Shown here piece by piece: positions 1-64,000 of a DNA stretch of 64,000 bases. The notes beneath the pieces were generated by a model. The model was not told the origin of the DNA. It saw nothing but the letters and a program-made list of their open reading frames with translations, and made no database searches. Made by a program: the position numbers and the translations under genes. Position 1 is the first letter of the stretch. Each line of letters opens with the position of its first letter. Source of the stretch: a virus; IMG/VR virus record IMGVR_UViG_3300026097_000980, positions 1-64,000 of that record, one strand, 5' to 3'.

Positions 1-572
1 TTGCCAGCCAGTTTATTTTTTAATTCTTCCGCATTGCGAGCATTTCGCAAAATCTCTAAGGCACGCTGTTTGTCATTCCGAGCATCACGCATTAACTGCT
101 CAGCCGAATTCATAGCAAATGCTTCTATTTCATCATCTACGCTAAAGTAAGGCTGTGATTTATCTCTTGCGTATGCGGCTCCACGTTCAGACTTTCTGTC
201 ATAACCACGATCCTGCCTTGAACGCTCTTGATTTTTGTGTAGCAGTTCGTGGTGCAGTGTGTCCTGTATGCTTCTGATGAATTGTTTTCTGTTTTTGTTG
301 TTCCAGGTTATTTCTCGATCGGGACTGTCAAACAACAGTTCTAAGCCTATAATTCCTTCGTGGTCGTCTGCGGGCGGGTCATAAAATCCTGTGGTAATTG
401 CCATATCTGGACCCATATCATATATGGGTGAGTTTCTTATGATAACCTGAACATCCGGAAACTGATCTGCAACTATGTCTGCAACTTCTTCGTGACTTTG
501 TGTGCCAACTAACTTGCGACTGAGTGGTGCTACATTTACTTTTTGAGGTTGTGTGAGTTCTGCTATTCTCAT
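1..572 (-). CDS. Zincin-like metallopeptidase, 3' part cut by window edge
   Basis: The gene starts at an ATG at 572 and runs off the left edge, leaving about 190 codons. Translation by hand shows an HExxH zinc-binding motif (His108-Glu109-Leu-Leu-His112). About 35 residues later comes an acidic DEIEAFA stretch that could supply the third zinc ligand, as in phage gluzincin-like proteins. The N-terminus MRIAELTQ resembles the short leaders of the following genes, which suggests a virion or prohead protein, but the acidic cleavage residue is less clear here. It is the last of the left-hand minus-strand row and follows the next gene by 20 bases. Peptidase activity is inferred from the motif alone; its target is unknown. 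Confidence 0.55.
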   Translation of the reverse strand, partial: MRIAELTQPQKVNVAPLSRKLVGTQSHEEVADIVADQFPDVQVIIRNSPIYDMGPDMAITTGFYDPPADDHEGIIGLELLFDSPDREITWNNKNRKQFIRSIQDTLHHELLHKNQERSRQDRGYDRKSERGAAYARDKSQPYFSVDDEIEAFAMNSAEQLMRDARNDKQRALEILRNARNAEELKNKLAG

Positions 573-592
573 CCTTTTAAATTCAAAGAATC

Positions 593-1666
593 TCACCGAC
601 TAATCCCCATAGCCGCATTTGAATAAGCCTGAACCTCTGCATTGCTCATATTGGGATATCTATTGGCAAAGGTTTTTCTTGCATTAGTATCACTGCCTAG
701 TCTTTTCTGCAGATCTTTCAGTTCTTTAACTTTTTTAGAATCTAGTTCGCCTTGCCATTTTACACCTTTGGCTTCTTGATTTTTTACTTTTTCAACTTCA
801 ACTTCCACCGCTCCTTCTGGGAACATATTTTCTATATCGCTTTTTAGTTGGTCAGCATCTCTTATACCGAAAACATCATAGTTCTTGGTAAGACTGCCTT
901 TGCCCGGGATTGTGATTTTGGTCTTGTAGTATTCGTATCCTGGCTTTTCTAGGCTTGATTTCTTTGCCTCTACAGGTGCTTTCTTCATTTGTATCTTGCC
1001 AAGATCCTGTTGTTGCCCCGCATCTTTTTGAACCATTGTTGAAGTCTGTTGATCCGGGAGGGGACTGGTGTTGGTGTCCATACCGAACGCTTTGGCTACA
1101 GGTGCCAATCCCATCATTACAGCAAGAGCACCAGCACCTACTCTTTGTGCTAGACTTGCTTCTTCCAGGGTGTTCAAATATTCAATGTATTCGTGTAAGT
1201 CTTCAAACTGATATTCTATACCTTCTTTCACGGCGTTCTGTTTGTATGTCTTGGCAAATATGTCAGCCTTGACCACTCCATAGTCATTAGGACCGTGCTT
1301 CACAATGTAGTCATTGCCCTTAGTATATTCCAGTTTAGCACCCCAAGATGTATTTACAACACCATCGTGATCCGCCAGTTTTGCCATCTTGACAATCTTC
1401 TTGGGTGTAGCGATGCCATTGCCTTGGTCGTCTTTTAGTTCGCGGAACTTTTCAGGTGGCATAGGATACTGTTCGCCCTTAGGACCAGTCATGATATAAT
1501 CGCCCTTTTTGTAGGACACGGGTCCTTCCAGTGTTTTCACAGTGCCGTCTTGGTCCGCTATTTCGTATTTTTCTTTGGCTGGTATTTTATATGTTTTGAA
1601 CCCGTCTTTGAACCAATCGTCTGTGATTTGGTTTGTGCTTTCCGTTAATATTTCACTTATTCTCAT
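593..1666 (-). CDS. Virion/prohead protein with capsid-targeting-like leader
   Basis: A 357-residue protein that I do not recognise functionally. Its first residues (MRISEILTE) resemble the T4 capsid-targeting leader, which the prohead protease removes after a hydrophobic-x-Glu site. Residues about 30-150 hold two similar segments of the form ADxDGxVxT...KGxxYI, followed by a gap and another copy, which looks like a small repeated domain. Residues about 175-215 carry a hydrophobic GAGALA..MM.LAP..KAF stretch and then PLP..QTSTMVQKD; the same pair is found in the next gene upstream (1663-2094). The start overlaps the stop of that gene by four bases (ATGA). A role as an internal head protein is inferred from the leader and the neighbours. 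Confidence 0.6.
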   Translation of the reverse strand: MRISEILTESTNQITDDWFKDGFKTYKIPAKEKYEIADQDGTVKTLEGPVSYKKGDYIMTGPKGEQYPMPPEKFRELKDDQGNGIATPKKIVKMAKLADHDGVVNTSWGAKLEYTKGNDYIVKHGPNDYGVVKADIFAKTYKQNAVKEGIEYQFEDLHEYIEYLNTLEEASLAQRVGAGALAVMMGLAPVAKAFGMDTNTSPLPDQQTSTMVQKDAGQQQDLGKIQMKKAPVEAKKSSLEKPGYEYYKTKITIPGKGSLTKNYDVFGIRDADQLKSDIENMFPEGAVEVEVEKVKNQEAKGVKWQGELDSKKVKELKDLQKRLGSDTNARKTFANRYPNMSNAEVQAYSNAAMGISR

Positions 1667-2094
1667 CTCATTATACGACCTTGTACATTTATGTGATAGC
1701 TTCCTATATTATACTTTTGTAATATTTTATCGTATTTTTGTTCTAGTTCTTTTGGACTTTTAGCGACATCAATACTATGATATTTTACCATAGATCCTTT
1801 GTTTGAAATTAATGTAACTTTATAAAACTTATCGCCAGGTTTTAATGAATTAGGATCAAACTTGCCACTTTTGTATTGATTTGCAGATACCTTTGACAAG
1901 TCTTGCTTACCAGCAACATCTTTCTGCACCATAGTAGATGTCTGCTTGTTAGGCAATGGATCAGTAGGAGTATCTCCGGCAAATGCTTTGCCCATAGGTG
2001 CCAATGCCATCATACCTGCTAAGGCACCTGCACCAATGTCCTTGGCACTGATCTCTTCTAGTTGCTCTTCTGTTAACATTTCACTTATTTTCAT
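1663..2094 (-). CDS. Small virion/prohead protein, paralogue of the adjacent gene
   Basis: A 143-residue protein starting MKISEMLTEE, a leader-like N-terminus with a possible prohead-protease site after LTE. Residues about 20-60 closely match the middle of the neighbouring 357-residue protein: a GAGALA..MM.LAP..KAF hydrophobic stretch, then PLP..QTSTMVQKD and a QDL. Downstream, both share K-x-T-x-I-x-x-K-G-S before their C-terminal part. This looks like a tandem duplication in which one copy gained, or the other lost, the N-terminal repeats. It overlaps both neighbours by four bases, so the row is translationally coupled. Function is unknown. Confidence 0.6.
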   Translation of the reverse strand: MKISEMLTEEQLEEISAKDIGAGALAGMMALAPMGKAFAGDTPTDPLPNKQTSTMVQKDVAGKQDLSKVSANQYKSGKFDPNSLKPGDKFYKVTLISNKGSMVKYHSIDVAKSPKELEQKYDKILQKYNIGSYHINVQGRIMR

Positions 2095-3125
2095 TTCTTT
2101 TTCCTTTTCTTGGGAAACAGTTTTTTAACATTTTGATATTCGCCGCCCACAGGAACATCAGCGGTGGCATTCTGTTTGGTCACTATGCCAACGCCTGCGG
2201 CTTCTTCTTGAACAGTTTCTTTGAGAGTAATAACACCGCAGGCCAATCTATCTCCGGCATTGCCTGTTTTTAAACTTTCAGCATCCCCGCCTTGACCAAG
2301 ATCGTCAGGATCCGCATGCACAACAATGCCTCTGCCCACAACACTTTGCTCACCGGTTAAATCTACCCGTTCAGCAACAATCTTAACAGTAGCGGTGCCG
2401 CTATCGTCAGCAGTAATATTGCCAAGATCGCCCACATGTCCTTGGTCCAAGTCTCCATGATCCACTCCTTCGGGGTTGTAATGCGGCCCCATGCTTTCAC
2501 AGCCTTCACTCATATCGCCGAACTGATGTATGTGAAAACCGTGTTCGCCAGGCTCTAATCCTGTAATCCGTCCTGCTATAAATGTAGGACCACCCGCGGT
2601 CTGCTTGAACAGTATTGTGCCTAAAACAGTGTCCGAATGTTCTAGAACACAGTATGCTGTGACTGTGTCTTCTGCTTCGGTTATTTTATTAATGCTTTCG
2701 CATTGGCACTTGCTTGCTCTGGTTCTCGGACAGGCACTTTCTTCAAAGTTGCCTTGTATTCTTTCCTGTTCGATGTCATTATTTTTTGCGTATTCATCTA
2801 TGGCTTTTGCCAATGCAAAGTCAAGAATGGTAAGACTGTTAGTGTCGCTGGTGGTTGTTTTTACGGTGACTTCGGCAACGTCCTGAGTGACTTCTGCAAA
2901 GTGATCTAGATATTCGGAAACTCTGTTGATAAAATCCACGAACTCAACTGCTTGTCTGTGGTTCCGTGCAAAATACCGTGCTGTTAGTATTCTGTGATCC
3001 AGCATTTCCCAATCCGGCACAGTTTCGTCCTTCATGGTCATCAATGTTTCTTTGCTCATCACTGTTTCTTCGCTGGCACGACTGCGGAATTCACCTTCCG
3101 CTTCGAACAGTTGGCGAATCTTCAT
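2091..3125 (-). CDS. sodC: Cu/Zn superoxide dismutase fused to PCD-like domain, virion leader
   Basis: A 344-residue two-domain protein. The C-terminal part (about 153-303) is a complete Cu/Zn superoxide dismutase. The copper and zinc ligands are present (His198, His200, His215, His223, His230, Asp233, His270), as are the disulfide pair Cys209/Cys296 and the active-site Arg293. It should convert superoxide to peroxide and oxygen. Residues about 37-115 fit the pterin-4a-carbinolamine dehydratase fold, but the HHP active-site motif is degraded to DHF, so that activity is doubtful. The N-terminus MKIRQLFEAE is leader-like, and a second IxE site (INKITEAED) lies between the domains. The C-terminal tail is very basic. 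SOD packaged in the capsid is my inference; Cu/Zn SODs are known in some large viruses. Confidence 0.85.
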   Translation of the reverse strand: MKIRQLFEAEGEFRSRASEETVMSKETLMTMKDETVPDWEMLDHRILTARYFARNHRQAVEFVDFINRVSEYLDHFAEVTQDVAEVTVKTTTSDTNSLTILDFALAKAIDEYAKNNDIEQERIQGNFEESACPRTRASKCQCESINKITEAEDTVTAYCVLEHSDTVLGTILFKQTAGGPTFIAGRITGLEPGEHGFHIHQFGDMSEGCESMGPHYNPEGVDHGDLDQGHVGDLGNITADDSGTATVKIVAERVDLTGEQSVVGRGIVVHADPDDLGQGGDAESLKTGNAGDRLACGVITLKETVQEEAAGVGIVTKQNATADVPVGGEYQNVKKLFPKKRKKK

Positions 3126-3559
3126 CAGTCTTCCTTGTCCCAGGTCAGACTCTTCTCGTCCGTTTCAATAGGACCGCCCTTTGCCCAAGTTCTGCAGGTT
3201 CTCGCGCTGTGGCACTTGAACTTGTGCATCCAGCAGTAGCCTAATACTCCGTCATCGTCGGAAGTTTCACCAGGCATACACTCTAGCATTCTTGGCGAGA
3301 TGTCAAACGCTGAACAGTTGCCACACAAACTGTTTTCAGCCGCTTCTAGAGTGGTGTCCCAAAACTCTGCAATCTCTTCCCAAAAGTCTCCAGGATAGTC
3401 GATGTTTAAAGGACCATACTGAATGTGATCCGCACGAATCGCTTCGTTGCGATTTTTAGTGTTCAGTTCTAGATCCTGTGTGGGCAGAGGACATGATTTG
3501 TCTTCCGCTTCGTCTATCTCCGTCATCCTCGCAATGAGATCTTGCAGTGTTGGTTCCAT
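3125..3559 (-). CDS. Cysteine-rich protein, possibly HiPIP-like iron-sulfur
   Basis: The ORF is open further upstream, but the ATG at 3559 is preferred because it lies just past the stop of the next gene (3568). The product is 144 residues. The C-terminal 70 residues hold an ordered cysteine set: CxxC followed by Phe, a Cys before a Pro-Gly, then GYC and two further Cys in a short basic stretch. The spacing resembles high-potential iron-sulfur proteins (CxxCxxF...C...GxC), although two additional cysteines are present. Redox function is therefore a guess, and a zinc site is an alternative. It lies between the SOD and a virion polyprotein, so a particle-associated role is plausible. Confidence 0.5.
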   Translation of the reverse strand: MEPTLQDLIARMTEIDEAEDKSCPLPTQDLELNTKNRNEAIRADHIQYGPLNIDYPGDFWEEIAEFWDTTLEAAENSLCGNCSAFDISPRMLECMPGETSDDDGVLGYCWMHKFKCHSARTCRTWAKGGPIETDEKSLTWDKED

Positions 3560-3567
3560 GTTATTCC

Positions 3568-6168
3568 TTACTTGTTCTTTTCGGCAGCACTCATCTTCAC
3601 ACAGTTGTCTACGGTTTTGCCACCTTTCTTTTTGGTGCCCATACGCTTGTAGCCTTTCCAGCATACTTTGCCATCAACACCTTTTTGCTTTGCTTCGTTG
3701 ATGCTTTCGTATTTTGCTTGAATCTCTTCTGGCAGGCTTACAAATCTAGGCTTGCCGCAGTCCGAACAACTCTCTGGTAGTCGATTTGGATTACGAGTAT
3801 TCGGACTTGCACGAAGACTGCCTGGTGCTCTAACACCCTTTTCTTTGGCCTTCTTGCGAGCCTTGGCTGTGTCTAACACACCAATACCAAGTCCTTTTTT
3901 GTCTGCACCCGGATCTAGATCTTTATTTTGCTGTTTTGTTTGATCGGCCTGCTTCTTCATCATGTCTGCGGCAGCACCACCTTTTACTGTGTAGCCTACA
4001 CGCTTTGAAAAGTTTCTGTCAAACTTGCTGTCTTCTTCTACGCTTTCGACTTGCATTGCCGCTTCTTTTTCTAACTTTGCTAATTCTGCTTGTAATCTTG
4101 GTACGTCTTTTATAGTAGGTGCTCCGGGTTTCCATCCCGAGCCAGGCTTTCCAGAATTTTGTTGTGCTACCTTTAATAATTTTTTAAGACCGTCTATTTT
4201 TTTATCTCTGGTTGAAACATTGACACCCATAAATGTTGGAGCATTTGGTTTACCGGTTGTTACGTCTGTGCCAGTATCTCTTTTTACAAACTTACCTAAC
4301 ATACCATCTTTGTCAAAGACGCCTTCGTTTGTTCCTACCTTGCTCATGGCAAACTTAGCCATTTTCATAAAGCCGGCTTTTGTGCTTAGTGCATCCTTCA
4401 TTTTGCTCTTGTTATCATCATTCACAGCATCATATACCTGCATGATTGCTGATGCTGTAAACATATCAACTTTGCCTTTGCCGTCTTGGAAGTTTACTGC
4501 TTGCGCAGACTTATCATCAACAATGCGCTGTAGTGCGCTCAACACATTTCCGCCGTGGCGTGATGCTGATGCTCCGGGTGCATTAACTGCTTCAGATTGT
4601 TCTTGCTCTCTTTCTTTTTTGTATCTATCTAAAATAGCTTGGTACTCTTTTTCTCTATCATCTAGGCTGTATCCTGCAATTTTTTCAAATCTCTTTGCAA
4701 TTTTTTCTCTAGGATGCATTTTCTTTTTTGCACCTTCAGTTTCGATATCTTCTTCTATGTCGACATCTATCCCTGCACGTTGCAGTGCTTTAGCAAGCTT
4801 TTTGATATTTTCATCATTTTTATCAATCGCTGCCTGTGTTTTATGACCGACAATGGCTCCGCCTATTTTTCCAAGAACGGAATCGCCCGCTGCCGCGCCT
4901 GCTAATGCTCCGCCGATGCCTTCTTCAAATTCGTCACCATTGTCATCATCGACAGTATCATGTCCTGTGCGTACTGGCCCATGCTTTTTATACAGTTCCA
5001 TTGCCATGTTCAAATACGCATTAATTTGATCCAACGGCATTGCTACCTTATCGGCAAGTTTGCCCATGTTTTCTGCTCCGTCGACAGTTCCGTACTTGGT
5101 AAGTTCACTGCCCAGTGTTGATAAGTCTCCGCTATCTTCCGGATCGGCTTTTTTTGCCGCCTGCATAAGAATTCTACCCAACTCTGCTACAAGGTTGTCA
5201 GAGCTTTCTGTAATATGTTCGATTTTCATATTCGTTCCTTTATGTTTTTCGTATCCGCGATCTGATTCTTTTTTACGGTCTTTGTAAGTTTTAGGCTTAT
5301 TAAACTTTTCCATGTTTTTAGCAACAGGATTAGTTTTATTTTTATTTTGATTTTCTTTCAATCCGGAGAGCGCCAGTCTAATATCTTCTTTGGTAATTCT
5401 AAATTTCTTACCGTCTGAATCAACTATACTGCGACCTGTTATTTGCTTGAGTAGTTTACTTAAATTTTCTATATTGTTTTCGGTTTCAATGTAATCCATC
5501 ACAGCATCTTTTATGTATTCGATCAAACTCGATCTCGAAACTATTAAGTCTGATTCGGTAACTTTTTCTGGTTCCTCTTCTGTGATACCCATTCCTTTTC
5601 TCACAGCGTTGAAAAGTTCCTCTGCATGCTCTCCAGCTCCAGTGTGCTCTGCAAATTTTTCAAGATCGTTATTTTCCGCATCGGCTCTTGCTTTGGTTGC
5701 ACTGATACCAGCAAGTCCCTGGGCATCATCTTCTCTTGCACCCGAGCTTTCAAAATCAAAAGTTTCAAAATCGTAAAAACCGTGCGGTTTTCCTTCTACT
5801 CCGTTAAACTGTTTCAGTTGTTCATACATTTTTTTACGTTCGTCGCCTCCTACAAAAGTAGCATGACGATATCCTAAGTCGTAAAGATAAGAAGCAACCT
5901 GCCACGGAGTTCTAAGATTTGAATTGTGAACTACTTTATCCGCATGTTCTGAATGTATTTTTCTAATAAAATCTATTTTGGTATCATAATCTAAAGGGTT
6001 TTTCTTTGGGTCTTGCGAATGCGAAAGAAAAATTAAGTAGTCGCCGCCTACGCTCTTCATAGTATCGAATACCTGCTTGTGACCTATCGTGGGAGGATTC
6101 ATTCTACCGAAGCAGAATGTTATATGATTATCTTTGATATCTTCGCTTATCAAATTTCTAAGGTTCAT
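3568..6168 (-). CDS. Nucleotidyltransferase-like virion polyprotein
   Basis: An 866-residue protein. Residues 1-9 (MNLRNLISE) are leader-like. Residues about 14-195 form a cytidylyltransferase-like domain (NMNAT/PPAT superfamily), with GRMNPPTIGH at 21-30 giving the HIGH-like signature, and ISATK at 155-159 in the place of the usual ISSTxxR. Residues from 314 begin MKIEHITES, a second leader-like start, followed by mostly helical, charged sequence with an Ala/Gly-rich hydrophobic stretch near 425. The C-terminus has a CxxC (CSDC) and a basic CWKGYKRMGTKKKGG motif. Multiple hydrophobic-x-Glu sites suggest it is processed. Nucleotide transfer is a family inference; substrate unknown. It is unusually long for a nucleotidyltransferase. 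Confidence 0.6.
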   Translation of the reverse strand: MNLRNLISEDIKDNHITFCFGRMNPPTIGHKQVFDTMKSVGGDYLIFLSHSQDPKKNPLDYDTKIDFIRKIHSEHADKVVHNSNLRTPWQVASYLYDLGYRHATFVGGDERKKMYEQLKQFNGVEGKPHGFYDFETFDFESSGAREDDAQGLAGISATKARADAENNDLEKFAEHTGAGEHAEELFNAVRKGMGITEEEPEKVTESDLIVSRSSLIEYIKDAVMDYIETENNIENLSKLLKQITGRSIVDSDGKKFRITKEDIRLALSGLKENQNKNKTNPVAKNMEKFNKPKTYKDRKKESDRGYEKHKGTNMKIEHITESSDNLVAELGRILMQAAKKADPEDSGDLSTLGSELTKYGTVDGAENMGKLADKVAMPLDQINAYLNMAMELYKKHGPVRTGHDTVDDDNGDEFEEGIGGALAGAAAGDSVLGKIGGAIVGHKTQAAIDKNDENIKKLAKALQRAGIDVDIEEDIETEGAKKKMHPREKIAKRFEKIAGYSLDDREKEYQAILDRYKKEREQEQSEAVNAPGASASRHGGNVLSALQRIVDDKSAQAVNFQDGKGKVDMFTASAIMQVYDAVNDDNKSKMKDALSTKAGFMKMAKFAMSKVGTNEGVFDKDGMLGKFVKRDTGTDVTTGKPNAPTFMGVNVSTRDKKIDGLKKLLKVAQQNSGKPGSGWKPGAPTIKDVPRLQAELAKLEKEAAMQVESVEEDSKFDRNFSKRVGYTVKGGAAADMMKKQADQTKQQNKDLDPGADKKGLGIGVLDTAKARKKAKEKGVRAPGSLRASPNTRNPNRLPESCSDCGKPRFVSLPEEIQAKYESINEAKQKGVDGKVCWKGYKRMGTKKKGGKTVDNCVKMSAAEKNK
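5227..5241 (-). promoter_or_regulatory. Internal in-frame start with Shine-Dalgarno
   Basis: Inside the 866-codon gene, AAAGGAAC (5234-5241, read on the minus strand) stands four bases before an in-frame ATG at 5229, which encodes the second leader-like N-terminus MKIEHITES. Initiation here would give a 553-residue C-terminal product alongside the full-length protein. The alternative is that two virion genes were fused and this is the relic of the old start. Confidence 0.5.
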
Positions 6169-6500
6169 TCGTAGGCACCACTTTTAATAATTTTTTCTTG
6201 GGTATCTGCAATCATTTTAGCAAACTCGATTAGTTTTCCTTTCGGAAAAATTTCAGCTGGATTTTCTATTTCAAATTGTTCACAATACCTTTCGACACAT
6301 CTGTTTATAGGTTTGATATAAAGTTTATAAATTTTAGGGTTACCTATATTTTGTTTGTGTTTAAGTATAGCAGGAAATAAAACTTTAGATAGTATTTCGT
6401 TATCGTTATCTATATAGAATTTTAAATCGTCGATGTAATCAACTTCGTCGTGATTTGTACCTGGATTGCCTATTGGAGACCACATTTCTTTTAATAACAT
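6165..6500 (-). CDS. Unknown conserved phage protein
   Basis: A 111-residue protein, taking the ATG at 6500 that directly follows the stop of the preceding gene; the longer reading frame would overlap that gene by 71 bases. It is rich in Lys, Ile and Asp with no clear motif, membrane segment or signal peptide. The stop overlaps the start of the nucleotidyltransferase-like polyprotein by four bases (ATGA), so it is coupled to virion genes. T4-like phages often encode a small structural or chaperone protein in such positions, but nothing here identifies one. Confidence 0.6.
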   Translation of the reverse strand: MLLKEMWSPIGNPGTNHDEVDYIDDLKFYIDNDNEILSKVLFPAILKHKQNIGNPKIYKLYIKPINRCVERYCEQFEIENPAEIFPKGKLIEFAKMIADTQEKIIKSGAYE

Positions 6501-6501
6501 A

Positions 6502-6876
6502 TTACCATTTCCTACACGACCAGTAACGAGCCTTATGGCGAGGTCCCGGGTTATCACAATTATGCCTAGCACGGAATGAACGTCTACGTGCTGGATTACT
6601 CTTTTTAATTTTCATGTCTGGGTCACCAAAGTTTACTTTTACAACATTGCCTTTGGGATTTTTTACATAGACCTTAAACTTTTTAACATCGCCACGCATT
6701 GGCTTGCCCAGTTTAACTTTACGGCCTTGATATTCTGCTTCGTCTAATTCTTCGTCTTCGTTAAACCACAATTCGCCATAGGCTTCGTAGAATTCATCAC
6801 CGTCGTAGGTTTCTTCTAACCACCGTTCAGTAATGGTGTTTTCGATTAGATACAATTTTTCCAATAGGTCCCGCAT
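6502..6876 (-). CDS. Conserved marine T4-like virion/scaffold-type protein
   Basis: A 124-residue protein with an acidic N-terminal half (many Glu and Asp, residues 20-48) and a basic C-terminal half. The C-terminus has KKFKVYVKN, a GDPDM element, and then RRRSFRARHNCD and a final YWSCRKW. I recall this pattern as a widespread small protein of marine T4-like phages, usually listed as structural, but I cannot confirm the family name. The start at 6876 follows a late-promoter-like box at 6897-6904. The acidic-then-basic layout with a hydrophobic-x-Glu-like junction would suit a scaffold or precursor cleaved in the prohead; this is inference. Confidence 0.6.
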   Translation of the reverse strand: MRDLLEKLYLIENTITERWLEETYDGDEFYEAYGELWFNEDEELDEAEYQGRKVKLGKPMRGDVKKFKVYVKNPKGNVVKVNFGDPDMKIKKSNPARRRSFRARHNCDNPGPRHKARYWSCRKW

Positions 6877-6896
6877 TACTTGTTCCTAAGTTTAAA

Positions 6897-6904
6897 GTAT
6901 TTAG
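6897..6904 (-). promoter_or_regulatory. Late-promoter-like box CTAAATAC
   Basis: On the minus strand this reads CTAAATAC, 20 bases before the start of the gene at 6876. It matches the T4-type late -10 element (TATAAATA) at six of eight positions, and similar boxes recur ahead of other genes in the window. Confidence 0.4.
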
Positions 6905-6910
6905 TATTTT

Positions 6911-7243
6911 TTAGAAGGTATAGCGAATTGTTGTAATACTACCGGATTGTAGATTATATGCGAGTCTAAGATATGTAAAATGCCCTGTGAAGTTTAATGA
7001 TCCTGTGCTCTCTGTTAGATCAATATCTTGAATATCAAACCAATCATCATCGCCTGGATATAAAAGTAAAGTTCCTTGGATTTTGATAAGTCCTTCGGCG
7101 TTATCGAGATTAAAAACACAGGTGTGTAACGGATTATCTTTTTTGTAGTACCCGGCTCCTGCAGATTTTTCTGTAAAGGATAACGCACTATCGATAGACA
7201 GTGAGGTAATATTTTCTGCAAGATAGTAATTTTTGTTGGGCAT
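6911..7243 (-). CDS. Unknown small phage protein, probably structural
   Basis: A 110-residue protein with alternating polar and hydrophobic residues typical of an all-beta fold, no cysteine cluster and no membrane segment. The first residues (MPNKNYYLAEN) and the later beta-rich pattern resemble small decoration or tail-associated proteins of T4-like phages, but there is no diagnostic motif. It lies three bases downstream of the next gene's stop and 34 bases before the preceding promoter-like interval. Function unknown. Confidence 0.55.
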   Translation of the reverse strand: MPNKNYYLAENITSLSIDSALSFTEKSAGAGYYKKDNPLHTCVFNLDNAEGLIKIQGTLLLYPGDDDWFDIQDIDLTESTGSLNFTGHFTYLRLAYNLQSGSITTIRYTF

Positions 7244-7246
7244 ACT

Positions 7247-7885
7247 CTATTTATCGTCTAAAATATATTCGTATACCCTTCCTAAAACAGGTGAGTTTTT
7301 CATTTTTAACATTAACAGAGTATTCTTGTCTTCTACATATATGTATCTAGGATCCCAATTAAAATTATTATGTACAAACCAATTTTCTACTGAATTAGAT
7401 ATTTTGATTCTAGGTTTTTGTAAATTTAAAAAATTCAAATAACCGTATTTTGCCTCTTTGTTGTCTTTTAACACATGAGGTTTCAAGAAAGCTTTAAAAG
7501 TATAGCGATCGTGAGGCAATTTATTTGTTAAGATAGGAATAAACCCATGCTCGCTTTGAATATCTTTTCCTGTTGGTATACTGGTATATGTGATTAATTC
7601 TTCAAATTTTTCCGTCAGTGTATTATACATAGTGACATCGTTTGTGTAGATATCGATATAATTGTGTTCTACCCTCATTTGATAATTTTCTTTTTGGAAA
7701 TTATCTAGTTCCGCTAAAAACTTTCTAATAGTCGGCATATCAGCTCGGCTATAAAAGTAAGGACTGAAATCATCACTCCTCAGTGACTCTTTGAAAACCC
7801 TAATATAACCTGCACCTATAACATAAAGATTTATTTTATAATCCCATTTGTTATAAAATTTCTTTTTGGTATACTTAACCTGCAT
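7247..7885 (-). CDS. Unknown conserved phage protein
   Basis: A 212-residue basic protein rich in Tyr, Phe and Lys, with no obvious catalytic motif. Its start overlaps the end of the ClpA gene by 11 bases, so the two are likely coupled. The sequence has repeated aromatic-charged alternation, consistent with an alpha/beta fold. I do not recognise the family; its link to ClpA is positional only. Confidence 0.6.
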   Translation of the reverse strand: MQVKYTKKKFYNKWDYKINLYVIGAGYIRVFKESLRSDDFSPYFYSRADMPTIRKFLAELDNFQKENYQMRVEHNYIDIYTNDVTMYNTLTEKFEELITYTSIPTGKDIQSEHGFIPILTNKLPHDRYTFKAFLKPHVLKDNKEAKYGYLNFLNLQKPRIKISNSVENWFVHNNFNWDPRYIYVEDKNTLLMLKMKNSPVLGRVYEYILDDK

Positions 7886-10121
7886 CTATCACTGTTTCCT
7901 CGTTTAACTCTTCAACACTTATGATTGTTTCGTCGTTGACTATATCAACATTTACCTTTCCGCCGTCTGCTAACTTTCCAAAAAGAATTTCTTTACTTAC
8001 TGGCTTTTTAATTTTTTCGTCTATTAATCTTGCCAGTGGCCTAGCCCCCATCTGCGGATCAAAACCTTTATCTGCTAACCAAGAAATTGCGGTGTCTGTA
8101 AGTTCTATCGTGATATTTTGATCTACTATTTGTGTGTTCATTTCGATAATGAACTTTTTAACAATCTCTTTGATTGCTTTGGAACTTAGTTTGCTAAACT
8201 TAATGACAGAATCTAATCTATTTCTAAACTCCGGACTGAAGAATTGTTTTACTGCTTTTGTGTCTTCGCCTTCTCTTTCCAAACTGCCGAAACCAATAGT
8301 ATTCTGTTCATTGTCTGCGGCACCTAAGTTAGAAGTCATTACCAGTATACAATTCCTACCGTCTGCTGTTTTGCCATTACTACCAGTAATCATTCCGTTA
8401 TCCATAAGTTGTAATAACACACCGATCACATCAGGATGAGCTTTTTCAATCTCGTCGAGCAGTAAAATACAGTTCGGATGTTCTTGCAGTTCGGTTATAA
8501 GCTTGCCTGCATTTTCTTCATATCCGACATAACCCGGAGGCGCACCGATAAATTTTGCAACAGAATGTTTTTCCTGATATTCGCTCATATCAAACCTTAC
8601 CAGTTTAAGACTTAGCAGTTTTGCAAGTTGCTTTGCAGTTTCCGTTTTGCCGCAACCTGTCGGACCTAAGAATAAAAAGTTACCGACCGGTTTGTTAGGA
8701 ACTTTAAGTCCACTTTTAGCAATAAAAATTTTATCAAGAACTGTTTCTATTGCTTCGTCTTGCCCGAATACCTTTTCTTTTAATTTGGTTTCTAGTTTGT
8801 CTAAATTTTGATTTTCTTTTATATTAATACTTTCAACCGGCATCTTGAGCATTTTGCTAATTTCAAAATGAATTTGTTCTAAATCTACCACATTCAAATC
8901 TTCCGAATCTTTTAATTTGTATCTAGCGGACGCACAGTCGATGATATCAATCGCTTTGTCTGGAAGTTTTTTATCAGACATATACTTTATAGATAATTTA
9001 ACCGCCTGCTCTATTGCCTCGTCCGTGATTACAACATTATGAAATTCTTCGTAGTATTTCTTTAACCCGTTTAGAATTTTAATGGTATCGGCTTCGCTAG
9101 GCTCTTCGATGGAGATTCTTTGAAATCTTCTCATCAACGCTCGATCAGCTTCGAAATATTTTCTATATTCTTCCCAAGTAGTGCTGGCAACCAATTTAAT
9201 AACACCCTTAGTAAGGATAGGTTTTAAAATATTTGCAAGATCGTTAGCATTTTGACTTCCACTTCCTGCGCCATTCATCATATGAGCTTCGTCGATAAAC
9301 AGAATAACGTTTCCTATAGTTTCTAATGCTTTAAGAACAGCCTTTACTCGTTCTTCAAAATCACCTCGATACTTAGCACCTGCCAGCAATGCACTAATAT
9401 CTAACGAATACACAGTATGATCATACAAAAACTTGCTTACATTTTTTTCTAAAATTTGTTTAGCAAGTCCTTCTGCAATAGCAGTTTTACCCACACCTGG
9501 ATCGCCTACCATTAACACGTTGGCTTTATTTCGTCTAGCCAAAATCAGTTGCATTTCTTCTACTTCATCGGCTCTACCGATAACTGGATCGATTTTTCCT
9601 TGTTGTGCTTTCTTAGAAAGATTTTGACAGAATTCATCAATCACTTTATTTGCAGAGGATTTATAGGTTTGTCCTTCTTCTTCTGTATCGATGTAGGTAT
9701 CTTGAAAATATGTAAGTATTTTATTTTTAGTAATTCCTGCTTGTTTCAGAAAAATACAACTATGACTGTTTTCTTCTCCTAAAATGCTAATAATTAAATC
9801 CATAGGAGAAATTTCTTGTCTACTGCTAAACAAAGCTTGTGTGAAACAACGATTTAAAACACGATCAACTGAGTGTGTTTTTTTAGGCTTATCAAAATCT
9901 GAGCCTTTGATATTTTCTAAACCGTTTTCGATGTGGTCTTTAATAGCAGATTTAAGATCTTCTAGATAATCTGAAAATTGTGCTAACTCGTCATAAGTTT
10001 CATCGTCTAACAATATTGCATATAACAAATGATCTATTGTGACATATTGATGATTGTTTTCTATCGCAATGTCTTGACTCTTTTCAAAAATAGATTCTAC
10101 ACGGTCGCTTGGTGATATCAA
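7875..10121 (-). CDS. clpA: ATP-dependent Clp protease ATP-binding subunit ClpA
   Basis: A 748-residue Hsp100 unfoldase, close to the length of bacterial ClpA. An N-terminal Clp domain (1-150) is followed by two AAA+ modules. The first has Walker A GDPGVGKT at 206-213 and Walker B ILFIDEA near 273-279; the second has Walker A GPTGCGKT at 486-493, LLLDEIE near 553-559 and the FSPEFRNRLD sensor region. Between them in the second module is IGF (609-611), which matches the loop that docks ClpA on ClpP. No clpP is visible here, so it probably works with host ClpP to unfold and degrade selected proteins. ClpA in place of ClpB is supported by the lack of a long coiled-coil M-domain. The next gene upstream is a DnaJ-like co-chaperone. 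Confidence 0.9.
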   Translation of the reverse strand: MISPSDRVESIFEKSQDIAIENNHQYVTIDHLLYAILLDDETYDELAQFSDYLEDLKSAIKDHIENGLENIKGSDFDKPKKTHSVDRVLNRCFTQALFSSRQEISPMDLIISILGEENSHSCIFLKQAGITKNKILTYFQDTYIDTEEEGQTYKSSANKVIDEFCQNLSKKAQQGKIDPVIGRADEVEEMQLILARRNKANVLMVGDPGVGKTAIAEGLAKQILEKNVSKFLYDHTVYSLDISALLAGAKYRGDFEERVKAVLKALETIGNVILFIDEAHMMNGAGSGSQNANDLANILKPILTKGVIKLVASTTWEEYRKYFEADRALMRRFQRISIEEPSEADTIKILNGLKKYYEEFHNVVITDEAIEQAVKLSIKYMSDKKLPDKAIDIIDCASARYKLKDSEDLNVVDLEQIHFEISKMLKMPVESINIKENQNLDKLETKLKEKVFGQDEAIETVLDKIFIAKSGLKVPNKPVGNFLFLGPTGCGKTETAKQLAKLLSLKLVRFDMSEYQEKHSVAKFIGAPPGYVGYEENAGKLITELQEHPNCILLLDEIEKAHPDVIGVLLQLMDNGMITGSNGKTADGRNCILVMTSNLGAADNEQNTIGFGSLEREGEDTKAVKQFFSPEFRNRLDSVIKFSKLSSKAIKEIVKKFIIEMNTQIVDQNITIELTDTAISWLADKGFDPQMGARPLARLIDEKIKKPVSKEILFGKLADGGKVNVDIVNDETIISVEELNEETVIDAG

Positions 10122-10171
10122 AATTTTCTCCTAGTTGCAATATGTTATTGTAATTGAATTTTCACAGTTAA

Positions 10172-10990
10172 TCAATCTTTTAAGGATTCAATTGTCTTGA
10201 TTTTACTGTGGTCCTGTATCTTCGGTATTTTTACATTTACCTTTACCAATAAGGAACCTTTCTTTCCGTTTCTAATATTCGGTATTCCTTCGCTCCTGCA
10301 AGAAAATACAGTGTCTGGTTGTGTGCCCTTTGGTATATTGATATTTAAGGTTCTGTTATCAATTGTATTTACTGCTATTTTAGTTCCTAGTATAGCATCC
10401 CAGCAAGATATTTCTTTCCGAATAATTAAGTTATCACCTTCCCTTACAAAAATTCTATGTGGTAAAACTTGGACATGAATAATGAGGTCTCCTGGGTGCA
10501 GTCCCTGTATGCTGTTATCACCCATACCTGTGTATTTTATCTGCTGTCCGTTTTGTATTCCTGCAGGTATGTTGATGTTAACAATTTTTTTATTTCCTGT
10601 AGGCATAGCTATTTCGGCATCTAGTTCTTTACCGAATACAACATCCTCTAGTGTAATTTGCAGATTAATAGAAATATTTTTGTTTTTTCTAGGTTGACGT
10701 CCAAAGCCGAAATGATTTGAAAAAATATCTTCAAAGCCTGGCGGTACGTCATTAAATCCGAATCCGAAAGGACCTTGATTTGCTTGAGGACGATTAGGGT
10801 CTATTCCTAGATCGTACTGTTGCTTTTTCTGTGGATCGCTCAGAATATCATAAGCATTTGAAATATTTTGAAATGTTCCAGGATCTCCGCCTCGGTCGGG
10901 ATGGTGTTGCATCGCTAATTTACGATATGCTTTTTTAATTTCTTGTGTAGTTGCGTTTTTAGAAACACCTAAGATGCTATAATAATCCAT
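10172..10990 (-). CDS. DnaJ/CbpA-like co-chaperone (class B J-protein)
   Basis: A 272-residue J-domain protein. Residues 1-65 form the J-domain with the HPD tripeptide (QHHPDRGGDP), followed by a Gly/Phe-rich linker (about 75-100) and two beta-sandwich substrate-binding domains. The four CxxCxGxG repeats of class A DnaJ are absent, so it resembles CbpA or class B proteins. It is somewhat shorter than CbpA. It would stimulate the ATPase of a host DnaK and deliver client proteins. It stands 50 bases ahead of the ClpA gene on the same strand, which suggests a joint protein-quality or takeover role. Confidence 0.88.
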   Translation of the reverse strand: MDYYSILGVSKNATTQEIKKAYRKLAMQHHPDRGGDPGTFQNISNAYDILSDPQKKQQYDLGIDPNRPQANQGPFGFGFNDVPPGFEDIFSNHFGFGRQPRKNKNISINLQITLEDVVFGKELDAEIAMPTGNKKIVNINIPAGIQNGQQIKYTGMGDNSIQGLHPGDLIIHVQVLPHRIFVREGDNLIIRKEISCWDAILGTKIAVNTIDNRTLNINIPKGTQPDTVFSCRSEGIPNIRNGKKGSLLVKVNVKIPKIQDHSKIKTIESLKD

Positions 10991-11029
10991 ACAAATTACT
11001 TAGCATCATAGGTTTTGTTTAAAAAATTA

Positions 11030-11389
11030 TTATTTGGATGATGTGTCTTTCTTGCCTTTTTGTGCAATAGCATCAGCACCAAAGAATGCCGAAACTAATA
11101 CAGCAATTGACGCAAAGTATGTTGGTGCAATGTCAGCAATAAGTTGAGCGGCCGTATCCAGCCCGAATGCTGATGTTAGGAAAATACCAATCGGGTAAAG
11201 TAATAGTCCGAACAGTGCAAACCATGCCATTTTACGAATAGCATCGCGTTGTGCATCTGCATCTTCTAGTTCCTTACGCTTGAATTCCAAGTGCATCTCC
11301 ATTTCTTCTTTAGAAATATGTCCGTCGCCGTTTGCGTCCATACCTTCAACGCATTCTGCGTCGATTGTTTTTTTATCTTCTGCCATCAA
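11030..11389 (-). CDS. Holin candidate with cytoplasmic EF-hand
   Basis: A 119-residue protein. Near the N-terminus is a canonical 12-residue EF-hand loop (DANGDGHISKEE) followed by a charged helix. Two hydrophobic segments follow (about 50-72 and 83-105), and the tail is short and basic. Size, two membrane segments and position beside the endolysin and spanin genes suit a holin, and I recall no closer match. The EF-hand would be a calcium-binding switch, which is not part of any classical holin I know, so this is an inference that needs a test. An alternative is a calcium-responsive membrane protein not involved in lysis. A late-promoter-like box (11413-11420) lies 23 bases ahead. Confidence 0.6.
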   Translation of the reverse strand: MMAEDKKTIDAECVEGMDANGDGHISKEEMEMHLEFKRKELEDADAQRDAIRKMAWFALFGLLLYPIGIFLTSAFGLDTAAQLIADIAPTYFASIAVLVSAFFGADAIAQKGKKDTSSK

Positions 11390-11412
11390 ATCGCTCCTTT
11401 TAAATGGTAAAA

Positions 11413-11420
11413 GTATTTAT
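11413..11420 (-). promoter_or_regulatory. Late-promoter-like box ATAAATAC
   Basis: Minus-strand ATAAATAC, 23 bases upstream of the EF-hand membrane protein at 11389 and touching the stop codon of the outer spanin gene. A GGAG ribosome site sits between the box and the start, as expected for a short leader. Confidence 0.45.
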
Positions 11421-11839
11421 TATTCTAGCGGAGTTTCTGAGACCACAGTATCATCTGCGTTAGGATCCACAGCATCTTCGTAGTATACGATGATCTGTGT
11501 TTGTTGATTTATATATCTACGCATTTCTGCAATATTAAGTGCAAGATTTTCGTAGTCTTTCATTGAAAGTGCCACGAACGCAACCTCGCCGTGCCGCTCT
11601 TTAAACTCCTCAAGGAAACCATCGAGAATACGTTCGTTAACAACATATACTCTTACGTCATTGAGCTGGACTGGCTTCGGTCGGCTCACTGTCGGTACTT
11701 GTGTTTTCTCCACCTTGGTTACTACTTTGATCTCCGGCTCCGGGCTGGGTATCAGACTGCAACCAGTTAGGTAAAGGGCGGTTAGTATCACCGCCAGTAT
11801 CTTCAATGATGCCGCGCCATAGTTTTGCTGTAGCGCCAT
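11420..11839 (-). CDS. Outer-membrane spanin subunit (Rz1-like lipoprotein)
   Basis: A 139-residue protein with a signal peptide ending in a lipobox LTGC at residues 24-27, so the mature Cys should be lipidated and the protein anchored in the outer membrane. A proline-rich stretch follows (SLIPSPEPE), typical of o-spanins. Its first 182 bases lie in a different frame inside the 3' end of the inner spanin gene, the well-known Rz/Rz1 arrangement. It is longer than lambda Rz1 (60 residues), with an extra periplasmic part of unknown role. Together with the inner subunit it would fuse inner and outer membranes at the end of lysis. Confidence 0.8.
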   Translation of the reverse strand: MALQQNYGAASLKILAVILTALYLTGCSLIPSPEPEIKVVTKVEKTQVPTVSRPKPVQLNDVRVYVVNERILDGFLEEFKERHGEVAFVALSMKDYENLALNIAEMRRYINQQTQIIVYYEDAVDPNADDTVVSETPLE

Positions 11840-12164
11840 TCATCTTCCCTTCTAAGGTTTCCGCATCTCGCAATGCGTCTTGTACTAAATCTAATCTATT
11901 CAGCTTGCTTTGCAGTTCGTCGCCATATGCTTCAGCGGCCTGTAGGTCTGCTTGCAGTTGTTGATTTAGTTCTTGAAATTTTGCCATGTCTTGTTGAAGC
12001 ATTTCTATGCTGGCTTCTGATATTTCCACGGCTGTTTCCAATTTTGCGTTATTCTCACGCAGTGTTGCTATTGTTGCTTGTGTGCTATCATAGTAATACT
12101 TGGCACCGTATGCAAAAGTACCAAGTATTCCTATTATGAATAATGCCGCATATATTTTAAGCAT
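11658..12164 (-). CDS. Inner-membrane spanin subunit (Rz-like)
   Basis: A 168-residue protein with one N-terminal membrane segment (residues about 4-20) followed by a long heptad-rich coiled coil (about 25-110), then a Pro/Thr-rich tail. This is the layout of i-spanins, which sit in the inner membrane and reach across the periplasm to the lipoprotein partner. The 3' half overlaps the partner gene in another frame, and the start overlaps the endolysin stop by eight bases. Identification rests on architecture and context, since Rz proteins diverge too far for motif matches. Confidence 0.78.
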   Translation of the reverse strand: MLKIYAALFIIGILGTFAYGAKYYYDSTQATIATLRENNAKLETAVEISEASIEMLQQDMAKFQELNQQLQADLQAAEAYGDELQSKLNRLDLVQDALRDAETLEGKMNGATAKLWRGIIEDTGGDTNRPLPNWLQSDTQPGAGDQSSNQGGENTSTDSEPTEASPAQ

Positions 12165-12621
12165 TAATCCCTACTGAGTATTCTGTCTTGCCGTCAATGC
12201 GAGTTGCTGTTAAGCACTCTCCGCGGTTGTCACCGTCTGCAAGATATGAGACGTGAACCCAGCCACTGTCAGGGATACCTGGAGTATAAAACTCAAGGAT
12301 TAGCTGATCAAACTCTAGGTTGTCACGGATCCATTCTGCAAGCTCAGCATTTGGTACACCTGGTACTTCAATGTCAGCCGCTTCGCCTTTGCAGTGCTGT
12401 GAACGTGAACTACCACCAACCGCTTCGTTAAGTTCTGGCGAACGATAGCCACTGTTGAGAACAGTAGGACCAAAGTGATCTCTTACCTTTTGCACAACAT
12501 TTTCAAATAGTGCAACTGCGGCATCCAGGTGCTCGCCTTGTGGCGTATTGTCGATACCTTTTCTTTCTGCTGTTTGACTTTTTGTGAATTCAGCCATTGT
12601 AAAATTTTCTGATAAACGCAT
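12157..12621 (-). CDS. Endolysin, peptidase M15A family
   Basis: A 154-residue zinc peptidase predicted to cut peptidoglycan peptide bridges. It carries both M15A signatures: SQHCKGEAAD with zinc ligands His76 and Asp83, and WVH with His123. The N-terminal part (NFTMAEFTKS) is the conserved start of phage and bacterial M15A enzymes. There is no signal peptide, so it needs a holin for export, and a holin candidate is encoded nearby along with the spanins. It is the first gene of the lysis group. Confidence 0.88.
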   Translation of the reverse strand: MRLSENFTMAEFTKSQTAERKGIDNTPQGEHLDAAVALFENVVQKVRDHFGPTVLNSGYRSPELNEAVGGSSRSQHCKGEAADIEVPGVPNAELAEWIRDNLEFDQLILEFYTPGIPDSGWVHVSYLADGDNRGECLTATRIDGKTEYSVGINA

Positions 12622-13334
12622 TATGAGCTCCTTTTTAAAAACAGTTGTTTATCTTGATTTGTAAAAACAAATCCTTCCCCTACTTTTTGTATGTTATAAT
12701 CTCCTAAAACTTTAGTTAGCCAAAACACTTCAGCCATTGCATCACTGTCAAGGCTAGGGCCTAAATTTTCAGAAAGATTACTTGATTGTTCTAGTGTTAC
12801 TTCTATACCAAACGGTTTCACAATTTTAATTTTATCGCCTTCTAAAACAAGATCATCCATTAATGTTTTATTAAAAAAGTTTTTGTATTCTTCAGTCTGT
12901 ACCTGTAACATTTTCTCTGAATATTTTTCAGAACTGTTTGGAATGATTTGTTCTATATTTTCTTTTGTGGCTACAACCTTGTTTTGATTTTTGTGGTAGG
13001 TAAAATTCCAATCTTTGGTATCTGATAACAACGACACTCCTGAAAGCATATCTAATAAATTTTCGCTAAGATTTTTGTTTCTCTGAACCTCGACAAAAAC
13101 GTTGTACCCGCCACTCGATATTTCACCACTGCTTACATCAGCATCTAAGACAAATTCATAACCTTTTTCTAAAAATTCCATTAGGTCTTTAGCAGGGTCT
13201 CTGTCTTTAACAAAAAAATTTACAACACAAACATCCTGGTCTTCCCCCATTTTTGATTGAAACATATCAATCTTTAAATCTGATGATACCAGTCCTTTAA
13301 GGTCGTGTTTTCGTAATCCTTCATTTAAATTCAT
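12621..13334 (-). CDS. Conserved T4-like phage protein of unknown function
   Basis: A 237-residue protein. A recognisable element, VLDADVSSGE followed by a beta-strand VFVEVQR, occurs at about 82-110; from memory, similar proteins are found in many marine T4-like phages, without known function. There is no membrane segment, cysteine cluster or nucleotide-binding loop. It shares one base with the endolysin gene downstream and four bases with the gene upstream. A head- or neck-associated role is possible but not shown. Confidence 0.6.
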   Translation of the reverse strand: MNLNEGLRKHDLKGLVSSDLKIDMFQSKMGEDQDVCVVNFFVKDRDPAKDLMEFLEKGYEFVLDADVSSGEISSGGYNVFVEVQRNKNLSENLLDMLSGVSLLSDTKDWNFTYHKNQNKVVATKENIEQIIPNSSEKYSEKMLQVQTEEYKNFFNKTLMDDLVLEGDKIKIVKPFGIEVTLEQSSNLSENLGPSLDSDAMAEVFWLTKVLGDYNIQKVGEGFVFTNQDKQLFLKRSS

Positions 13335-13837
13335 GTTTCTAAATCCGATATTTCGTTAGACATCTCGTCTTGTGCGGGTTGTATTTTTTCGTCCGGTAAT
13401 TTGTCTTTCGGAGTGAATTCGGCGTATCTACCTTTTTGGATACTGCTCATTAGTTTCTTCGGCATAGAAATCTCTACCATCCAGACTGGAAACATATCAA
13501 TCTTTCCTTTTCTAGTACCTGGACGAATATCGTCCGGCTTACGAATTTTTCTTACTTTTTTAACTACGGATTCTGCAAATTTTACATCAATGTCGTATTG
13601 AAGCAATCTCATTCCACCTGCAGGATCTGGCATGTCTTCTTTAGGCCACATAAAAGTACATTTGACAAAATATTTACTATCATGAGGACCGGACACTAAC
13701 TCTCCGTCTTCCCAGTTATCAAATACATAAAGATTTAGTTCGTCTAGTACACGTTCAAAATCTTTTAAGATATCGAGGTAATCGTTGGAGCTGTATAAAT
13801 GTTCAATGTTAGCAATTATATCTTTGATATCGGTCAT
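13331..13837 (-). CDS. Conserved T4-like phage protein of unknown function
   Basis: A 168-residue protein with a central segment rich in Trp, Phe and Pro (CTFMWPKEDMPDP) and a later GTRKGKIDMFPVW element. From memory this pattern recurs in marine T4-like phages as an unassigned protein, often next to the gene that also follows here. A late-promoter-like box (13852-13859) and a GGAG ribosome site precede the ATG at 13837, so it probably begins a transcript running into the unknown gene and the lysis cassette. Confidence 0.6.
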   Translation of the reverse strand: MTDIKDIIANIEHLYSSNDYLDILKDFERVLDELNLYVFDNWEDGELVSGPHDSKYFVKCTFMWPKEDMPDPAGGMRLLQYDIDVKFAESVVKKVRKIRKPDDIRPGTRKGKIDMFPVWMVEISMPKKLMSSIQKGRYAEFTPKDKLPDEKIQPAQDEMSNEISDLET

Positions 13838-13851
13838 GTTTTGTCTCCAAT

Positions 13852-13859
13852 GTATTTAT
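13852..13859 (-). promoter_or_regulatory. Late-promoter-like box ATAAATAC
   Basis: Minus-strand GATAAATAC ending 14 bases before the start of the gene at 13837. It lies in the 48-base gap after the ferredoxin gene, so it could drive the group 13837 to 12157 separately. Confidence 0.42.
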
Positions 13860-13885
13860 CGTTGCAATAAAACATCGGAAACTTA

Positions 13886-14212
13886 TCATCCACCGGGATT
13901 TTTGCTGAATAATTGTGTTTTTTCTGGCATTTCGGAATATTTTTCGTATTCAGGTAAAGGATCTTTTTCGTCTGTAATGTTCGGCCATTCCTGTGAAAAG
14001 TATAGATTGTGCTTATACCATTTGTCTTCTGCGTCGTCGGTTTGGTAGATTGCATCTTCAGGACATTCTGGTTCACACACTCCGCAGTCAATACATTCTT
14101 CGGGATTAATTACCAACATATTTTCGCCTTCGTAAAAGCAATCCACTGGGCATACGGAGACGCATGTGGTGTGTTTACACATAATGCATTTATCATCAAC
14201 TATATACGCCAT
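13886..14212 (-). CDS. fdxA: 7Fe ferredoxin (3Fe-4S / 4Fe-4S), FdxA type
   Basis: A 108-residue soluble electron carrier, the usual length for FdxA. The cysteines follow the Azotobacter ferredoxin I order. Cys9, Cys17 and Cys50 would bind the 3Fe-4S cluster, and Cys21, Cys40, Cys43 and Cys46 the 4Fe-4S cluster, with the free Cys12 and Cys25 also conserved. The CPVDCFYEG element is characteristic. In bacteria such ferredoxins pass electrons to diverse enzymes. Here, candidates are the nine radical SAM enzymes and the Fe(II) oxygenases in the window, but that link is inference. The start overlaps the sulfotransferase stop by one base. Its strong conservation suggests capture from a proteobacterium. 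Confidence 0.9.
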
Positions 14213-15114
14213 TAAAACGGTCTCCGTTTGTATTTAAAATAATTATATAATTTCATATCGTAAGACTCTGCTTTTATTAATTTATCAATATCCGGTTGAT
14301 TTAGAACATCATTTATGGTCCAATACTTTTCAACTAAATTTCCTGAGTTATTCCTGTTACTTTGCTCTATGAAATCTATTCCTGCGTAATTGCAAAAATC
14401 TTTTACGTTAGCGTCAAGCTTTTCTGTAGTTGTTATCCACCAAAATTCGTTAAAAAAAGTCGAAGCTAATTCGAACCAATCAACATTCTCCGGAGGGTTC
14501 CACATCCATTCAGGCCATGTTAGAGGTACTGCTCCTTTTTCGCTAATTCCAGCATCTGGACCAAATATATATTTAGGATGTCTATACCATGTATCGTTTT
14601 CTCGTTTTAGGAAATTTTTCACTATCCATTTACATTGTATGTTATGTTCGTAATAAATGTCCTGATACCATTCCCATAAACTATCATAATCTTCAGCTGT
14701 TTTTTTCTGTCTAAATGCGTTTTCATTCATTGAAGGTGTACACAGAGAAAATTGTTCTGGATCTTGATTTAAAATTGCAATTTCGTGTCTGTAATTAAAC
14801 GAACTTAAAAGTCTCTCTATAGGATTTCTTACAAACGTAATAATTCTAGGTTCTTTATTAACTTTAAGCCATCTATGACTATTGCAAAAAGTGCTATGTC
14901 CGGTAATTAATTTTATTTTTTTTTGTTGTTCTGTGGTTCTTTTAGATAATAACGGAATATTTGCTTTAGCATATTCTAAGTCTGAAACTCCTTGAACATA
15001 ATGATAGTGAGACAAATATCGATCATTGGTTCTATCGAGAAATCCACCGCTTGAATTTTCAAAATACGTTCCACCTGTTCGGGGAATATGAAAAAAAATA
15101 TAAATTGGCTCCAT
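14212..15114 (-). CDS. Sulfotransferase-like protein
   Basis: A 300-residue protein with the two PAPS-binding signatures of the sulfotransferase superfamily. HIPRTGGT near residues 9-16 matches the 5'-phosphosulfate loop, and [11 protein letters not shown] near 97-107 matches the 3'-phosphate site. It would move sulfate from PAPS to a hydroxyl or amine, perhaps on a glycan, but the acceptor is unknown. It sits between the clamp loader and the ferredoxin with one-base overlaps. No PAPS synthesis gene is visible, so it would rely on the host pool. Confidence 0.7.
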
Positions 15115-16028
15115 TACAATCTTGCTAATTTAATAAGTGTAGCCGCAAGATTGATTTCGGGATCTGCAACCAGTGTGTGATCGACTAACCCTTGCTTAAT
15201 AATTAAGACCGCTTTATCTTGCATTTCGTTATCTCCGAAAATTTCAATATTGTCATACAACCAGCGATACACTTCTTCCATTTCCTCAGCTCGAATCTTA
15301 CCACACAGCAGTTTTCGTGCCTCTTGAATTTTGCCAGCCTTAAATAGTTCCACCATATCAAATTTCCAATCTGCTTCGCCTTCGTCTCCTTTGCTAGGTG
15401 CATGTAAAACTCCGTCAGAAACATTTTGCTGAACCATATTAATGCATTTGCGAAGATCGGGATACGCAACCTTAACATAGCTATCTAGCACATCAAGATC
15501 AAACTCTACATTTTCTTCTACAAGAATAGTTGCTACCCTTGCTGTAAATTCAGTTTGATCAATCCTTTCGATGTGAAACCCTTGGCAACGACTGTGAATA
15601 GCAGGAATAATTCTGTTTGGATAGTTACAGGTTAAAATAAATCTAGCGGTTGCGTGATATTCTTCCATTACTCCACGCAGGGCCGCTTGTGCGTTTGGCG
15701 ATAGATAATCAGCCTCATCGAGCAACACTATTTTAAAAGGACCAAACGGAATCATCTGCACAAAGTTGGTGATTTTGTCTCGAACATCGTCTACCGAGTT
15801 AGTGCGACTGGCATTAATTTCTAATACATCGTAATCTTCAATCCCCAGTTCATTTACAAGAACTTTAGCCATTGTGGTTTTACCAATACCCGCCGAGCCG
15901 CTGAATAGCAAGTGCGGAATTGAACCGTCGTTAACCCAAGATTGAATCTGTTTTCTTTGATGTTCATCTTTGAACACATAGTCTTTAATTGTTTTTGGCC
16001 TATAAGCCTCTACCCATAATGTTTTCAT
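15114..16028 (-). CDS. Sliding-clamp loader ATPase subunit (gp44/RFC small-subunit type)
   Basis: A 304-residue AAA+ protein. Walker A GSAGIGKT spans 44-51, Walker B VLLDEAD spans 101-107, and the SRC arginine-finger motif lies at 146-148 (HSRCQG). The opening EAYRPKTIKDYV is the clamp-loader family start. It should load the phage sliding clamp at primer ends, with ATP, as T4 gp44 does with gp62. The length is close to T4 gp44. Clamp and gp62 partners are not in this window. The start overlaps a tiny upstream gene by four bases. Confidence 0.9.
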   Translation of the reverse strand: MKTLWVEAYRPKTIKDYVFKDEHQRKQIQSWVNDGSIPHLLFSGSAGIGKTTMAKVLVNELGIEDYDVLEINASRTNSVDDVRDKITNFVQMIPFGPFKIVLLDEADYLSPNAQAALRGVMEEYHATARFILTCNYPNRIIPAIHSRCQGFHIERIDQTEFTARVATILVEENVEFDLDVLDSYVKVAYPDLRKCINMVQQNVSDGVLHAPSKGDEGEADWKFDMVELFKAGKIQEARKLLCGKIRAEEMEEVYRWLYDNIEIFGDNEMQDKAVLIIKQGLVDHTLVADPEINLAATLIKLARL

Positions 16029-16201
16029 AGTTTAGTTTCCGCTAATACAATAAGTGTTGGTTCTTTTGGAGATTCTTTTTTAATTTCTTCTTGCACAGGT
16101 TCTTCTTCTTTGAATCTGTCAAATTCTTTGTTTTCTGATAAAATACTGCTTTGCGCCCAAATTGTAAAAAGACTTGCTACAATACTAAATGCTTCTGCCA
16201 T
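16025..16201 (-). CDS. Small unknown protein before clamp loader
   Basis: A 58-residue protein starting at the ATG at 16201, chosen because AGGA stands 6-8 bases ahead; the longer reading frame begins 51 bases earlier without a ribosome site. The first 25 residues are hydrophobic (AEAFSIVASLFTIWAQ), and the rest is charged with a Glu/Lys-rich stretch. It overlaps the clamp loader by four bases. A short membrane-anchored or amphipathic peptide is possible. Function unknown. Confidence 0.5.
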   Translation of the reverse strand: MAEAFSIVASLFTIWAQSSILSENKEFDRFKEEEPVQEEIKKESPKEPTLIVLAETKL

Positions 16202-16258
16202 TTTCTTTTCCTGTTTATAGTTTAGTATACATAATTTTTTATTTTTTGTCAATATAAA

Positions 16259-17293
16259 TTATTCTGTCTGAACCAGCTGTATCAAGTTTGAACTTTTAGA
16301 ACAGTTTACTTCCGGTTGGCAATGACAGAAATCTGTTTGGCACGTTGTTGGAATAATGTCAGGATTAAACTTATTCTTAAAATTATCTTCGTAAATATTA
16401 TAAAAATAATCTTTCTGATATAATAGATTACCGCATATACCTTGAATATTTCCTGTCTTTCCTATAAACAGAGTTTCTACTCCAACATTACAAGACCACC
16501 CTTTAAAATTATTATAGCCATTTATTACTAACCAATTTTCTTTAACTTTTTTAGTAAAATTTTTAAAATAGACAGTAGGACCGATGTATTTAGGTTCTTT
16601 AAGTTTTTCAACAAATAAATTGTATAATAATCCAGGATGCCTAGTTTTAGTTTCTAAAAATTTTTTTTGTTCTTCTGAATATTTTATATCAGGATGAAAA
16701 ATAGGTCTGGCATTTATAGACCATCGGTATTTGCTCTTTTTTAAAATATCAATAAGGTTTAGACATTTTTTCCAGCAGTTCGGATCCATGAGGACCAAAC
16801 ACCAAAGTGCTACTCGATTTTTATAGAGTATGTCGCCGACTTTTGAAATATGAGTCGGATCAACCGATTCGTGATGTACACTAATACTTACATGATCTAA
16901 AAATTTACTATTATGCTTCCACCATCTGATAGACCTACTTCCGTTTGTTGTAATACTGATAGAACAATTAAACTTATCTTTAATACTTTTTGAAAACGGA
17001 ATAAGATCTTTCCATAAAGTCGGTTCTCCTCCACCTATGTGAATAATAAATTTTTTCTTGTTTGCATTTTTAGAATAGTAATTTAATAGATGTTCAAAGT
17101 TAGGCAAAATTTTATCTAATTTTGGCCATTGCTGGGTTTTTCCGTTAAAATTATCAGAACAATAAAAACACTTGTAGTTACAGAAATCGCTAAGAAAAAT
17201 TTCAATGCGAAGAGTGTCTTTCGGCATATTTGATTTTATTCTAATTAGCTCATTGTTTTCGCCAGGTATTGTTTGTTTTGTGAATATATGCAT
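16259..17293 (-). CDS. Radical SAM enzyme with SPASM-like C-terminus
   Basis: A 344-residue radical SAM protein. The 4Fe-4S cluster that cleaves SAM is bound by CNYKCFYC (Cys38, Cys42, Cys45), and GGGEP follows as the SAM-binding motif. The C-terminal third has GWSC, a Gly-rich beta-hairpin with a further Cys, and a cluster CQTDFCHCQ ending in a Cys-Ser-Lys, which would bind an auxiliary cluster. The same ending occurs in four radical SAM proteins at 49-61 kb, so this is a separated member of that set. The reaction and substrate are unknown. It lies between a small gene of the clamp-loader group and an unknown gene. Confidence 0.85.
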   Translation of the reverse strand: MHIFTKQTIPGENNELIRIKSNMPKDTLRIEIFLSDFCNYKCFYCSDNFNGKTQQWPKLDKILPNFEHLLNYYSKNANKKKFIIHIGGGEPTLWKDLIPFSKSIKDKFNCSISITTNGSRSIRWWKHNSKFLDHVSISVHHESVDPTHISKVGDILYKNRVALWCLVLMDPNCWKKCLNLIDILKKSKYRWSINARPIFHPDIKYSEEQKKFLETKTRHPGLLYNLFVEKLKEPKYIGPTVYFKNFTKKVKENWLVINGYNNFKGWSCNVGVETLFIGKTGNIQGICGNLLYQKDYFYNIYEDNFKNKFNPDIIPTTCQTDFCHCQPEVNCSKSSNLIQLVQTE

Positions 17294-17346
17294 CTTTATC
17301 AGGTTTTTTAGATATAAAAGAATTATATATGTAATTTATGTGAATG

Positions 17347-18087
17347 TCAAACGATATTTTTCTTTATATACTTCAAGACACGCTGTCTCATTTTGTATCT
17401 CTCGAAGTATTCGTAACAGTGTTCTAAACTTAGAATCTTGTTAAAGGGATATTTAATTGCAGTAAGTAATCCAGAGTAATCAGTTTCTTTGATTTCAGGC
17501 TCTTCAAATTCTATTAGCTTTACTCTTTCTGCGGTGTTCAGCCTAAAATAAGAAAGTGCATCACCTTTTTTAATTTTAACTTCTCTAGTATTGGGTAAAA
17601 ATTTAAAAGTAGGCTTCGCCGCCGGCCTATACCATTTTCCTATGTCGAAGCTTCCGCTGAATGCTTGTGTTTTTCTCGTGAAATCGTTATCGTCATAGTA
17701 AGCAGGCAGTTGGGTTCCTATTAAACTTTTTTCAGAAAAATAAAGATACGAAAACCCTAGCTGGTGAATGCCGAATACTCCTTGCGGTGGTCCTAAAAAC
17801 TGTTTTCCAATTTCTACATCGACATCGTCAATAATTAACCCGTCTTGATTAATTTTTATGCTTATGTCTATAGGACTTTTGATAACATATGTGTTTTTGA
17901 TGTCATCCACTATAGCCGGACATTGAGAAACCGCCGGTCCGAAATAATCTTTATACTTGATGTGTTTTGCCAACTGCACCGGCTCATATAACAAAACTGG
18001 ACTGATAAAAGATCTAGGATTATTGCCTAGTTTTACAATGTCATGCATACTAGGCATAAACCTAGTCCAGTATACATTAACGGTCAT
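17347..18087 (-). CDS. Conserved phage protein of unknown function
   Basis: A 246-residue protein with beta-rich sequence and no catalytic motif. The opening VNVYWTRFMPS and the later GPPQGVFGIHQLGFSY are distinctive; from memory they appear in other marine T4-like phages without an assigned role. The start overlaps the GroES-like gene by four bases. It is a single-domain soluble protein with several Pro/Gly turns. Function unknown. Confidence 0.55.
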   Translation of the reverse strand: MTVNVYWTRFMPSMHDIVKLGNNPRSFISPVLLYEPVQLAKHIKYKDYFGPAVSQCPAIVDDIKNTYVIKSPIDISIKINQDGLIIDDVDVEIGKQFLGPPQGVFGIHQLGFSYLYFSEKSLIGTQLPAYYDDNDFTRKTQAFSGSFDIGKWYRPAAKPTFKFLPNTREVKIKKGDALSYFRLNTAERVKLIEFEEPEIKETDYSGLLTAIKYPFNKILSLEHCYEYFERYKMRQRVLKYIKKNIV

Positions 18088-18410
18088 GAAGCCATGTAAT
18101 AGTCGTCGGGGTTAGGGGCTTCGTGCGACATGCATAAAATATCTTCAATGTCTACTTTTTGTATTTTAAGACCGTCGTCGATTTCTACAGATCTAGTCCA
18201 TCTACCATGTTTTACTAAGATCCATTGCCCTACTTTAAATTCTTTTTGTTTAGGACCTACCGCATGAATTTTACACCAACGAGGTTTTATTCCATGCATT
18301 TTTCCGTTGTCGCTTGGAATAATTAATCCGTAAGATGTTACTGTGTCTTCAAAGTCCATTTCAGTAACTACGATGTTATCTTGGATGGCTTCAACAATTT
18401 TTTTAGTCAT
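18084..18410 (-). CDS. GroES/gp31-like co-chaperonin
   Basis: A 108-residue protein whose layout follows GroES: IQDNIVVTE opens the fold, a mobile-loop region ends in a hydrophobic GLIIPS, then CKIHAVGP and a KVGQWILVKHG element, and finally a beta-strand leading to EDILCM. The GLII tripeptide would dock on host GroEL in the place of the bacterial IVL. T4 gp31 plays this role for folding the major capsid protein, and this is likely the same. Identity is low, so this call depends on the order of elements and length. Confidence 0.72.
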   Translation of the reverse strand: MTKKIVEAIQDNIVVTEMDFEDTVTSYGLIIPSDNGKMHGIKPRWCKIHAVGPKQKEFKVGQWILVKHGRWTRSVEIDDGLKIQKVDIEDILCMSHEAPNPDDYYMAS

Positions 18411-18612
18411 TTTCTCTAACGTCTCTCGAATTGTTTTTATAATAATCTGCTAGAATTTCTTCTCTGGTTTTAACAATCTCGCCACCTGGACCGAGCATAT
18501 CACCTCTTGCATTGACGTTCATGTTTCCAATAGCCGGAGTCTTTTCGTTTCTAAGTGCAAGTTTTTCGATATCAACTTCTTTACCGCGTAGACTTTTATA
18601 TGTTCTACCCAT
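18403..18612 (-). CDS. Small conserved T4-like phage protein
   Basis: A 69-residue protein. The central RNEKTPAIGNMNVNARGD followed by GPGGEI is a highly patterned stretch that I recall from other marine T4-like phages as an unassigned small protein. It overlaps the GroES-like gene by eight bases and the DnaE-motif gene by one. Its Gly-rich middle and charged ends suggest a flexible binding protein. Function unknown. Confidence 0.6.
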   Translation of the reverse strand: MGRTYKSLRGKEVDIEKLALRNEKTPAIGNMNVNARGDMLGPGGEIVKTREEILADYYKNNSRDVREND

Positions 18613-19082
18613 TATATTTCTCCTTTAAAAAATTCACCTATAGGTAAATTGTATTTAATGCTGTTAATTTTGTGTAGATCTAACAAGAACAAGCAGTAAG
18701 ATGCTACACTTGACCCTCGACCTACACCCCATACTATGTTATTTTCTTTTAGAGTATCTACGATATATTTTACACATCTTAATACATCTATCATGTTATG
18801 CTTTTTATATAACTCAATTTCACCAGAGACCCTGTCAATTTCGGCTTGAGAAGAACACAATGAAAAAAGATGTTCTTCTATATCTAAATTCATAATATCG
18901 TTCGGAACGAACCAAGATTGATCTGGGACCAACTGTATGGGATCATAATCTAGATGTTTTTCTTCTATAATTTTGTTGTACTGATCCGCTACATCGTTAT
19001 CAATATCTAAAAATTCTAGGGTACTCAATCCAAATTTAGTTATACTTTTTGCGTATGTTAATTCTTGATTTTTAGTCAACAT
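18612..19082 (-). CDS. DnaE-motif protein (stand-alone, polymerase III alpha-like fragment)
   Basis: A 156-residue protein. Its C-terminal part has WGVGRGSSVASYCLFLLD followed by HKINSIKYNL, which matches the conserved stretch just before the catalytic aspartates of bacterial DNA polymerase III alpha (GxGRGSxxxSLVxYxLxIT.. DP). The polymerase aspartates themselves and the rest of the enzyme are missing, so it cannot polymerise alone. It may be a nucleotide- or DNA-binding relic, or a regulator of replication. It ends ten bases inside the next gene. From memory, similar short proteins occur in other marine T4-like phages. Confidence 0.6.
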   Translation of the reverse strand: MLTKNQELTYAKSITKFGLSTLEFLDIDNDVADQYNKIIEEKHLDYDPIQLVPDQSWFVPNDIMNLDIEEHLFSLCSSQAEIDRVSGEIELYKKHNMIDVLRCVKYIVDTLKENNIVWGVGRGSSVASYCLFLLDLHKINSIKYNLPIGEFFKGEI

Positions 19083-19302
19083 TTATCAAATCATCTAAAT
19101 CTTGTTCATCGGTATTTAATTTCTGTTTCTGATATCTTAGATTTCTTTCTTCTTTATAAATGTTAATGGTATTTTCGATTTGTGTCAAGAGCTCAGGCTT
19201 CCCTAATCTATGACTAATGTAATATTTTTTAGATAGGTCGGAAAGTTTGTCGTCGAGCTCTTGATCTGTAAGTTCTGATAAGTTGCCAGTTAGCGGATGC
19301 AT
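19072..19302 (-). CDS. Small coiled-coil phage protein
   Basis: A 76-residue protein starting MHPLTGNLSEL at 19302, where TAATG couples it to the upstream gene. The sequence is charged and helical (LTDQELDDKLSDLSKKYY..), with an acidic C-terminal DLDDLINVD. From memory, similar small proteins of marine T4-like phages have the same opening and ending. An assembly or tail-tip partner is possible. The longer upstream reading would sit inside the previous gene and is not needed. Confidence 0.6.
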   Translation of the reverse strand: MHPLTGNLSELTDQELDDKLSDLSKKYYISHRLGKPELLTQIENTINIYKEERNLRYQKQKLNTDEQDLDDLINVD

Positions 19303-19877
19303 TAGCTGTATTGCCCTAAGTATCTTAGAAAAATCTTGTCTGAACTGTGTTGCCAAACTTCAACAAACACAGGATCGGTCTGCGAAGATACCTGCAAAGG
19401 ATCAGGAAATCCTGAAGATTTCTTGTACTGTATACCACCAGACTCTACAAAATTGATATTAACCGACGATCCAGCTCCGTACAGTTCAAGCATAATTCTG
19501 CCTACTTTTTCGGCCTGAACTTCTGATGCAGGTAGCTCTTGGAAATTCAATGATGTGTTATTTTGAAATCTCAAAATTTGATAACTACCGTTGGTAAAAG
19601 ACACACTCAACGAAGTAACACCCTCATCTAGAACTTCTAGTTGTTCGAATACTGCATCTTTGCATCCTTGTAAAACCATATTTTCTTGAACGTTATCCGA
19701 ATAATCATTGGATACGTCCAAACGGCTGGCATTTGTTTCAAGATCTGTTATCTCTGTTTTTGCACTGTTAAGGCTTTGCTTAATAGTGTTAAAGTTATCT
19801 CTGAAAACCTGTGTATCATTGTCTTCACCTGCTACAGGAAAGTTTTCATTGATGCTCAAATAATTTATATCACTCAC
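19302..19877 (-). CDS. Virion structural protein with NDNF-type N-terminal module
   Basis: A 191-residue protein. Residues 14-40 (VAGEDNDTQVFRDNFNTIKQSL) are a variant of the short N-terminal element shared by the next structural proteins (GD..R.AF.K.NDNF.ELY), here reduced to FRDNF. The rest is beta-rich with a C-terminal VEVWQHSSDKIFLRYLG that resembles small tail or baseplate-associated proteins. It overlaps the Ig-like protein gene by four bases. Placement in the virion is inferred. Confidence 0.6.
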   Translation of the reverse strand: MSDINYLSINENFPVAGEDNDTQVFRDNFNTIKQSLNSAKTEITDLETNASRLDVSNDYSDNVQENMVLQGCKDAVFEQLEVLDEGVTSLSVSFTNGSYQILRFQNNTSLNFQELPASEVQAEKVGRIMLELYGAGSSVNINFVESGGIQYKKSSGFPDPLQVSSQTDPVFVEVWQHSSDKIFLRYLGQYS

Positions 19878-22324
19878 GGTAATTTTTCTCCACGTTGCGG
19901 GAATGCAAGGTATTTATTTCCAAAGTCCCCGTCCAATACATCAATTAGATATCTATCAGACTGAAAATCTATAGATTTAAAATCAAATTCATTTTCCCTA
20001 ATTCTTGATATTATTTTTTCTGCGTTGCCTGGTTTAACATATGCAATTTCTAAACATTTTACATATCCGGGCTCGAAAGATTTGTTTGGCTGGATTGTTC
20101 TCATCCATAGCGGCAATTGATCCCTATATCTTTCACCTGACTGCTTTATTCTATCTCTCATATTTTTAATACTGTTAGGAAATATTCGTTGATGATCAGA
20201 ATCGCTGACCAAAGGAATATCACTGCTTATGTTGATAGCATCATAACTCACTAATATCTTGCTTTCAATTTGATTGGGTAGTTCGATAGTATCGCTGATA
20301 GAGATTCCATCTTTTTCAAATTCGTCTACCACTTCGACATATATTATTTCGTATAGAGTCTCTTGGGTTATTGGATCTTTTGCCACAGCAGATTTTAAAT
20401 CCCCAAATCTTAATCTTTTGTTGTAATGATTTCTTGACATTGCCTGTACATAGGTTACAGCATCAACACTTTCGATACCTCCGAACAGTAATACTCTGAT
20501 TTGCGATCTCACACCGAAATTGGGATCGTTATATCTATACAGTTCGTCAATTGGAAATATATTATTATTTGTTATAAAATTGTACCATTCTAGACGTTTT
20601 TCTTTTTCTTGTAATGCAACTAGATAAAGATTAGCAAATGTTTTATCATTTATATCAGTAACGGTTAAAAAGAATTCTTTGGTTGCTTCGCGTAATCCAG
20701 CAAAATCGATGGCTTTGGCAGTGAATCTAAATACCCTATCAAAAGTTGTATTGCCTTCGTCGAATGTAGTCGTGAATACTTTTTCGTCGTTTACAGTACT
20801 GTAAAACCTTGTCAGCCCAGGTCCGTTATCGTCTGCATACTGTTTTACTTTGCCGGTAATCAATCCAGGGCTTATCAGAGTCAACCCAGGCGGAAGTTCG
20901 CCGCTAACTATTTCGAACTTGGTTTGTGCGTTACTCTCTAGGTTATTTGCAATTATTTCTTTGTTAGAAATAGTATTCGGAACAATTGTTCCTAAATCCG
21001 AGTCGGATACAAACCGAATAGTACTTTCAATTTCACCGATTAGGTCTATGTTGAATGTTTTGTCAGCGGTAGCTACACCCTGTTGCCAGAACGACGGTTC
21101 GTCTGTGGGAATTTTTCCGTTGTGATTTTGTAATGCAATGTAAGGCAATCCGGAAAAATTAACAATGTCGTTCTGAAAGTAGTTTGCGACTAAACTCCAT
21201 GTTCCTCTAAAGTTATAGTCAATATTCGCAAGATTTACAGGAAAGTTAATGGCTCTTATTGTGAACTTATAATTTGTTTTAACCGCGCTTTGATATGGAA
21301 CAACTCCGGCAATATTACCCGTGGTGTTATCTAAAGTTAAACCCGGTGGTAAGACACTTGCTGATCCGTCGTCGTTTACATCTAGGGTTTCGTATATAAT
21401 TGTTCCAGGTAAACTCGGAGGATCATATGTTTCTAGTATTACGGTAACATAATTATTTGCTCTGACCAGCCCTAGATACGAAGCAGTGACCCAGAAAGGA
21501 ACTCTGAATGCAGAGTTGTCTGCTCTAAATAAATTTGTATCAACCTGGATTAAATTGTTATCGGCCTGTAAAAATTCCTCAGTAACTACCCAAATTCTAA
21601 AAGGCCTTCTTACTTCGTTAACTCCGTCGCTCACAGCGACTATAAATGTGTAAAATTTACTTAACCTTCTTGGAACCTGTGTATCTTCGTTGTAATCGAA
21701 CGTGACTGCATCATATAAAAAACTATCGAACCCATTGCTTTGAGCTTCGGGCTTATCTAAAGGAAGTGCATCGTATGATGCAGTATCGTATGTTCCGCTA
21801 AGGGTGTTAGAAGCAAGTACGCTGAACACGGGATCAGTGAATCCAACAATCCTTCCTGCAGAAGTAAGTTCCAGTCCCGGAGGAAGTGAGCCACCGCTGT
21901 CAATTAAGTAATAACTTAAAGTATCACCTGCGGATAGATCATTGTCAGTTGCTTCTAGTTGAAAATCTACACGGCTGTTATCTAAAACAAAATAATTATC
22001 GCCTGCACCTACTTGCAGGAACCCTTCTTCTGTTAACCACTTAGGTATGTCCGATCCTTCCACTGCAAGGCTGAAAGTTCTATCTTTTATGTCTACGGTG
22101 TCGTTTGCTCTTACAACAAATGTATATTCTGTGTATATTCTTACTTCAGCAGGAGCACCTGCAATAATACCATTGTTAAACCGAAGACCTGCTGGTAGAT
22201 CCCCTGCAATTAAGCTGTAGGTAACCACACCGTTGTCTGATTCGGCTTGGAGCGTGATTTCTATAGCTTCTCTTTCTGTTAACAGTCCGAGATCACCTTT
22301 TGGTGTAATCCAGCTCAGTGGCAT
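19874..22324 (-). CDS. Large tail/baseplate protein with He_PIG-type Ig-like repeats
   Basis: An 816-residue beta-rich protein. At least four copies of the motif LPxGLxL..xG.I.G.P or similar occur (for example LPAGLRFNNGIIAGAP, LPPGLELTSAGRIVG and LPPGLTLDNTTGNIAG), which mark He_PIG/cadherin-like Ig folds. The C-terminal quarter is non-repetitive and helical, ending in a PQRGEKLP tail. Such domains often serve as surface adhesion modules on phage tails. The start is two bases below the stop of the next structural gene. From memory, marine T4-like phages often have one such protein in this part of their structural module. Confidence 0.72.
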   Translation of the reverse strand: MPLSWITPKGDLGLLTEREAIEITLQAESDNGVVTYSLIAGDLPAGLRFNNGIIAGAPAEVRIYTEYTFVVRANDTVDIKDRTFSLAVEGSDIPKWLTEEGFLQVGAGDNYFVLDNSRVDFQLEATDNDLSAGDTLSYYLIDSGGSLPPGLELTSAGRIVGFTDPVFSVLASNTLSGTYDTASYDALPLDKPEAQSNGFDSFLYDAVTFDYNEDTQVPRRLSKFYTFIVAVSDGVNEVRRPFRIWVVTEEFLQADNNLIQVDTNLFRADNSAFRVPFWVTASYLGLVRANNYVTVILETYDPPSLPGTIIYETLDVNDDGSASVLPPGLTLDNTTGNIAGVVPYQSAVKTNYKFTIRAINFPVNLANIDYNFRGTWSLVANYFQNDIVNFSGLPYIALQNHNGKIPTDEPSFWQQGVATADKTFNIDLIGEIESTIRFVSDSDLGTIVPNTISNKEIIANNLESNAQTKFEIVSGELPPGLTLISPGLITGKVKQYADDNGPGLTRFYSTVNDEKVFTTTFDEGNTTFDRVFRFTAKAIDFAGLREATKEFFLTVTDINDKTFANLYLVALQEKEKRLEWYNFITNNNIFPIDELYRYNDPNFGVRSQIRVLLFGGIESVDAVTYVQAMSRNHYNKRLRFGDLKSAVAKDPITQETLYEIIYVEVVDEFEKDGISISDTIELPNQIESKILVSYDAINISSDIPLVSDSDHQRIFPNSIKNMRDRIKQSGERYRDQLPLWMRTIQPNKSFEPGYVKCLEIAYVKPGNAEKIISRIRENEFDFKSIDFQSDRYLIDVLDGDFGNKYLAFPQRGEKLP
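19910..19917 (-). promoter_or_regulatory. Late-promoter-like box ATAAATAC
   Basis: Minus-strand ATAAATAC inside the 3' end of the Ig-like gene, 32 bases before the start at 19877. The next genes (19877 to 17347) may therefore have their own transcript. It could also be chance in AT-rich coding sequence. Confidence 0.3.
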
Positions 22325-22325
22325 A

Positions 22326-22880
22326 CTATGCTCCTGCCAGTATACCGAGATCTAAATCGATTCTACCGGGATTGTCTACTTTTCCAAAATCCACATTGTT
22401 TGAAATCAAAGAAAGCTGAGTAGGATAATCAATATCACCATCTAGCGGACCAAAATCAAATCTATTAATAATTTCATCTAGAGGAAGAATAGTATCTACA
22501 GTAATGACTGATCCCGATGCTGTGGTTTCAACATCGCTGCCGCCTTGTATAGTGACATTTAGATGGTTGTCTGCCAATACAGAACCACTCTGTGTTATTA
22601 AACTTATAAATGCATCTGGCTGAGTGCTGTTGATTGTAATACTGGTATCCGAAGCACTAAGCTGAGTTTTTGTGCCTCCTAGCAGTCTTTTAAATTGTAA
22701 ATCAGCACCATCTTTTTGGGCAAACACACCCTCGCCTGCGATTCCTAGGTTAGAAGCAGTAACAGTAAGAGCCGCACTTATTTCAGTAAAGTTTGCATTT
22801 ACTTTCTCGAATGCTGTGCGCAGGTCATCGCCTAGCCCGTCGTTTACTACATTTCCTAAATTAATTGTTTGAATTGCCAT
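22326..22880 (-). CDS. Fibre-associated structural protein with NDNF-type module
   Basis: A 184-residue protein read from the ATG at 22880 (MAIQTINLGNVVNDG), preferred over upstream reading because the conserved module begins here and a promoter-like box lies 19 bases ahead. Residues 8-33 (GNVVNDGLGDDLRTAFEKVN..NFTEI) form the shared N-terminal element. The remainder is a Thr/Ser-rich beta region with DTILPLDEIINRFDFGP near the end. The element recurs in the four neighbouring structural proteins and probably docks them to a common site. Confidence 0.68.
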   Translation of the reverse strand: MAIQTINLGNVVNDGLGDDLRTAFEKVNANFTEISAALTVTASNLGIAGEGVFAQKDGADLQFKRLLGGTKTQLSASDTSITINSTQPDAFISLITQSGSVLADNHLNVTIQGGSDVETTASGSVITVDTILPLDEIINRFDFGPLDGDIDYPTQLSLISNNVDFGKVDNPGRIDLDLGILAGA

Positions 22881-22898
22881 TTGCACGCTCTCTTTATA

Positions 22899-22906
22899 GT
22901 ATTTAC
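22899..22906 (-). promoter_or_regulatory. Late-promoter-like box GTAAATAC
   Basis: Minus-strand GTAAATAC with CTATAAAG directly after it, 18 bases before the start at 22880, in the short gap between two structural genes. Confidence 0.38.
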
Positions 22907-22908
22907 CG

Positions 22909-23733
22909 TTATGTCCAAGTGTCTCCTGACCAAGCAACTCTTTTCCAAATGTTTGTGACGCCGTCGTAGTCATCTGTGCAATAGTAGATATAACTGCTAT
23001 CAAAAGTAACTGCACCTTGTAGATCGCCATCTATGCCTATGCTTGTAGCGGGCGCACCTTGACTAAATCTTGTATTATTAGGTAATCCGTTTGCTTGTAT
23101 TTGACTTGCAACAATTGGTGCAAAGTCAACTAATAAATCACTTTCTGTAACTTGAACATCACTAATAACACTGTAGGGGATAGTACCGTTCACACCGTCT
23201 ACCAATAGTGTGCTGTCATCCGCAAACACACTACCTTCTAGATCGCCGTCTAAGCGATCGCCTTGTTGAATATAGTTTGATAAGTTTGGAGTATTTTGAA
23301 TTTCGCTGTAGTCAACACCTGCGGCAGTAACAACATCTTTAATATCTGTGCCACCTATTTGTAAGTTACCACCTACTATGCTTAGTGTAGTTCCACCTAA
23401 GTCAATAGTACTACCACTTAGATATATGTCCTTAAATCTTTTAGTTGAACTGCCTAGACTGTATTCTTCATTCACATTAGGAAATATGTCTCCACCTACA
23501 GTTAAGTTGCTGGTTATTGTGGTTGCTTGGTCTATAACTATAGCACTGCTGTCTGTTGTGGTAAGTGTGCTACCCGTAAATTCAAAAGCACCTAGATTAA
23601 GGGGAGCTTCATCTAATCCTAATGCAGTATATAACTCGTCGAAGTTGTCGTTGATTTTGTCAAATGCTATTCTTAACGGATCACCATTTCTAGCATTTGC
23701 CGACGTTCCTATGTTTACTGTTTGTTTTGCCAC
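22909..23733 (-). CDS. Tail fibre-like structural protein with NDNF module
   Basis: A 274-residue protein. The N-terminal module is GDPLRIAFDKINDNFDELY (residues 18-36), the clearest copy of the shared element. A beta region with IVGGNLQIGGTDI and a GSVFADDSTLLVDGVNG element follows. The C-terminus ends DGDLQGAVTFDSSYIYYC and then a Trp-rich short tail, a common ending in marine phage fibres. The next gene (23744-25447) has the same FADDSTLLVDGV and IYYC elements, so the two are paralogues. It probably forms part of a trimeric fibre. Confidence 0.72.
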   Translation of the reverse strand: MAKQTVNIGTSANARNGDPLRIAFDKINDNFDELYTALGLDEAPLNLGAFEFTGSTLTTTDSSAIVIDQATTITSNLTVGGDIFPNVNEEYSLGSSTKRFKDIYLSGSTIDLGGTTLSIVGGNLQIGGTDIKDVVTAAGVDYSEIQNTPNLSNYIQQGDRLDGDLEGSVFADDSTLLVDGVNGTIPYSVISDVQVTESDLLVDFAPIVASQIQANGLPNNTRFSQGAPATSIGIDGDLQGAVTFDSSYIYYCTDDYDGVTNIWKRVAWSGDTWT

Positions 23734-23743
23734 TTATCGCTCC

Positions 23744-25447
23744 TTACCACGCACCTGTTGTGCCCCAATCTTGTTTAACCCATATATCAGCAGTGCCCGG
23801 TGCCGCCCAATTTGCTATGCAATAATAAATGCTTGTCGAATCTACAGCTACCATACCTGCTCTGTCACCGTCTGCACCTGTGCTATCAGTAGGAGGTATG
23901 CTCCCGATGACTAGATTTTTGATATTAGCAGTAGCGCCACCGTATAGTGTACCGTTGACATACGAATCTAGTGTATTCAAGTCTTGCAATGCTTCAACAT
24001 CATACGATACTATTCTTGTACTGCCAATAGTACTTGTACCGTTTTCGTAGTCTCCGACAATCTTACCATCCACACCATCTACTAACAGTGTGCTGTCGTC
24101 GGCAAATACACTTCCGGAAACGTCTGTGGTGATAGCAGAATTAAGACCTATAGTAATTGTTCCATCACTGTTTCCTGTGATGTTAACATTGTTATCGTTG
24201 TTTATTACAACAGTCTGTTCAAGCGGTACATTAAATGTAGTACTGTCATCGCCTACTGCATATTTTGTATACAATACGTCTGTGTTTAAGGCAATTGTTA
24301 GATTGTCAGTTACTGCATCTGCGGTTAATGTAATTCCGGTGCCTTCTGTCAACACTAATGTATCGGTAACCGCATCGGCTAATAACGGATCCTGACCTGC
24401 AACAGCAATGGAAGTAAATCCTACTCGTGTGTTGGTAATTGTTACACTGCCGGTGCTGGAATCAACACTTATGCCGCTTCCTCCGGTTAAAGAAGTAACA
24501 CCAGTATTCGATAAGGTAACACTGCCGGTCGAACCACTTACTGAAATTCCAGTTGAGCCTGCCAACGTTGTAACACCTGTATTTGTTATTGTTAAAACAT
24601 CGCTGGCATCGTCTGTGGTTATGTTGATGCCATTGCCATTCGCAAAACTCAAGGTATCAGTTGCGCTATCAGCAACAATATCGTTTTGCCCTGCAACAGC
24701 AATAGTTCTAAAAGTAAATTGTACCACATTAGGTGCAGAGTTCGTTATGGTGATATCCCCAGTAACTGGATCCCTAGAACTTATAATAATTCCGCTACCT
24801 GCAGTGGCACTTACTATGCCGTCGTTTTGAATGGTTATACTGCCAGTGGATGAATCAACCGAAACACCTAGCCCTCCTGCTAAAGCAGTAACACCTGTAT
24901 TAGTTACAGTGATATCACCTGTCGAAGAATCAACTCCGACACCGGTTGATGCGGTGAGGGAAGTAACCCCGCTATTTGTAAAAGTTATTGTGTTTGTGGA
25001 AGCTTCTGTAGCGATACCTACACCTGTTCCTACGAGATTTAGATCATCAGCAAATCCAGTTGCTTCTACATCGTCTTGCCCCGCAACGGAAACAGTTTTA
25101 AACGAACCTTCTGCAGGATTTCTTATTAGGTCTCCATCCACGGTTGCGTTCGCTGGAAGGTTTACTGACCCAGAACCGTTTATTGATATTAAAGCACCGT
25201 CGAGACTTATATAGTCGTCAACGAACAACTTAGACCACATTTTAATTTCGCTGCCTAAATCGTATGTGGACGCTTCCTTGGGTATTAGATCAGTGGTTAA
25301 AGAAGTTAAATCCACAGGATCGGAACTGTCTGTTCCTGCAATATTCAAATAAACTTCTGTAAAGTTTGCATTGATATCATTAAATGCCTGCTCTACTGTG
25401 CTCCAAATTAACGGTGGATTGTCTGCACTTATATTCCTTCTTGCCAT
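23744..25447 (-). CDS. Repetitive tail fibre-like structural protein
   Basis: A 567-residue protein. Residues 16-34 are the NDNF-type N-terminal module in weaker form (AFNDINANFTEVY). Residues about 118-387 consist of internal repeats of two kinds: a 20-residue TGVTxLxGGxGISVDSSTG unit and a longer VAGQDxxxAD..TDTLxxxxGxGI unit. The C-terminal part has FADDSTLLVDGVDG and IYYC, shared with the preceding paralogue. Such repeats form extended beta shafts in phage fibres. The start and the giant structural gene share one base, so translation is coupled. Confidence 0.72.
   Translation of the reverse strand: MARRNISADNPPLIWSTVEQAFNDINANFTEVYLNIAGTDSSDPVDLTSLTTDLIPKEASTYDLGSEIKMWSKLFVDDYISLDGALISINGSGSVNLPANATVDGDLIRNPAEGSFKTVSVAGQDDVEATGFADDLNLVGTGVGIATEASTNTITFTNSGVTSLTASTGVGVDSSTGDITVTNTGVTALAGGLGVSVDSSTGSITIQNDGIVSATAGSGIIISSRDPVTGDITITNSAPNVVQFTFRTIAVAGQNDIVADSATDTLSFANGNGINITTDDASDVLTITNTGVTTLAGSTGISVSGSTGSVTLSNTGVTSLTGGSGISVDSSTGSVTITNTRVGFTSIAVAGQDPLLADAVTDTLVLTEGTGITLTADAVTDNLTIALNTDVLYTKYAVGDDSTTFNVPLEQTVVINNDNNVNITGNSDGTITIGLNSAITTDVSGSVFADDSTLLVDGVDGKIVGDYENGTSTIGSTRIVSYDVEALQDLNTLDSYVNGTLYGGATANIKNLVIGSIPPTDSTGADGDRAGMVAVDSTSIYYCIANWAAPGTADIWVKQDWGTTGAW
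24287..25096 (-). repeat. In-gene repeats coding a fibre shaft
   Basis: Residues about 118-387 of the 567-residue fibre protein are encoded here. About five copies of a ~20-codon unit with core GVDSSTG and three copies of a ~40-codon unit with core VAGQDxxxA..TD are interleaved. Copies differ at the base level, so they are old repeats rather than a recent expansion, but they could still recombine. Confidence 0.65.
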
Positions 25448-28400
25448 TATGATCTTCCTACTGCAACTTCTATGATTCCAACTTCGGTGGAATCATAATC
25501 TTGTAACGCTTTACCTAAAATTGTACCTACCTTTGCGTCTAAGGTTCTTGTAGCTACGCCTTGTATTTCAGATGTTGTAAGAAGATCACCTTTTTTGATT
25601 TTACCTACAACCTTGACCGGTACCCGTCCTTGTAATGCAATTAAGTTTTTGTGTCCAGGACATCCGGAATTCATACTGTATGCAGAGCTGTCACTTACAA
25701 CACCTGCTACCGCCGAATCTGAATATTTAGATCCAACAGTGACTTCCTTTTCCCCGCCAAACACAAGCACGGTGCCCACATCATACACTGTGTCGCCTTC
25801 GTAGTATTCAGCAAGATCGGCATAAGTAGCTTCAAATCTAGAACCGGTTGACAATGACCATTGTCCTTCAACGGTTCCGGTAGTTAACACGGCACCTGTG
25901 GTTAGGCTCTGTGCTGTAACTCCTGAACAAACAATAGGAGCATTGTTGATACCGTTTTGCTTTCTAAATATGTGTGTTTCGTTATCGTAGAACGTGTTTT
26001 TGTCAGCTACGTCGCCACCGTCTGACATTGTGATTGCAACGTTTCCTAGATAACCATATATCGCAATGGCGCCCGCACTACCTCCTGTGGAGAAAGAATC
26101 AGCAAAATCTCTACTGTCTATTTGTAGCTCTTGTGCATTGATGATCTCGGCCGCAAATCCACCGGCTCCGTCACGCTTAACCAGTGTGTCTGCAACATTC
26201 AACGGGGATGAATCTACCATTTCATAGCTGTCGCCAATTCCGGTTCCCGTGTCGCCTGTGAAACTGGATACATTCTTTCTGCGTATGAATCCTGTGCTGA
26301 TAAAATTAGATTTTTTAAGAGCAAGACCTTCATTTACAATAGTTGAAAAACTCACTGCGGTCGGTGTAGCAGAAGATCCTGTGCTGTTGCCAATCACAGT
26401 ATCTGCCGCTAACTTTTGTATTTTAGAAAGTGTAACACCGTTGTCTTTTAGGGTAACAAATCCGTCAGTGACCGTAAACTGGGTATTGTCAAACGAACTT
26501 ACACCACTTGCCGCTTGCTTTTCAGCATCTGTGCCGGTAGGAGCACTTGCTCTGCCCGAAGCAAGCGTTAAATCTAATTTACTCTGTGCTATGTCTGCTG
26601 AAGAATTAATATCAGCGTCTACAATAACATCTGGCTGAATTTGGGCATCAATGGTTCCTAGTGTACTATCAACACCAAGCGCAATATCGCCCACAACTGT
26701 GGCATTAATGGTACCGTCACTGTCGCCTGTAAACACTAAAATGTCATTTGCATTAGGATCTGTAACGTCAAAGTTTGCAAAATTTTCGATAGTTAGTGAC
26801 TGTAAATTAACGCCATCAGTTGGAGCTACAGGATCGGCAACATTTGTTAAACGATTATCACCGACGTTGAGATCATTTCTCATAGCCAACTGGCCACCAA
26901 GAGCCAAGAAACCACCGCCTGCTGGGATAATTTGGGATTCTAAAACAGGACCACCGGTGTGTGTTAAACCTAATCTTTTATCGATGTAGCCTCTTACTGC
27001 ACTTTCTACAGGTACAGCATCCGCCGCGGCGTCTGCCATTGTGTCATCCACAGAGAATTCAGCAATAACCGCACCGCGTTTAAATCCTAAACCGTCTAAT
27101 TGGCTTAATGCTAACGAAGCACTGAATGTAACACTACCAGTACCTTGGTCTACTTTAAAGAAAGGTCCTACAGAGAAGTTACCAAATTGGTCAGTTGATA
27201 CAAAGAATACCCTTCCGTTGCTTCGTTCTTGAACCTGCGAAGTAGATACAGTTTCCCCATCTTCGTCTTCGTCGGTTGCGAATAACGGAGTAGCTCTAAA
27301 GTTGTTTACTGCCGGCCCGTATATTTCGTTTGGATAGTTAGTATCCGCATAAGAACCAGTACCTATTTCCAGGAAATCGTGCGAAGTTGCACGAGTAAGT
27401 GAAATACGAATAGTCAATGTGCCTTCTGATTGGGTACTAGGTACACCTAATCCTGCTTTAAGAGTCTGCGAATCTGAATAAATTACAGCACTGGTATCTA
27501 AATTATTATTCAGAGTTAACACAGTATAGTCTGGATCTGTTGAGTCAATTCCGGTAACTTGGTAAGTTATCCCGTAATAGGTAAGTTCATAAGGAACTCC
27601 TGTAATACCTGTTTGGATTCTCAACGTATCGCCGTCGTTGATATTTTCGACAGCGATTTGATTGGTCCCTTGGTCACCTATAACTTTACCAAATTCTACA
27701 CTTGTTCCAGTTCCAGTAGTTTCTACCGAAGAAGATTCAATATCAAATACCACAGAACCGTCACTGCTGCCTGTGGTTGCAACAGTGAGTGTGGTCGAAG
27801 TTGGAACATTGAGTACTGTAGGAGCAGTTCCTAGCGATCCGGTAACACTTACTGTACTTGTAGCGGGTCCCACAGTACCAGTTGCCGCACTGGCAAATGT
27901 AAAACTGTCGTTGTCGCAAGTTATAATTTCATAGGTTCCATTATACGCAACACCGCTTGAGATAACAATTTCTTGACCTGGTAAGTACGGAGGTAATTTT
28001 CTTTTAGCAAAAGTTGCTGTTGCTGTTACTCCGTCGCCGTTGAGTGTTAGATCTGTAAGATCGGCCTTGGGAATTAGCTTGTCGCCAATACTGATATTTG
28101 AAGTATCTGATAAACCGGAAATTGTGTTTCCGCTCAATGCTCCGTTTATACCTATTAAAGTGCTGTCGATCGGAGCAACTGGACTTACAGAAAACTGATT
28201 CGATGTATAGTTTTGTGTGCTCACAAAGTAATGTGTATTCAGAGAAATTCCTGGCGGAGCCGAAACCGCTGAAAACTTAACAACATCGCCTATGCGTAAC
28301 CCGTGTCCTGTAGCACTTATTACTCCCGGATTTGCAACAGACACTGTACACGCTGTAAGGCTTTCCGGCGTTTGGAACGGTTGAGAATCAAAAATGTTAA

Positions 28401-31400
28401 ATTCTATGTAGTCATAGTTGCTTCTAAGCTGTGTTAAAGCCAACCCAAATGGTATAACAGTGTGTGTTCCTGACTGCGTTGCCCCTGAAGTATCAACAGG
28501 TGTTCCGTCTAAGGTAGTAGAAATTTTGAATTGGGTATCTGTTAGTCCATCTTCTAATACATAATATACGGTGTTTCCATCTATTGGATCTGGTAAATCA
28601 CCGTCAGTTAAAAATTGGATTTGATATCCGGCCTGCTGTCTGTGTGGAACTGTGGTAGTTACAACCGCTTCTGAAGCAATAGTTATGCTTGATACTTCAA
28701 AATCATCAAAATCATATGTATCATCATAATCGGAGAAATCTAAAATACGATAAATGAAATTACTATCGTTTAATACTAATGCTGTACTGGGTCTTGTACT
28801 GACATCGACAACATCCCCAGTTAACACAACATAACTGTTCTGACGTATCGAGATTCTAACTCCGTTGCTTACTGCGGCATTCAATCCGCCAGAAGAGCTA
28901 ATATTAAGTTTACATAACTTCGTTGCTTCGTCTATCATTTCTACGGTAGACAAAGAATACCGTGTCAGCGAACCGTTTTGATTTATTTCAATTTCAGAAC
29001 CTGGTAATGGCAGATAGTCGTCGTAAATTACATACAGTTCAATGCCTTCTCTTCGGTTTTCTGTAGTAGCATCTTCGTTTACAACCGTGGCGCCTTGAGA
29101 TAATTCGTGATAAAGCGTAACTGGAACCGGTACTTCTAAAGGATCCGATCCTTCGGCTACGAGTGCGAAATTACCGTGTGCTGAACTACCACCGATGGAT
29201 CTAATCTGTCCGCCGTTTAAACTATAATAAGAAATTTCATTATAGTATGTAAACATCGACACTGCTTCCGTTAAGCCGCCGTTTGTTGCGATTAATCCAT
29301 AACCTAAATCGTTAACCTGTGTGTAGTCGTTTGAAAGCATTGATCTGTTTCCAGGCATCAATACTTCAAACAATCTTCTAAAAGAAACTGTTCCAGTTCC
29401 TGCACCTGTTAACGTAAGAGGAGAACCACCGGGTATTACACTTACAGAAAATGTAGTGTCTCCTAAGTTAGCAGTAACCACATAATATTCTTGTCCGGCT
29501 GTAATTTCAGTCGGTAAAGTTCCAGTTGAACTAAATGTAATTGTTGCACCGATATCTAATTCGTGATCGGCCGAAGTTGTAAATACTCCAGGAGAACCCG
29601 GAGTAACAGTAACATTAATATCAGCAACTGGTCCTGTGTATGGAGTTCCTTCGTCTAAAACAAATTCTGCTGTAGATCCAACCGGGCTGTATATGAAATT
29701 TCTTACATAGTTAATTCTAAAAATTCTATCGTTTACAATAAAACTTGCAGGCAACTGAGGGAATCTATCCAGTCCTGAAACCTGCATTCTGGTACCATCG
29801 CCGTCTAAGTCTTGTATAAGATTAAACTGAAGGTTACCTGTAAATCCATCTACAAACATCCCCCCTGCAAACGTTTTACTTCCTGTGGATCTAGAAAAAC
29901 TTGCAGATTCTTGACAGTAAGGAGACTTAGCAAGGATTTGTCCTTCCGGATCCAACACCATCATGAACCCGCCATGACCTTGCCCTGTGATTGCTCTGAG
30001 AATTACTGCATCGTTACACAGGAAAACATCTAACTCGTTGTTATCTTTTGGAGCGTTGGCAGCACCGGAATTACTTACAATGTCAATAATTGCATCAATT
30101 AAATCCCCTACAATTCCGTTATCGTCAGTAATAGTTCCGCCGCTCGTATATGAGTTTATTCCGTCGGCTGTTAGTGCGTTAACTGGTGTTCCTGAAGCTT
30201 CGTCAGCTGTGAGATCTTCTAATGTGTCGTATAGATACAATTTAGTAGGAGATACAACTTTTACAAAATAATCGTTTCCGTTTAATTGGAATGATCCACC
30301 GACGTCGCCGATTACAACATTTTGTCCATCGGTGAAGTTATGGTTAGTTGCAGTTACAATTTCTAAAGGAATAGTAGCAGTATCTACATTTGAAATATTT
30401 ACACTGCTTCCTCCAACCCCTGGCTCCGAAACAAACGCATTATCTACAATCTGTGGGAATGCGGCGCTTCCTAAGAACAGTTCTGTAATTGTGGTATTTT
30501 GCAGTATCAGTTGAATTAGTACATTAATTCTTTGAATTGCCGCTACTGTTTGACTCAACTGTGTTGTTATTGCAACTCTACCGCTGGCAGTATCGTTGTA
30601 CTTGAGAGCCGCAGAGATTGTTCTTGCCTGGCCACCGTATTTCAAATCGAACACCAAAGAATCTACAATTAATCCAACATCTCTTTTACATCTATCACTA
30701 TCGTATTCGAAATCTAGATCGAAAGGATCAATGGCATTCTCCACCTGATAATCGATCCATGCAACAACTTCGTTCTGGATGAACTTTTTGTTTAATCTTA
30801 TCAATTCAGCCGCCGCAGTATAATCTCCTTTGTTGTTAATTAAAGGATACACAGGCTGGGTACTGTCTGTTAGATAATGATAACCGAAAGGTTGTGTAGC
30901 AATTGTATTGCCGTCAACGGTTAGCGGTCGTTTAAATTTTTGAAAAGCCCAAGGCGAACTGCTAGGTCCTACTCTTGGTCGAACAATCGTTCTTCTAAAT
31001 TCGTTTCCTATAACAGCAACGTTTTGCGGAACTTTTAAAGGAAAATTTTCTTCGTATATTCCAGTTTCTACTAAAATAGAAATCTGAGTTTTCTTTGCAA
31101 CATCACCGTATGATATTATTTCGTCTTCCTGAAATGCTCCAGATTTGATGTCCACATCAAAAATTTCATTTCCGTCTGAATCTAGTGCGCCTTGATGTGC
31201 TAAAATTTGTGCAATAGCACCAGAAGTCTCGCCTCTTAGAAATAGTCCTTCTCTAATATCTCTGCCAGCAATTGCCGCAGGAGTATCTGTGGTTATGTCA
31301 CCCGTAAAATCAGTTCTGTTACCGTCGGTTCTAAGCAAAAATCGCGGAAGATCCACAAACAAATCAGGAGTTGAAACAAATCCGCTTCCACCGTCGGTAA

Positions 31401-32700
31401 TTGTTACCGCTGTAATTTCTCCACCTACAACAGTGGCTCTACCAAATGCACCGGTTCCTGTCCCGTCGTTCGGTGTGACACGAACAGAAACAAGTCCGTA
31501 ACCACTTCCTCCGTTTGTAACTTCGACGCTGGCTACTTTGTATGTGACATTAACCTGTGCATTTGCGCCAATACTTTCGCTATCAGAAGTAGTCGTAAGT
31601 GCAGTGCTTCCCGGAACCACCGTATATCTACCTGTGCTGATAACTCTTAAACTAATAATTTGTCCAGGATTAGTTCTGGTTGCTAGGACTTCAAATCTGG
31701 CAGCTTCTTCGAAAGTACCACCGTCTAAAGTTAAAATATCGCCTGCTCTAAAGTTTACGCCTGGGAATGTTTCACTGAGTTCGACTGTGTCTACGCTCAT
31801 AAACACTGTGCCGGCAAATCCAGTTCCGCTCGCCGGTGAAGAGTCAATGCCTGCTAAGGTTACTGGAGTAGCACCGTCGTTGAAAGTTAAAACTTTTTTG
31901 TATGGTCCTATTTCGTCAGGAGCGTCCAACAGAATTTCTTCTGCTTTTTTAAGTGCGGCTTCTAATGTTCTATAAGCGTAAGCTAACGCCCGTCCTTGCA
32001 GGTCGTCGGCAAGGTCAGGACGATCGTCCTGCCCTGAAGTTGCAACATATAAATTAACCTGGCTACCAAAAGCAGAATTATCTACATATGCCTTAGTGGC
32101 AGCAACTAACCCGTTATAAGTAGTATCATCTTCTGCGATTGGACTTCTAGATAAGACCAAAGGCCCAGTCATGACTCCAGCTGCCGGATCGGTTTGCCCG
32201 GTAATAGGATCGATAGTATCAATACCCGCAAGACTTATTTTTCTATCTGCATACGCTTTATTGATTGCTTCATGTTCGTATTGCGGAACCAGCGGAGTAT
32301 CGTCATCGCCTAAGTCAATAATTCTATACTGCCTCGCACCGGACTGCGCACTTAAATCCCCGCCTAGTTGCGGGTCGGGATCTCCTGATACCGCCGAAAA
32401 CTCTGAATTTATGGTGATTTTTGTAGGATCGGTGGTTTGATCTAACGTGATACCTACACCCGGATCGAGTGCCTTAAACACAACACCGTCTTCGGTGCTG
32501 TTAACACTTAACACAGTATTTTCGAATCCTACAAATGTATCCGGAGTATCGCTTAGACCAACGAATGTAAGTCTTTCTCCTAGACCTAACGAACTGTATA
32601 ATTCTCTAAAGTTATCATTTACCTTACGAAACGATTCACGAATGCTATCGCCTGTTCCGTCGTTGCCGACCGTACCGATATCAATAATTTTTCTTGCCAT
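25447..32700 (-). CDS. Giant structural protein (fibre/adhesin) with NDNF module and autoprotease-like C-terminus
   Basis: About 2,417 residues from the ATG at 32700, preceded by AGGA. The first 38 residues hold the clearest shared module (GNDGTGDSIRESFRKVNDNF). Residues about 505-680 contain TGIYEENFPLKVP, the start of a parallel beta-helix of the pectate-lyase kind. The central 1,000 residues are Ser/Thr/Gly-rich beta repeats. Near the C-terminus come FGNFSVGPFFKVDQGTGSV and FKRGAVIAEFS, a marine T4-like fibre motif. The last 120 residues have ATYADLAEYYEGD..YDVGTVLVFGG, then VAGVVS and LQGRVPVKVVG, like the intramolecular chaperone/peptidase_G2-type tail. It is probably the main host-contact or tail-tip protein. 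Confidence 0.78.
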   Translation of the reverse strand: MARKIIDIGTVGNDGTGDSIRESFRKVNDNFRELYSSLGLGERLTFVGLSDTPDTFVGFENTVLSVNSTEDGVVFKALDPGVGITLDQTTDPTKITINSEFSAVSGDPDPQLGGDLSAQSGARQYRIIDLGDDDTPLVPQYEHEAINKAYADRKISLAGIDTIDPITGQTDPAAGVMTGPLVLSRSPIAEDDTTYNGLVAATKAYVDNSAFGSQVNLYVATSGQDDRPDLADDLQGRALAYAYRTLEAALKKAEEILLDAPDEIGPYKKVLTFNDGATPVTLAGIDSSPASGTGFAGTVFMSVDTVELSETFPGVNFRAGDILTLDGGTFEEAARFEVLATRTNPGQIISLRVISTGRYTVVPGSTALTTTSDSESIGANAQVNVTYKVASVEVTNGGSGYGLVSVRVTPNDGTGTGAFGRATVVGGEITAVTITDGGSGFVSTPDLFVDLPRFLLRTDGNRTDFTGDITTDTPAAIAGRDIREGLFLRGETSGAIAQILAHQGALDSDGNEIFDVDIKSGAFQEDEIISYGDVAKKTQISILVETGIYEENFPLKVPQNVAVIGNEFRRTIVRPRVGPSSSPWAFQKFKRPLTVDGNTIATQPFGYHYLTDSTQPVYPLINNKGDYTAAAELIRLNKKFIQNEVVAWIDYQVENAIDPFDLDFEYDSDRCKRDVGLIVDSLVFDLKYGGQARTISAALKYNDTASGRVAITTQLSQTVAAIQRINVLIQLILQNTTITELFLGSAAFPQIVDNAFVSEPGVGGSSVNISNVDTATIPLEIVTATNHNFTDGQNVVIGDVGGSFQLNGNDYFVKVVSPTKLYLYDTLEDLTADEASGTPVNALTADGINSYTSGGTITDDNGIVGDLIDAIIDIVSNSGAANAPKDNNELDVFLCNDAVILRAITGQGHGGFMMVLDPEGQILAKSPYCQESASFSRSTGSKTFAGGMFVDGFTGNLQFNLIQDLDGDGTRMQVSGLDRFPQLPASFIVNDRIFRINYVRNFIYSPVGSTAEFVLDEGTPYTGPVADINVTVTPGSPGVFTTSADHELDIGATITFSSTGTLPTEITAGQEYYVVTANLGDTTFSVSVIPGGSPLTLTGAGTGTVSFRRLFEVLMPGNRSMLSNDYTQVNDLGYGLIATNGGLTEAVSMFTYYNEISYYSLNGGQIRSIGGSSAHGNFALVAEGSDPLEVPVPVTLYHELSQGATVVNEDATTENRREGIELYVIYDDYLPLPGSEIEINQNGSLTRYSLSTVEMIDEATKLCKLNISSSGGLNAAVSNGVRISIRQNSYVVLTGDVVDVSTRPSTALVLNDSNFIYRILDFSDYDDTYDFDDFEVSSITIASEAVVTTTVPHRQQAGYQIQFLTDGDLPDPIDGNTVYYVLEDGLTDTQFKISTTLDGTPVDTSGATQSGTHTVIPFGLALTQLRSNYDYIEFNIFDSQPFQTPESLTACTVSVANPGVISATGHGLRIGDVVKFSAVSAPPGISLNTHYFVSTQNYTSNQFSVSPVAPIDSTLIGINGALSGNTISGLSDTSNISIGDKLIPKADLTDLTLNGDGVTATATFAKRKLPPYLPGQEIVISSGVAYNGTYEIITCDNDSFTFASAATGTVGPATSTVSVTGSLGTAPTVLNVPTSTTLTVATTGSSDGSVVFDIESSSVETTGTGTSVEFGKVIGDQGTNQIAVENINDGDTLRIQTGITGVPYELTYYGITYQVTGIDSTDPDYTVLTLNNNLDTSAVIYSDSQTLKAGLGVPSTQSEGTLTIRISLTRATSHDFLEIGTGSYADTNYPNEIYGPAVNNFRATPLFATDEDEDGETVSTSQVQERSNGRVFFVSTDQFGNFSVGPFFKVDQGTGSVTFSASLALSQLDGLGFKRGAVIAEFSVDDTMADAAADAVPVESAVRGYIDKRLGLTHTGGPVLESQIIPAGGGFLALGGQLAMRNDLNVGDNRLTNVADPVAPTDGVNLQSLTIENFANFDVTDPNANDILVFTGDSDGTINATVVGDIALGVDSTLGTIDAQIQPDVIVDADINSSADIAQSKLDLTLASGRASAPTGTDAEKQAASGVSSFDNTQFTVTDGFVTLKDNGVTLSKIQKLAADTVIGNSTGSSATPTAVSFSTIVNEGLALKKSNFISTGFIRRKNVSSFTGDTGTGIGDSYEMVDSSPLNVADTLVKRDGAGGFAAEIINAQELQIDSRDFADSFSTGGSAGAIAIYGYLGNVAITMSDGGDVADKNTFYDNETHIFRKQNGINNAPIVCSGVTAQSLTTGAVLTTGTVEGQWSLSTGSRFEATYADLAEYYEGDTVYDVGTVLVFGGEKEVTVGSKYSDSAVAGVVSDSSAYSMNSGCPGHKNLIALQGRVPVKVVGKIKKGDLLTTSEIQGVATRTLDAKVGTILGKALQDYDSTEVGIIEVAVGRS

Positions 32701-32717
32701 GGCCAATCCTGTTTTAT

Positions 32718-33053
32718 ATGAAGTATTTATTTGAAAATTTTAAAAGCCGAATGTTAAATAAGTTTATGTATTTAAAATCTGAAAATATAGTTACAGAACA
32801 TGTCAGAATTAGTAAATTAGGTAAAGAACACAGTTATTCGAGAAAAAAAACAGTGGCCTTTCTGGTTTGTGACAACTGCGGCAGTGATTTTCAACGAGAC
32901 CTAAAACACATGGACAGGAAACGATTAAACAATAATTACTTTCATGTCTGTTCTAATTGCGATGCAAAAAAGTTTGCAAGGCGCAAAGGTCTAGAAAGAA
33001 AGCAGATATGGGATATGCCAGCCAGTGCTGACATTCCCGTATCAAAATACTAA
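32718..33053 (+). CDS. Zinc-ribbon protein of unknown function
   Basis: About 111 residues from the ATG at 32718; starts at 32751 or 32766 are also possible and no clear ribosome site separates them. The core has two CxxC pairs (CDNCGSDFQ and CSNCDAKKFA) about 30 residues apart, a zinc ribbon of the sort found beside HNH nucleases, but no HNH residues are present. The tail (QIWDMPASADIPVSKY) is conserved in my recollection of marine phage proteins. A DNA- or RNA-binding role is likely. It is on the plus strand, divergent from the fibre gene and convergent with phoH. Confidence 0.6.
   Translation: MKYLFENFKSRMLNKFMYLKSENIVTEHVRISKLGKEHSYSRKKTVAFLVCDNCGSDFQRDLKHMDRKRLNNNYFHVCSNCDAKKFARRKGLERKQIWDMPASADIPVSKY
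32723..32730 (-). promoter_or_regulatory. Late-promoter-like box ATAAATAC
   Basis: Minus-strand CAAATAAATAC, 22 bases before the ATG at 32700 of the giant structural gene. An AGGA ribosome site lies between box and start. The same bases lie in the 5' end of the divergent plus-strand gene. Confidence 0.5.
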
Positions 33054-33060
33054 TAATTAA

Positions 33061-33747
33061 TCAAACATTTTCTTTGTAGAACATGGTTAATAATTGTTTA
33101 ACGATATCCGATCTTACAACATCGTCTAGTGTAAATCTCACAATAGGACATGAAATTCCGTGTTTAACACACATGTCAACAAATCTTGTTAGTGCCATAC
33201 CGTTTTTTACATCTGATTGATTTGGATCTCCCATAAGAACCAGTTTTGCGTTTTCTCCTATGCGTGTAGTAAGTGCTTTTAATTCTTCTAAATCTAAGTT
33301 TTGAGCTTCGTCGACTAAAATAATAGAGTTTTCAAAACTGTTTCCTCGTATTGTTTCAAGAGGTTGAATAACAATTCTTCTTTGTCGCAAATCACATTCA
33401 AATCTACCCTTACCCATTGCTTCTTCAAGAACAGAAGTTATTGGTTTGAGCCACGGTTCTAGCTTTTCTTCAACTGTTCCTGGAAAATATCCAAGTGACT
33501 TACCAGTAGAAATATTAGGACGAGTGATAATAATTTTGCTATATTGTCCTTTTAGGTACAGTTGCGCAGTTTTCATTCCTGAACAAAAAGTTTTACCTGT
33601 GCCAGCCGGCCCGATACACACAGTCATTACACTGTGTTCAATACTATCCAGCAGATATTGTTGCGTAGAATTTTTAGGTTGTATATGAAATGCCGCACTG
33701 CTGTTTAGTTCAATAGCGAATGACTCTTTTTTATTTTTTCTAGACAT
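33061..33747 (-). CDS. phoH: PhoH-like P-loop ATPase
   Basis: A 228-residue protein. Walker A is GPAGTGKT at 46-53 and Walker B is SIILVDEAQN at 141-150, with the PhoH-specific TRPNISTGKSLGYFPG stretch between. A later GDPNQSD is the third conserved element. PhoH is one of the most frequent auxiliary genes of marine phages and belongs to the phosphate-starvation regulon of E. coli. Its precise function is not settled (an RNA-linked ATPase is suspected). It is shorter than bacterial PhoH, as is typical for phage copies. A hairpin terminator lies just upstream, so it has its own transcript. Confidence 0.9.
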   Translation of the reverse strand: MSRKNKKESFAIELNSSAAFHIQPKNSTQQYLLDSIEHSVMTVCIGPAGTGKTFCSGMKTAQLYLKGQYSKIIITRPNISTGKSLGYFPGTVEEKLEPWLKPITSVLEEAMGKGRFECDLRQRRIVIQPLETIRGNSFENSIILVDEAQNLDLEELKALTTRIGENAKLVLMGDPNQSDVKNGMALTRFVDMCVKHGISCPIVRFTLDDVVRSDIVKQLLTMFYKENV

Positions 33748-33767
33748 AGTTTCTCCCAGGGTAAAAA

Positions 33768-33803
33768 AGAAAAAACCCCACTGGCATTTACTACCAACGG
33801 GGC
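33768..33803 (-). terminator. Rho-independent terminator
   Basis: On the minus strand a nine-pair stem (CCCCGTTGG / CCAGTGGGG, with two G-U pairs) and a nine-base loop are followed by TTTTTTC. It ends the transcript of the small membrane protein gene at 33878-34045 and separates it from phoH. Confidence 0.7.
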
Positions 33804-33877
33804 TTATATTCTTTGTGATTGTTTTTGTACTTTAACATACAAAAAATATTTACCTGAAATGTTCGATCTTATACCTG

Positions 33878-34045
33878 TTATGCTTCTTTTTTCCAAAGAG
33901 TCCAAGCACCGTAAACTACAGCAATTAGACCTGCAAATTTAGCAAGGTTAGCCGCAAAAATAGCAACTAGACCCATAACGATTAGTCCTGCACCGTCCCA
34001 GGTAGTTCTTTCTTTAAGGCGTGATGTAATCCATGATTTAACCAT
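33878..34045 (-). CDS. Small two-segment membrane protein
   Basis: A 55-residue protein read by hand: MVKSWITSRLKERTTWDG, then a long hydrophobic stretch (GLIVMGLVAIFAANLAKFAGLIA) and a short basic tail (WTLWKKEA). It is supported by a GGAG ribosome site, a late-promoter-like box ahead and the terminator behind, which makes it a complete single-gene transcript. From memory, many marine T4-like phages encode a similar small protein of unknown role. A holin-like function cannot be excluded. Confidence 0.7.
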   Translation of the reverse strand: MVKSWITSRLKERTTWDGAGLIVMGLVAIFAANLAKFAGLIAVVYGAWTLWKKEA

Positions 34046-34064
34046 TTTGTTTCTCCTGTGCCTA

Positions 34065-34072
34065 TATTTATT
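34065..34072 (-). promoter_or_regulatory. Late-promoter-like box AATAAATA
   Basis: Minus-strand AATAAATATAGG, 20 bases before the small membrane protein start at 34045, in the divergent gap with the plus-strand gene at 34103. Confidence 0.45.
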
Positions 34073-34102
34073 GTAAATATTTGTCCTTAAGGAGAATAAA
34101 AC

Positions 34103-34420
34103 ATGTTTGGATTTTTAAAGAAACTTTTCGGTTCAGAAGAATCATCGCTCTATACTAAACCAGAAAGCGAAAGCAGGGTAGGCATTGACAAACCCAAAGT
34201 CACTCCTACCATTGAAGAACCAAAAGCAAAACCTGCACAGACAAAACAAGAACAGCCTAAAAAGCGTGGTCGTAAGAAAGCCGGTATTACAAAAACCGAT
34301 CTTAACAAAATGACCAAAGACGAGTTAGAAGCTTACGCTAAGAAGGAACATAAAGTTGATCTTGACAAGCGTAAGAAGAAGGCAGATCTTGTTGAGGAAG
34401 TGTTGAAGCTTGCGAAGTAA
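34103..34420 (+). CDS. SAP/HeH-like nucleic acid-binding protein
   Basis: A 105-residue protein with a strong AAGGAG ribosome site. Residues 1-10 are amphipathic (MFGFLKKLFG). The middle is Pro/Lys/Glu-rich with an AT-hook-like KKRGRKKAG. The C-terminal 35 residues (LNKMTKDELEAYAKKE, then KADLVEEVLKL) fit the SAP/HeH/Rho-N helix-extension-helix fold, which binds nucleic acid. Its last 83 bases overlap the 3' end of the UV endonuclease gene on the opposite strand. A capsid or terminase accessory role is possible but not shown. Confidence 0.68.
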   Translation: MFGFLKKLFGSEESSLYTKPESESRVGIDKPKVTPTIEEPKAKPAQTKQEQPKKRGRKKAGITKTDLNKMTKDELEAYAKKEHKVDLDKRKKKADLVEEVLKLAK

Positions 34421-35432
34421 ATTCTTCGTAGAGCTTCGCGCTCGCTAAGTTTTTCATCTTTGCTTCCACCATAATGTCTGAGTATTCCCAAAACTCCTTT
34501 GCCCACGCATTACAGGCTGTATTCCACATATAGTCTGAGTGGGCACGGAGTTTTTGCTTTTTATATCCCCATTCTAACAGTTCTGACATATCTGGCTTTT
34601 TATCAGTAGGATGAAGATTAAGTAAATCTTCTCTGCTTAATGAGTAATGAATTACAGGACGAACACCGCGCCAGCTGTCTATTATACGCTTATATTGATC
34701 TGATTCGGGTGTAATGTAATGTCCTTCACGGACCCATTCATGATGTATATCCAGCACGAGGGCAAGGTCGTCGGCAAGTTCGAGGCTGGCGTCTGTTCCC
34801 CAGCACATTTCGTCGTTTTCGATTGTGATAATGTTTCGTGCTTCTGACGAGAGTCTTGGGAGGACTTCTTTGATACCTTGTGGCCCTTTTCTACCCGATA
34901 TGTGTACATTGCATTTAAAGTCTTGAAACGATCGACCGTAGCCCATCCATCGTGCCATATCAGCATGATATTCAAACTCCTCGATACTTCTATTTACTAT
35001 ATCTTCACTTTCGCTACTAAGTACAGTAAACTGACCAGGGTGAAAAGATAGACGCACGTCAAGATCGCGAGCAAGATCCCCAACCCTTGCAAACGCTCGT
35101 TCGCAATAGTCGCGCACGTCGCTACGCTTCCAAAAGTAGCTCCAACTGCGTTCAGTATAAACAGGAAGGCAATCACTCCCCAGCCGAACCATTCTAAGCC
35201 CATCGGGCAAACCTCCTACATATTCTATCAGATTGTAATAACTTTGAATGTTATGCTCCATCAACTCCCAAAGACGTTGTTCTGCATCTTCTTGAGTTTG
35301 ACGATTAAGCCATGCAACAGTTGTGCATCGAGTATTGAGTGGACGCTGAATTTCTTCTAGCACTTTCTTTTTCTGATCTTGATCAAGGTGCATGTATTTG
35401 CATGCAAAACCAATACGTTTTTTCATAGCCAT
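34338..35432 (-). CDS. uvsE: UV damage endonuclease UvdE/UvsE
   Basis: A 364-residue TIM-barrel repair nuclease that nicks DNA 5' of UV photoproducts. Family marks are the opening RIGFACKYM, LSFHPGQFTVLSS (metal-binding His), the central CNVHISGRKG, TIENDEMCWG, LDIHHEWV and a late PVIHYSLSRE. It is slightly longer than bacterial UvsE because of a C-terminal tail encoded in the region shared with the opposite-strand gene. For a sunlit-sea phage, direct repair of pyrimidine dimers is plausible. Confidence 0.9.
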   Translation of the reverse strand: MAMKKRIGFACKYMHLDQDQKKKVLEEIQRPLNTRCTTVAWLNRQTQEDAEQRLWELMEHNIQSYYNLIEYVGGLPDGLRMVRLGSDCLPVYTERSWSYFWKRSDVRDYCERAFARVGDLARDLDVRLSFHPGQFTVLSSESEDIVNRSIEEFEYHADMARWMGYGRSFQDFKCNVHISGRKGPQGIKEVLPRLSSEARNIITIENDEMCWGTDASLELADDLALVLDIHHEWVREGHYITPESDQYKRIIDSWRGVRPVIHYSLSREDLLNLHPTDKKPDMSELLEWGYKKQKLRAHSDYMWNTACNAWAKEFWEYSDIMVEAKMKNLASAKLYEEFTSQASTLPQQDLPSSYACQDQLYVPS

Positions 35433-35441
35433 AACATTAGT

Positions 35442-35993
35442 TTACATTGAAAAAACAGGGTTGTCAACATAACTAACCCCTATTCCTATTGTTTTTCTGC
35501 TACCGTTTACACTAAACCATCGATGTTCAGTATCGGAAGTATTACGCCAGCATATTAGTCTGTTATGTTTATACGGAAACGATAACGTTATTCCTTCGTT
35601 GTTTCTTGCTTCAAAGTAGCCACCGGGTTTCTGACCTAAGTAAAGCATCATATGATACTTTTTTTCAGGAAGATCGGTATGCCAATCTCTTGCCAGTCGC
35701 ATCTCGTGATCAACATAATCTCTAAATGCAATATGATTCAACCTTGTGGACTTTTCGTATTTGTCGTTAAAAATAATATCTAAAGTTGTAATCAGTTCTT
35801 TCTCTCGTTGAACGTAGTTTACATCGTAAAACTCTTTGAAAACACCATTAAGATCTGGATTTTTTAACTTTCCGCCTTTTACTGGAAAATTATCTCTCAT
35901 TGTGTCGGCTACTACTTGCGGAAGTACATTTTCTATAAGAATCATCGGCCACGGTAAATCAAATTTTGTGTAGGAGTTCTGTAAAATATACAT
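35442..35993 (-). CDS. 2OG-Fe(II) oxygenase-like protein
   Basis: A 183-residue protein. WHTD (the HxD pair) near 120 and EHRW near 155, about 40 residues later, followed by an Arg (SRKTIGIG), match the metal and 2-oxoglutarate ligand order of the prolyl-hydroxylase-like double-stranded beta-helix. It would hydroxylate an unknown protein or small molecule. It ends ten bases before the UvsE start and is one of four such proteins in the window. Assignment is by motif order only. Confidence 0.6.
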   Translation of the reverse strand: MYILQNSYTKFDLPWPMILIENVLPQVVADTMRDNFPVKGGKLKNPDLNGVFKEFYDVNYVQREKELITTLDIIFNDKYEKSTRLNHIAFRDYVDHEMRLARDWHTDLPEKKYHMMLYLGQKPGGYFEARNNEGITLSFPYKHNRLICWRNTSDTEHRWFSVNGSRKTIGIGVSYVDNPVFSM

Positions 35994-35994
35994 T

Positions 35995-36690
35995 TCAATG
36001 CCAGTTTTCGATTACAATTTTATCTTTAACTTCGTGTGGTTTAGGCTCACCGTGAAATACCAGTACAGCACAGTGTTTGTGTGGTTGGACATCATCTCTA
36101 ACAGTTTTAAAAGAACGTTTATTCGCTTTATACAGCAATTCACTGCGATCTCTAACTTCCCATTTGTAGCTCTGGATCCATTGATCCGGCCAAAAACAGA
36201 TTTGATTTTTTGCAACCTGCCATATCCAATCTTGATCTCCGTGTAATCTCTGTGCTTGTTTCTTGTCTCTTATAAAATTATCAAAGATATGGTTATGATG
36301 ACCAGCCATCCAGCTCATAATACTGCTATTGAGTACATTCCATTTAGGATTAAACTTTCGATTGAAATCGCGAATACCATAAAATCTGTCTCCGCAGTTG
36401 TCATAGAGTCTGGTAAGTGCTCCGACTATGACCACGTCCAGGTCAAAGTATAACATTCTACCTTCTAGACCTAGATTTTTATCAAATAAATGTACTTTAT
36501 GCCACCACGCTTTTTTATATTTTTGATTTTCTAAAATTAAAAGTTCAACACCTTCAATCGGAGTAGGATCGTCGGTAATACAATAAAATTTATACGGTCC
36601 GGTGATATTTCTCGAAACCATATTTCTTAATCGTTCTACATATTCTATACCGTATAACGATCCTATTCTAACACAGATAACATTTATCAT
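35995..36690 (-). CDS. Glycosyltransferase-like protein (DxD type)
   Basis: A 231-residue protein using the ATG at 36690 (MINVICVRIGSLYG), where TAATG overlaps the QueD-like stop; the longer frame would lie inside that gene. MLYFDLDVVIVG carries a DxD metal-sugar-nucleotide site near residue 80, and HGDQDWIW follows as in GT-A family enzymes. The start VRIGSLYGIEYVERL suits the first strand of a GT-A fold. Donor and acceptor are unknown. It may glycosylate phage DNA, a virion protein or a host glycan. Confidence 0.68.
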   Translation of the reverse strand: MINVICVRIGSLYGIEYVERLRNMVSRNITGPYKFYCITDDPTPIEGVELLILENQKYKKAWWHKVHLFDKNLGLEGRMLYFDLDVVIVGALTRLYDNCGDRFYGIRDFNRKFNPKWNVLNSSIMSWMAGHHNHIFDNFIRDKKQAQRLHGDQDWIWQVAKNQICFWPDQWIQSYKWEVRDRSELLYKANKRSFKTVRDDVQPHKHCAVLVFHGEPKPHEVKDKIVIENWH

Positions 36691-37274
36691 TAAATTTGTA
36701 ATCTCTTTAATGCTTCTTCGGGTGCTTCCCAATCCCAACGAGATTTCATCGGAAGTGTTTGTTCACTTGGCATTTTACGTTGGGCATCGGTCTTAGCGGT
36801 GTCTTCATCTACTTCTACCATTGCATCGTTGCGTTCGTGCTCATACACGCGAACACGTTCTACATAACAGCGACCTTGTGTAAGTTTGTAGATATAATGA
36901 TTAACATGTTCCCAAATAAACAAACTGCTCATTTCCATACTTACTCCGCTAGGTAACACTCGAAGTGTTCCTAACAATCCTCCGGTGTCTGTTAGCGAAT
37001 CTGGAATATTATTTAATCTTGGATCATCTGCTGGTAATACAGTTACATGATCGAAGTAGTATTCCAAAAATTCTTTCACAGGCTTTAACCCGCCGAACGG
37101 AACAATCCATCCATGCTTGTCAATGTCGCCTGCGAATGTAAATTCCACTGAACGATCGTAACCGTGTACCTGAGCACAGTGTCCGGGTGTACCGTCTTCG
37201 TTTGTATCAAACCATTGTGCATGGCCACATGGTAAATTTTTAAATACTTTAGTTGCTTTTACTTTTATACCCAT
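36690..37274 (-). CDS. QueD-like 6-pyruvoyl/6-carboxy-tetrahydropterin synthase homologue
   Basis: A 194-residue protein. The family order is CGHAQW (His18), CAQVHGYD (Cys33 and His37), FGGLKPVKEFLEYYFDHV (the D-H pair) and YEHERNDA (the catalytic Glu). QueD makes 6-carboxy-tetrahydropterin on the way to preQ0 and 7-deazaguanines. In place of the usual HGH there is HGY, so one zinc ligand appears missing. It is longer than QueD (120 residues) through a C-terminal tail. No queC, queE or folE is in the window, so a complete 7-deazaguanine pathway cannot be claimed. Confidence 0.75.
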   Translation of the reverse strand: MGIKVKATKVFKNLPCGHAQWFDTNEDGTPGHCAQVHGYDRSVEFTFAGDIDKHGWIVPFGGLKPVKEFLEYYFDHVTVLPADDPRLNNIPDSLTDTGGLLGTLRVLPSGVSMEMSSLFIWEHVNHYIYKLTQGRCYVERVRVYEHERNDAMVEVDEDTAKTDAQRKMPSEQTLPMKSRWDWEAPEEALKRLQI

Positions 37275-37351
37275 CTCTTGCCTCCTGGTGAGTAAGTTTG
37301 ACAGGCGGCAGAATATTTAATGAGGGATGACGCCTAAGACCTCTACGTTAA

Positions 37352-37996
37352 TTATAAAGCATATTTAACATATTTGCAATAGGTATTATTAAAATCTTGT
37401 ATAGGCATAAACTCGCTGTTGCGAAACTGCCATTCTTTTGGCATATTCCAACGAGGGTGATTGACTATAATAAATTTTTTAGATTTGTACAGTTTGATTA
37501 CTTTTGATATTTGATAAGTCCAGTAGCTAGGATCAACCGGTCTAGAACCTGGATCTGCATAATTTTTGGTTCCTTTGAATAGATTGTTAACTTTGCCTCT
37601 ATTACTGTAAAGATCAAACCCTAACAAAAATATTTCATCTGCATTTATTTCTTCTTGTGCCGCTAATAACACTGCATAAGGCCCACTACCCCAGTGAAAC
37701 GGATCGTCTGGACGTTTTGAAGGAGTATAAGGAACATCTGGTACAGTATGTATTCTTTTGTCTTTCATTACTTTTCTGTAATAATGATACCATCGGTCTC
37801 TGACATAAATTTTACTGTGTTCTGCATTTAAATGATCGATAGCTTCTTCGACCATTCTTTTGTCACAGCAAACTAGATGGTCTACATAATCGTATCTGAA
37901 TATTGCATTACAGCCTATTATGGTTTCGAAGTTTAAATCTGATAAAAGGATACCTGCGCGACTTTCGCCGTTTCCGGCTACAAGAATTTGATTCAC
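37352..37996 (-). CDS. Rossmann-like DUF115/glycosyltransferase-type protein
   Basis: A 214-residue protein using a GTG at 37996, eight bases after AGAGGAT and directly following the stop of the upstream gene; the longer frame would overlap that gene by 77 bases. It opens QILVAGNGESRAG, a Gly-rich nucleotide-binding loop, then IIGCNAIFR and HLVCCDKR, and later HWGSGPYAVLLAA and FLLGFDLYS. The order resembles DUF115/MAF-type and sialyltransferase-like proteins. Substrate unknown. Together with the neighbouring GT-A protein, it could belong to a sugar-modification set. Confidence 0.6.
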   Translation of the reverse strand: MNQILVAGNGESRAGILLSDLNFETIIGCNAIFRYDYVDHLVCCDKRMVEEAIDHLNAEHSKIYVRDRWYHYYRKVMKDKRIHTVPDVPYTPSKRPDDPFHWGSGPYAVLLAAQEEINADEIFLLGFDLYSNRGKVNNLFKGTKNYADPGSRPVDPSYWTYQISKVIKLYKSKKFIIVNHPRWNMPKEWQFRNSEFMPIQDFNNTYCKYVKYAL

Positions 37997-37997
37997 A

Positions 37998-38873
37998 CTA
38001 TCCTCTTTCTTTAATTTCCCCGAACGGATACCAGCTTCCAGGAGTTCCAGCTCGTAGGCAAACCCATCCGACATTTCTTCCTACACTTGGATTTGCATTC
38101 CAGATAATGTCTCCGACTGTGTGCGTTCCTGTCTTAGGTGGTGCTTCAGCATATTTGTGTAAATGATTATGAATTCTAACAGGACCGTTAACGTGAAGAT
38201 CAACATCTGGGTCTGAATTTTTAACACCAATAGCAAGTTTTCCGTTTAGGTTAACCTTGATAGGATTAGTGTTAACATTTCCTAGCTGAATATCACCGTT
38301 TGCTGAAACAGAAATTCGCGGAGTGTCGTCTGTTACAATATGAAAATCCGAACTGGCAAATGTACCTACCATTCCTGATAGATCTTCGGAAGTACCTAAC
38401 ATAACTTCCACGCCCATTTCTGCAATAGAAAGAGCCGCGTTCGGTTCGTCTGTGCCTAGTCCTAATCTGTCAACGGATGCATTGTAAAACAAATATTGAT
38501 TGATGTTTAACCCGCCGTCGACTGTGAGTCCTTTTAATCTTCCTAGTTCTCTTAGATTACTTTTGGTAATGCTATTTCCTAAGCTATCTTCTGTAACAAC
38601 AGGAACATTATTAATGCTGTAGTGTCGATCTTTTGCTAGATCTAAGTTTTCTGTACTGAAGAATCTGTCAGGTTTTGCAGATAAAACTAACTGTTTAGTA
38701 TAACCGTCGCCACTAAACAATAAACCTTTTCCGTAGTTAGGTTGTTTCTTCTTGCTTTTGAATTCAAGATGATTAAGATCTGACCAAACTACATCTGTGG
38801 CTTCTTTGTTGACACTAAGCTCAGTGAGTGCCTGGGATATAATATCAATCGGATTAGGAGTTTCTTTGCTCAT
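37998..38873 (-). CDS. Tail fibre-like structural protein
   Basis: A 291-residue beta-rich protein. A long series of short strands with GDIQLGNV and HVNGPVRIHNH precedes a C-terminal GDIIWNANPSVGRNVGWVC followed by AGTPGSWYPFG. That ending is a common fibre-tip motif in marine T4-like phages. The region LGLGTDEPNAAL is typical of trimeric shaft repeats. The role is inferred: a short tail fibre or decoration protein. It stands nine bases after the upstream gene's stop. Confidence 0.66.
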   Translation of the reverse strand: MSKETPNPIDIISQALTELSVNKEATDVVWSDLNHLEFKSKKKQPNYGKGLLFSGDGYTKQLVLSAKPDRFFSTENLDLAKDRHYSINNVPVVTEDSLGNSITKSNLRELGRLKGLTVDGGLNINQYLFYNASVDRLGLGTDEPNAALSIAEMGVEVMLGTSEDLSGMVGTFASSDFHIVTDDTPRISVSANGDIQLGNVNTNPIKVNLNGKLAIGVKNSDPDVDLHVNGPVRIHNHLHKYAEAPPKTGTHTVGDIIWNANPSVGRNVGWVCLRAGTPGSWYPFGEIKERG

Positions 38874-38881
38874 ACTCTTAT

Positions 38882-40063
38882 TTATAAGACTTTGAGAAGA
38901 ATTGTGTCCTCATTTAATCTGCCAGTAAGCTTGATGTCCACAGCATTGATATCATCCATAAACTTACGAAGTGCTACCTTACCTGCTGATTTAAATTCTG
39001 CAAGTTTCTCTTCGGGTTTACGCAGAGTTTTTTGTATACTCAGTGTTTCGCTAAAGTTTGTAATACTGGTTCCTTTAACACCTAACTTTGCTCCCGTATT
39101 GTAAGGGTCGTCTACGACATATTTTCCAAGTTTACGTGTCTTTGTATTGTAGACCCATAGTTCATTCGCTGTAAGCACTTTTACAGGGTCTACGGATACC
39201 AATTTAAGCGGAGCGTGTTCCTTCATATACTTTAGCTTTTCTACAATTTTTTCTGCAGGTTTAGATCTACGGGCTTTTGGCTTGCGTTGTGCCTTCTGAG
39301 ATTCTTGTAGCATAGTACATGCAGAATCTATTTCTTCATAAAACGCAATAATGTTTTTGATTGCTTTTTTGCTTAAATGTGCATATGCTTCTTTTAACTG
39401 TTCGTCGGCACCTGCAAGCACTTCTCGCATTTCTTCCAACTCGGGAAGGTGCATATCTTTGATTAGTCTTGCATGACCCGCCTTGGCTTCTGCTTTTGTT
39501 AGTATAGTTTTCGCAGAAAACTTCTTTACGTCATAATTTTCAGGATCTGCAAACAGTTTTTCTGCTTCAGTATCTAACCCATAATTCATACTGACAGCAG
39601 TTTCCCAAGTGCGTTGCTGAATAGTTTTTACAGGTGCTTCTGGCTTTGCTTCTTCAGCTTCTATAATTTTCTCACCTTTTGCAATAGCCGCGTCGACTAA
39701 ATTCTTTAGACTTTCGCTTACTGGTTTTACTGTTCCATTAGTGCCGTCGAGTGCTTCCCAATATTCTTTGTGACCAGGATGAATATCAGGCATTCCCACA
39801 TTTAAGCATTTTGCTAACACACCCGCATAATGAAGTCCGTCTGTGCCTTGGCTACGAACCGCTTTAATATCTTCCTTGGTGTACCCATTGTCTTTCATCC
39901 AGTCGTATACATCAGGCATGAGATCGGAAGCTTTTTTCTCAATACGATAATAATCCAATGCTTGTTGTCTTACACGATTATATTCTTCACCGCTTAGTTC
40001 TAGTGCGTTCTGAAACTTAGGCAACGATGTAGTTTGTTTTTTGGGGCGTGTCTTAGTGGTCAT
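38882..40063 (-). CDS. Unknown large phage protein
   Basis: A 393-residue protein without a membrane segment. The N-terminal third has a helical QQALDYYRIEKKAS region and GYTKEDIKAVRSQG. The middle is Lys/Glu-rich, with a long likely coiled coil at about 200-285, and KARRSKPAEK. The C-terminal third is beta-rich (LWVYNTKTRKLGKY and GTSITNFSE). The combination of a basic linker and beta tail could suit a DNA-binding or scaffold protein, but no family is recognised. A box like a weak late promoter (40090-40097) stands 26 bases ahead. Confidence 0.58.
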   Translation of the reverse strand: MTTKTRPKKQTTSLPKFQNALELSGEEYNRVRQQALDYYRIEKKASDLMPDVYDWMKDNGYTKEDIKAVRSQGTDGLHYAGVLAKCLNVGMPDIHPGHKEYWEALDGTNGTVKPVSESLKNLVDAAIAKGEKIIEAEEAKPEAPVKTIQQRTWETAVSMNYGLDTEAEKLFADPENYDVKKFSAKTILTKAEAKAGHARLIKDMHLPELEEMREVLAGADEQLKEAYAHLSKKAIKNIIAFYEEIDSACTMLQESQKAQRKPKARRSKPAEKIVEKLKYMKEHAPLKLVSVDPVKVLTANELWVYNTKTRKLGKYVVDDPYNTGAKLGVKGTSITNFSETLSIQKTLRKPEEKLAEFKSAGKVALRKFMDDINAVDIKLTGRLNEDTILLKVL

Positions 40064-40089
40064 TTCTATTCCTGTTTAAAAACTATATA

Positions 40090-40097
40090 GCATTTAT
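40090..40097 (-). promoter_or_regulatory. Weak late-promoter-like box ATAAATGC
   Basis: Minus-strand GTATAAATGC, followed by TATATAG, stands 26 bases before the start at 40063. One position departs from the usual box. Confidence 0.28.
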
Positions 40098-40113
40098 ACT
40101 TGGAAGAATAATA

Positions 40114-40749
40114 TTAGTCAAGTACTTTGACATAATTTAGTTGAGTAGTACCATCTGCTCGTCGATTTTTGACTTTGCCCTTAACAGAATACGGCATGCC
40201 GTTCTCTAGACTTTCGCGATACCAAAAGTCCATGATCTTGTTTTCTGTGCGAGCCGTAATGCGGAACTTGTCATAGTAAACTGAATAGCGACAGGCTTCG
40301 ACAATAATCTCTCCGCGGAAGTTGTCTGTTTCAACTACAGTAGACGCTCGCTTCTTCTGGTCAATCTCACGCTTCTCTTGATCCACGCGATAAACTTTAG
40401 GAAGACAACTAACAATACTGCATTCGTATTGTGTTCTGTATGAGATTTCATCGTTGGAAATAACTGTCAACACAGTTTGCTGAAAGTCGTTGAGTTTGCC
40501 CGCAAGCTGAAGCATTACATAGCCGCGGAAGTGTGTGAGCATTTCTTTAGCGGTGGTACGATCAGTATCAGTGACTGTGAGTGGATCAACGCCACGACAG
40601 TGATCCATAACCATATACTTGTTTGCTCTGCGTAATAATTTATGTTCAGAGGCGTCGCCATACTCGGGATGCTTAACATAGCCACCGTTGACGCGATCAG
40701 CGGCGATTGCTACAGCCAGTGCTTCGAGTGTTGGAAAAGTTTGTGACAT
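40114..40749 (-). CDS. Unknown phage protein
   Basis: A 211-residue protein using the ATG at 40749, seven bases after GGAG. It has a mostly helical, charged N-terminal half and a beta-rich C-terminal part ending YSVKGKVKNRRADGTTQLNYVKVLD. The last part resembles an OB or small beta-barrel fold, and KVYRVDQEKREIDQKKR is very charged. A nucleic acid-binding role is possible. I do not recognise the family. Confidence 0.58.
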   Translation of the reverse strand: MSQTFPTLEALAVAIAADRVNGGYVKHPEYGDASEHKLLRRANKYMVMDHCRGVDPLTVTDTDRTTAKEMLTHFRGYVMLQLAGKLNDFQQTVLTVISNDEISYRTQYECSIVSCLPKVYRVDQEKREIDQKKRASTVVETDNFRGEIIVEACRYSVYYDKFRITARTENKIMDFWYRESLENGMPYSVKGKVKNRRADGTTQLNYVKVLD

Positions 40750-40784
40750 TGTTCGCTCCAATGGTTAACCTAACTTTTATTATG

Positions 40785-41534
40785 TTAACTTCTATGGGAG
40801 TATTTGTCAACCAAAACAGAATTAGACTCTATATGATCGGCAAGATATTGAGCCAAAAACAATTGTCCGTCGTGATTAAAATGTTTGCAATATCCTTTGT
40901 TGAATCCGTTACTTTCTAAAAAGTCGCAAGAGTTTTGATCGTCCCCAAAAGAAATCCAACGGCGATTGTTTAGTTGTTTTCCGTATGTTGATTCGAAATT
41001 AATGTTATCTAACGCACAAAAGAAGTAATAATCAATGCCGCGATCTTTTAAAAAACTTTCAAACATAATTAATTGCTGTTGAAATATTTCTTTTTCAAAA
41101 TCGTAACAATGGGAATATTTGTAATACAGCGTCATGAAGTCTTTGAGTGATTTCTGTTGTGTGTCCCCATCGTGCGGGTTCGTAGCCAATACCCAATGTC
41201 CGAATTTTTTCTCGGTGCCAGACACACCACCTCCCAGAAGACCTTTTGGTGTTCTATCAAAGAAACTGTGATGCCAGGTAAATTCGTTTCTAGTGTGTGT
41301 AGTCCAAGCAATAATAACAGGACCTGAAAATTTAGGATTGTTTATAAGATATTCTAGTGTTGTTCGGATAATTCTTTTATTACTGGCTCCGCCAAGACTT
41401 AAATTAATAACCTTTTTTGCGTTAAGAATATTTCCTAGTTTTGATGCCCAAGATCTTTTTAGTTTACTAGATCGAAACCAATCGTTTTCGTAATCGCCGG
41501 CGGTATGAGAACACCCATTTACTAAAAGATTCAT
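40785..41534 (-). CDS. SGNH-like hydrolase-fold protein (GCSHT type)
   Basis: A 249-residue protein. It begins with NGCSHTAG at 6-13, where the serine of the SGNH GDS block is kept but Asp is replaced by Cys and a His follows. Further elements are SLGGASNKR (Gly block), IIAWTTHTR (strand and turn) and a C-terminal HFNHDGQLFLAQYL in the place of the DxxH block. Two related proteins (48677-49381 and 51374-52078) share this order. Hydrolase or acyltransferase activity cannot be assumed, since the final Asp-His pair is altered. Substrate unknown. Confidence 0.58.
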   Translation of the reverse strand: MNLLVNGCSHTAGDYENDWFRSSKLKRSWASKLGNILNAKKVINLSLGGASNKRIIRTTLEYLINNPKFSGPVIIAWTTHTRNEFTWHHSFFDRTPKGLLGGGVSGTEKKFGHWVLATNPHDGDTQQKSLKDFMTLYYKYSHCYDFEKEIFQQQLIMFESFLKDRGIDYYFFCALDNINFESTYGKQLNNRRWISFGDDQNSCDFLESNGFNKGYCKHFNHDGQLFLAQYLADHIESNSVLVDKYSHRS

Positions 41535-41605
41535 TGCGTTCTGCTTTCTAAACGGCTGGAAATATTTTTTAGCATACTAACTCCTACCTTCTTGCCGAAT
41601 ATATT

Positions 41606-42835
41606 TTAAGCCGCTTTAGCTTCAACGTCTCGCTCGTAGATAACTGTTTGTCCGAAAGGCGACTGTGCATGTTCGTTGCCTTTTACAATAAACAGTGTAT
41701 CGCAATAGTCTTCGTCACCCCACTCTCCCCACGGGTATCCGTCAGTGAACATAATCAGCTTCTTAGGCTGGATGTCATTTTCTTTCATGTATTCCCAATT
41801 TACCATGAAGTCGGTGCCGCCACCGCCCATAGGTTCGTAGTTCAACATGTCGTCACCGTCATCGTGGCTGAAACTCTGATGATTGTACACTTCGGTGTCG
41901 AAGCACCAGATGTCAACTTTATAGTCTTCATACTGATCCATGATGCCTTTGATCTCTGACAAGAATGTGGTAGCATCCGCATCTGAAATGGAACCTGACA
42001 TATCAATAGCAACACAAACGTCGATAGTTTCGTCGTTTCGCATGCCTGGTAAAATTGCACCAGTGTGCCAACTTTTCCGATTAGGAAAACTGAAAGAATA
42101 GTCGTTGCGAATAATGCTTTGAATATTCATACGTAACACTTCACGCCAATCCATTTTCGGTTCAGTTAGATCTTTAATCATGCGCTGAATTTGTCCAGGT
42201 ACTTTTCCAGCACCTGCCGCCTGAGCACTTTGAATCATTGCTTCCTTGATTTCATCGCGGATTTGTTGCGCTTCTTCTTTAGAAATTGCTGGGCGACCCT
42301 TACCGTCTTTTCCTTCATTTTTTCCTTTACCGTTATCACTTTCTGTTTCACCTTCTTTAAGGTGTTCGTCCAGGACATCTCCTAACTGCTCTAACAGTTC
42401 TTCCATTGAAATTTTTTCAGCTTGTTCGAATAGATCGTCGTAGATTTCTTCCCAAGCCCAGCCGCGATATTTATGATCTTGGCAGATTTCAACTTCGGTG
42501 ATTTTGTCTCCGATTTTTTCATCTACAAGAATTTGATTCACAGCGTAATCTTGTGCAATATTGCTTAACATACGATCACGTGATCCTACACGCGAAATAT
42601 GATCAAAAATGCAATGACAAATTTCGTGACCAAATAGGAATTCTAATTTTTTTACAGATAGTTTTTCGACAAACTCTGTACTATAATAAAAATTACGACC
42701 GTCTGTAGCGGCAGTCGGACACCAATCGGAACTTTCAATCAGCTTCATCCGTGTTGCCATATTACCAAAAAATGGAGCTTTTAATAAAAGACCAACGCGA
42801 GCAGTTGTAAGTTTTTCAATGATAGGATCTTGCAT
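41606..42835 (-). CDS. VWA-like protein with metallopeptidase-type domain (DUF2201)
   Basis: A 409-residue protein. The N-terminal half has HEICH at 70-74 (an HExxH zinc site) and an Asp/Asn-rich helical region. The linker at 160-185 is Gly/Lys-rich. The C-terminal half is a VWA-like domain with the metal-binding DMSGS at 278-282 and GGGTDF near 330. Such proteins pair with MoxR AAA+ ATPases to remodel or mature target complexes; the ATPase is the preceding gene. A GC-rich hairpin separates the two transcripts. Confidence 0.8.
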   Translation of the reverse strand: MQDPIIEKLTTARVGLLLKAPFFGNMATRMKLIESSDWCPTAATDGRNFYYSTEFVEKLSVKKLEFLFGHEICHCIFDHISRVGSRDRMLSNIAQDYAVNQILVDEKIGDKITEVEICQDHKYRGWAWEEIYDDLFEQAEKISMEELLEQLGDVLDEHLKEGETESDNGKGKNEGKDGKGRPAISKEEAQQIRDEIKEAMIQSAQAAGAGKVPGQIQRMIKDLTEPKMDWREVLRMNIQSIIRNDYSFSFPNRKSWHTGAILPGMRNDETIDVCVAIDMSGSISDADATTFLSEIKGIMDQYEDYKVDIWCFDTEVYNHQSFSHDDGDDMLNYEPMGGGGTDFMVNWEYMKENDIQPKKLIMFTDGYPWGEWGDEDYCDTLFIVKGNEHAQSPFGQTVIYERDVEAKAA

Positions 42836-42894
42836 GAATTCCCCCTAATTTCACACTATACATATAGTATATATTCGCTGTTTATATTTGTCAA

Positions 42895-42925
42895 TCAAAA
42901 GAATGGCGGGCGCGATGCCCGCCAC
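42895..42925 (-). terminator. GC-rich rho-independent terminator after moxR
   Basis: On the minus strand GTGGCGGGC / GCCCGCCAT form a nine-pair, almost all-GC stem around an ATCGC loop, followed by TTCTTTTGATT. It follows the moxR stop at 42946 by 21 bases and lies 60 bases ahead of the VWA-like gene. Confidence 0.65.
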
Positions 42926-42945
42926 TTGAGCAAGGAGCAGGGGGT

Positions 42946-44019
42946 TTACTCCATTGCGCTCAAGACATACTTGCCAAAACGCTCGTGGAACTCGTCAAAG
43001 CTTTTTAACTTCGATGCGTCGAGCGGCAAATTATAGTTAGTGAGTGCAGTTTTTGCCCCCATTACCACAAGTTCTGTAGGAAAGTTATCCATCATATAAC
43101 GGAAGAAGTTATCAGCCATGTCATTCCAGCCTTTAACTTCTTTATCTGCACGATCTTTAAGCTCGTAGCACAAAGATACCGTTAGCGAATACATTGCAGA
43201 AATTTCACTAACTTTTAAGTCTTTGGTTTTTCCGTCCAGGATATCATCCGGCTTTGGTAGCTTGCTGGCGACTTTTCGATGCGCCATAAACTTCACAGCA
43301 AGTCCGTCTCCGATCGCACCTGAAACTAACGTAGTTAGTGTTTCGTTGTCAACTTCTTCATCTTGCAGAAGATCGCTGACAAAGCTCCACGAACGTGGTG
43401 TAGCAAAACTCTTGCTAGAACCTTTTGGATCGAAGTCGTACAGGTCTTGTTTAGCAAAACCTACATAACCAACAACTTCTGGATGAACATTATTTAGAGT
43501 AGCCCAATCCTGCCAATCTTCAAAATCCACTTTCATTTCAACGTGAACGAATCGGTTAGCCAACGGTGCTGGCATGCGGAATGTTACGCCTTTATCGCCA
43601 TCGCGGTTGCCTGCCGCAACAATGTCAACTCCGTCGGGCAGTTTATATGTGCCAACTCGGCGGTTAAGGATCAGCTGATATGCCGCCGCTTGTACAGCAG
43701 GTGGCGCTGAGTTTAACTCGTCTAAGAAAATAATAGCAGTGCTATTCGGATCAGTAGGAAGTTCCGCAGGCGGAGCCCAAGTCATTGTGTTTGCGTTTGA
43801 ATCAAAGTATGGAATACCTTTGATGTCTGTTGGCTCCCAAAGTGCAAGGCGAACATCGATTACTTCACGCCCGGTATTATCACCGATTTGTGCCACAATC
43901 TCTGACTTGCCAATGCCCGGCGGTCCCCAAAGGAACACTGGACGGCGAACTTTAATTGCAAAATGAATTGCTTTCATTGTAGCTTTAGGACCAACTTGTC
44001 GAATATTTGCGTCTGACAT
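42946..44019 (-). CDS. MoxR-family AAA+ ATPase
   Basis: A 357-residue AAA+ protein. Walker A is GPPGIGKS at 32-39, Walker B is AIIFLDEL near 95-102, and ALANRF gives the arginine finger region. MoxR ATPases act with VWA-domain partners in chaperone-like maturation, and the partner is encoded next. The C-terminal half has a helical domain. Possible roles are activation of a phage metalloenzyme or assembly of a virion part; neither is shown. It is followed by a strong hairpin terminator. Confidence 0.85.
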   Translation of the reverse strand: MSDANIRQVGPKATMKAIHFAIKVRRPVFLWGPPGIGKSEIVAQIGDNTGREVIDVRLALWEPTDIKGIPYFDSNANTMTWAPPAELPTDPNSTAIIFLDELNSAPPAVQAAAYQLILNRRVGTYKLPDGVDIVAAGNRDGDKGVTFRMPAPLANRFVHVEMKVDFEDWQDWATLNNVHPEVVGYVGFAKQDLYDFDPKGSSKSFATPRSWSFVSDLLQDEEVDNETLTTLVSGAIGDGLAVKFMAHRKVASKLPKPDDILDGKTKDLKVSEISAMYSLTVSLCYELKDRADKEVKGWNDMADNFFRYMMDNFPTELVVMGAKTALTNYNLPLDASKLKSFDEFHERFGKYVLSAME

Positions 44020-44057
44020 AAAACCCCCTTTGTTGTCAACGTTCTATTATAATAGTG

Positions 44058-44558
44058 TCATTGATCTTCGTTGTCAACCACTATCCAGCCAATTTTCTTT
44101 AGATCTTCTCGAATTTCGTCAGTGACTACACTTTCGGCAACATAACCGATCTTTGTGCCACCGTCTTCTACCGGATCACTCATTATTCCTGAGCAATACC
44201 AATCTATATAGTCGCCCTCGCCTCTAATCTCTGCGACAATGCCTCCTGCACTGCGCCACGAACAACTCCATGTTTGATTTTTTAAGATAGGAATTACATC
44301 TAATTTTTGAAATTCGTTATTACAAAAAGCCGCATATAGATTCTGTGCATATAACGTAGAAGTCTGCACCTTGTCGGTGAACCATTCTGCGGTCATTATA
44401 TCCCACTCGAGATTGTTTTCACGCTGAGCGTCGTTATCAAAACGATGCTGGTGTAGATTGTCAAACCCTTCATACATTTTTATGTGATCCGGATTAGGGT
44501 CCTCGCCACTGCGTTCACAGCGATTGAGATATCGTTGTAGATTAGTTTTTCCAGACAT
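44058..44558 (-). CDS. Unknown phage protein
   Basis: A 166-residue protein using the ATG at 44558 (MSGKTNLQRYLNRC), with a GGA ribosome site eight bases ahead; it overlaps the end of the next gene by 17 bases. The N-terminal part has a helical charged element, and the rest is an alpha/beta mix with SCSWRSAGGIVAEIRG and GYVAESVVTDE. No catalytic motif is visible. It lies 38 bases ahead of moxR. Confidence 0.55.
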   Translation of the reverse strand: MSGKTNLQRYLNRCERSGEDPNPDHIKMYEGFDNLHQHRFDNDAQRENNLEWDIMTAEWFTDKVQTSTLYAQNLYAAFCNNEFQKLDVIPILKNQTWSCSWRSAGGIVAEIRGEGDYIDWYCSGIMSDPVEDGGTKIGYVAESVVTDEIREDLKKIGWIVVDNEDQ

Positions 44559-45276
44559 CGGCGAAGTATCCTTTACCGTTGGTGTCTCCACCCCAGTTGT
44601 CAACTTCTTCGCCGTCGTATTCGATAGAAGTCACAGTGTCTTCTCCGTTAAGGTATTCAACTACATAGATCTTTAGTTTGCGTGGATCAAAAGCACCTGT
44701 AGTATGTACAACACCTTCGAAGAAACATCCTTTTTCTGATGAATACATTTGAGCGATGTATTCTGCTTCAGGGTGTTCGTCGCAACAACTGTATTCGTTG
44801 ATCTCAGTGTATTCCTCACCGCTTTCTTCGTACACACGATCGACAAGCTCTTGTAGATCCTCATTGGCAATGACTTCTTCTAGTACCGACCCGCCATATT
44901 CGTCGTCCTCTACTTCTTCTACGGTGATGTATGCGTAATCATAATTTACACCATATGTATGCTCAAATTCTGTAGGAGCTTCGTACCAAGGACTGTGGAG
45001 AACTTCATCGCCATCTTCCCATTTTAGGAAATCTGCTTCAGGTGGAACATCTTCAATTTCATCAAAGTCGAAGTCACCATCTTCAGCACTTACCATATAG
45101 TGTACGAGATCGCCGTCACCGTTTTCTTCTTTTACAGCCTTCCAAAAGTCATGTGCTTCCTTGCTGATACTCATGTAGGCTCCTTCGCCGCCATACCCAC
45201 TAATCGAAATACGATAGTATCGATCCGGACGCTTGATTGCGTCTACCAGTTCTTCTTTTTCTTGATCAGTTGCCAT
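44542..45276 (-). CDS. Acidic unknown phage protein
   Basis: A 244-residue protein with a large excess of Glu and Asp (many runs of DGDFDFDEIED type) and a CC pair at about 168-169. High acidity and lack of motifs resemble DNA-mimic or scaffold-type phage proteins, but that is only a comparison. The start overlaps the next gene by 11 bases. Function unknown. Confidence 0.6.
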   Translation of the reverse strand: MATDQEKEELVDAIKRPDRYYRISISGYGGEGAYMSISKEAHDFWKAVKEENGDGDLVHYMVSAEDGDFDFDEIEDVPPEADFLKWEDGDEVLHSPWYEAPTEFEHTYGVNYDYAYITVEEVEDDEYGGSVLEEVIANEDLQELVDRVYEESGEEYTEINEYSCCDEHPEAEYIAQMYSSEKGCFFEGVVHTTGAFDPRKLKIYVVEYLNGEDTVTSIEYDGEEVDNWGGDTNGKGYFADVWKN

Positions 45277-45475
45277 TTTTTATTTCCTCTTTATAGACGC
45301 GGCGTAGCCACCATTTGTATTTGTTAAAATAAATTCCTAGATCGTAGTCACAAGGCTTACCTGTGTAATCGTATACTTCACTTTTATGCTCTAACCACTT
45401 GTTATTCAACCAGGCACGAAAACCTTTTACCGTTTTCATATAATCTCCCGCAGTAGTAAATTTAAGATCGTTCAT
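45266..45475 (-). CDS. Small basic unknown protein
   Basis: A 69-residue protein using the ATG at 45475 (MNDLKFTTAGDYM), two bases after the upstream gene ends; the longer frame lies inside that gene. It is rich in Lys, Trp and Tyr (FRAWLNNKWLEHK and KYKWWLRRVYKEE), so it is basic and aromatic and may bind nucleic acid. Function unknown. Confidence 0.5.
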   Translation of the reverse strand: MNDLKFTTAGDYMKTVKGFRAWLNNKWLEHKSEVYDYTGKPCDYDLGIYFNKYKWWLRRVYKEEIKNGN

Positions 45476-45477
45476 TG

Positions 45478-46182
45478 TTAACTCCACAACGATGTGTAGT
45501 ATTTGCCAAACAAGCGGAAACCGTTCTGCTTGCGATCCATGTAGGCTTGCCAACCTTCGCGATCCCACTCGCTGGTATCGTTAGGGCCGCGATCCATTCG
45601 AAAGTATTTGGCATCTTCTTCAGCAACTTCATTACTGTCTTCGTCAACAGGTGTCCACTCTATATCGTGTGTACCACTCCAGAACTTGCCTTCTGCTTCG
45701 TCATAATCTTTTGTGTGTTCTGAGAACGCCCAAATCATTTCGTCTAATACCCAATCCCAACGCTTGAAGAACAGCGCATCGGTGGTGCCATCTGTCTTAT
45801 ACTGTTCTACTTCCAGTTTGCCCGGTCGCAGATTTTCTGGCACATCTTCTGGATCAACATTGGGAGCACCCTGCTTATTGCGTTTGAGATCTATCAGCAT
45901 TGGCAATACGATGTGTGCCAGTGTGTCGTCAGCGTTCCAAGTATCCCACGGATCAAGTTTTACGTTTACACGGCGACGGTCCTGCCAACTTTGATACTGT
46001 TGAGCCAACCATATATGACCGCGGCCCAACCAAGTATCCGCATACCATTCTCCGGCATTGTGGACCCACTCTGGACTATCTGGCAATCCATATTCATCTT
46101 CGGTTTTTGCCCAGAAGAAAATCTTTTCCATTAACTGATATGGCCCAAACCAGGTTGGATATTTTTTAATCTTTACTTTCAT
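45478..46182 (-). CDS. Unknown phage protein
   Basis: A 234-residue protein with a Trp- and Tyr-rich N-terminal 60 residues (YPTWFGPYQLMEKIFFW and GEWYADTWLGRG), a charged middle, and RWDWVLDEMIWAFSEH as the clearest element. From memory this element occurs in an unassigned protein of T4-like and jumbo phages. No catalytic motif is present. The start overlaps the next gene by 17 bases. Confidence 0.62.
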   Translation of the reverse strand: MKVKIKKYPTWFGPYQLMEKIFFWAKTEDEYGLPDSPEWVHNAGEWYADTWLGRGHIWLAQQYQSWQDRRRVNVKLDPWDTWNADDTLAHIVLPMLIDLKRNKQGAPNVDPEDVPENLRPGKLEVEQYKTDGTTDALFFKRWDWVLDEMIWAFSEHTKDYDEAEGKFWSGTHDIEWTPVDEDSNEVAEEDAKYFRMDRGPNDTSEWDREGWQAYMDRKQNGFRLFGKYYTSLWS

Positions 46183-46414
46183 TTGATTGTATCCAGTCTT
46201 TAAATTCTACACAGAATTCTTTGCCGTGTAAATCATTTTCAAAATAAAATGTGTGTTGATAAACATCCGTATAAGATTCCATGCTCCACTGCCACCTTTC
46301 GCAGTGTTTCCTGCACCAATCTTTACATTGTATGTCCAAGTCACTGTGAATGTCAACCTGATATGCATGTGGTTTCCAGCGATTTTTGTATTCAAAAATT
46401 TCCTGAGGCGTCAT
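46166..46414 (-). CDS. Small unknown protein
   Basis: An 82-residue protein with a CxxxCxxxxC-like arrangement (IQCKDWCRKHCERWQW) near residues 29-43 and several aromatic residues. A metal site is possible but unproved. It overlaps both neighbours by a few bases. Function unknown. Confidence 0.52.
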   Translation of the reverse strand: MTPQEIFEYKNRWKPHAYQVDIHSDLDIQCKDWCRKHCERWQWSMESYTDVYQHTFYFENDLHGKEFCVEFKDWIQSNESKD

Positions 46415-46557
46415 GTTTTTTCCTGCAATTCGGATATATCTACAGTTTCATCTTTATTGTTCATTTGAAGATTCTGTACTTGTTCTTCAAGTTTTACAAC
46501 TTTTTGTTGCAATTTACGGATCATTTCTCTAAGTTTAAAATAATCTTGATCAGACAT
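46411..46557 (-). CDS. Small coiled-coil protein
   Basis: A 48-residue protein using the ATG at 46557 (MSDQDYFKLREM), which overlaps the thyX end by eight bases; the longer frame would lie in thyX. Residues 8-35 form a clear leucine-type heptad helix (IRKLQQKVVKLEEQVQNLQ). Such short coiled coils often act as oligomerising partners. Function unknown. Confidence 0.52.
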   Translation of the reverse strand: MSDQDYFKLREMIRKLQQKVVKLEEQVQNLQMNNKDETVDISELQEKT

Positions 46558-47236
46558 TATCAATATACTCCTCGGCCAACGGAAAGATTTCTGTAATGAC
46601 CTGTGCAACTGCGTTGGCAATTTCCATGTGTTCTTTTTGTGTGCCATTAGCCGCACGTAATTCAATATAGTGGATCCAACTACGCAGTGTACCGTTCATG
46701 TACATTCGACTAACAGTTAACCCTTCAGGAAGAACAGCGCGAGCTTGTTCTTTGGCAATACCATTTTCAATTGCCCATTTATACGCCCGGCGAGCTTCGA
46801 TGATAACACGCTCTTGTGCTAACGCCCATTCTGTTTTTAATTCTGTATCGTATCGACTGTCTTCGTCTAATTCGATTGAGTTCTGACGGTTTTGCTTGTC
46901 TTGCAATCGAGCTTCTCGAATTTCAAAGTCTAGGTCCTTTGTCGGATCAGCATACCGTTGGCTGAACTCTTGGAAACTGAAACTGCGATGTCGTAGAATC
47001 TGTCTAGCAATATCACGAGTTGTCTCAATCTCTAGGCAAGCAGACACCATTTCAAACGGCGACCAATGTTTATGTTTTGCCAAGTAGTTGAGTAGGCGAG
47101 CAGAGGTCTCTGAATTATTCTGATTTGATGGATTAGATACTCGAGCCGCGTAGGCAATAAGATCCTGTACATCATCTATTCCTTCTTGTAAAAATTCTTT
47201 GCTGGGTTGTGAATAACTTACTAATTTAACTTTCAA
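46550..47236 (-). CDS. thyX: FAD-dependent thymidylate synthase ThyX
   Basis: A 228-residue protein with the family signature RHRSFSFQEFSQRY (82-95). ThyX uses FAD, NADPH and methylene-tetrahydrofolate to make dTMP for phage DNA. The early AARVSNPSNQNN and late GTLRSWIHYIELR match the flavin and substrate sites. Length fits the family. A MazG-like NTP pyrophosphohydrolase gene follows on the upstream side with an 11-base overlap, giving a small nucleotide-metabolism group. Confidence 0.93.
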   Translation of the reverse strand: MKVKLVSYSQPSKEFLQEGIDDVQDLIAYAARVSNPSNQNNSETSARLLNYLAKHKHWSPFEMVSACLEIETTRDIARQILRHRSFSFQEFSQRYADPTKDLDFEIREARLQDKQNRQNSIELDEDSRYDTELKTEWALAQERVIIEARRAYKWAIENGIAKEQARAVLPEGLTVSRMYMNGTLRSWIHYIELRAANGTQKEHMEIANAVAQVITEIFPLAEEYIDNV

Positions 47237-47534
47237 GATCTGCCTCCTTTACAAATACGCCGTCTATCATTTTTCCCTTTCGATCTTTGATATCATTCCA
47301 TGCACAGTCAAGGCATTCTGCAATAGAAAGATTGTTTCTTTCGGCAATGTTAATCAAAACAACCATCATGTCGCCTATATCATCTTTGATATCTTTGCCT
47401 TTACAGATATTATCAGATAGTTCGCCTGCTTCTTGAATCAGTTTCATGTATTGATCTTTATCAGTAGCACCGTCAATTAAATTACGATCGTGATGCCATT
47501 GTCTGATGTAGTCTATGTATTGTTGTACGTTCAT
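47226..47534 (-). CDS. MazG-like nucleotide pyrophosphohydrolase
   Basis: A 102-residue all-helical protein with the MazG metal-binding pattern: EAGEL at 35-39 (ExxE) followed by DDIGD at 51-55. It would hydrolyse (d)NTPs to monophosphates, or ppGpp-like nucleotides, as proposed for cyanophage MazG. It is single-domain, shorter than bacterial MazG. It overlaps thyX by 11 bases and the oxygenase gene by one. Confidence 0.8.
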   Translation of the reverse strand: MNVQQYIDYIRQWHHDRNLIDGATDKDQYMKLIQEAGELSDNICKGKDIKDDIGDMMVVLINIAERNNLSIAECLDCAWNDIKDRKGKMIDGVFVKEADLES

Positions 47535-48094
47535 TATTTCTCCGTTATAATATCAAAATTCACAGCGCACCTAGGGTTTTTTATAGGTATACCTCCACTA
47601 TGTAATGTTAATCCGTCAAAAATTACCAATCTTCCTTTTTTAGGAGAGACTGTTTTTATAATTTGTTCTTTTTTGTTATAAAACACTGTGTCACCTTCGG
47701 AATCATTCACATAGTATAACACAACTGTATGATCGAAGTCAAAATCTGTATGAGGATCCATTGTCGTTCTTTCGGTTTCATATGGCATTATAAGGAAAAT
47801 TCTTCCTAGGATTATTTGTTGTAATGATTTATTAATTTTATTGCAAGCGATTCTAGGCAATATTGAAAAATTTTCAAGATGCTGGGATTGTTGTGTGCTT
47901 GACTTCAAAACATGGGTGAAGCTTATAGGATCGCGATCTTCTTCTTTTCCGGTTGATTCATATTTTACCTTAAAATCTATTGTAGGAAAAATTTCCCCTT
48001 CGTCGGATCTTCCAAAAACCTGCATACAAAAATAGTTTTGGAGATATTCGGGAACAGCGTCATCAAAAACTTTTATTTTATCAAAACTATTCAC
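47534..48094 (-). CDS. 2OG-Fe(II) oxygenase (prolyl-hydroxylase-like)
   Basis: A 186-residue protein. PHTDFDFDH near 115-123 gives the HxD pair; GRLVIFDGLTLHSG gives the distal His, and NPRCAVNF the 2-oxoglutarate Arg. This is the clearest double-stranded beta-helix oxygenase in the window. The order and spacing match the P4H-like family of phage. It would hydroxylate an unknown substrate, perhaps protein. Overlaps thyX's partner gene by one base and the upstream gene by eight. Confidence 0.75.
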   Translation of the reverse strand: MNSFDKIKVFDDAVPEYLQNYFCMQVFGRSDEGEIFPTIDFKVKYESTGKEEDRDPISFTHVLKSSTQQSQHLENFSILPRIACNKINKSLQQIILGRIFLIMPYETERTTMDPHTDFDFDHTVVLYYVNDSEGDTVFYNKKEQIIKTVSPKKGRLVIFDGLTLHSGGIPIKNPRCAVNFDIITEK

Positions 48095-48473
48095 GGTTTA
48101 ATGCGTCCCAAACTTTTTCTTTTTGTAAAAGTTCTTGTTCGAGCTTACGATATTCGTCTCCAATTTTTTTAAGTTGGTTCCATTTTTCTTCTAATTCCGG
48201 ACTAGGTTGCAGTATGTTCAATCTTTCTTCTACCCGAGCCATAAACTCCTTAAGGCTTTGCTCTCCCATTTTGATATCACCGTCGTTGTGGATCTTGATA
48301 TCACCTTGACTTACATCAATACCTGGATTGAAAGTGTTGAAATCGATGTTGCTGAAATCAAAACTGTAGTCGTCGGACACCGTAATGGTATCAACCGAGT
48401 CTACAGCAAACGTGTCTGTTGTATATTGTATTCCTGACACATCCAGTGTTATTGTATTATCATCGTCGTTCAT
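48087..48473 (-). CDS. Conserved T4-like phage protein, possibly structural
   Basis: A 128-residue protein. The first half is Asp/Thr-rich beta sequence with DIKIHNDGDIKMG. The second half is a helical coiled coil (ERLNILQPSPELEEKWNQLKK, then YRKLEQELLQKEKVWDALNRE). From memory, the helical part recurs in marine T4-like phages as an unassigned protein. It is the last gene of the long minus-strand region and follows the tRNA-like RNA by 16 bases. Confidence 0.58.
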   Translation of the reverse strand: MNDDDNTITLDVSGIQYTTDTFAVDSVDTITVSDDYSFDFSNIDFNTFNPGIDVSQGDIKIHNDGDIKMGEQSLKEFMARVEERLNILQPSPELEEKWNQLKKIGDEYRKLEQELLQKEKVWDALNRE

Positions 48474-48488
48474 GTTCTACCTCTTGTA

Positions 48489-48603
48489 TGGTGTGGTCGG
48501 TAGGGTTCGAACCTACAAGTATCTGAGGCTACACCTTCGATACCGTCCCGCATCCTACAGTGTAGGAATTTTGGAGCTTTGCCAAAAATTTGCTCACGAC
48601 CAC
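48489..48603 (-). ncRNA. tRNA-like RNA without a recognisable anticodon arm
   Basis: A 115-base element on the minus strand. A seven-pair acceptor stem (GTGGTCG / CGACCAC) is followed by an encoded ACCA end. A T-arm with perfect loop TTCGAAC and five-pair stem (GTAGG / CCTAC) is present. The D-arm has a GAGC / GCTC stem and a GG in the loop. In place of an anticodon arm stands a six-pair TCCTAC / GTAGGA hairpin with a three-base loop and a further 50 bases that can fold into GTATC / GATAC. I find no 5-7-5 anticodon arm, so it is probably not a decoding tRNA. T4 encodes two stable RNAs of similar size. It also lies at the edge of the radical SAM island. Confidence 0.6.
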
Positions 48604-48648
48604 ATACTATATTATAGCCTTTTTACAGTTCAGTCAACTAACTCCTGA

Positions 48649-48656
48649 TTAAATAC
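48649..48656 (+). promoter_or_regulatory. Late-promoter-like box TTAAATAC on plus strand
   Basis: Plus-strand GATTAAATAC, 20 bases before the ATG at 48677, the first gene of the plus-strand radical SAM block. It stands in the gap after the tRNA-like RNA. Confidence 0.42.
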
Positions 48657-48676
48657 TTTGTTCGCAAAGGTGTCCA

Positions 48677-49381
48677 ATGAGAATAGTAGCTTTCGGTGAT
48701 AGTTTTACAAATGGCCTTATAAAATTACCTAAAAGATACACACAAGAAGAATCTCATCAAAACAGTTTTGTAAACAAAATGTTTCAGTCTAGTAAAATAT
48801 TTACTGATTATTCAAATTTAGCCGACAACGGTTGTGGTAATAGACAGATAGCATCTAAGATTTATAAATGTTTACTTGAAAAGAAAATCAGCAAGAACGA
48901 TTTTGTATTTATTGGATGGTCTAGTTTGACTAGAACAGCATTATGGGACAACGAATATTATAAAACTCCTGATAACAATGTTGTTGATTATAAACAGTTG
49001 ATTTATGATACAGAATCTAGTATACTTAGTACACACATGATACTGAAATTACAAGGAATCCGACACTGCATGATACAAGCGTTTCATGATTATTCAAGCC
49101 AGACAGACATAAAATATCTGCTAGAAAAGAATATCAATTTCCCGTGTTGGATAAATTTTCAAAAAAACAATAACACCCTTATGGATATATGTATGTTGAG
49201 ATATTTGAGCGAGGCAAAGTTCAAAGATATCAAAAATCATCATAAAGAAAAATATGTTCAGCATACAAAATACCTTGCAGAATGTTATCATCCTAACGAT
49301 GCAGGGCATAGATTAATAGCAGAAACACTGAGACCCATTGCGGAAATATATGCTACTACAGATAAAAGTTTAGAGTATTAA
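48677..49381 (+). CDS. SGNH hydrolase-like protein (GDSFT type)
   Basis: A 234-residue protein. It opens GDSFTNG at 7-13, the canonical SGNH block I, and ends with HPNDAGHRLIAE, giving the DxxH block V. DNGCGNRQIASK fits block II and VFIGWSSLTR the next strand. It is the only one of three related phage proteins with the full set, so hydrolase or transferase activity is plausible, perhaps removing or moving acyl groups on glycans. It begins the plus-strand block and is nine bases ahead of a radical SAM gene. Confidence 0.68.
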   Translation: MRIVAFGDSFTNGLIKLPKRYTQEESHQNSFVNKMFQSSKIFTDYSNLADNGCGNRQIASKIYKCLLEKKISKNDFVFIGWSSLTRTALWDNEYYKTPDNNVVDYKQLIYDTESSILSTHMILKLQGIRHCMIQAFHDYSSQTDIKYLLEKNINFPCWINFQKNNNTLMDICMLRYLSEAKFKDIKNHHKEKYVQHTKYLAECYHPNDAGHRLIAETLRPIAEIYATTDKSLEY

Positions 49382-49389
49382 GGATAGAA

Positions 49390-51381
49390 ATGCAAAGATA
49401 CAAAAAAGAAATTGCCAGAGTAACATTAGTCGAACCCGAATCCGGCGACTACTTAGATCTTTACTTCAGGCTTTATGACATTTCTATCACAAACAAATGG
49501 ATTCATAATTTTAAACAACTAAAATCAGGACCGCATAGCTTCAGAGAAAAAAATGTATTTCTAAGGTCTTACAATCGTAGCCTATTGGATGATATTAACG
49601 AGTGTATAGAAAAAATTAATAACTTTTATGACAGACCTTTAGAATCTATAAACAATCTAACCGAAGAATCGTTAAACTATCTACACGAATGTTATGAAAT
49701 TTACGGTAAAAGACTAAATGAACATTTAGAAAAAAGATGGTGGGATAGCGCATACAAAAAGATTTCCGTAAACGACCCGGAAGCAATGGTCTGGCCTGGT
49801 AGATCATTTAACGAAGATATGCATTTTTCGTTTATCAAATTAAATGAACTCATTCATAAATCGGAATTTGCCGACGAAAGACGTTCTCCAGGAGCAATTG
49901 TTCTCGGCAGTTTCAATAAAAGAACAGACCATATTCTAGAAAGAGACGATTATTTAACAATAACTCCTTTTCTGAATTTCGGAGATTTCTGTCTTGGTTA
50001 CAATACTCTCGGAAAAAATCTTCAACACATAATATTAGATAATGACGAAGATGCTGTGGCCAGAAATGCAATTGTTCCGCAACAAACATGGTCCGATGAG
50101 TTTTATATCCATCTAAAGTCCGACGAAACAAAACCTGATCATCTAATAGGTTATAAAGAAATGTGGGACAATTTAAAAATCAAAGGATTCCAGTTCGGCA
50201 ACTTTATTGCTAATAAAGAAGGATATATCAAACTAGGGGAAATGATCCCTGAGCAAAGAGCGAAACTCTACAAAAACGATCACACTCTTATTGATTTTAA
50301 AAAATACACAGACCTACAAGATATAACATTGATTTCAACCGATGAATACAAAACAGGAGTTCGTTTCCCGGAGTTCAAGAAACCTTATAAGAAACAAGGA
50401 AAAGAGATCGTAGCTGTAGATACTGATAATGTTGTAATGATTACATGGATATTAAATAATATTTGCACCTACAGTTGTAGATATTGTCCTCCAAATTTAC
50501 ACAACGGAAAAAACTACAGATACGAGTGGGAAGATATAGAGCCATTTGTGTCCCATTTACTTAAATTTTATCGAGGAAAGAACATTGAATTTAATTTAAG
50601 TGGTGGCGAACCGACACTTAGTCCCTTTTTTCCTATGCTGGTTAAAAAAATTTACGATAGCGGAGCGTATGTAGGTATAACCACAAATCTCGCAAGAAGT
50701 ACTAGATTTATAAAAGATAATTTTAAATATTTGAAATTTGCGTGTTGTAGCTTCCATCCTTATTACGAATTTCAAGACGAAAAATATAAAGAGTTTTTAG
50801 AGAAAATTAAGGAATGTGCAAACCATTGCCATACAACAGTCCGGGTTATGATGGACCCGTTACACTGGGATCAAACAGTGGAATTTGTAGAAACTCTAAA
50901 AAAATTAAAGTGCTGTAAAGTAGAAGTAGTATATATTGATAATCAGTACGGCAGTACACACAAACAGCTGATTGACATAAGTTATACGCCAGCCCAAATA
51001 GAATATATCAAAAACTTCGAACCTTTTCAAAAATTTGATGCAAAATGGAGTAAATCTGAATTATGGTCGCCAATGCCTACGAAAGGTGATGTAATTTTTT
51101 CCGACGGTTCTAGAGAAGAGTTGGGAACTGCACAAAAATATATTAATAACGGTCAGGCAAACTTTTTCAATTACTCGTGCGATATAGGTAAGAATAGTTT
51201 GTTTATTGGCCCAAATGGTGAGGTCAGAAAAGGAAATTGTTTGGTCGGAGGAAAAATTGGAACTGTTGAGAATTGGAGAGGAATAGACTGGAACGATCTC
51301 AAGCAATCAATAATTTGTAATTCATTGTGCTGCCATTGCGGCGCAGATGTTGTAATCTCCAAAAGGAAACGCAATGCGTAA
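49390..51381 (+). CDS. Radical SAM protein with large novel N-terminal domain
   Basis: A 663-residue protein. The first 340 residues form a domain I cannot assign (with GSFNKRTDHILERDDYL and FLNFGDFCLGYN as notable elements). From about 350 a radical SAM domain follows: CTYSCRYC (Cys359, Cys363, Cys366) and LSGGEPT. The end (from about 585) has NYSCDIGKNSLFIGPNG, a further Cys, and a CNSLCCHCGAD cluster, the same auxiliary pattern as the other short members. Fusion to the N-terminal domain may place the substrate in reach. It overlaps the next SGNH-like gene by eight bases, so the two are probably coupled. Confidence 0.82.
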   Translation: MQRYKKEIARVTLVEPESGDYLDLYFRLYDISITNKWIHNFKQLKSGPHSFREKNVFLRSYNRSLLDDINECIEKINNFYDRPLESINNLTEESLNYLHECYEIYGKRLNEHLEKRWWDSAYKKISVNDPEAMVWPGRSFNEDMHFSFIKLNELIHKSEFADERRSPGAIVLGSFNKRTDHILERDDYLTITPFLNFGDFCLGYNTLGKNLQHIILDNDEDAVARNAIVPQQTWSDEFYIHLKSDETKPDHLIGYKEMWDNLKIKGFQFGNFIANKEGYIKLGEMIPEQRAKLYKNDHTLIDFKKYTDLQDITLISTDEYKTGVRFPEFKKPYKKQGKEIVAVDTDNVVMITWILNNICTYSCRYCPPNLHNGKNYRYEWEDIEPFVSHLLKFYRGKNIEFNLSGGEPTLSPFFPMLVKKIYDSGAYVGITTNLARSTRFIKDNFKYLKFACCSFHPYYEFQDEKYKEFLEKIKECANHCHTTVRVMMDPLHWDQTVEFVETLKKLKCCKVEVVYIDNQYGSTHKQLIDISYTPAQIEYIKNFEPFQKFDAKWSKSELWSPMPTKGDVIFSDGSREELGTAQKYINNGQANFFNYSCDIGKNSLFIGPNGEVRKGNCLVGGKIGTVENWRGIDWNDLKQSIICNSLCCHCGADVVISKRKRNA

Positions 51382-52078
51382 AATTTTAAATTTTGGTTGT
51401 AGTCATACCAACGGTGCAGAGATTGACGAACCGTGGTCGGGAGAAAGACCCGATCTAGCTTATGGCGCTGTTCTTTCAAAGATGATAGATTACAAAGTCG
51501 AGCAGATATGCGGGAATGGTTGGAGTAACCAATGGATAATTAAAAATGCGTTCAATGCGTGTTTAGAATACATTGATAATAAAGATAAGCCGTTTATTCT
51601 CGTCGGATGGACATCAGTTGAACGAATGCCGTTGCAGTTTGCTGGTCAAGGCACAGTTTATCATGCAACAACAAATTTACCCCCAGAACCTAAATATTAT
51701 CCTGTTAGGAATTATGAAAGAATACACAGTACACTTTGGGGTTCTTCTGTTAACAAACCTGAAATGACTGAAATGCGATTATCTAATATATTAGGGTTCC
51801 AATCTTGGTTGAAAGAACATAATTTTCCATTTTTATTTTTCTGGGCCGTTAATAGTGCTGATACTAAAGTGCTAGAAAAATATAGCATGTGTTTTGATCC
51901 TTGTAGATTTTATGAACCAATTCAACACGATGAGTCTTACTGGAGATACTATCTTAATAATTACTATGATAAGTCTAAAAGATGGGCAAAACATGCACCT
52001 GCGGAGTTCCATAGGCACTGGGCACATAAGCTTTATACGTATATTTGCAAACACAAGTTGCTGGATCTAAATGTTTAG
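51374..52078 (+). CDS. SGNH-like protein (GCSHT type)
   Basis: A 234-residue protein opening NFGCSHTNG at 6-14, parallel to the proteins at 40785 and 48677. ICGNGWSNQW fits the glycine block and LVGWTSVER the middle strand. The C-terminus has FHRHWAHKLYTYI but no DxxH pair, so the triad may be incomplete. It overlaps the radical SAM gene by eight bases and the next gene by eight. It may act on the same substrate, but no reaction can be named. Confidence 0.58.
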   Translation: MRKILNFGCSHTNGAEIDEPWSGERPDLAYGAVLSKMIDYKVEQICGNGWSNQWIIKNAFNACLEYIDNKDKPFILVGWTSVERMPLQFAGQGTVYHATTNLPPEPKYYPVRNYERIHSTLWGSSVNKPEMTEMRLSNILGFQSWLKEHNFPFLFFWAVNSADTKVLEKYSMCFDPCRFYEPIQHDESYWRYYLNNYYDKSKRWAKHAPAEFHRHWAHKLYTYICKHKLLDLNV

Positions 52079-53567
52079 CATATCGAAAGGAACATTAAAT
52101 TTAGATCATCCTGCTTGTAAAAGCCAGATTGATTTCTTTGCGGGACAAAATTTTAACAAAGTGAATATTGATAACTTTTGTTCAGGCCACTACGATCATA
52201 GAATTGCCAAGCACTTTTATTTTTCAGTCCACCCGGCAGATCTCCCAATTACAGTTCTTGTATACGGAGAACAAATCCTAAATATACATCCCGGAACTTC
52301 TAGGGTGCTTGCATATTATCTATCTGATAAGAAAAAAATTCCTGCAATATTTTTACAGGTTGGTAGCATGAAAGAATTAGAATTTGCAGAAAATGTTCAA
52401 TCTATTACTGAAAAAAACGAACTTACCTTGGTCAATCAAAACGACAAGCCGAATAAACATTTTTGGCAAATAAATGTTATTGACCAAGAATACTATAAAA
52501 AGATCGAAAACGAAAAACAATTATCAAAAAAGTTTAAAGAGTTTTTTTATAGTTGTTTAGATCAAAACTCTGTAGATACTTTAAAAAAAGAATATCTAAA
52601 AAATAATCAGAAAAAATTCTGGAAACTGTGTTCACAAATTGCTAGAGAAAATTTTAACAAAAAGTTAGCAATTAAACCTCAAAGAACCGGAGCGTGGCAA
52701 TACAACAGTGATTTTCATTGGAATGTATTTTTTAAAAACTATGATGTTTTTTTGGTAGAGATGTTACCGAATGCAATGAGTGAATTCATAGCCCATCCTA
52801 ATGAGATAGAAAGTCAAAGTCGCTGGATTAAAAAATACAAAGATACTGAAAGAAAATTTCCTGAAATTTTTATAAACTACGAGCTAGACGAGTTTGTCAA
52901 AGATTACACAGAAATTTACGATTGTTTAAAATCGGAAAATCATAAAATAGCCGATTTGGTAGACAACAAGCTCTGGATGAACTGTAAAGGATATGAATAT
53001 ATAAAAACCATACAAAGTGTTTATAAACATGGTGGCATTAATTATAGTTCTAGCATACTAACAAACATCTGCGGAGAACGAAACTTTAAGTATCATCCTG
53101 GAAGGCATTTATCGTTTGCCAAGCGATTTATAGGACAACCGGATATTCATTTTCTAACAATTAAAAAGCAGGATCGCGAATGGTTAGATCAGTATGACAA
53201 AGTTAAAATTATAACCCAAATAGAAACCAAGAACCAAATTTTAGAAAACATGCCTAAAGAAATGACAGATGTCAGCACATGGCTTCAGGGAACTTTTCCT
53301 GTATATACGTGGCCGTTTGTGAACGGAGAAATTAAACTGCCTACTACTGAATGGGGAGATTTAAAAGATGACTGCGGCTATACTGTGATAACTAAATCTG
53401 GAAAAGAAGAAAATATGAAAGTGTTTACTGAATACGCAAAAATTTTAAAAAACACTGATTTACAGAATCTGTATAAAGGAAAAAAGAAAAACCATAAAAA
53501 GCTAAATGAAAGATATCTGGGGTTCCTGTTGAACAATCAAGAAGGTGACGAATTTGAAAAAGGTTAA
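52071..53567 (+). CDS. Unknown protein with ParB/sulfiredoxin-like HPG motif
   Basis: A 498-residue protein. Near residue 65 is LVYGEQILNIHPGTSRVLAY, which resembles the GxxR/HPGxxR phosphate-binding loop of ParB/sulfiredoxin-fold proteins. A second KYHPGRHLSFAKRF occurs near residue 343. The middle is Lys-rich and helical, with WKLCSQIARENFNK. No catalytic assignment is possible. It is coupled (eight-base overlap) to the SGNH-like gene and, by 14-23 bases, to the next radical SAM gene, so it probably belongs to the same pathway. Confidence 0.52.
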   Translation: MFSISKGTLNLDHPACKSQIDFFAGQNFNKVNIDNFCSGHYDHRIAKHFYFSVHPADLPITVLVYGEQILNIHPGTSRVLAYYLSDKKKIPAIFLQVGSMKELEFAENVQSITEKNELTLVNQNDKPNKHFWQINVIDQEYYKKIENEKQLSKKFKEFFYSCLDQNSVDTLKKEYLKNNQKKFWKLCSQIARENFNKKLAIKPQRTGAWQYNSDFHWNVFFKNYDVFLVEMLPNAMSEFIAHPNEIESQSRWIKKYKDTERKFPEIFINYELDEFVKDYTEIYDCLKSENHKIADLVDNKLWMNCKGYEYIKTIQSVYKHGGINYSSSILTNICGERNFKYHPGRHLSFAKRFIGQPDIHFLTIKKQDREWLDQYDKVKIITQIETKNQILENMPKEMTDVSTWLQGTFPVYTWPFVNGEIKLPTTEWGDLKDDCGYTVITKSGKEENMKVFTEYAKILKNTDLQNLYKGKKKNHKKLNERYLGFLLNNQEGDEFEKG

Positions 53568-54519
53568 GTTTGAAAGGGTTAACTTAGAATTAGTCGGCGG
53601 CTGCAATTATACCTGCCAGATGTGTCCTCAAAGTACCGGCAGAGGAAAAGAGTGGACTAAAAAACTGCCTTTCGAATTATTCGAAAATATTTTAGATCAA
53701 TTAGACGGTAATCCATTAATTGGACTACACGGTTCAGGAGAACCTACATTGATTAAAGATCTTCCTAGATACGTTGAAATCTGTAAAAAAAGAAATTATA
53801 AAGTGTTCATTAATACCAACGGTTTTAAATTGCACGGAAAATTTATGGAAGACGTAATTAATGCAGGAATAGATTGGATAAGGTTTAGTGTTGTAGGATA
53901 TAATTCTGAGACTTATAAAGATTGGATGGCGGTAGACAACTTTAATAAAATTGTAGAAAACACCATAGAGACTTCCGAGTATATCAAAATAGTTAATTCG
54001 CACTGCAAACTTTTAAGTTATCATTTAATACTTGACTCTAACAACATAGATTATGAGATTGATCAATATAGAAAAAACTATATAGAGAAAACCGGTACAC
54101 ACGGGTACATATGGAAAATGCATAACTGGAGTGGTAATTACCAGCCGTTATATTTAAGAGATCCGGCAAAGCGTAAAACCTGCGGCAGACCGTGGGCACC
54201 TGATATCACAATCAGGGCCGGAGGCATAGATAAGTTACACGGTGCTGTTGTTCCTTGTTGTCAAACAATGGGTCCTCCTAACGAAGCAAAAAGTGTTCTC
54301 GGACACGTTGAAACTGAAACAATTGACGAAATATGGAACGGACAATTATATCAAGAACTGCGTGATGCACATTCCAAAGGTAATTTTGATTCAATTGACT
54401 ATTGTAAAGACTGCGATCTTTTATATCAAGAAGATGAAAGTTTAATATGGAGTAATGCACCGGGAGCTTTTGACGGCAAGTTAATAGGAACTGACGTAAA
54501 TCTAAAGGATTTTATATGA
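53545..54519 (+). CDS. Radical SAM/SPASM enzyme
   Basis: A 324-residue protein from a GTG at 53545; a TTG at 53554, eight bases after AAGG, is an equally good start. CNYTCQMC (Cys20, Cys24, Cys27) binds the SAM-cleaving cluster, and GSGEPT is the SAM-binding motif. The C-terminus has CGRPW, then VPCCQTMG, GHVETETIDEIWNG and CKDCD, the classic SPASM order for two auxiliary clusters. SPASM enzymes modify peptides or small molecules, but no precursor peptide is visible. The stop overlaps the next gene by four bases. Confidence 0.85.
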   Translation: MTNLKKVKFERVNLELVGGCNYTCQMCPQSTGRGKEWTKKLPFELFENILDQLDGNPLIGLHGSGEPTLIKDLPRYVEICKKRNYKVFINTNGFKLHGKFMEDVINAGIDWIRFSVVGYNSETYKDWMAVDNFNKIVENTIETSEYIKIVNSHCKLLSYHLILDSNNIDYEIDQYRKNYIEKTGTHGYIWKMHNWSGNYQPLYLRDPAKRKTCGRPWAPDITIRAGGIDKLHGAVVPCCQTMGPPNEAKSVLGHVETETIDEIWNGQLYQELRDAHSKGNFDSIDYCKDCDLLYQEDESLIWSNAPGAFDGKLIGTDVNLKDFI

Positions 54520-55517
54520 CAGATTTTTCAAAAATTCCTTTTGAAGATATAATCAAAGTCGGACAGAGAACATTGCTAGATCGTCCATTATTTACTGTTA
54601 GTTGGATTCTTGGTAGATTCTGCAACTACAATTGTAGTTACTGCTGGCCATATGCCAGAAGCTCAACTCCGGATCATTTCGATCTCGATGTTTATCTAAA
54701 AGGAATTGACGAAATTAAACGGCAAGCGAGAAAGAACGGATTCACTGAATTTCACTTTAGTTTTAGTGGAGGTGAGCCCACTGCATACAAACAGTTTAAT
54801 AAAGTGCTAAAACATTATTCTGAAGATGCAGACCCTGAATACCAAAGCTTGCACATGACCACAAACCTTTCTCCTGCAAAAAAATGGTGGGAGAAGTTTG
54901 TAACAGACACATATAAATTACAGAGAAAAAGTATAACAGCAAGTTTTCATGCCGAACATGCAGATGAAACAGAGTTCGGTGATAAATGTCTTATGCTTAT
55001 GGATGCAGGAGTATTTGTAACTATAAATCAAGTTATGGTTCCTGAACTGTTTGACGAATATTATGAAAGATGCCAACGGTTTTTTGCTAGAGGAATCAAT
55101 GTAACGTTAAAGCCTCAAAGCGATCCAACAGCAAGTTATATAGTAGGCGGATATACAGAATATCAGAGAAAGATACTGCAAGAAAATTTTCCGCAAAAAA
55201 TTCCATCGAAATATAAGAGTGATATACCTCTATTACAAATCGAGTTAGAAGATAAATTTTCTAATAAGTTTTACTTAGATCAAGCAGAACGATTTAACGC
55301 TTTTGATTTTAATAAATTCCAAGGTTGGTCTTGTAATTCTGGTTATCAAAGCTGTATAATTAGAAGTAATGAAGTAAAAAGAAGCTATTCATGTCACGAT
55401 GAATCGTTAGGAACACTGACAGACGGATTTGAGTTGTTTGCTAATTCAAAAGTTTGTATTACTCCGTCGTGTGTTAGCAGTGCAGATAGTAAAATACCTA
55501 AGGTTAAACATGTATAA
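54516..55517 (+). CDS. Radical SAM enzyme with SPASM-like C-terminus
   Basis: A 333-residue protein. CNYNCSYC (Cys36, Cys40, Cys43) and FSGGEPT mark the radical SAM core. The C-terminal part has FQGWSCNSGYQSC, then YSCHDESLG and CITPSC, the same auxiliary pattern as the proteins at 16259, 49390, 58493 and 59535, although the last cysteines differ. The order of aromatic residues AGVFVTINQVM is shared with other members. Reaction unknown. It overlaps the next gene by eight bases. Confidence 0.84.
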   Translation: MTDFSKIPFEDIIKVGQRTLLDRPLFTVSWILGRFCNYNCSYCWPYARSSTPDHFDLDVYLKGIDEIKRQARKNGFTEFHFSFSGGEPTAYKQFNKVLKHYSEDADPEYQSLHMTTNLSPAKKWWEKFVTDTYKLQRKSITASFHAEHADETEFGDKCLMLMDAGVFVTINQVMVPELFDEYYERCQRFFARGINVTLKPQSDPTASYIVGGYTEYQRKILQENFPQKIPSKYKSDIPLLQIELEDKFSNKFYLDQAERFNAFDFNKFQGWSCNSGYQSCIIRSNEVKRSYSCHDESLGTLTDGFELFANSKVCITPSCVSSADSKIPKVKHV

Positions 55518-56499
55518 ACTAAATGAAATTAAAGAAATACATTTAGAAACAACATCTAAGTGTCAAGCAAGATGTCCTATGTGTCCTCGCCGTTTAAATG
55601 GAGGATCTATTAATCCATTAATAACGCTAGATGAAATTTATCTGGACGATTTTAAAAAATGGTTTCCGGTACATTTTCTTCAAAATTTAGACCGACTGTT
55701 TATGTGTGGAAATCTAGGTGATCCGGTTGTTGCTCAAGATACACTTGAAATTTTTCAATACTTAAGAGAGATTAATCCGGATATTCAATTGAGCATGCAT
55801 ACTAACGGAAGCGCAAGAACCAAAGACTGGTGGCACAAATTAGCACTTGCTGATGTTGAAGTAACCTTTGGCATCGACGGGCTAGAGGATACACACAGTC
55901 TTTACCGCATAAACACAGACTGGGCTACTATTATTAAGAATGCACAATCTTTCATTGATGCAGGCGGGAAAGCAAATTGGCACATGTTAGTGTTTAAACA
56001 TAACGAACATCAGATTGAAAACTGCAAGCAATTAAGTTTAGAGTATGGATTCAAATACTTTAGTATAAAACACACCAGTAGGTTTAAAGAAAATAAGTTG
56101 CACGTGATAGACGATGCTGGTAAAACTGCTTATAAAATTTATCCTACCCAAAAAAGTCTAGACATGATACCTAAGGTAACACAATTCTATACCGATCAAA
56201 GTCCGTGTATTAAGTGTAAGGCTAAACAACAAAAACAAATTTATGTTTCAGCAAACGGAAATATAGCTCCGTGTTGTTGGCTAGATATGCAATACAAATT
56301 ACATATACAAGATACCAGGATAGACTATATGGATAAAATAGAACAGTTTCCTAACCTTAGAGAAATGTCAATTGAAGATATATTTTCCTCTGATTATTTT
56401 AAAAGCATTGAAAAAACTTGGGCAGATGATCCGTTGTTAGAATGTTCAAAACAATGCGGTAGTTTCGATAAATTACAGGAGCAATTCGTTGAAAGTTGA
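55510..56499 (+). CDS. Radical SAM/SPASM enzyme
   Basis: A 329-residue protein using the ATG at 55510; the longer frame lies inside the preceding gene. CQARCPMC (Cys18, Cys22, Cys25) is the SAM-cleaving cluster. The usual GGEP motif is replaced by GNLGDP, an odd but recognisable variant. CIKCKAKQQ, IAPCCWLDM and CSKQCG at the C-terminus give the SPASM cluster order. It is closest to the protein at 53545 in layout. It overlaps the methyltransferase-like gene by 11 bases. Confidence 0.84.
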   Translation: MYKLNEIKEIHLETTSKCQARCPMCPRRLNGGSINPLITLDEIYLDDFKKWFPVHFLQNLDRLFMCGNLGDPVVAQDTLEIFQYLREINPDIQLSMHTNGSARTKDWWHKLALADVEVTFGIDGLEDTHSLYRINTDWATIIKNAQSFIDAGGKANWHMLVFKHNEHQIENCKQLSLEYGFKYFSIKHTSRFKENKLHVIDDAGKTAYKIYPTQKSLDMIPKVTQFYTDQSPCIKCKAKQQKQIYVSANGNIAPCCWLDMQYKLHIQDTRIDYMDKIEQFPNLREMSIEDIFSSDYFKSIEKTWADDPLLECSKQCGSFDKLQEQFVES

Positions 56500-57094
56500 T
56501 ATACAAGATGTTCTGTTTTGGATGGACGCTATTCGTAACAGCGATGATCGTTATCGCACACTTGAAAGTTTTTGGAAAGGGCAGGTTAATAGTAAAATTT
56601 GGCTGATTGAAAATCTGCAGAAATTTCAAGATCAGAAATGGGAACACATTGTTATTCACGGTGGCTGGAACGGTGTATTAGCCAGCCTTATTTTCAACAG
56701 CGGCATAGAAGTAGATAGAATAACCAGTGTTGATATAGACCCCGGCTGTGAAGAAACAGCATACACTATTAACAAGAGATACGAAATGACGGGCAGATTT
56801 CGTGCGGTAACCGCTGATATGTGCAAATACTCTGAACCTGCTGATGTTATCATTAACACCAGCTGTGAACATATTACTCAACCACAGTATTATGATTGGC
56901 TACACAACCAAAACGATGACAGTCTTTATGTTTTACAAAGTAATAACTATTTTGATTTGAATGAGCATATAAACTGTAGTGAAGATTTAGTACAGTTTGT
57001 TCAAAAGTCCAAACTTCGGGTTGTATTTTCAGATAGATTACAACTGCCTAAATACGACCGTTACATGATTATAGGAAAGAAAAATGACAGATAA
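56489..57094 (+). CDS. SAM-dependent methyltransferase-like protein
   Basis: A 201-residue protein starting at a TTG at 56489 with AGGAG eight bases ahead. HIVIHGGWNGVLASLIF near 54-70 gives a Gly-rich SAM-binding loop, TSVDIDPGC an acidic end of the second strand, and ADVIINTSCEHI a fourth-strand element. These match the class I methyltransferase fold. The opening ILFWMDAIR-like sequence (DVLFWMDAIRNS) and TLESFWKG are, from memory, conserved in related phage proteins. It probably methylates the product of a neighbouring radical SAM enzyme, which is inference. Overlaps both neighbours. Confidence 0.7.
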   Translation: MKVDIQDVLFWMDAIRNSDDRYRTLESFWKGQVNSKIWLIENLQKFQDQKWEHIVIHGGWNGVLASLIFNSGIEVDRITSVDIDPGCEETAYTINKRYEMTGRFRAVTADMCKYSEPADVIINTSCEHITQPQYYDWLHNQNDDSLYVLQSNNYFDLNEHINCSEDLVQFVQKSKLRVVFSDRLQLPKYDRYMIIGKKNDR

Positions 57095-58496
57095 ATTTTG
57101 GTATAACCCTAAGGACACTGAGTTAGGAAAATATCAAAGAGAAATAGAAAGTGTAGCCGGAACACCTTCATTTTGTATATTGCCGTGGATACATTTTGCA
57201 ACCCGTCCGAATGGTGATATGAGATTATGCTGTTCTGCAAATGCAAGTGGAGCAGGCAATGATCATGAAGTAGGACTTGTAAGAATGGAACATGGCCGCC
57301 CTGCTAACTTCGGGCGAGAAACTCCTATGGAAGCATGGAATAATGAATACATGCGCAGTGTGCGCACCACAATGCTTAACGGAGAAATACCTAACAGTTG
57401 CCGCAAATGTTTTGAAGAAGAAAAAGTGGGTGTTGTTAGCAAACGTATATGGGAAACTGGAACTTGGCACAGAGATGGGGTAGATATTCCAGAACTTATT
57501 AGACAAACAACCGAAGACGGCATCGTTCCTGAAGAACTGGTATATTTAGATCTACGACTAGGGCATACCTGCAATATTAAATGTGTTATGTGTTCACCTC
57601 ATGACAGTTCTCGCTGGGTTAAAGATTGGGAACAACTTATTCCAGTTTTACAAGTTGACAATGTAAAACAACAGATGCAGTGGGATCGATCCGAGTTTAA
57701 CAACAAGTGGCACGAGAAAGATACATTTTGGGAAGAAATGTATCGTCAAATACCAAATCTAAAACAGGTATATTTTGCCGGCGGTGAACCTCTAATGATC
57801 AAAGAACACAAAGAGTTCATTGAAGAAATAGTACGTCAGGGATATCAAGACAAGATTTTGTTAAGATATAACTCCAATGGACTATTAGTAGATGAAGATT
57901 TAATTAAGTTATGGAGCAAGTTTAAAAAGGTTAAGTTTGCAGTAAGTATGGATGCAGTTTATGAAAGAGATGAATATATACGCTATCCTACAGATTGGAA
58001 TACTGTTGAAAAAACTCTGAGATTGTTAGACGATACTCCGGATAATATACAAACAAGTTTAGCAACAGCAATACAAATATTCAATGTAAAACACCTACCT
58101 GACTTTATGAAGTGGAAGGTAGAAAGCGGATTTAAAAAACTTAATCTAGGTAACGTACCTGGCGGAGTACAAATGGGCGGCGGCTTAGTAAACATGCATT
58201 TATTGTACATTCCTACATTCTTAAGCATACAAATACTACCAAAAGAAGACAAGCAAGAAGTTCGAGAACTGTATATGGATTTTAAAGACTGGCTCTGGAA
58301 AAACTATAGACAGGATGACGATTTCTGGAAAGTCAATCCTTATGGATGGCGTAGATGGGAAGCAGTAATGAACCATATGGATGCAACTGACAATAGCGAT
58401 CAACTACCAGGATTTAAAGAATATGTGAATAAATTAGATGCTATCCGCGGACTGAATGCAAAATCAGTGTTTCCGGAAATTGCTCATCTTCTCTAA
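57084..58496 (+). CDS. Radical SAM enzyme with N-terminal twitch domain
   Basis: A 470-residue protein. The N-terminal part has CILPWIHFATRPNGD (Cys31) then CC (49-50) and later CRKC (106, 109), which together form an N-terminal twitch/SPASM-like cluster-binding unit. The radical SAM core begins at CNIKCVMC (Cys163, Cys167, Cys170), with FAGGEPL later. The same layout is found in the protein at 60418 on the other strand. This is the N-terminal-twitch radical SAM type, whose products are mostly unknown. The last four bases overlap the converging gene. Confidence 0.84.
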   Translation: MTDKFWYNPKDTELGKYQREIESVAGTPSFCILPWIHFATRPNGDMRLCCSANASGAGNDHEVGLVRMEHGRPANFGRETPMEAWNNEYMRSVRTTMLNGEIPNSCRKCFEEEKVGVVSKRIWETGTWHRDGVDIPELIRQTTEDGIVPEELVYLDLRLGHTCNIKCVMCSPHDSSRWVKDWEQLIPVLQVDNVKQQMQWDRSEFNNKWHEKDTFWEEMYRQIPNLKQVYFAGGEPLMIKEHKEFIEEIVRQGYQDKILLRYNSNGLLVDEDLIKLWSKFKKVKFAVSMDAVYERDEYIRYPTDWNTVEKTLRLLDDTPDNIQTSLATAIQIFNVKHLPDFMKWKVESGFKKLNLGNVPGGVQMGGGLVNMHLLYIPTFLSIQILPKEDKQEVRELYMDFKDWLWKNYRQDDDFWKVNPYGWRRWEAVMNHMDATDNSDQLPGFKEYVNKLDAIRGLNAKSVFPEIAHLL

Positions 58497-59542
58497 ACAA
58501 GCGTTTGAAAAACTTCCCAATCTTTTGCCTTTGGCACACACATTCCGCAACCGCATCTATCATTAGGACAAACAATTGTTTTATCTTTGTGTTCATGTGC
58601 ATACTGTAAGATTGCGTCAGTGTCACTGAGATTTCCTATGGGGCCCCGACCTTCCGAGTGCAGTGCTTTACAAGTTTGGTGATGATAAACTTCGCCAGTC
58701 TGCTGATCTATATGTAAAAAGTAACGATTAACACTGCAAAACCACCCTTTGAAATGAGTATCGATATGGGTAATGTCTTGCCACTGGCCGTTTTTTATAC
58801 CTTTCATACACCTACCTCCACAGCAGGTTCGTCCTAATTCAGTGCCCTGCTTATCAGTTTCATTGGGCGCCGAGATTCCTAGGTAATTAAAATACCATAC
58901 TTGCTGTTCTGGAGAGTAATCATGGCTGGTTCTGCGAGGTGTACCGTCGGTGTCTAAAAACCATCCTTGTCTTGATATGTTACCGTCACCGATCGGTCGG
59001 GGCTGATGCTTTATACCTAGTTCTTTTAACTCGTTACATACCTCTACACATTCATCAAAATAATCAACATGCATCATTACGTTGACTTGTAACCAAATAC
59101 CTTTTTGATATAATAGTCTTATATTTTCCAAAACCTGTTTCTTCAGTTTATCATCTGCTTCGGCATGATAACTCACAGTTACGCCTTCAAATATTTCTGC
59201 AATTCTTTCTGTGTTCTTCGGATGCCACGCTCCGTTAGTAGTTAAACTTAACCTAAACCTGTCTTCGTTATTCTTAATGTATTCAGCAAAATCCCAAAAC
59301 GCAGGATTAACGGTGGGCTCACCTCCAGTAAAATTAATATTCACTAAATGACTATATATCTTAGTGTATTCTTTTACGAACTCAAATGTTTTCATTAGTG
59401 TTTCGTAAGGCTGTGGCTTACTATAATTATCGTGTCTTGTCGCTTCGCAGTATGAGCAATCATAATTACAACGTCTTCCCGTGTCCCAGGTAACCATAAT
59501 TCTTTCTGGATTAGTCAAATCAACCGCATCTATCTTAATCAT
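58493..59542 (-). CDS. Radical SAM enzyme with SPASM-like C-terminus
   Basis: A 349-residue protein using the ATG at 59542, preceded by AAAGGAAA and overlapping the upstream gene by eight bases. CNYDCSYC (Cys25, Cys29, Cys32) and FTGGEPT mark the core. TCCGGRCMKG, GWFCSVNRY and CPNDRCGCGMC form a long set of further cysteines, richer than in the sister proteins. It converges with the twitch protein gene by four bases. Substrate unknown. Confidence 0.85.
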   Translation of the reverse strand: MIKIDAVDLTNPERIMVTWDTGRRCNYDCSYCEATRHDNYSKPQPYETLMKTFEFVKEYTKIYSHLVNINFTGGEPTVNPAFWDFAEYIKNNEDRFRLSLTTNGAWHPKNTERIAEIFEGVTVSYHAEADDKLKKQVLENIRLLYQKGIWLQVNVMMHVDYFDECVEVCNELKELGIKHQPRPIGDGNISRQGWFLDTDGTPRRTSHDYSPEQQVWYFNYLGISAPNETDKQGTELGRTCCGGRCMKGIKNGQWQDITHIDTHFKGWFCSVNRYFLHIDQQTGEVYHHQTCKALHSEGRGPIGNLSDTDAILQYAHEHKDKTIVCPNDRCGCGMCVPKAKDWEVFQTLV

Positions 59543-60425
59543 GGGTTTCCTTTGAAAGTGGAATATCGGCCGCACATGTGCACCAATTTCTAGTGCAAAC
59601 TATCCATTCTCTAGGTGGCTCAAAACTGCCGTTATAAATATTTCCCAAGCTACCGCCCACTCTGCAAGTAGCGCGATGTACTTCGCCATCCCAGTTAATC
59701 ATCAAGCTTTCAATACCAGCAGAGCACTTCCACCCATTAAATCGATTTAGATGATTTTTAATTATATCGTTGGCATGATAAGTTTTACCCGTATCGTCTA
59801 CACAGTTAGGACGAACTGTAGAGTTTGTAGAAAGTATCCACTCTAAATCATTGCCTTCGTATCTTAAGTCGTCAAACGTGTCGTGATCGCCTTGTGTCCA
59901 CCGTATTCTTCTAACAGCCACGGGTATGTTTTCTTCGTCAAGTTCTTCGTATGCTCGTTTAACAAGATCCATGTGTTCATGATGAGCCATTAAATTAACC
60001 TGAATAGGTTTACCGAACCATTTGCCTACCATGATAATGTTTTGTAAAGAACGTCTCCAGAGATTGTTATCGAAGTGTAAACTGAATACATAATGATTAA
60101 CAGGTTGTTCGCAATACCATCTGCCATCACGAGTTCCGTTTGTTGTTATGTTTATCCAGTCAACTCTTTGATTTAAGTGATCTAACAGTTCTTCGATATT
60201 AGGGTGAACACAAGGCTCTCCACCAGTAAGGCTAACGCGAATAGGTTTGTCTAATTCACAGAGCGCATCAACGGCATCGGTCAACAATTTAATATTTGTG
60301 TGAGGAGAAACATTGTCGTGAATTTCCGAAGGACAGTATGCACAGTCTAAGTTACAACGTTTTCCAATATTCCATTCTACTTTGATAGAATTTTGATGAT
60401 CATAGATACTGGTAAGGCTACGCAT
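59535..60425 (-). CDS. Radical SAM enzyme with SPASM-like C-terminus
   Basis: A 296-residue protein. CNLDCAYC (Cys24, Cys28, Cys31) and LTGGEP mark the core. The end has GWKCSAGIESLMINWDG, an ATCRVGG and a CTRNWCTCAAD cluster, very similar to those of the proteins at 16259 and 49390. It is among the shorter members and seems close to a minimal version. It overlaps both neighbours by eight bases, so three radical SAM genes on this strand are translated as a unit. Confidence 0.85.
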   Translation of the reverse strand: MRSLTSIYDHQNSIKVEWNIGKRCNLDCAYCPSEIHDNVSPHTNIKLLTDAVDALCELDKPIRVSLTGGEPCVHPNIEELLDHLNQRVDWINITTNGTRDGRWYCEQPVNHYVFSLHFDNNLWRRSLQNIIMVGKWFGKPIQVNLMAHHEHMDLVKRAYEELDEENIPVAVRRIRWTQGDHDTFDDLRYEGNDLEWILSTNSTVRPNCVDDTGKTYHANDIIKNHLNRFNGWKCSAGIESLMINWDGEVHRATCRVGGSLGNIYNGSFEPPREWIVCTRNWCTCAADIPLSKETHD

Positions 60426-61686
60426 ATTTTTTAAACTCTGGATTGATACTAAAAAAATCTTGATTTCGGGTTACATCTAATTTAAGATTAAAATCTATGC
60501 AATCTTGCCAATATTCACTTAAATCATTTGCCTGTAAAAAGTTTATATTATCTTGTATTTGTTGAAGTGTTACCTGCTCTAATAGTTTATGTTGTTGTAC
60601 CAAAGGATATTCTAATACTTCAGTTTTCATTTCCTCTAATCTGTCTACAATTCTTTGTTTTAGTTCTTGTGGTAATGTTTGAGCACTTAATGATCTAGGA
60701 TAATTTACTCGGTGAGAGTAAAACACAATACCCATTTCGTTTATAAAGTAATCGATAACTTTATCAATCTGCATAATATTGTTTGATTGCACAGTAAATG
60801 CACCTACCACTCTACTAACATTAGGAAACGATTTAAATACCTTTATGTTTTCTTCTATTTCCGAAAACTTGCCATTGCCTCTAATATATTCATAAACATC
60901 GTGTATTCCGTCTATGCTTACGTTTACAGCAATGCTTTTAAACTTAGGCCAATAATCGTGTATTGTGCGTCCACCTTTGATGCCTAGTGTTGTTCCGTTA
61001 GTAGCGTATTTTAATTCTATCTGATCGCCATACTGTGCCAGTTTATCGAGAATCTTATAATGATATGGATCCATTAAAGGCTCCCCTCCTGCAAATTCTA
61101 CTCGTCTAAAATACGGCAATAGTTTTTCGAACGAGTCCCACCAGTTATCTGAGTTATCAAAAGGCCCAATATATTGACCCGGAGTGTCAACTAATGCATC
61201 TACTGTGGGAATAAGATAGTTATTTTCTTTTTCGTAATGACTTCTTATCGCTCCCCAATCTTTCCAGCTGGTACTATCGAGAGGGTTACACATGCGACAT
61301 TTTAAATTGCAAAGATTATTAAGCTTAATTTCCATAGTAGGAAATTCAAACGGCATTGTGTAATCGTCGTTTAAAGCGTTTAGTGCGTCTGGGTATAAGT
61401 TGATACGTGCTTCGGGTATAACGCCCGCTGTGTGACGCTGTCGTAAGCTTTCGACACCCTGATCCTCTAGGTCAAAGCACGGTTTACATACATCTGGACG
61501 TTCGCCATTTAGTACCTGCCTGCGAACTTCTCGCATAGTTTCGTTATTCCATGCTTGTTCTAAACTTTCTTTTTGGATCCAGCCGACGGGTTGGCTACGG
61601 CAGCATACTTTGATAGCACCGTCTTCTCGTGTAGCAAGACCTGTAAAAGGATGCATGCAGAATGTGCAACTATCTTTTATATTCAC
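60418..61686 (-). CDS. Radical SAM enzyme with N-terminal twitch domain
   Basis: A 422-residue protein from a GTG at 61686; the conserved Cys7 and Cys10 would be lost by starting at the later ATG. CTFCMHPFTGL, CC (28-29) and CKPC (67, 70) form the N-terminal twitch unit, and CNLKCRMC (Cys126, Cys130, Cys133) with FAGGEPL the core. It mirrors the protein at 57084. No clear ribosome site precedes the GTG. It starts the minus-strand trio 61686 to 58493 and is divergent from the oxygenase-like gene at 61725. Confidence 0.83.
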   Translation of the reverse strand: MNIKDSCTFCMHPFTGLATREDGAIKVCCRSQPVGWIQKESLEQAWNNETMREVRRQVLNGERPDVCKPCFDLEDQGVESLRQRHTAGVIPEARINLYPDALNALNDDYTMPFEFPTMEIKLNNLCNLKCRMCNPLDSTSWKDWGAIRSHYEKENNYLIPTVDALVDTPGQYIGPFDNSDNWWDSFEKLLPYFRRVEFAGGEPLMDPYHYKILDKLAQYGDQIELKYATNGTTLGIKGGRTIHDYWPKFKSIAVNVSIDGIHDVYEYIRGNGKFSEIEENIKVFKSFPNVSRVVGAFTVQSNNIMQIDKVIDYFINEMGIVFYSHRVNYPRSLSAQTLPQELKQRIVDRLEEMKTEVLEYPLVQQHKLLEQVTLQQIQDNINFLQANDLSEYWQDCIDFNLKLDVTRNQDFFSINPEFKKYA

Positions 61687-61724
61687 AAATTATTTAGTAC
61701 CTGTATTGTTAGATAAGTACGTTT

Positions 61725-62402
61725 ATGATAACACCAGCTGGCTATGTTTGCAACAAAGAAAAGATTGAAAAATTATGCACTTTGTTAGACAATCTGGATT
61801 TTCCACTCTGTTTAAACGAACCATCAGGAAACTTTTTTTATGATCCTTGGATTATTAAAGAAGAATTTAAAAATACAATTTTTAATGAAGTACTGTCGAC
61901 ACTAGAAACTACAACAGGACAAGCAAGAATTTTAAAATTAGAAGCAGGTAGATGTTATAATGTCCATGCAGATATTGATGATAGGTATCATCTAAATTTA
62001 TCTGGAGAAGTTAGTTATCTTGTAGATGTTGATAATGAGCAAATGTTTAGAATGTATACAGACGGAATTTGGTATCAAATGAATGCAGGTAAGAGACACA
62101 GTGCTATAAATTTCGGGAGGGGATATAGGTATCAACTTGTGGTGCGTCATGTATTACATAATCCTGTGTTAAACGATCCTGTCAATGTAAAGATAATTTC
62201 GCATGAACCTACTACAGATGATACTAGATATGTATTTGATAACTATATTAGTTCCTGGTTAAATGAAAGTTGTAAACAACAAAAGATAATGAACTTCGAA
62301 CCTAATGTTAACGAAGTAAAATTCAGTACGGAAAGAAATCACATTGATAGTCTTAAAAAAATTTTACCAGAAACCTTGGAGATGATTTTATATGATCAAT
62401 AA
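61725..62402 (+). CDS. Asp/Asn hydroxylase-like 2OG-Fe(II) oxygenase
   Basis: A 225-residue protein. ILKLEAGRCYNVHADIDDRYHL gives an HxD pair (NVHAD), GKRHSAINFG the second His, and GYRYQLVVRHVL an Arg, the order seen in aspartyl/asparaginyl beta-hydroxylase-like proteins. It would hydroxylate peptides or proteins. It begins the plus-strand trio 61725-63651, divergent from the twitch gene, and its end overlaps the next gene by 11 bases. Assignment is by motif only. Confidence 0.6.
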   Translation: MITPAGYVCNKEKIEKLCTLLDNLDFPLCLNEPSGNFFYDPWIIKEEFKNTIFNEVLSTLETTTGQARILKLEAGRCYNVHADIDDRYHLNLSGEVSYLVDVDNEQMFRMYTDGIWYQMNAGKRHSAINFGRGYRYQLVVRHVLHNPVLNDPVNVKIISHEPTTDDTRYVFDNYISSWLNESCKQQKIMNFEPNVNEVKFSTERNHIDSLKKILPETLEMILYDQ

Positions 62403-63081
62403 TACAGGCTGGGAGTATGTTCGAAAGTATGTTGACAAAGGTGATAGATTTCAACTTAGCTCGACAAATGTTCTCTATACACCTACAATAAATCCGGAAA
62501 AAACTATGATGTGTATGCATTATATAGTAGACACAAACTATATGATCGGAAGTTGTGTTCCTAGAACAGATGAAATGCTACAATATTGGTTTGAAAGAGA
62601 ATTAGGATATCTCGAATTATTTCAGGGAAAGTCCTGGTGTCCTAACATTTACGATGTAGATTATGAAAACAAAAAAATATTAATAGAATATAATAAAGAG
62701 AGTTTAAATTTTCCAGTCTATGTCGAGGAAAGATCTTTGGATAAAGAATATCCTAATTGGAAAGCAGATCTCTTTAATATTATTAATGAGGTTTATCAAT
62801 TAGGATATTATAAAGCATCAATTTATCCACACTGTTTCTTTTATACAAACGAAGGAAAAATGAAAATGATTGACTACTATGCAACTGTTCCAAGAGACGA
62901 TTCTCTTATTCACAAAAGCATTATCGAACCTATTATAGGAGTCGACTCTGAGCAACGATTTATAGAAGTTAAAAACGGAGAATATTTTGAAATGGCAAAT
63001 CACTTTAAAAACTCTCTTAAAACCTGGATCAAGTGGCCCGGAGATCCTCTTCCGGAATTTTGTGAAAAGATTTTTCAGTAA
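62392..63081 (+). CDS. Kinase-fold-like protein, possibly inactive
   Basis: A 229-residue protein. The segment FERELGYLELFQGKSWCPNIYDV, then KKILIEYNKE, resembles the N-lobe and hinge of aminoglycoside-phosphotransferase-like kinases. YYKASIYPHCFFYTNEGKMKMIDYYATV sits where a catalytic HxDxxxxN loop and a DFG-type metal Asp would be, with His and Asp only partly preserved. Activity is therefore uncertain; a pseudokinase or sugar kinase is possible. It lies between two oxygenase-like genes, with an 11-base overlap upstream. Confidence 0.42.
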   Translation: MINNTGWEYVRKYVDKGDRFQLSSTNVLYTPTINPEKTMMCMHYIVDTNYMIGSCVPRTDEMLQYWFERELGYLELFQGKSWCPNIYDVDYENKKILIEYNKESLNFPVYVEERSLDKEYPNWKADLFNIINEVYQLGYYKASIYPHCFFYTNEGKMKMIDYYATVPRDDSLIHKSIIEPIIGVDSEQRFIEVKNGEYFEMANHFKNSLKTWIKWPGDPLPEFCEKIFQ

Positions 63082-63105
63082 GTTAACGATAAGGGTGTGA
63101 GTATA

Positions 63106-63651
63106 ATGCAAAATTATGTTAATGCTGATTTTTTTAAATTTGAATATGATTGGTCAGGCCTGCTTGATAGTATAAAAGATTTTGAGGGTGTTCCAAATAC
63201 TCCAGATCCAAGTATTTGGAAAATGGAAATTCCTGCTTACAGCGAAATTAAAAAAACTTGGGAAGAAGCTAATTATCCTGATAGTCATATAAAATGGATT
63301 AATTTTTACCCCGGGCAACATTACACAGAAGAACTAGATAAGTTATTGTGCAATCACTTTAACATAGGATATAGAAGATCGTGGATAAGCAAAATAGAAC
63401 CAGGTTATAGTGCTCCGTGGCACTGGGACGTAGAAGACGATCCGGAAGACTACGATGGACCTTTACGTTTGAGTATTTTTATAAATGATTGTGAACCCGG
63501 ACATATTTTCATATTAGGCAAAGAAGATGTTTTTTATAATATGAAATCAGGAGATGGAATTTTTTGGAAAAGATTTAACGAATATCATATTGGCATGAAT
63601 GCCGGCTTAACTTCTAAATATATGTATCATTTAAAAGCAAAAATTATTTAA
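63106..63651 (+). CDS. 2OG-Fe(II) oxygenase-like protein
   Basis: A 181-residue protein from the ATG at 63106, preceded by AAGGGTG; a GTG nine bases earlier is less well placed. IEPGYSAPWHWDVEDD gives the HxD pair and FNEYHIGMN the distal His, in a beta-helix context like the previous oxygenase. It closes the plus-strand trio and its stop overlaps the converging minus-strand gene by eight bases. Substrate unknown. Confidence 0.6.
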   Translation: MQNYVNADFFKFEYDWSGLLDSIKDFEGVPNTPDPSIWKMEIPAYSEIKKTWEEANYPDSHIKWINFYPGQHYTEELDKLLCNHFNIGYRRSWISKIEPGYSAPWHWDVEDDPEDYDGPLRLSIFINDCEPGHIFILGKEDVFYNMKSGDGIFWKRFNEYHIGMNAGLTSKYMYHLKAKII

Positions 63652-64000
63652 CACTTCTCCATTTTTTATATCTTACATCGTTTATTTCATCTACAAATAT
63701 TAGAGGAATATCAAAATCCGCCTTCAAAATCCAATCTATAGTTTGCACAATTTTGATAGGATCTATTTTTACATCTTCTTCAGGCCCGTACCTTTGAAAT
63801 CCGCTGGTAATAATATGTGTGGTTTTAATTTTCTCTGAAGCAAGACTCCAACTGGTATTTCGTATGTCCAGTTTTTCTTGATGAGTTACAGGATCTACCC
63901 ACGCAAATTCTTCAAACTCTAATACACTGCCGATTGTTATGATATGCCCTTGCGTCCATACGTCAGCAACATCTCGTATTACTCGTTCTTGAAACCCATA
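63644..64000 (-). CDS. Unknown protein, 5' part cut by window edge
   Basis: An open minus-strand frame of 118 codons running from the right edge to TAA at 63644-63646. It reads YGFQERVIRDVADVWTQGH and later IITSGFQRYGPEED and DFDIPLIFVDEINDV before ending in RYKKWRSVK. It is alpha/beta in pattern, and I recognise no motif. It converges with the last oxygenase gene, overlapping by eight bases. The start lies outside the window. Confidence 0.6.
   Translation of the reverse strand, partial: YGFQERVIRDVADVWTQGHIITIGSVLEFEEFAWVDPVTHQEKLDIRNTSWSLASEKIKTTHIITSGFQRYGPEEDVKIDPIKIVQTIDWILKADFDIPLIFVDEINDVRYKKWRSVK

Follow-up and report, generated by a model that had tools for sequence, protein, structure and literature searches.

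A co-inherited core of radical SAM enzymes in marine phages, possibly for the modification of a surface structure

What does a marine bacterial virus do with eight radical SAM (rSAM) proteins encoded in one 12.3 kb block? The block lies in the first 64 kb (hereafter the window, the whole stretch of DNA analysed) of a linear virus record that is 155.5 kb long. A sequence-only reading of this DNA had proposed a dedicated phage modification pathway, and all of the ORFs that it listed were found in place. The genes of the block (the island) and its flank, with two further genes of the window, are given below; groups I to III are the three kinds of rSAM protein separable by blastp and profiles, and core marks the families that recur in related viruses.

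48677..49381, + strand: putative SGNH/GDSL-like hydrolase (Lipase_GDSL 17.8 bits, under the 23.6 cut-off)
49390..51381, + strand: rS1, group I rSAM protein of 663 aa (PF04055 34.4 bits)
51374..52078, + strand: SGNH-like protein of DUF6071 (PF19547 35.6 bits, over the cut-off)
52071..53567, + strand: 498 aa protein, previously called ParB-like (nothing above cut-off in Pfam)
53545..54519, + strand: rS2, SPASM rSAM protein, group III (PF04055 56.9 bits, PF13186 44.7 bits)
54516..55517, + strand: rS3, group I rSAM protein, core (PF04055; one orthologue per lineage in 15 lineages including the window)
55510..56499, + strand: rS4, SPASM rSAM protein, group III, core type (PF04055 34.0 bits, PF13186 31.5 bits; family in 15/15 lineages)
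56489..57094, + strand: MT, class I SAM-dependent methyltransferase of 201 aa, core, as judged from an AF2 model and Foldseek (14/15 lineages)
57084..58496, + strand: rS5, N-terminal-twitch rSAM protein (NF033640), the most conserved core gene (391 bits against a cut-off of 170)
58493..59575, − strand: rS6, group I rSAM protein with extra cysteines, accessory (PF04055; 6/15 lineages)
59535..60425, − strand: rS7, group I rSAM protein, core (PF04055; one orthologue per lineage in 15 lineages including the window)
60418..61686, − strand: rS8, N-terminal-twitch rSAM protein (NF033640), core (333.6 bits against a cut-off of 170; 15/15 lineages)
61725..62402, + strand: AspH-type 2OG/Fe(II) hydroxylase-like protein, core, divergent from rS8 (PF05118 16.1 bits, below the cut-off; 15/15 lineages)
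62392..63081, + strand: putative kinase-like protein, by eye (without a Pfam match)
63097..63651, + strand: putative 2OG-oxygenase-like protein, by eye (without a Pfam match)
16259..17293, − strand: rS9, group I rSAM protein outside the island (PF04055 match; blastp to rS1, rS3, rS6 and rS7)
35995..36738, − strand: glycosyltransferase-like protein (phrog_1962 glycosyltransferase, E 2.5e-27)

The genes from 48677 to 63651 are nearly gapless, with gaps or overlaps between +38 and about −41 bases, in agreement with the coupling by overlaps noted earlier. The sole outlier, an 89-base overlap, arises because an upstream TTG start at 55429 was chosen over the ATG at 55510. Genes on the + strand occupy 48677 to 58496. 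The next three (58493 to 61686) are on the − strand, and a divergent gap of 38 bases precedes the gene at 61725. Beyond it, the putative kinase-like protein has a second homologous copy at record 69171-69860 (32% identity), and the putative 2OG-oxygenase-like protein is related to more copies at record 64.2-65.2 kb. The companions previously proposed for the rSAM proteins fared unevenly. The two SGNH-like proteins are weak assignments, in that the one at 51374 matches DUF6071 above the cut-off, whereas the one at 48677 stays below that of Lipase_GDSL. For the protein at 52071, Pfam gave no match to ParB and a sub-threshold one to Epimerase, which leaves the ParB-like label unconfirmed.

We then investigated the rSAM proteins themselves. 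All eight scored between 34.0 and 56.9 bits with PF04055, over its cut-off of 29.5 bits, and contain the CxxxCxxC motif. Group I comprises the proteins at 49390, 54516, 58493 and 59535, together with that at 16259 outside the island, and is characterized by a C-terminal cysteine set, C-x19/21-C...C-x4-C(xC), which shows 100% conservation among non-redundant homologues (33 for rS3, 17 for rS6 and 34 for rS7); in 59535 the invariant auxiliary cysteines are C234, C254, C277, C282 and C284. Group II consists of the NF033640 proteins 57084 and 60418, in which the domain for the auxiliary cluster is N-terminal; both exceeded the 170-bit cut-off of this family, while the other six rSAM proteins scored below it. 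The cluster motif of 57084, C31-x17-C49...C106xxC109, is invariant across a 31-sequence alignment, and its invariant auxiliary cysteines are C31, C49, C50, C106 and C109. Group III, 53545 and 55510, carries a C-terminal SPASM domain; PF13186 scored above 21.5 bits there and also in the N-terminal parts of 57084 and 60418. The auxiliary cysteines pointed out from the sequence alone are thus real, with 100% conservation in each family checked (between 17 and 34 non-redundant homologues). Among the group I proteins, rS1 begins with a domain of ~340 aa without a known family, and is rare: apart from its own lineage, it has a single relative, at 42%.

By profile, the N-terminal part of rS5 and rS8 matches the twitch cluster domain of BtrN, an aminocyclitol dehydrogenase, and the C-x17-C...CxxC spacing of the auxiliary domain of rS5 resembles that of BtrN. 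In rS5 and rS8 this domain is N-terminal, whereas in BtrN it belongs to the C-terminal half. The match covers the cluster-binding domain only, and the substrate of BtrN would not be transferable.

To place the island among related viruses, we scanned IMG/VR with 57084. Relatives are encoded in 161 viral stretches, of which 80 loci were kept and collapsed at 95% identity into 31 lineages; 15 non-redundant lineages besides the window, with at least 6 kb of flank on each side, formed the well-covered set. All 15 carry 5-12 rSAM genes within 9 kb, including orthologues of four to five island rSAMs together with an AspH-type hydroxylase. The rS4, rS5, rS7/rS3 and rS8 families, the AspH-like gene and a DxD protein, c2, were each present in 15/15, and MT was found in 14/15. 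Whole-record scans of 18 relatives detected 6 to 15 rSAMs each. With its core found again in at least 15 well-covered lineages, the island is a real shared pathway in related viruses; a one-off assembly artefact is ruled out by the same recurrence.

In a tree of group I, rS3 and rS7 each formed a single clade of its own, in which every one of 15 lineages (the window included) is represented once, which indicates from the sequences that they are old, distinct functions, not recent duplicates. Gene order is alike but variable, and several relatives have the rS3-rS4-MT part on the opposite side of rS8. Purifying selection was evident for rS3, rS5, rS7, rS8 and MT (pN/pS 0.06-0.43; most pairs are at or close to saturation at synonymous sites), and for rS5, rS8 and MT the comparison with the closest relative gave dN 0.03-0.06 at dS about 1; rS4 and AspH are under looser constraint (pN/pS 0.42-0.70). 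Divergence was correlated between all core families (Mantel r 0.34-0.83, p=0.001), a correlation that could also come from shared phage ancestry alone. Co-occurrence, similar order, purifying selection and co-divergence thus support the proposed dedicated modification pathway well. Neither a failure of these genes to co-occur in related phages nor an absence of rSAM profile matches, either of which would have spoken against a common pathway, was observed.

The chemistry of the pathway was next approached through the other core proteins. The AF2 model of MT (pLDDT 91) had class I methyltransferase folds as its top Foldseek matches, in line with the methyltransferase-like protein noted before, and the protein N-terminal methyltransferase NTM1 was among the nearest folds; PDB-sequence searches with MT gave no useful match. 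As modelled, the fold is compatible with peptide and small-molecule substrates alike. The AspH-like protein keeps the pattern HxDxDxR...H....N.G...R in 27 homologues, in agreement with the residues of AspH for catalysis and 2-oxoglutarate binding. In c2, D61 and D63 are invariant, and the leading Foldseek matches of its predicted model (pLDDT 87) were mostly GT-A glycosyltransferases with a few GT-A-like nucleotidyltransferases, suggesting a GT-A-fold glycosyltransferase-like protein. For c2 and most of the accessory families, searches against Pfam, PHROG and PDB sequences returned no informative match. A further family in the relatives, c31, resembles an amidinotransferase by eye; profiles gave no confirmation, and it was therefore not used as evidence.

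Extensively modified RiPPs are made by a similar mix of enzymes (SPASM rSAMs, a methyltransferase and 2OG enzymes), so a RiPP-type pathway yielding a modified peptide had to be weighed. However, the islands are 98.7% coding (1.3% intergenic over sixteen islands, 211 kb), no conserved small ORF or precursor peptide gene was found in them, and every maturase model scored far below its cut-off. The peptide reading was accordingly given up as extremely improbable, and an embedded precursor was likewise rejected, with neither room for it nor a conserved small ORF in the 16 islands. As for other candidates, prokaryotic viperin was rejected (best NF038283 score 54 bits against 180; PADLOC pVip matches partial and weak).

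We also analyzed the rest of the virus record. In total it encodes eleven rSAM genes, since the eight of the island are joined by 16259 and by genes at record ~66598 and ~68082, so that the earlier count of eight holds for the island but falls short for the record. The last two form a pair just beyond the window, at record 66.6-69.1 kb; one is similar to B12-binding rSAMs, with PhpK and ladderane-type models as the best matches, and the other resembles Tes/TrsS, both below cut-off. As for the description of the phage as T4-like, the record encodes a class I RNR, baseplate-wedge/tail-fibre-like proteins and a clamp loader of the T4 type, but T4 portal and Terminase_6N genes were not found in its 155.5 kb. 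A 159.6 kb relative with the same module has 15 rSAMs together with T4 portal and terminase (Terminase_6N), and membership of the record in the T4-like phages is plausible from its gene content. Among Fe-S assembly genes, an A-type carrier was found in 1/9 records, the record of the window phage being negative.

MetK and AhcY are both encoded in the record and would support heavy SAM use, which could fit a loose set of auxiliary metabolic genes boosting host metabolism through cofactor or low-oxygen chemistry, as proposed for Campylobacter phages in the accessible text of Timms et al. (PMC2853527). We consider this improbable. None of the rSAM proteins scored above the cut-off of a cofactor-pathway equivalog, and the fixed, co-diverging core is unlike a loose collection. 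Furthermore, metK and ahcY were found in 0/14 relatives, most of those fragments, and are therefore best taken as an accessory trait of the window phage outside the module.

Some phages use complex multi-enzyme base modification, in which glycosyltransferases also occur, and hypermodified DNA bases would shield the genome against restriction; a ParB-like protein at 52071 would have fitted such a role, though Pfam does not support it. A thymidylate-synthase/dCMP-hydroxymethylase family gene was present in 0/9 records (mostly fragments), and related genes in the cultured Pelagibacter phage Mosig (see below) sit with tail and host-recognition genes, not replication genes, which together make DNA modification highly improbable. 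Its two specific forms were rejected as well: QueE/deazaguanine modification, with QueE cut-offs unmet (best 37.9 against 260 bits), and hydroxymethyl-pyrimidine modification, with the PF00303-family hydroxymethylase absent from the 9 records, mostly fragments.

The sequence-only reading knew of no described phage system of this kind, but earlier reports exist. The virulent Campylobacter phages CP220 and CPt10 encode 11 and 12 rSAM proteins, and have an interchangeable module of 10-12 genes with five rSAMs and a putative glycine amidinotransferase, the modules showing little mutual sequence relationship (Timms et al. 2010, PMC2853527, as far as its available text goes). The likeness lies in many rSAMs within one block, here eight in 12.3 kb of a record whose T4 membership is only plausible, whereas a Pfam match to a glycine amidinotransferase of the CP220 type is missing among the non-rSAM proteins of the island. 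In the CP220-related Campylobacter phage CP21, we detected rSAM genes near tail-fibre genes with the group I profiles (best E 4e-20); unlike in the island, neither an N-twitch rS5/rS8 pair nor MT was found in this stretch of CP21. Similarly, the T4-like marine phage genome TARA_ERS488813_N000010 is described with 12 rSAM genes and Fe-S metabolism genes (Nishimura et al. 2017, PMC5332604, available text), including an Fe-S A-type carrier of which the record of the window phage has none that we found. In Vibrio phage K566, at least four N-twitch-like rSAM genes lie within 7 kb.

A further parallel is the host recognition cluster (HRC) of pelagimyophages, which according to the accessible part of its report sits between VrlC and gp14 and combines tail fibres, glycosyltransferases and rSAM cassettes; AspH-type hydroxylases are core in these phages, and surface alteration against superinfection was proposed there (PMC7029224). 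The shared features are rSAM cassettes, AspH and glycosyltransferase or sugar genes, which in the pelagimyophages lie between tail fibres and VrlC; tail-fibre-like genes are also near the island in the window phage. The cultured SAR11 phage Mosig (Pelagibacter phage Mosig EXVC030M, MT647606) encodes homologues of rS4 (E 7e-24), rS7 (2e-11) and MT (2e-23) between a tail-fibre gene and the VrlC/gp8 (baseplate) genes, adjoining a PseC/LegC/ArnB-like sugar aminotransferase and a NodU-like carbamoyltransferase, both below curated cut-offs. Mosig differs in having three annotated MoaA-like genes and no rS5/rS8 homologue in this stretch, with ~26-29% identity where blast aligns, and its VrlC has no match in the record of the window phage. 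For none of the rSAM sets of CP220/CPt10, the TARA genome and the pelagimyophages did we find a product in the available texts, and literature text searches returned no published mechanism for such phage systems. The kind of system is thus already known, and this analysis contributes the co-inheritance of the core, its breadth across lineages and its association with sugar-type genes.

On this basis we tentatively propose, at somewhat less than an even chance, that the island is a phage module by which an unusual sugar-type residue is made or changed and then placed on a surface structure. The rSAMs would act on an intermediate (a sugar, a cyclitol or a nucleotide sugar) by removing hydrogen from its unreactive C-H bonds, with an auxiliary 4Fe-4S cluster (twitch or SPASM) accepting the electron as in BtrN-type dehydrogenation, while other members may epimerise, rearrange or couple. 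The class I MT and AspH/2OG-type hydroxylases, as well as the accessory SGNH, kinase-like or acetyltransferase-like proteins, would attach further groups, and a glycosyltransferase would move the product onto the acceptor, either the phage's own tail fibres or a host envelope glycan, altered during infection to exclude competing phages. This sugar reading is suggested by the GT-A-like c2 in the relatives, the sugar genes of Mosig, the lack of room for a precursor and the co-inherited core, and also by the glycosyltransferase-like gene of the window phage, the match of rS5/rS8 to the BtrN twitch domain and the combination of genes in the published HRCs (PMC7029224, available text). A module in the host-recognition region is the best reading; that its substrate is a sugar, how its steps follow one another, what receives the product and what the phage gains are all inferred.

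Several observations speak against a sugar. c2 was not found in the 155.5 kb record of the window phage, whose nearest known glycosyltransferase-like gene lies 12 kb from the island, and none of the eight rSAM proteins exceeded the curated cut-off of any sugar-acting family. In addition, the BtrN match names no substrate, the TM-scores of c2 are low (0.25-0.42), the predicted MT fold would fit peptides too, and the matches that name the Mosig aminotransferase and carbamoyltransferase score below their curated cut-offs. AspH enzymes are best known for acting on protein side chains. The main rival is direct modification of virion proteins, in which side chains of tail fibres or the baseplate would be hydroxylated, epimerised, cross-linked or methylated to tune host recognition or stability in seawater. 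The frequent action of SPASM/twitch rSAMs on peptides, an AspH-type hydroxylase that is core both here and, in the available text of PMC7029224, in pelagimyophages, the tail-fibre-like proteins 10-15 kb from the island, the tail-fibre neighbourhood of the CP21 rSAMs and NTM1 among the nearest folds of MT would all agree with it. We nevertheless regard it as unlikely, because no NCBIfam peptide-maturase cut-off was met, sugar-type genes accompany the module in relatives, and the core would appear far more conserved than usual tail fibres.

Phages with a dozen rSAM genes have been noted since 2010 with no function assigned, and a defined target is now available in rS3, rS4, rS5, rS7, rS8, MT and AspH, the core in every well-covered lineage examined. 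This core, together with a cultured SAR11 phage carrying related genes, makes the product searchable by mass spectrometry of virions and infected cells. At least five different rSAMs acting in sequence with MT and AspH may yield a chemically new surface modification, on a sugar or a virion-protein residue, widespread in marine phages and present only in virus-infected cells or virions, an expectation to which we give not quite even weight. If the product is such a modification, phages would run complex radical chemistry to control cell-surface recognition.

As for homologues elsewhere, none close to rS5 was found in the phage collection, and a scan of cellular genome contigs detected only distant NF033640 relatives, at most 29% identical, in Lysobacterales, Halobacteriovorax, Bdellovibrionia and others. 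At one Bdellovibrionia locus, three consecutive rSAM genes adjoin glycine-cleavage-like genes.

The phage itself encodes an S-adenosylhomocysteine hydrolase and a SAM synthetase, as indicated by profile matches, and both genes share a genome with eleven radical SAM genes. Neither was found in 14 relatives, which are mostly fragments.

Record G000 (the full virus record) 98248-99534 and about 122000-122770 (stretches L092, L094): S-adenosylhomocysteine hydrolase and SAM synthetase

Radical SAM arrays were also detected outside this phage.

L100 (Bdellovibrionia genome) 6833-11287: three consecutive radical SAM genes
L114 (Vibrio phage K566, a large phage) 11956-18698: at least four N-twitch-like radical SAM genes in 7 kb

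In the Bdellovibrionia trio, which adjoins glycine-cleavage-like genes, one protein carries a group I-type cysteine domain N-terminally and the other two are N-twitch-like. Some of the K566 genes are annotated as 'hypothetical'.

Other proteins of the record also stood out.

Window 62392-63081 and record 69171-69860: kinase-like protein, two copies (likeness by eye)
L091 (record stretch extending past the window) 8989-9558 and 11640-12977 (record 71.0-75.0 kb): 189 aa stand-alone protein and 445 aa tail-fibre-like protein
Window 25447-32706: 2419 aa protein with fused baseplate-wedge-like and tail-fibre-like regions

The kinase-like copies share 32% identity; the one tested gave no Pfam match, and the family of one copy is present at 19 loci. 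The C-terminal end of the 445 aa protein matches the separate 189 aa protein at 40%; the latter resembles a spare tip domain.

Many putative host-type metabolic genes were also recognized by eye.

Record 78.2-81.6 kb (L091 16234-19562) and L092/L093: putative genes resembling those for SdhB, cytochrome c, GlyA, heme oxygenase, GroEL and peroxiredoxin
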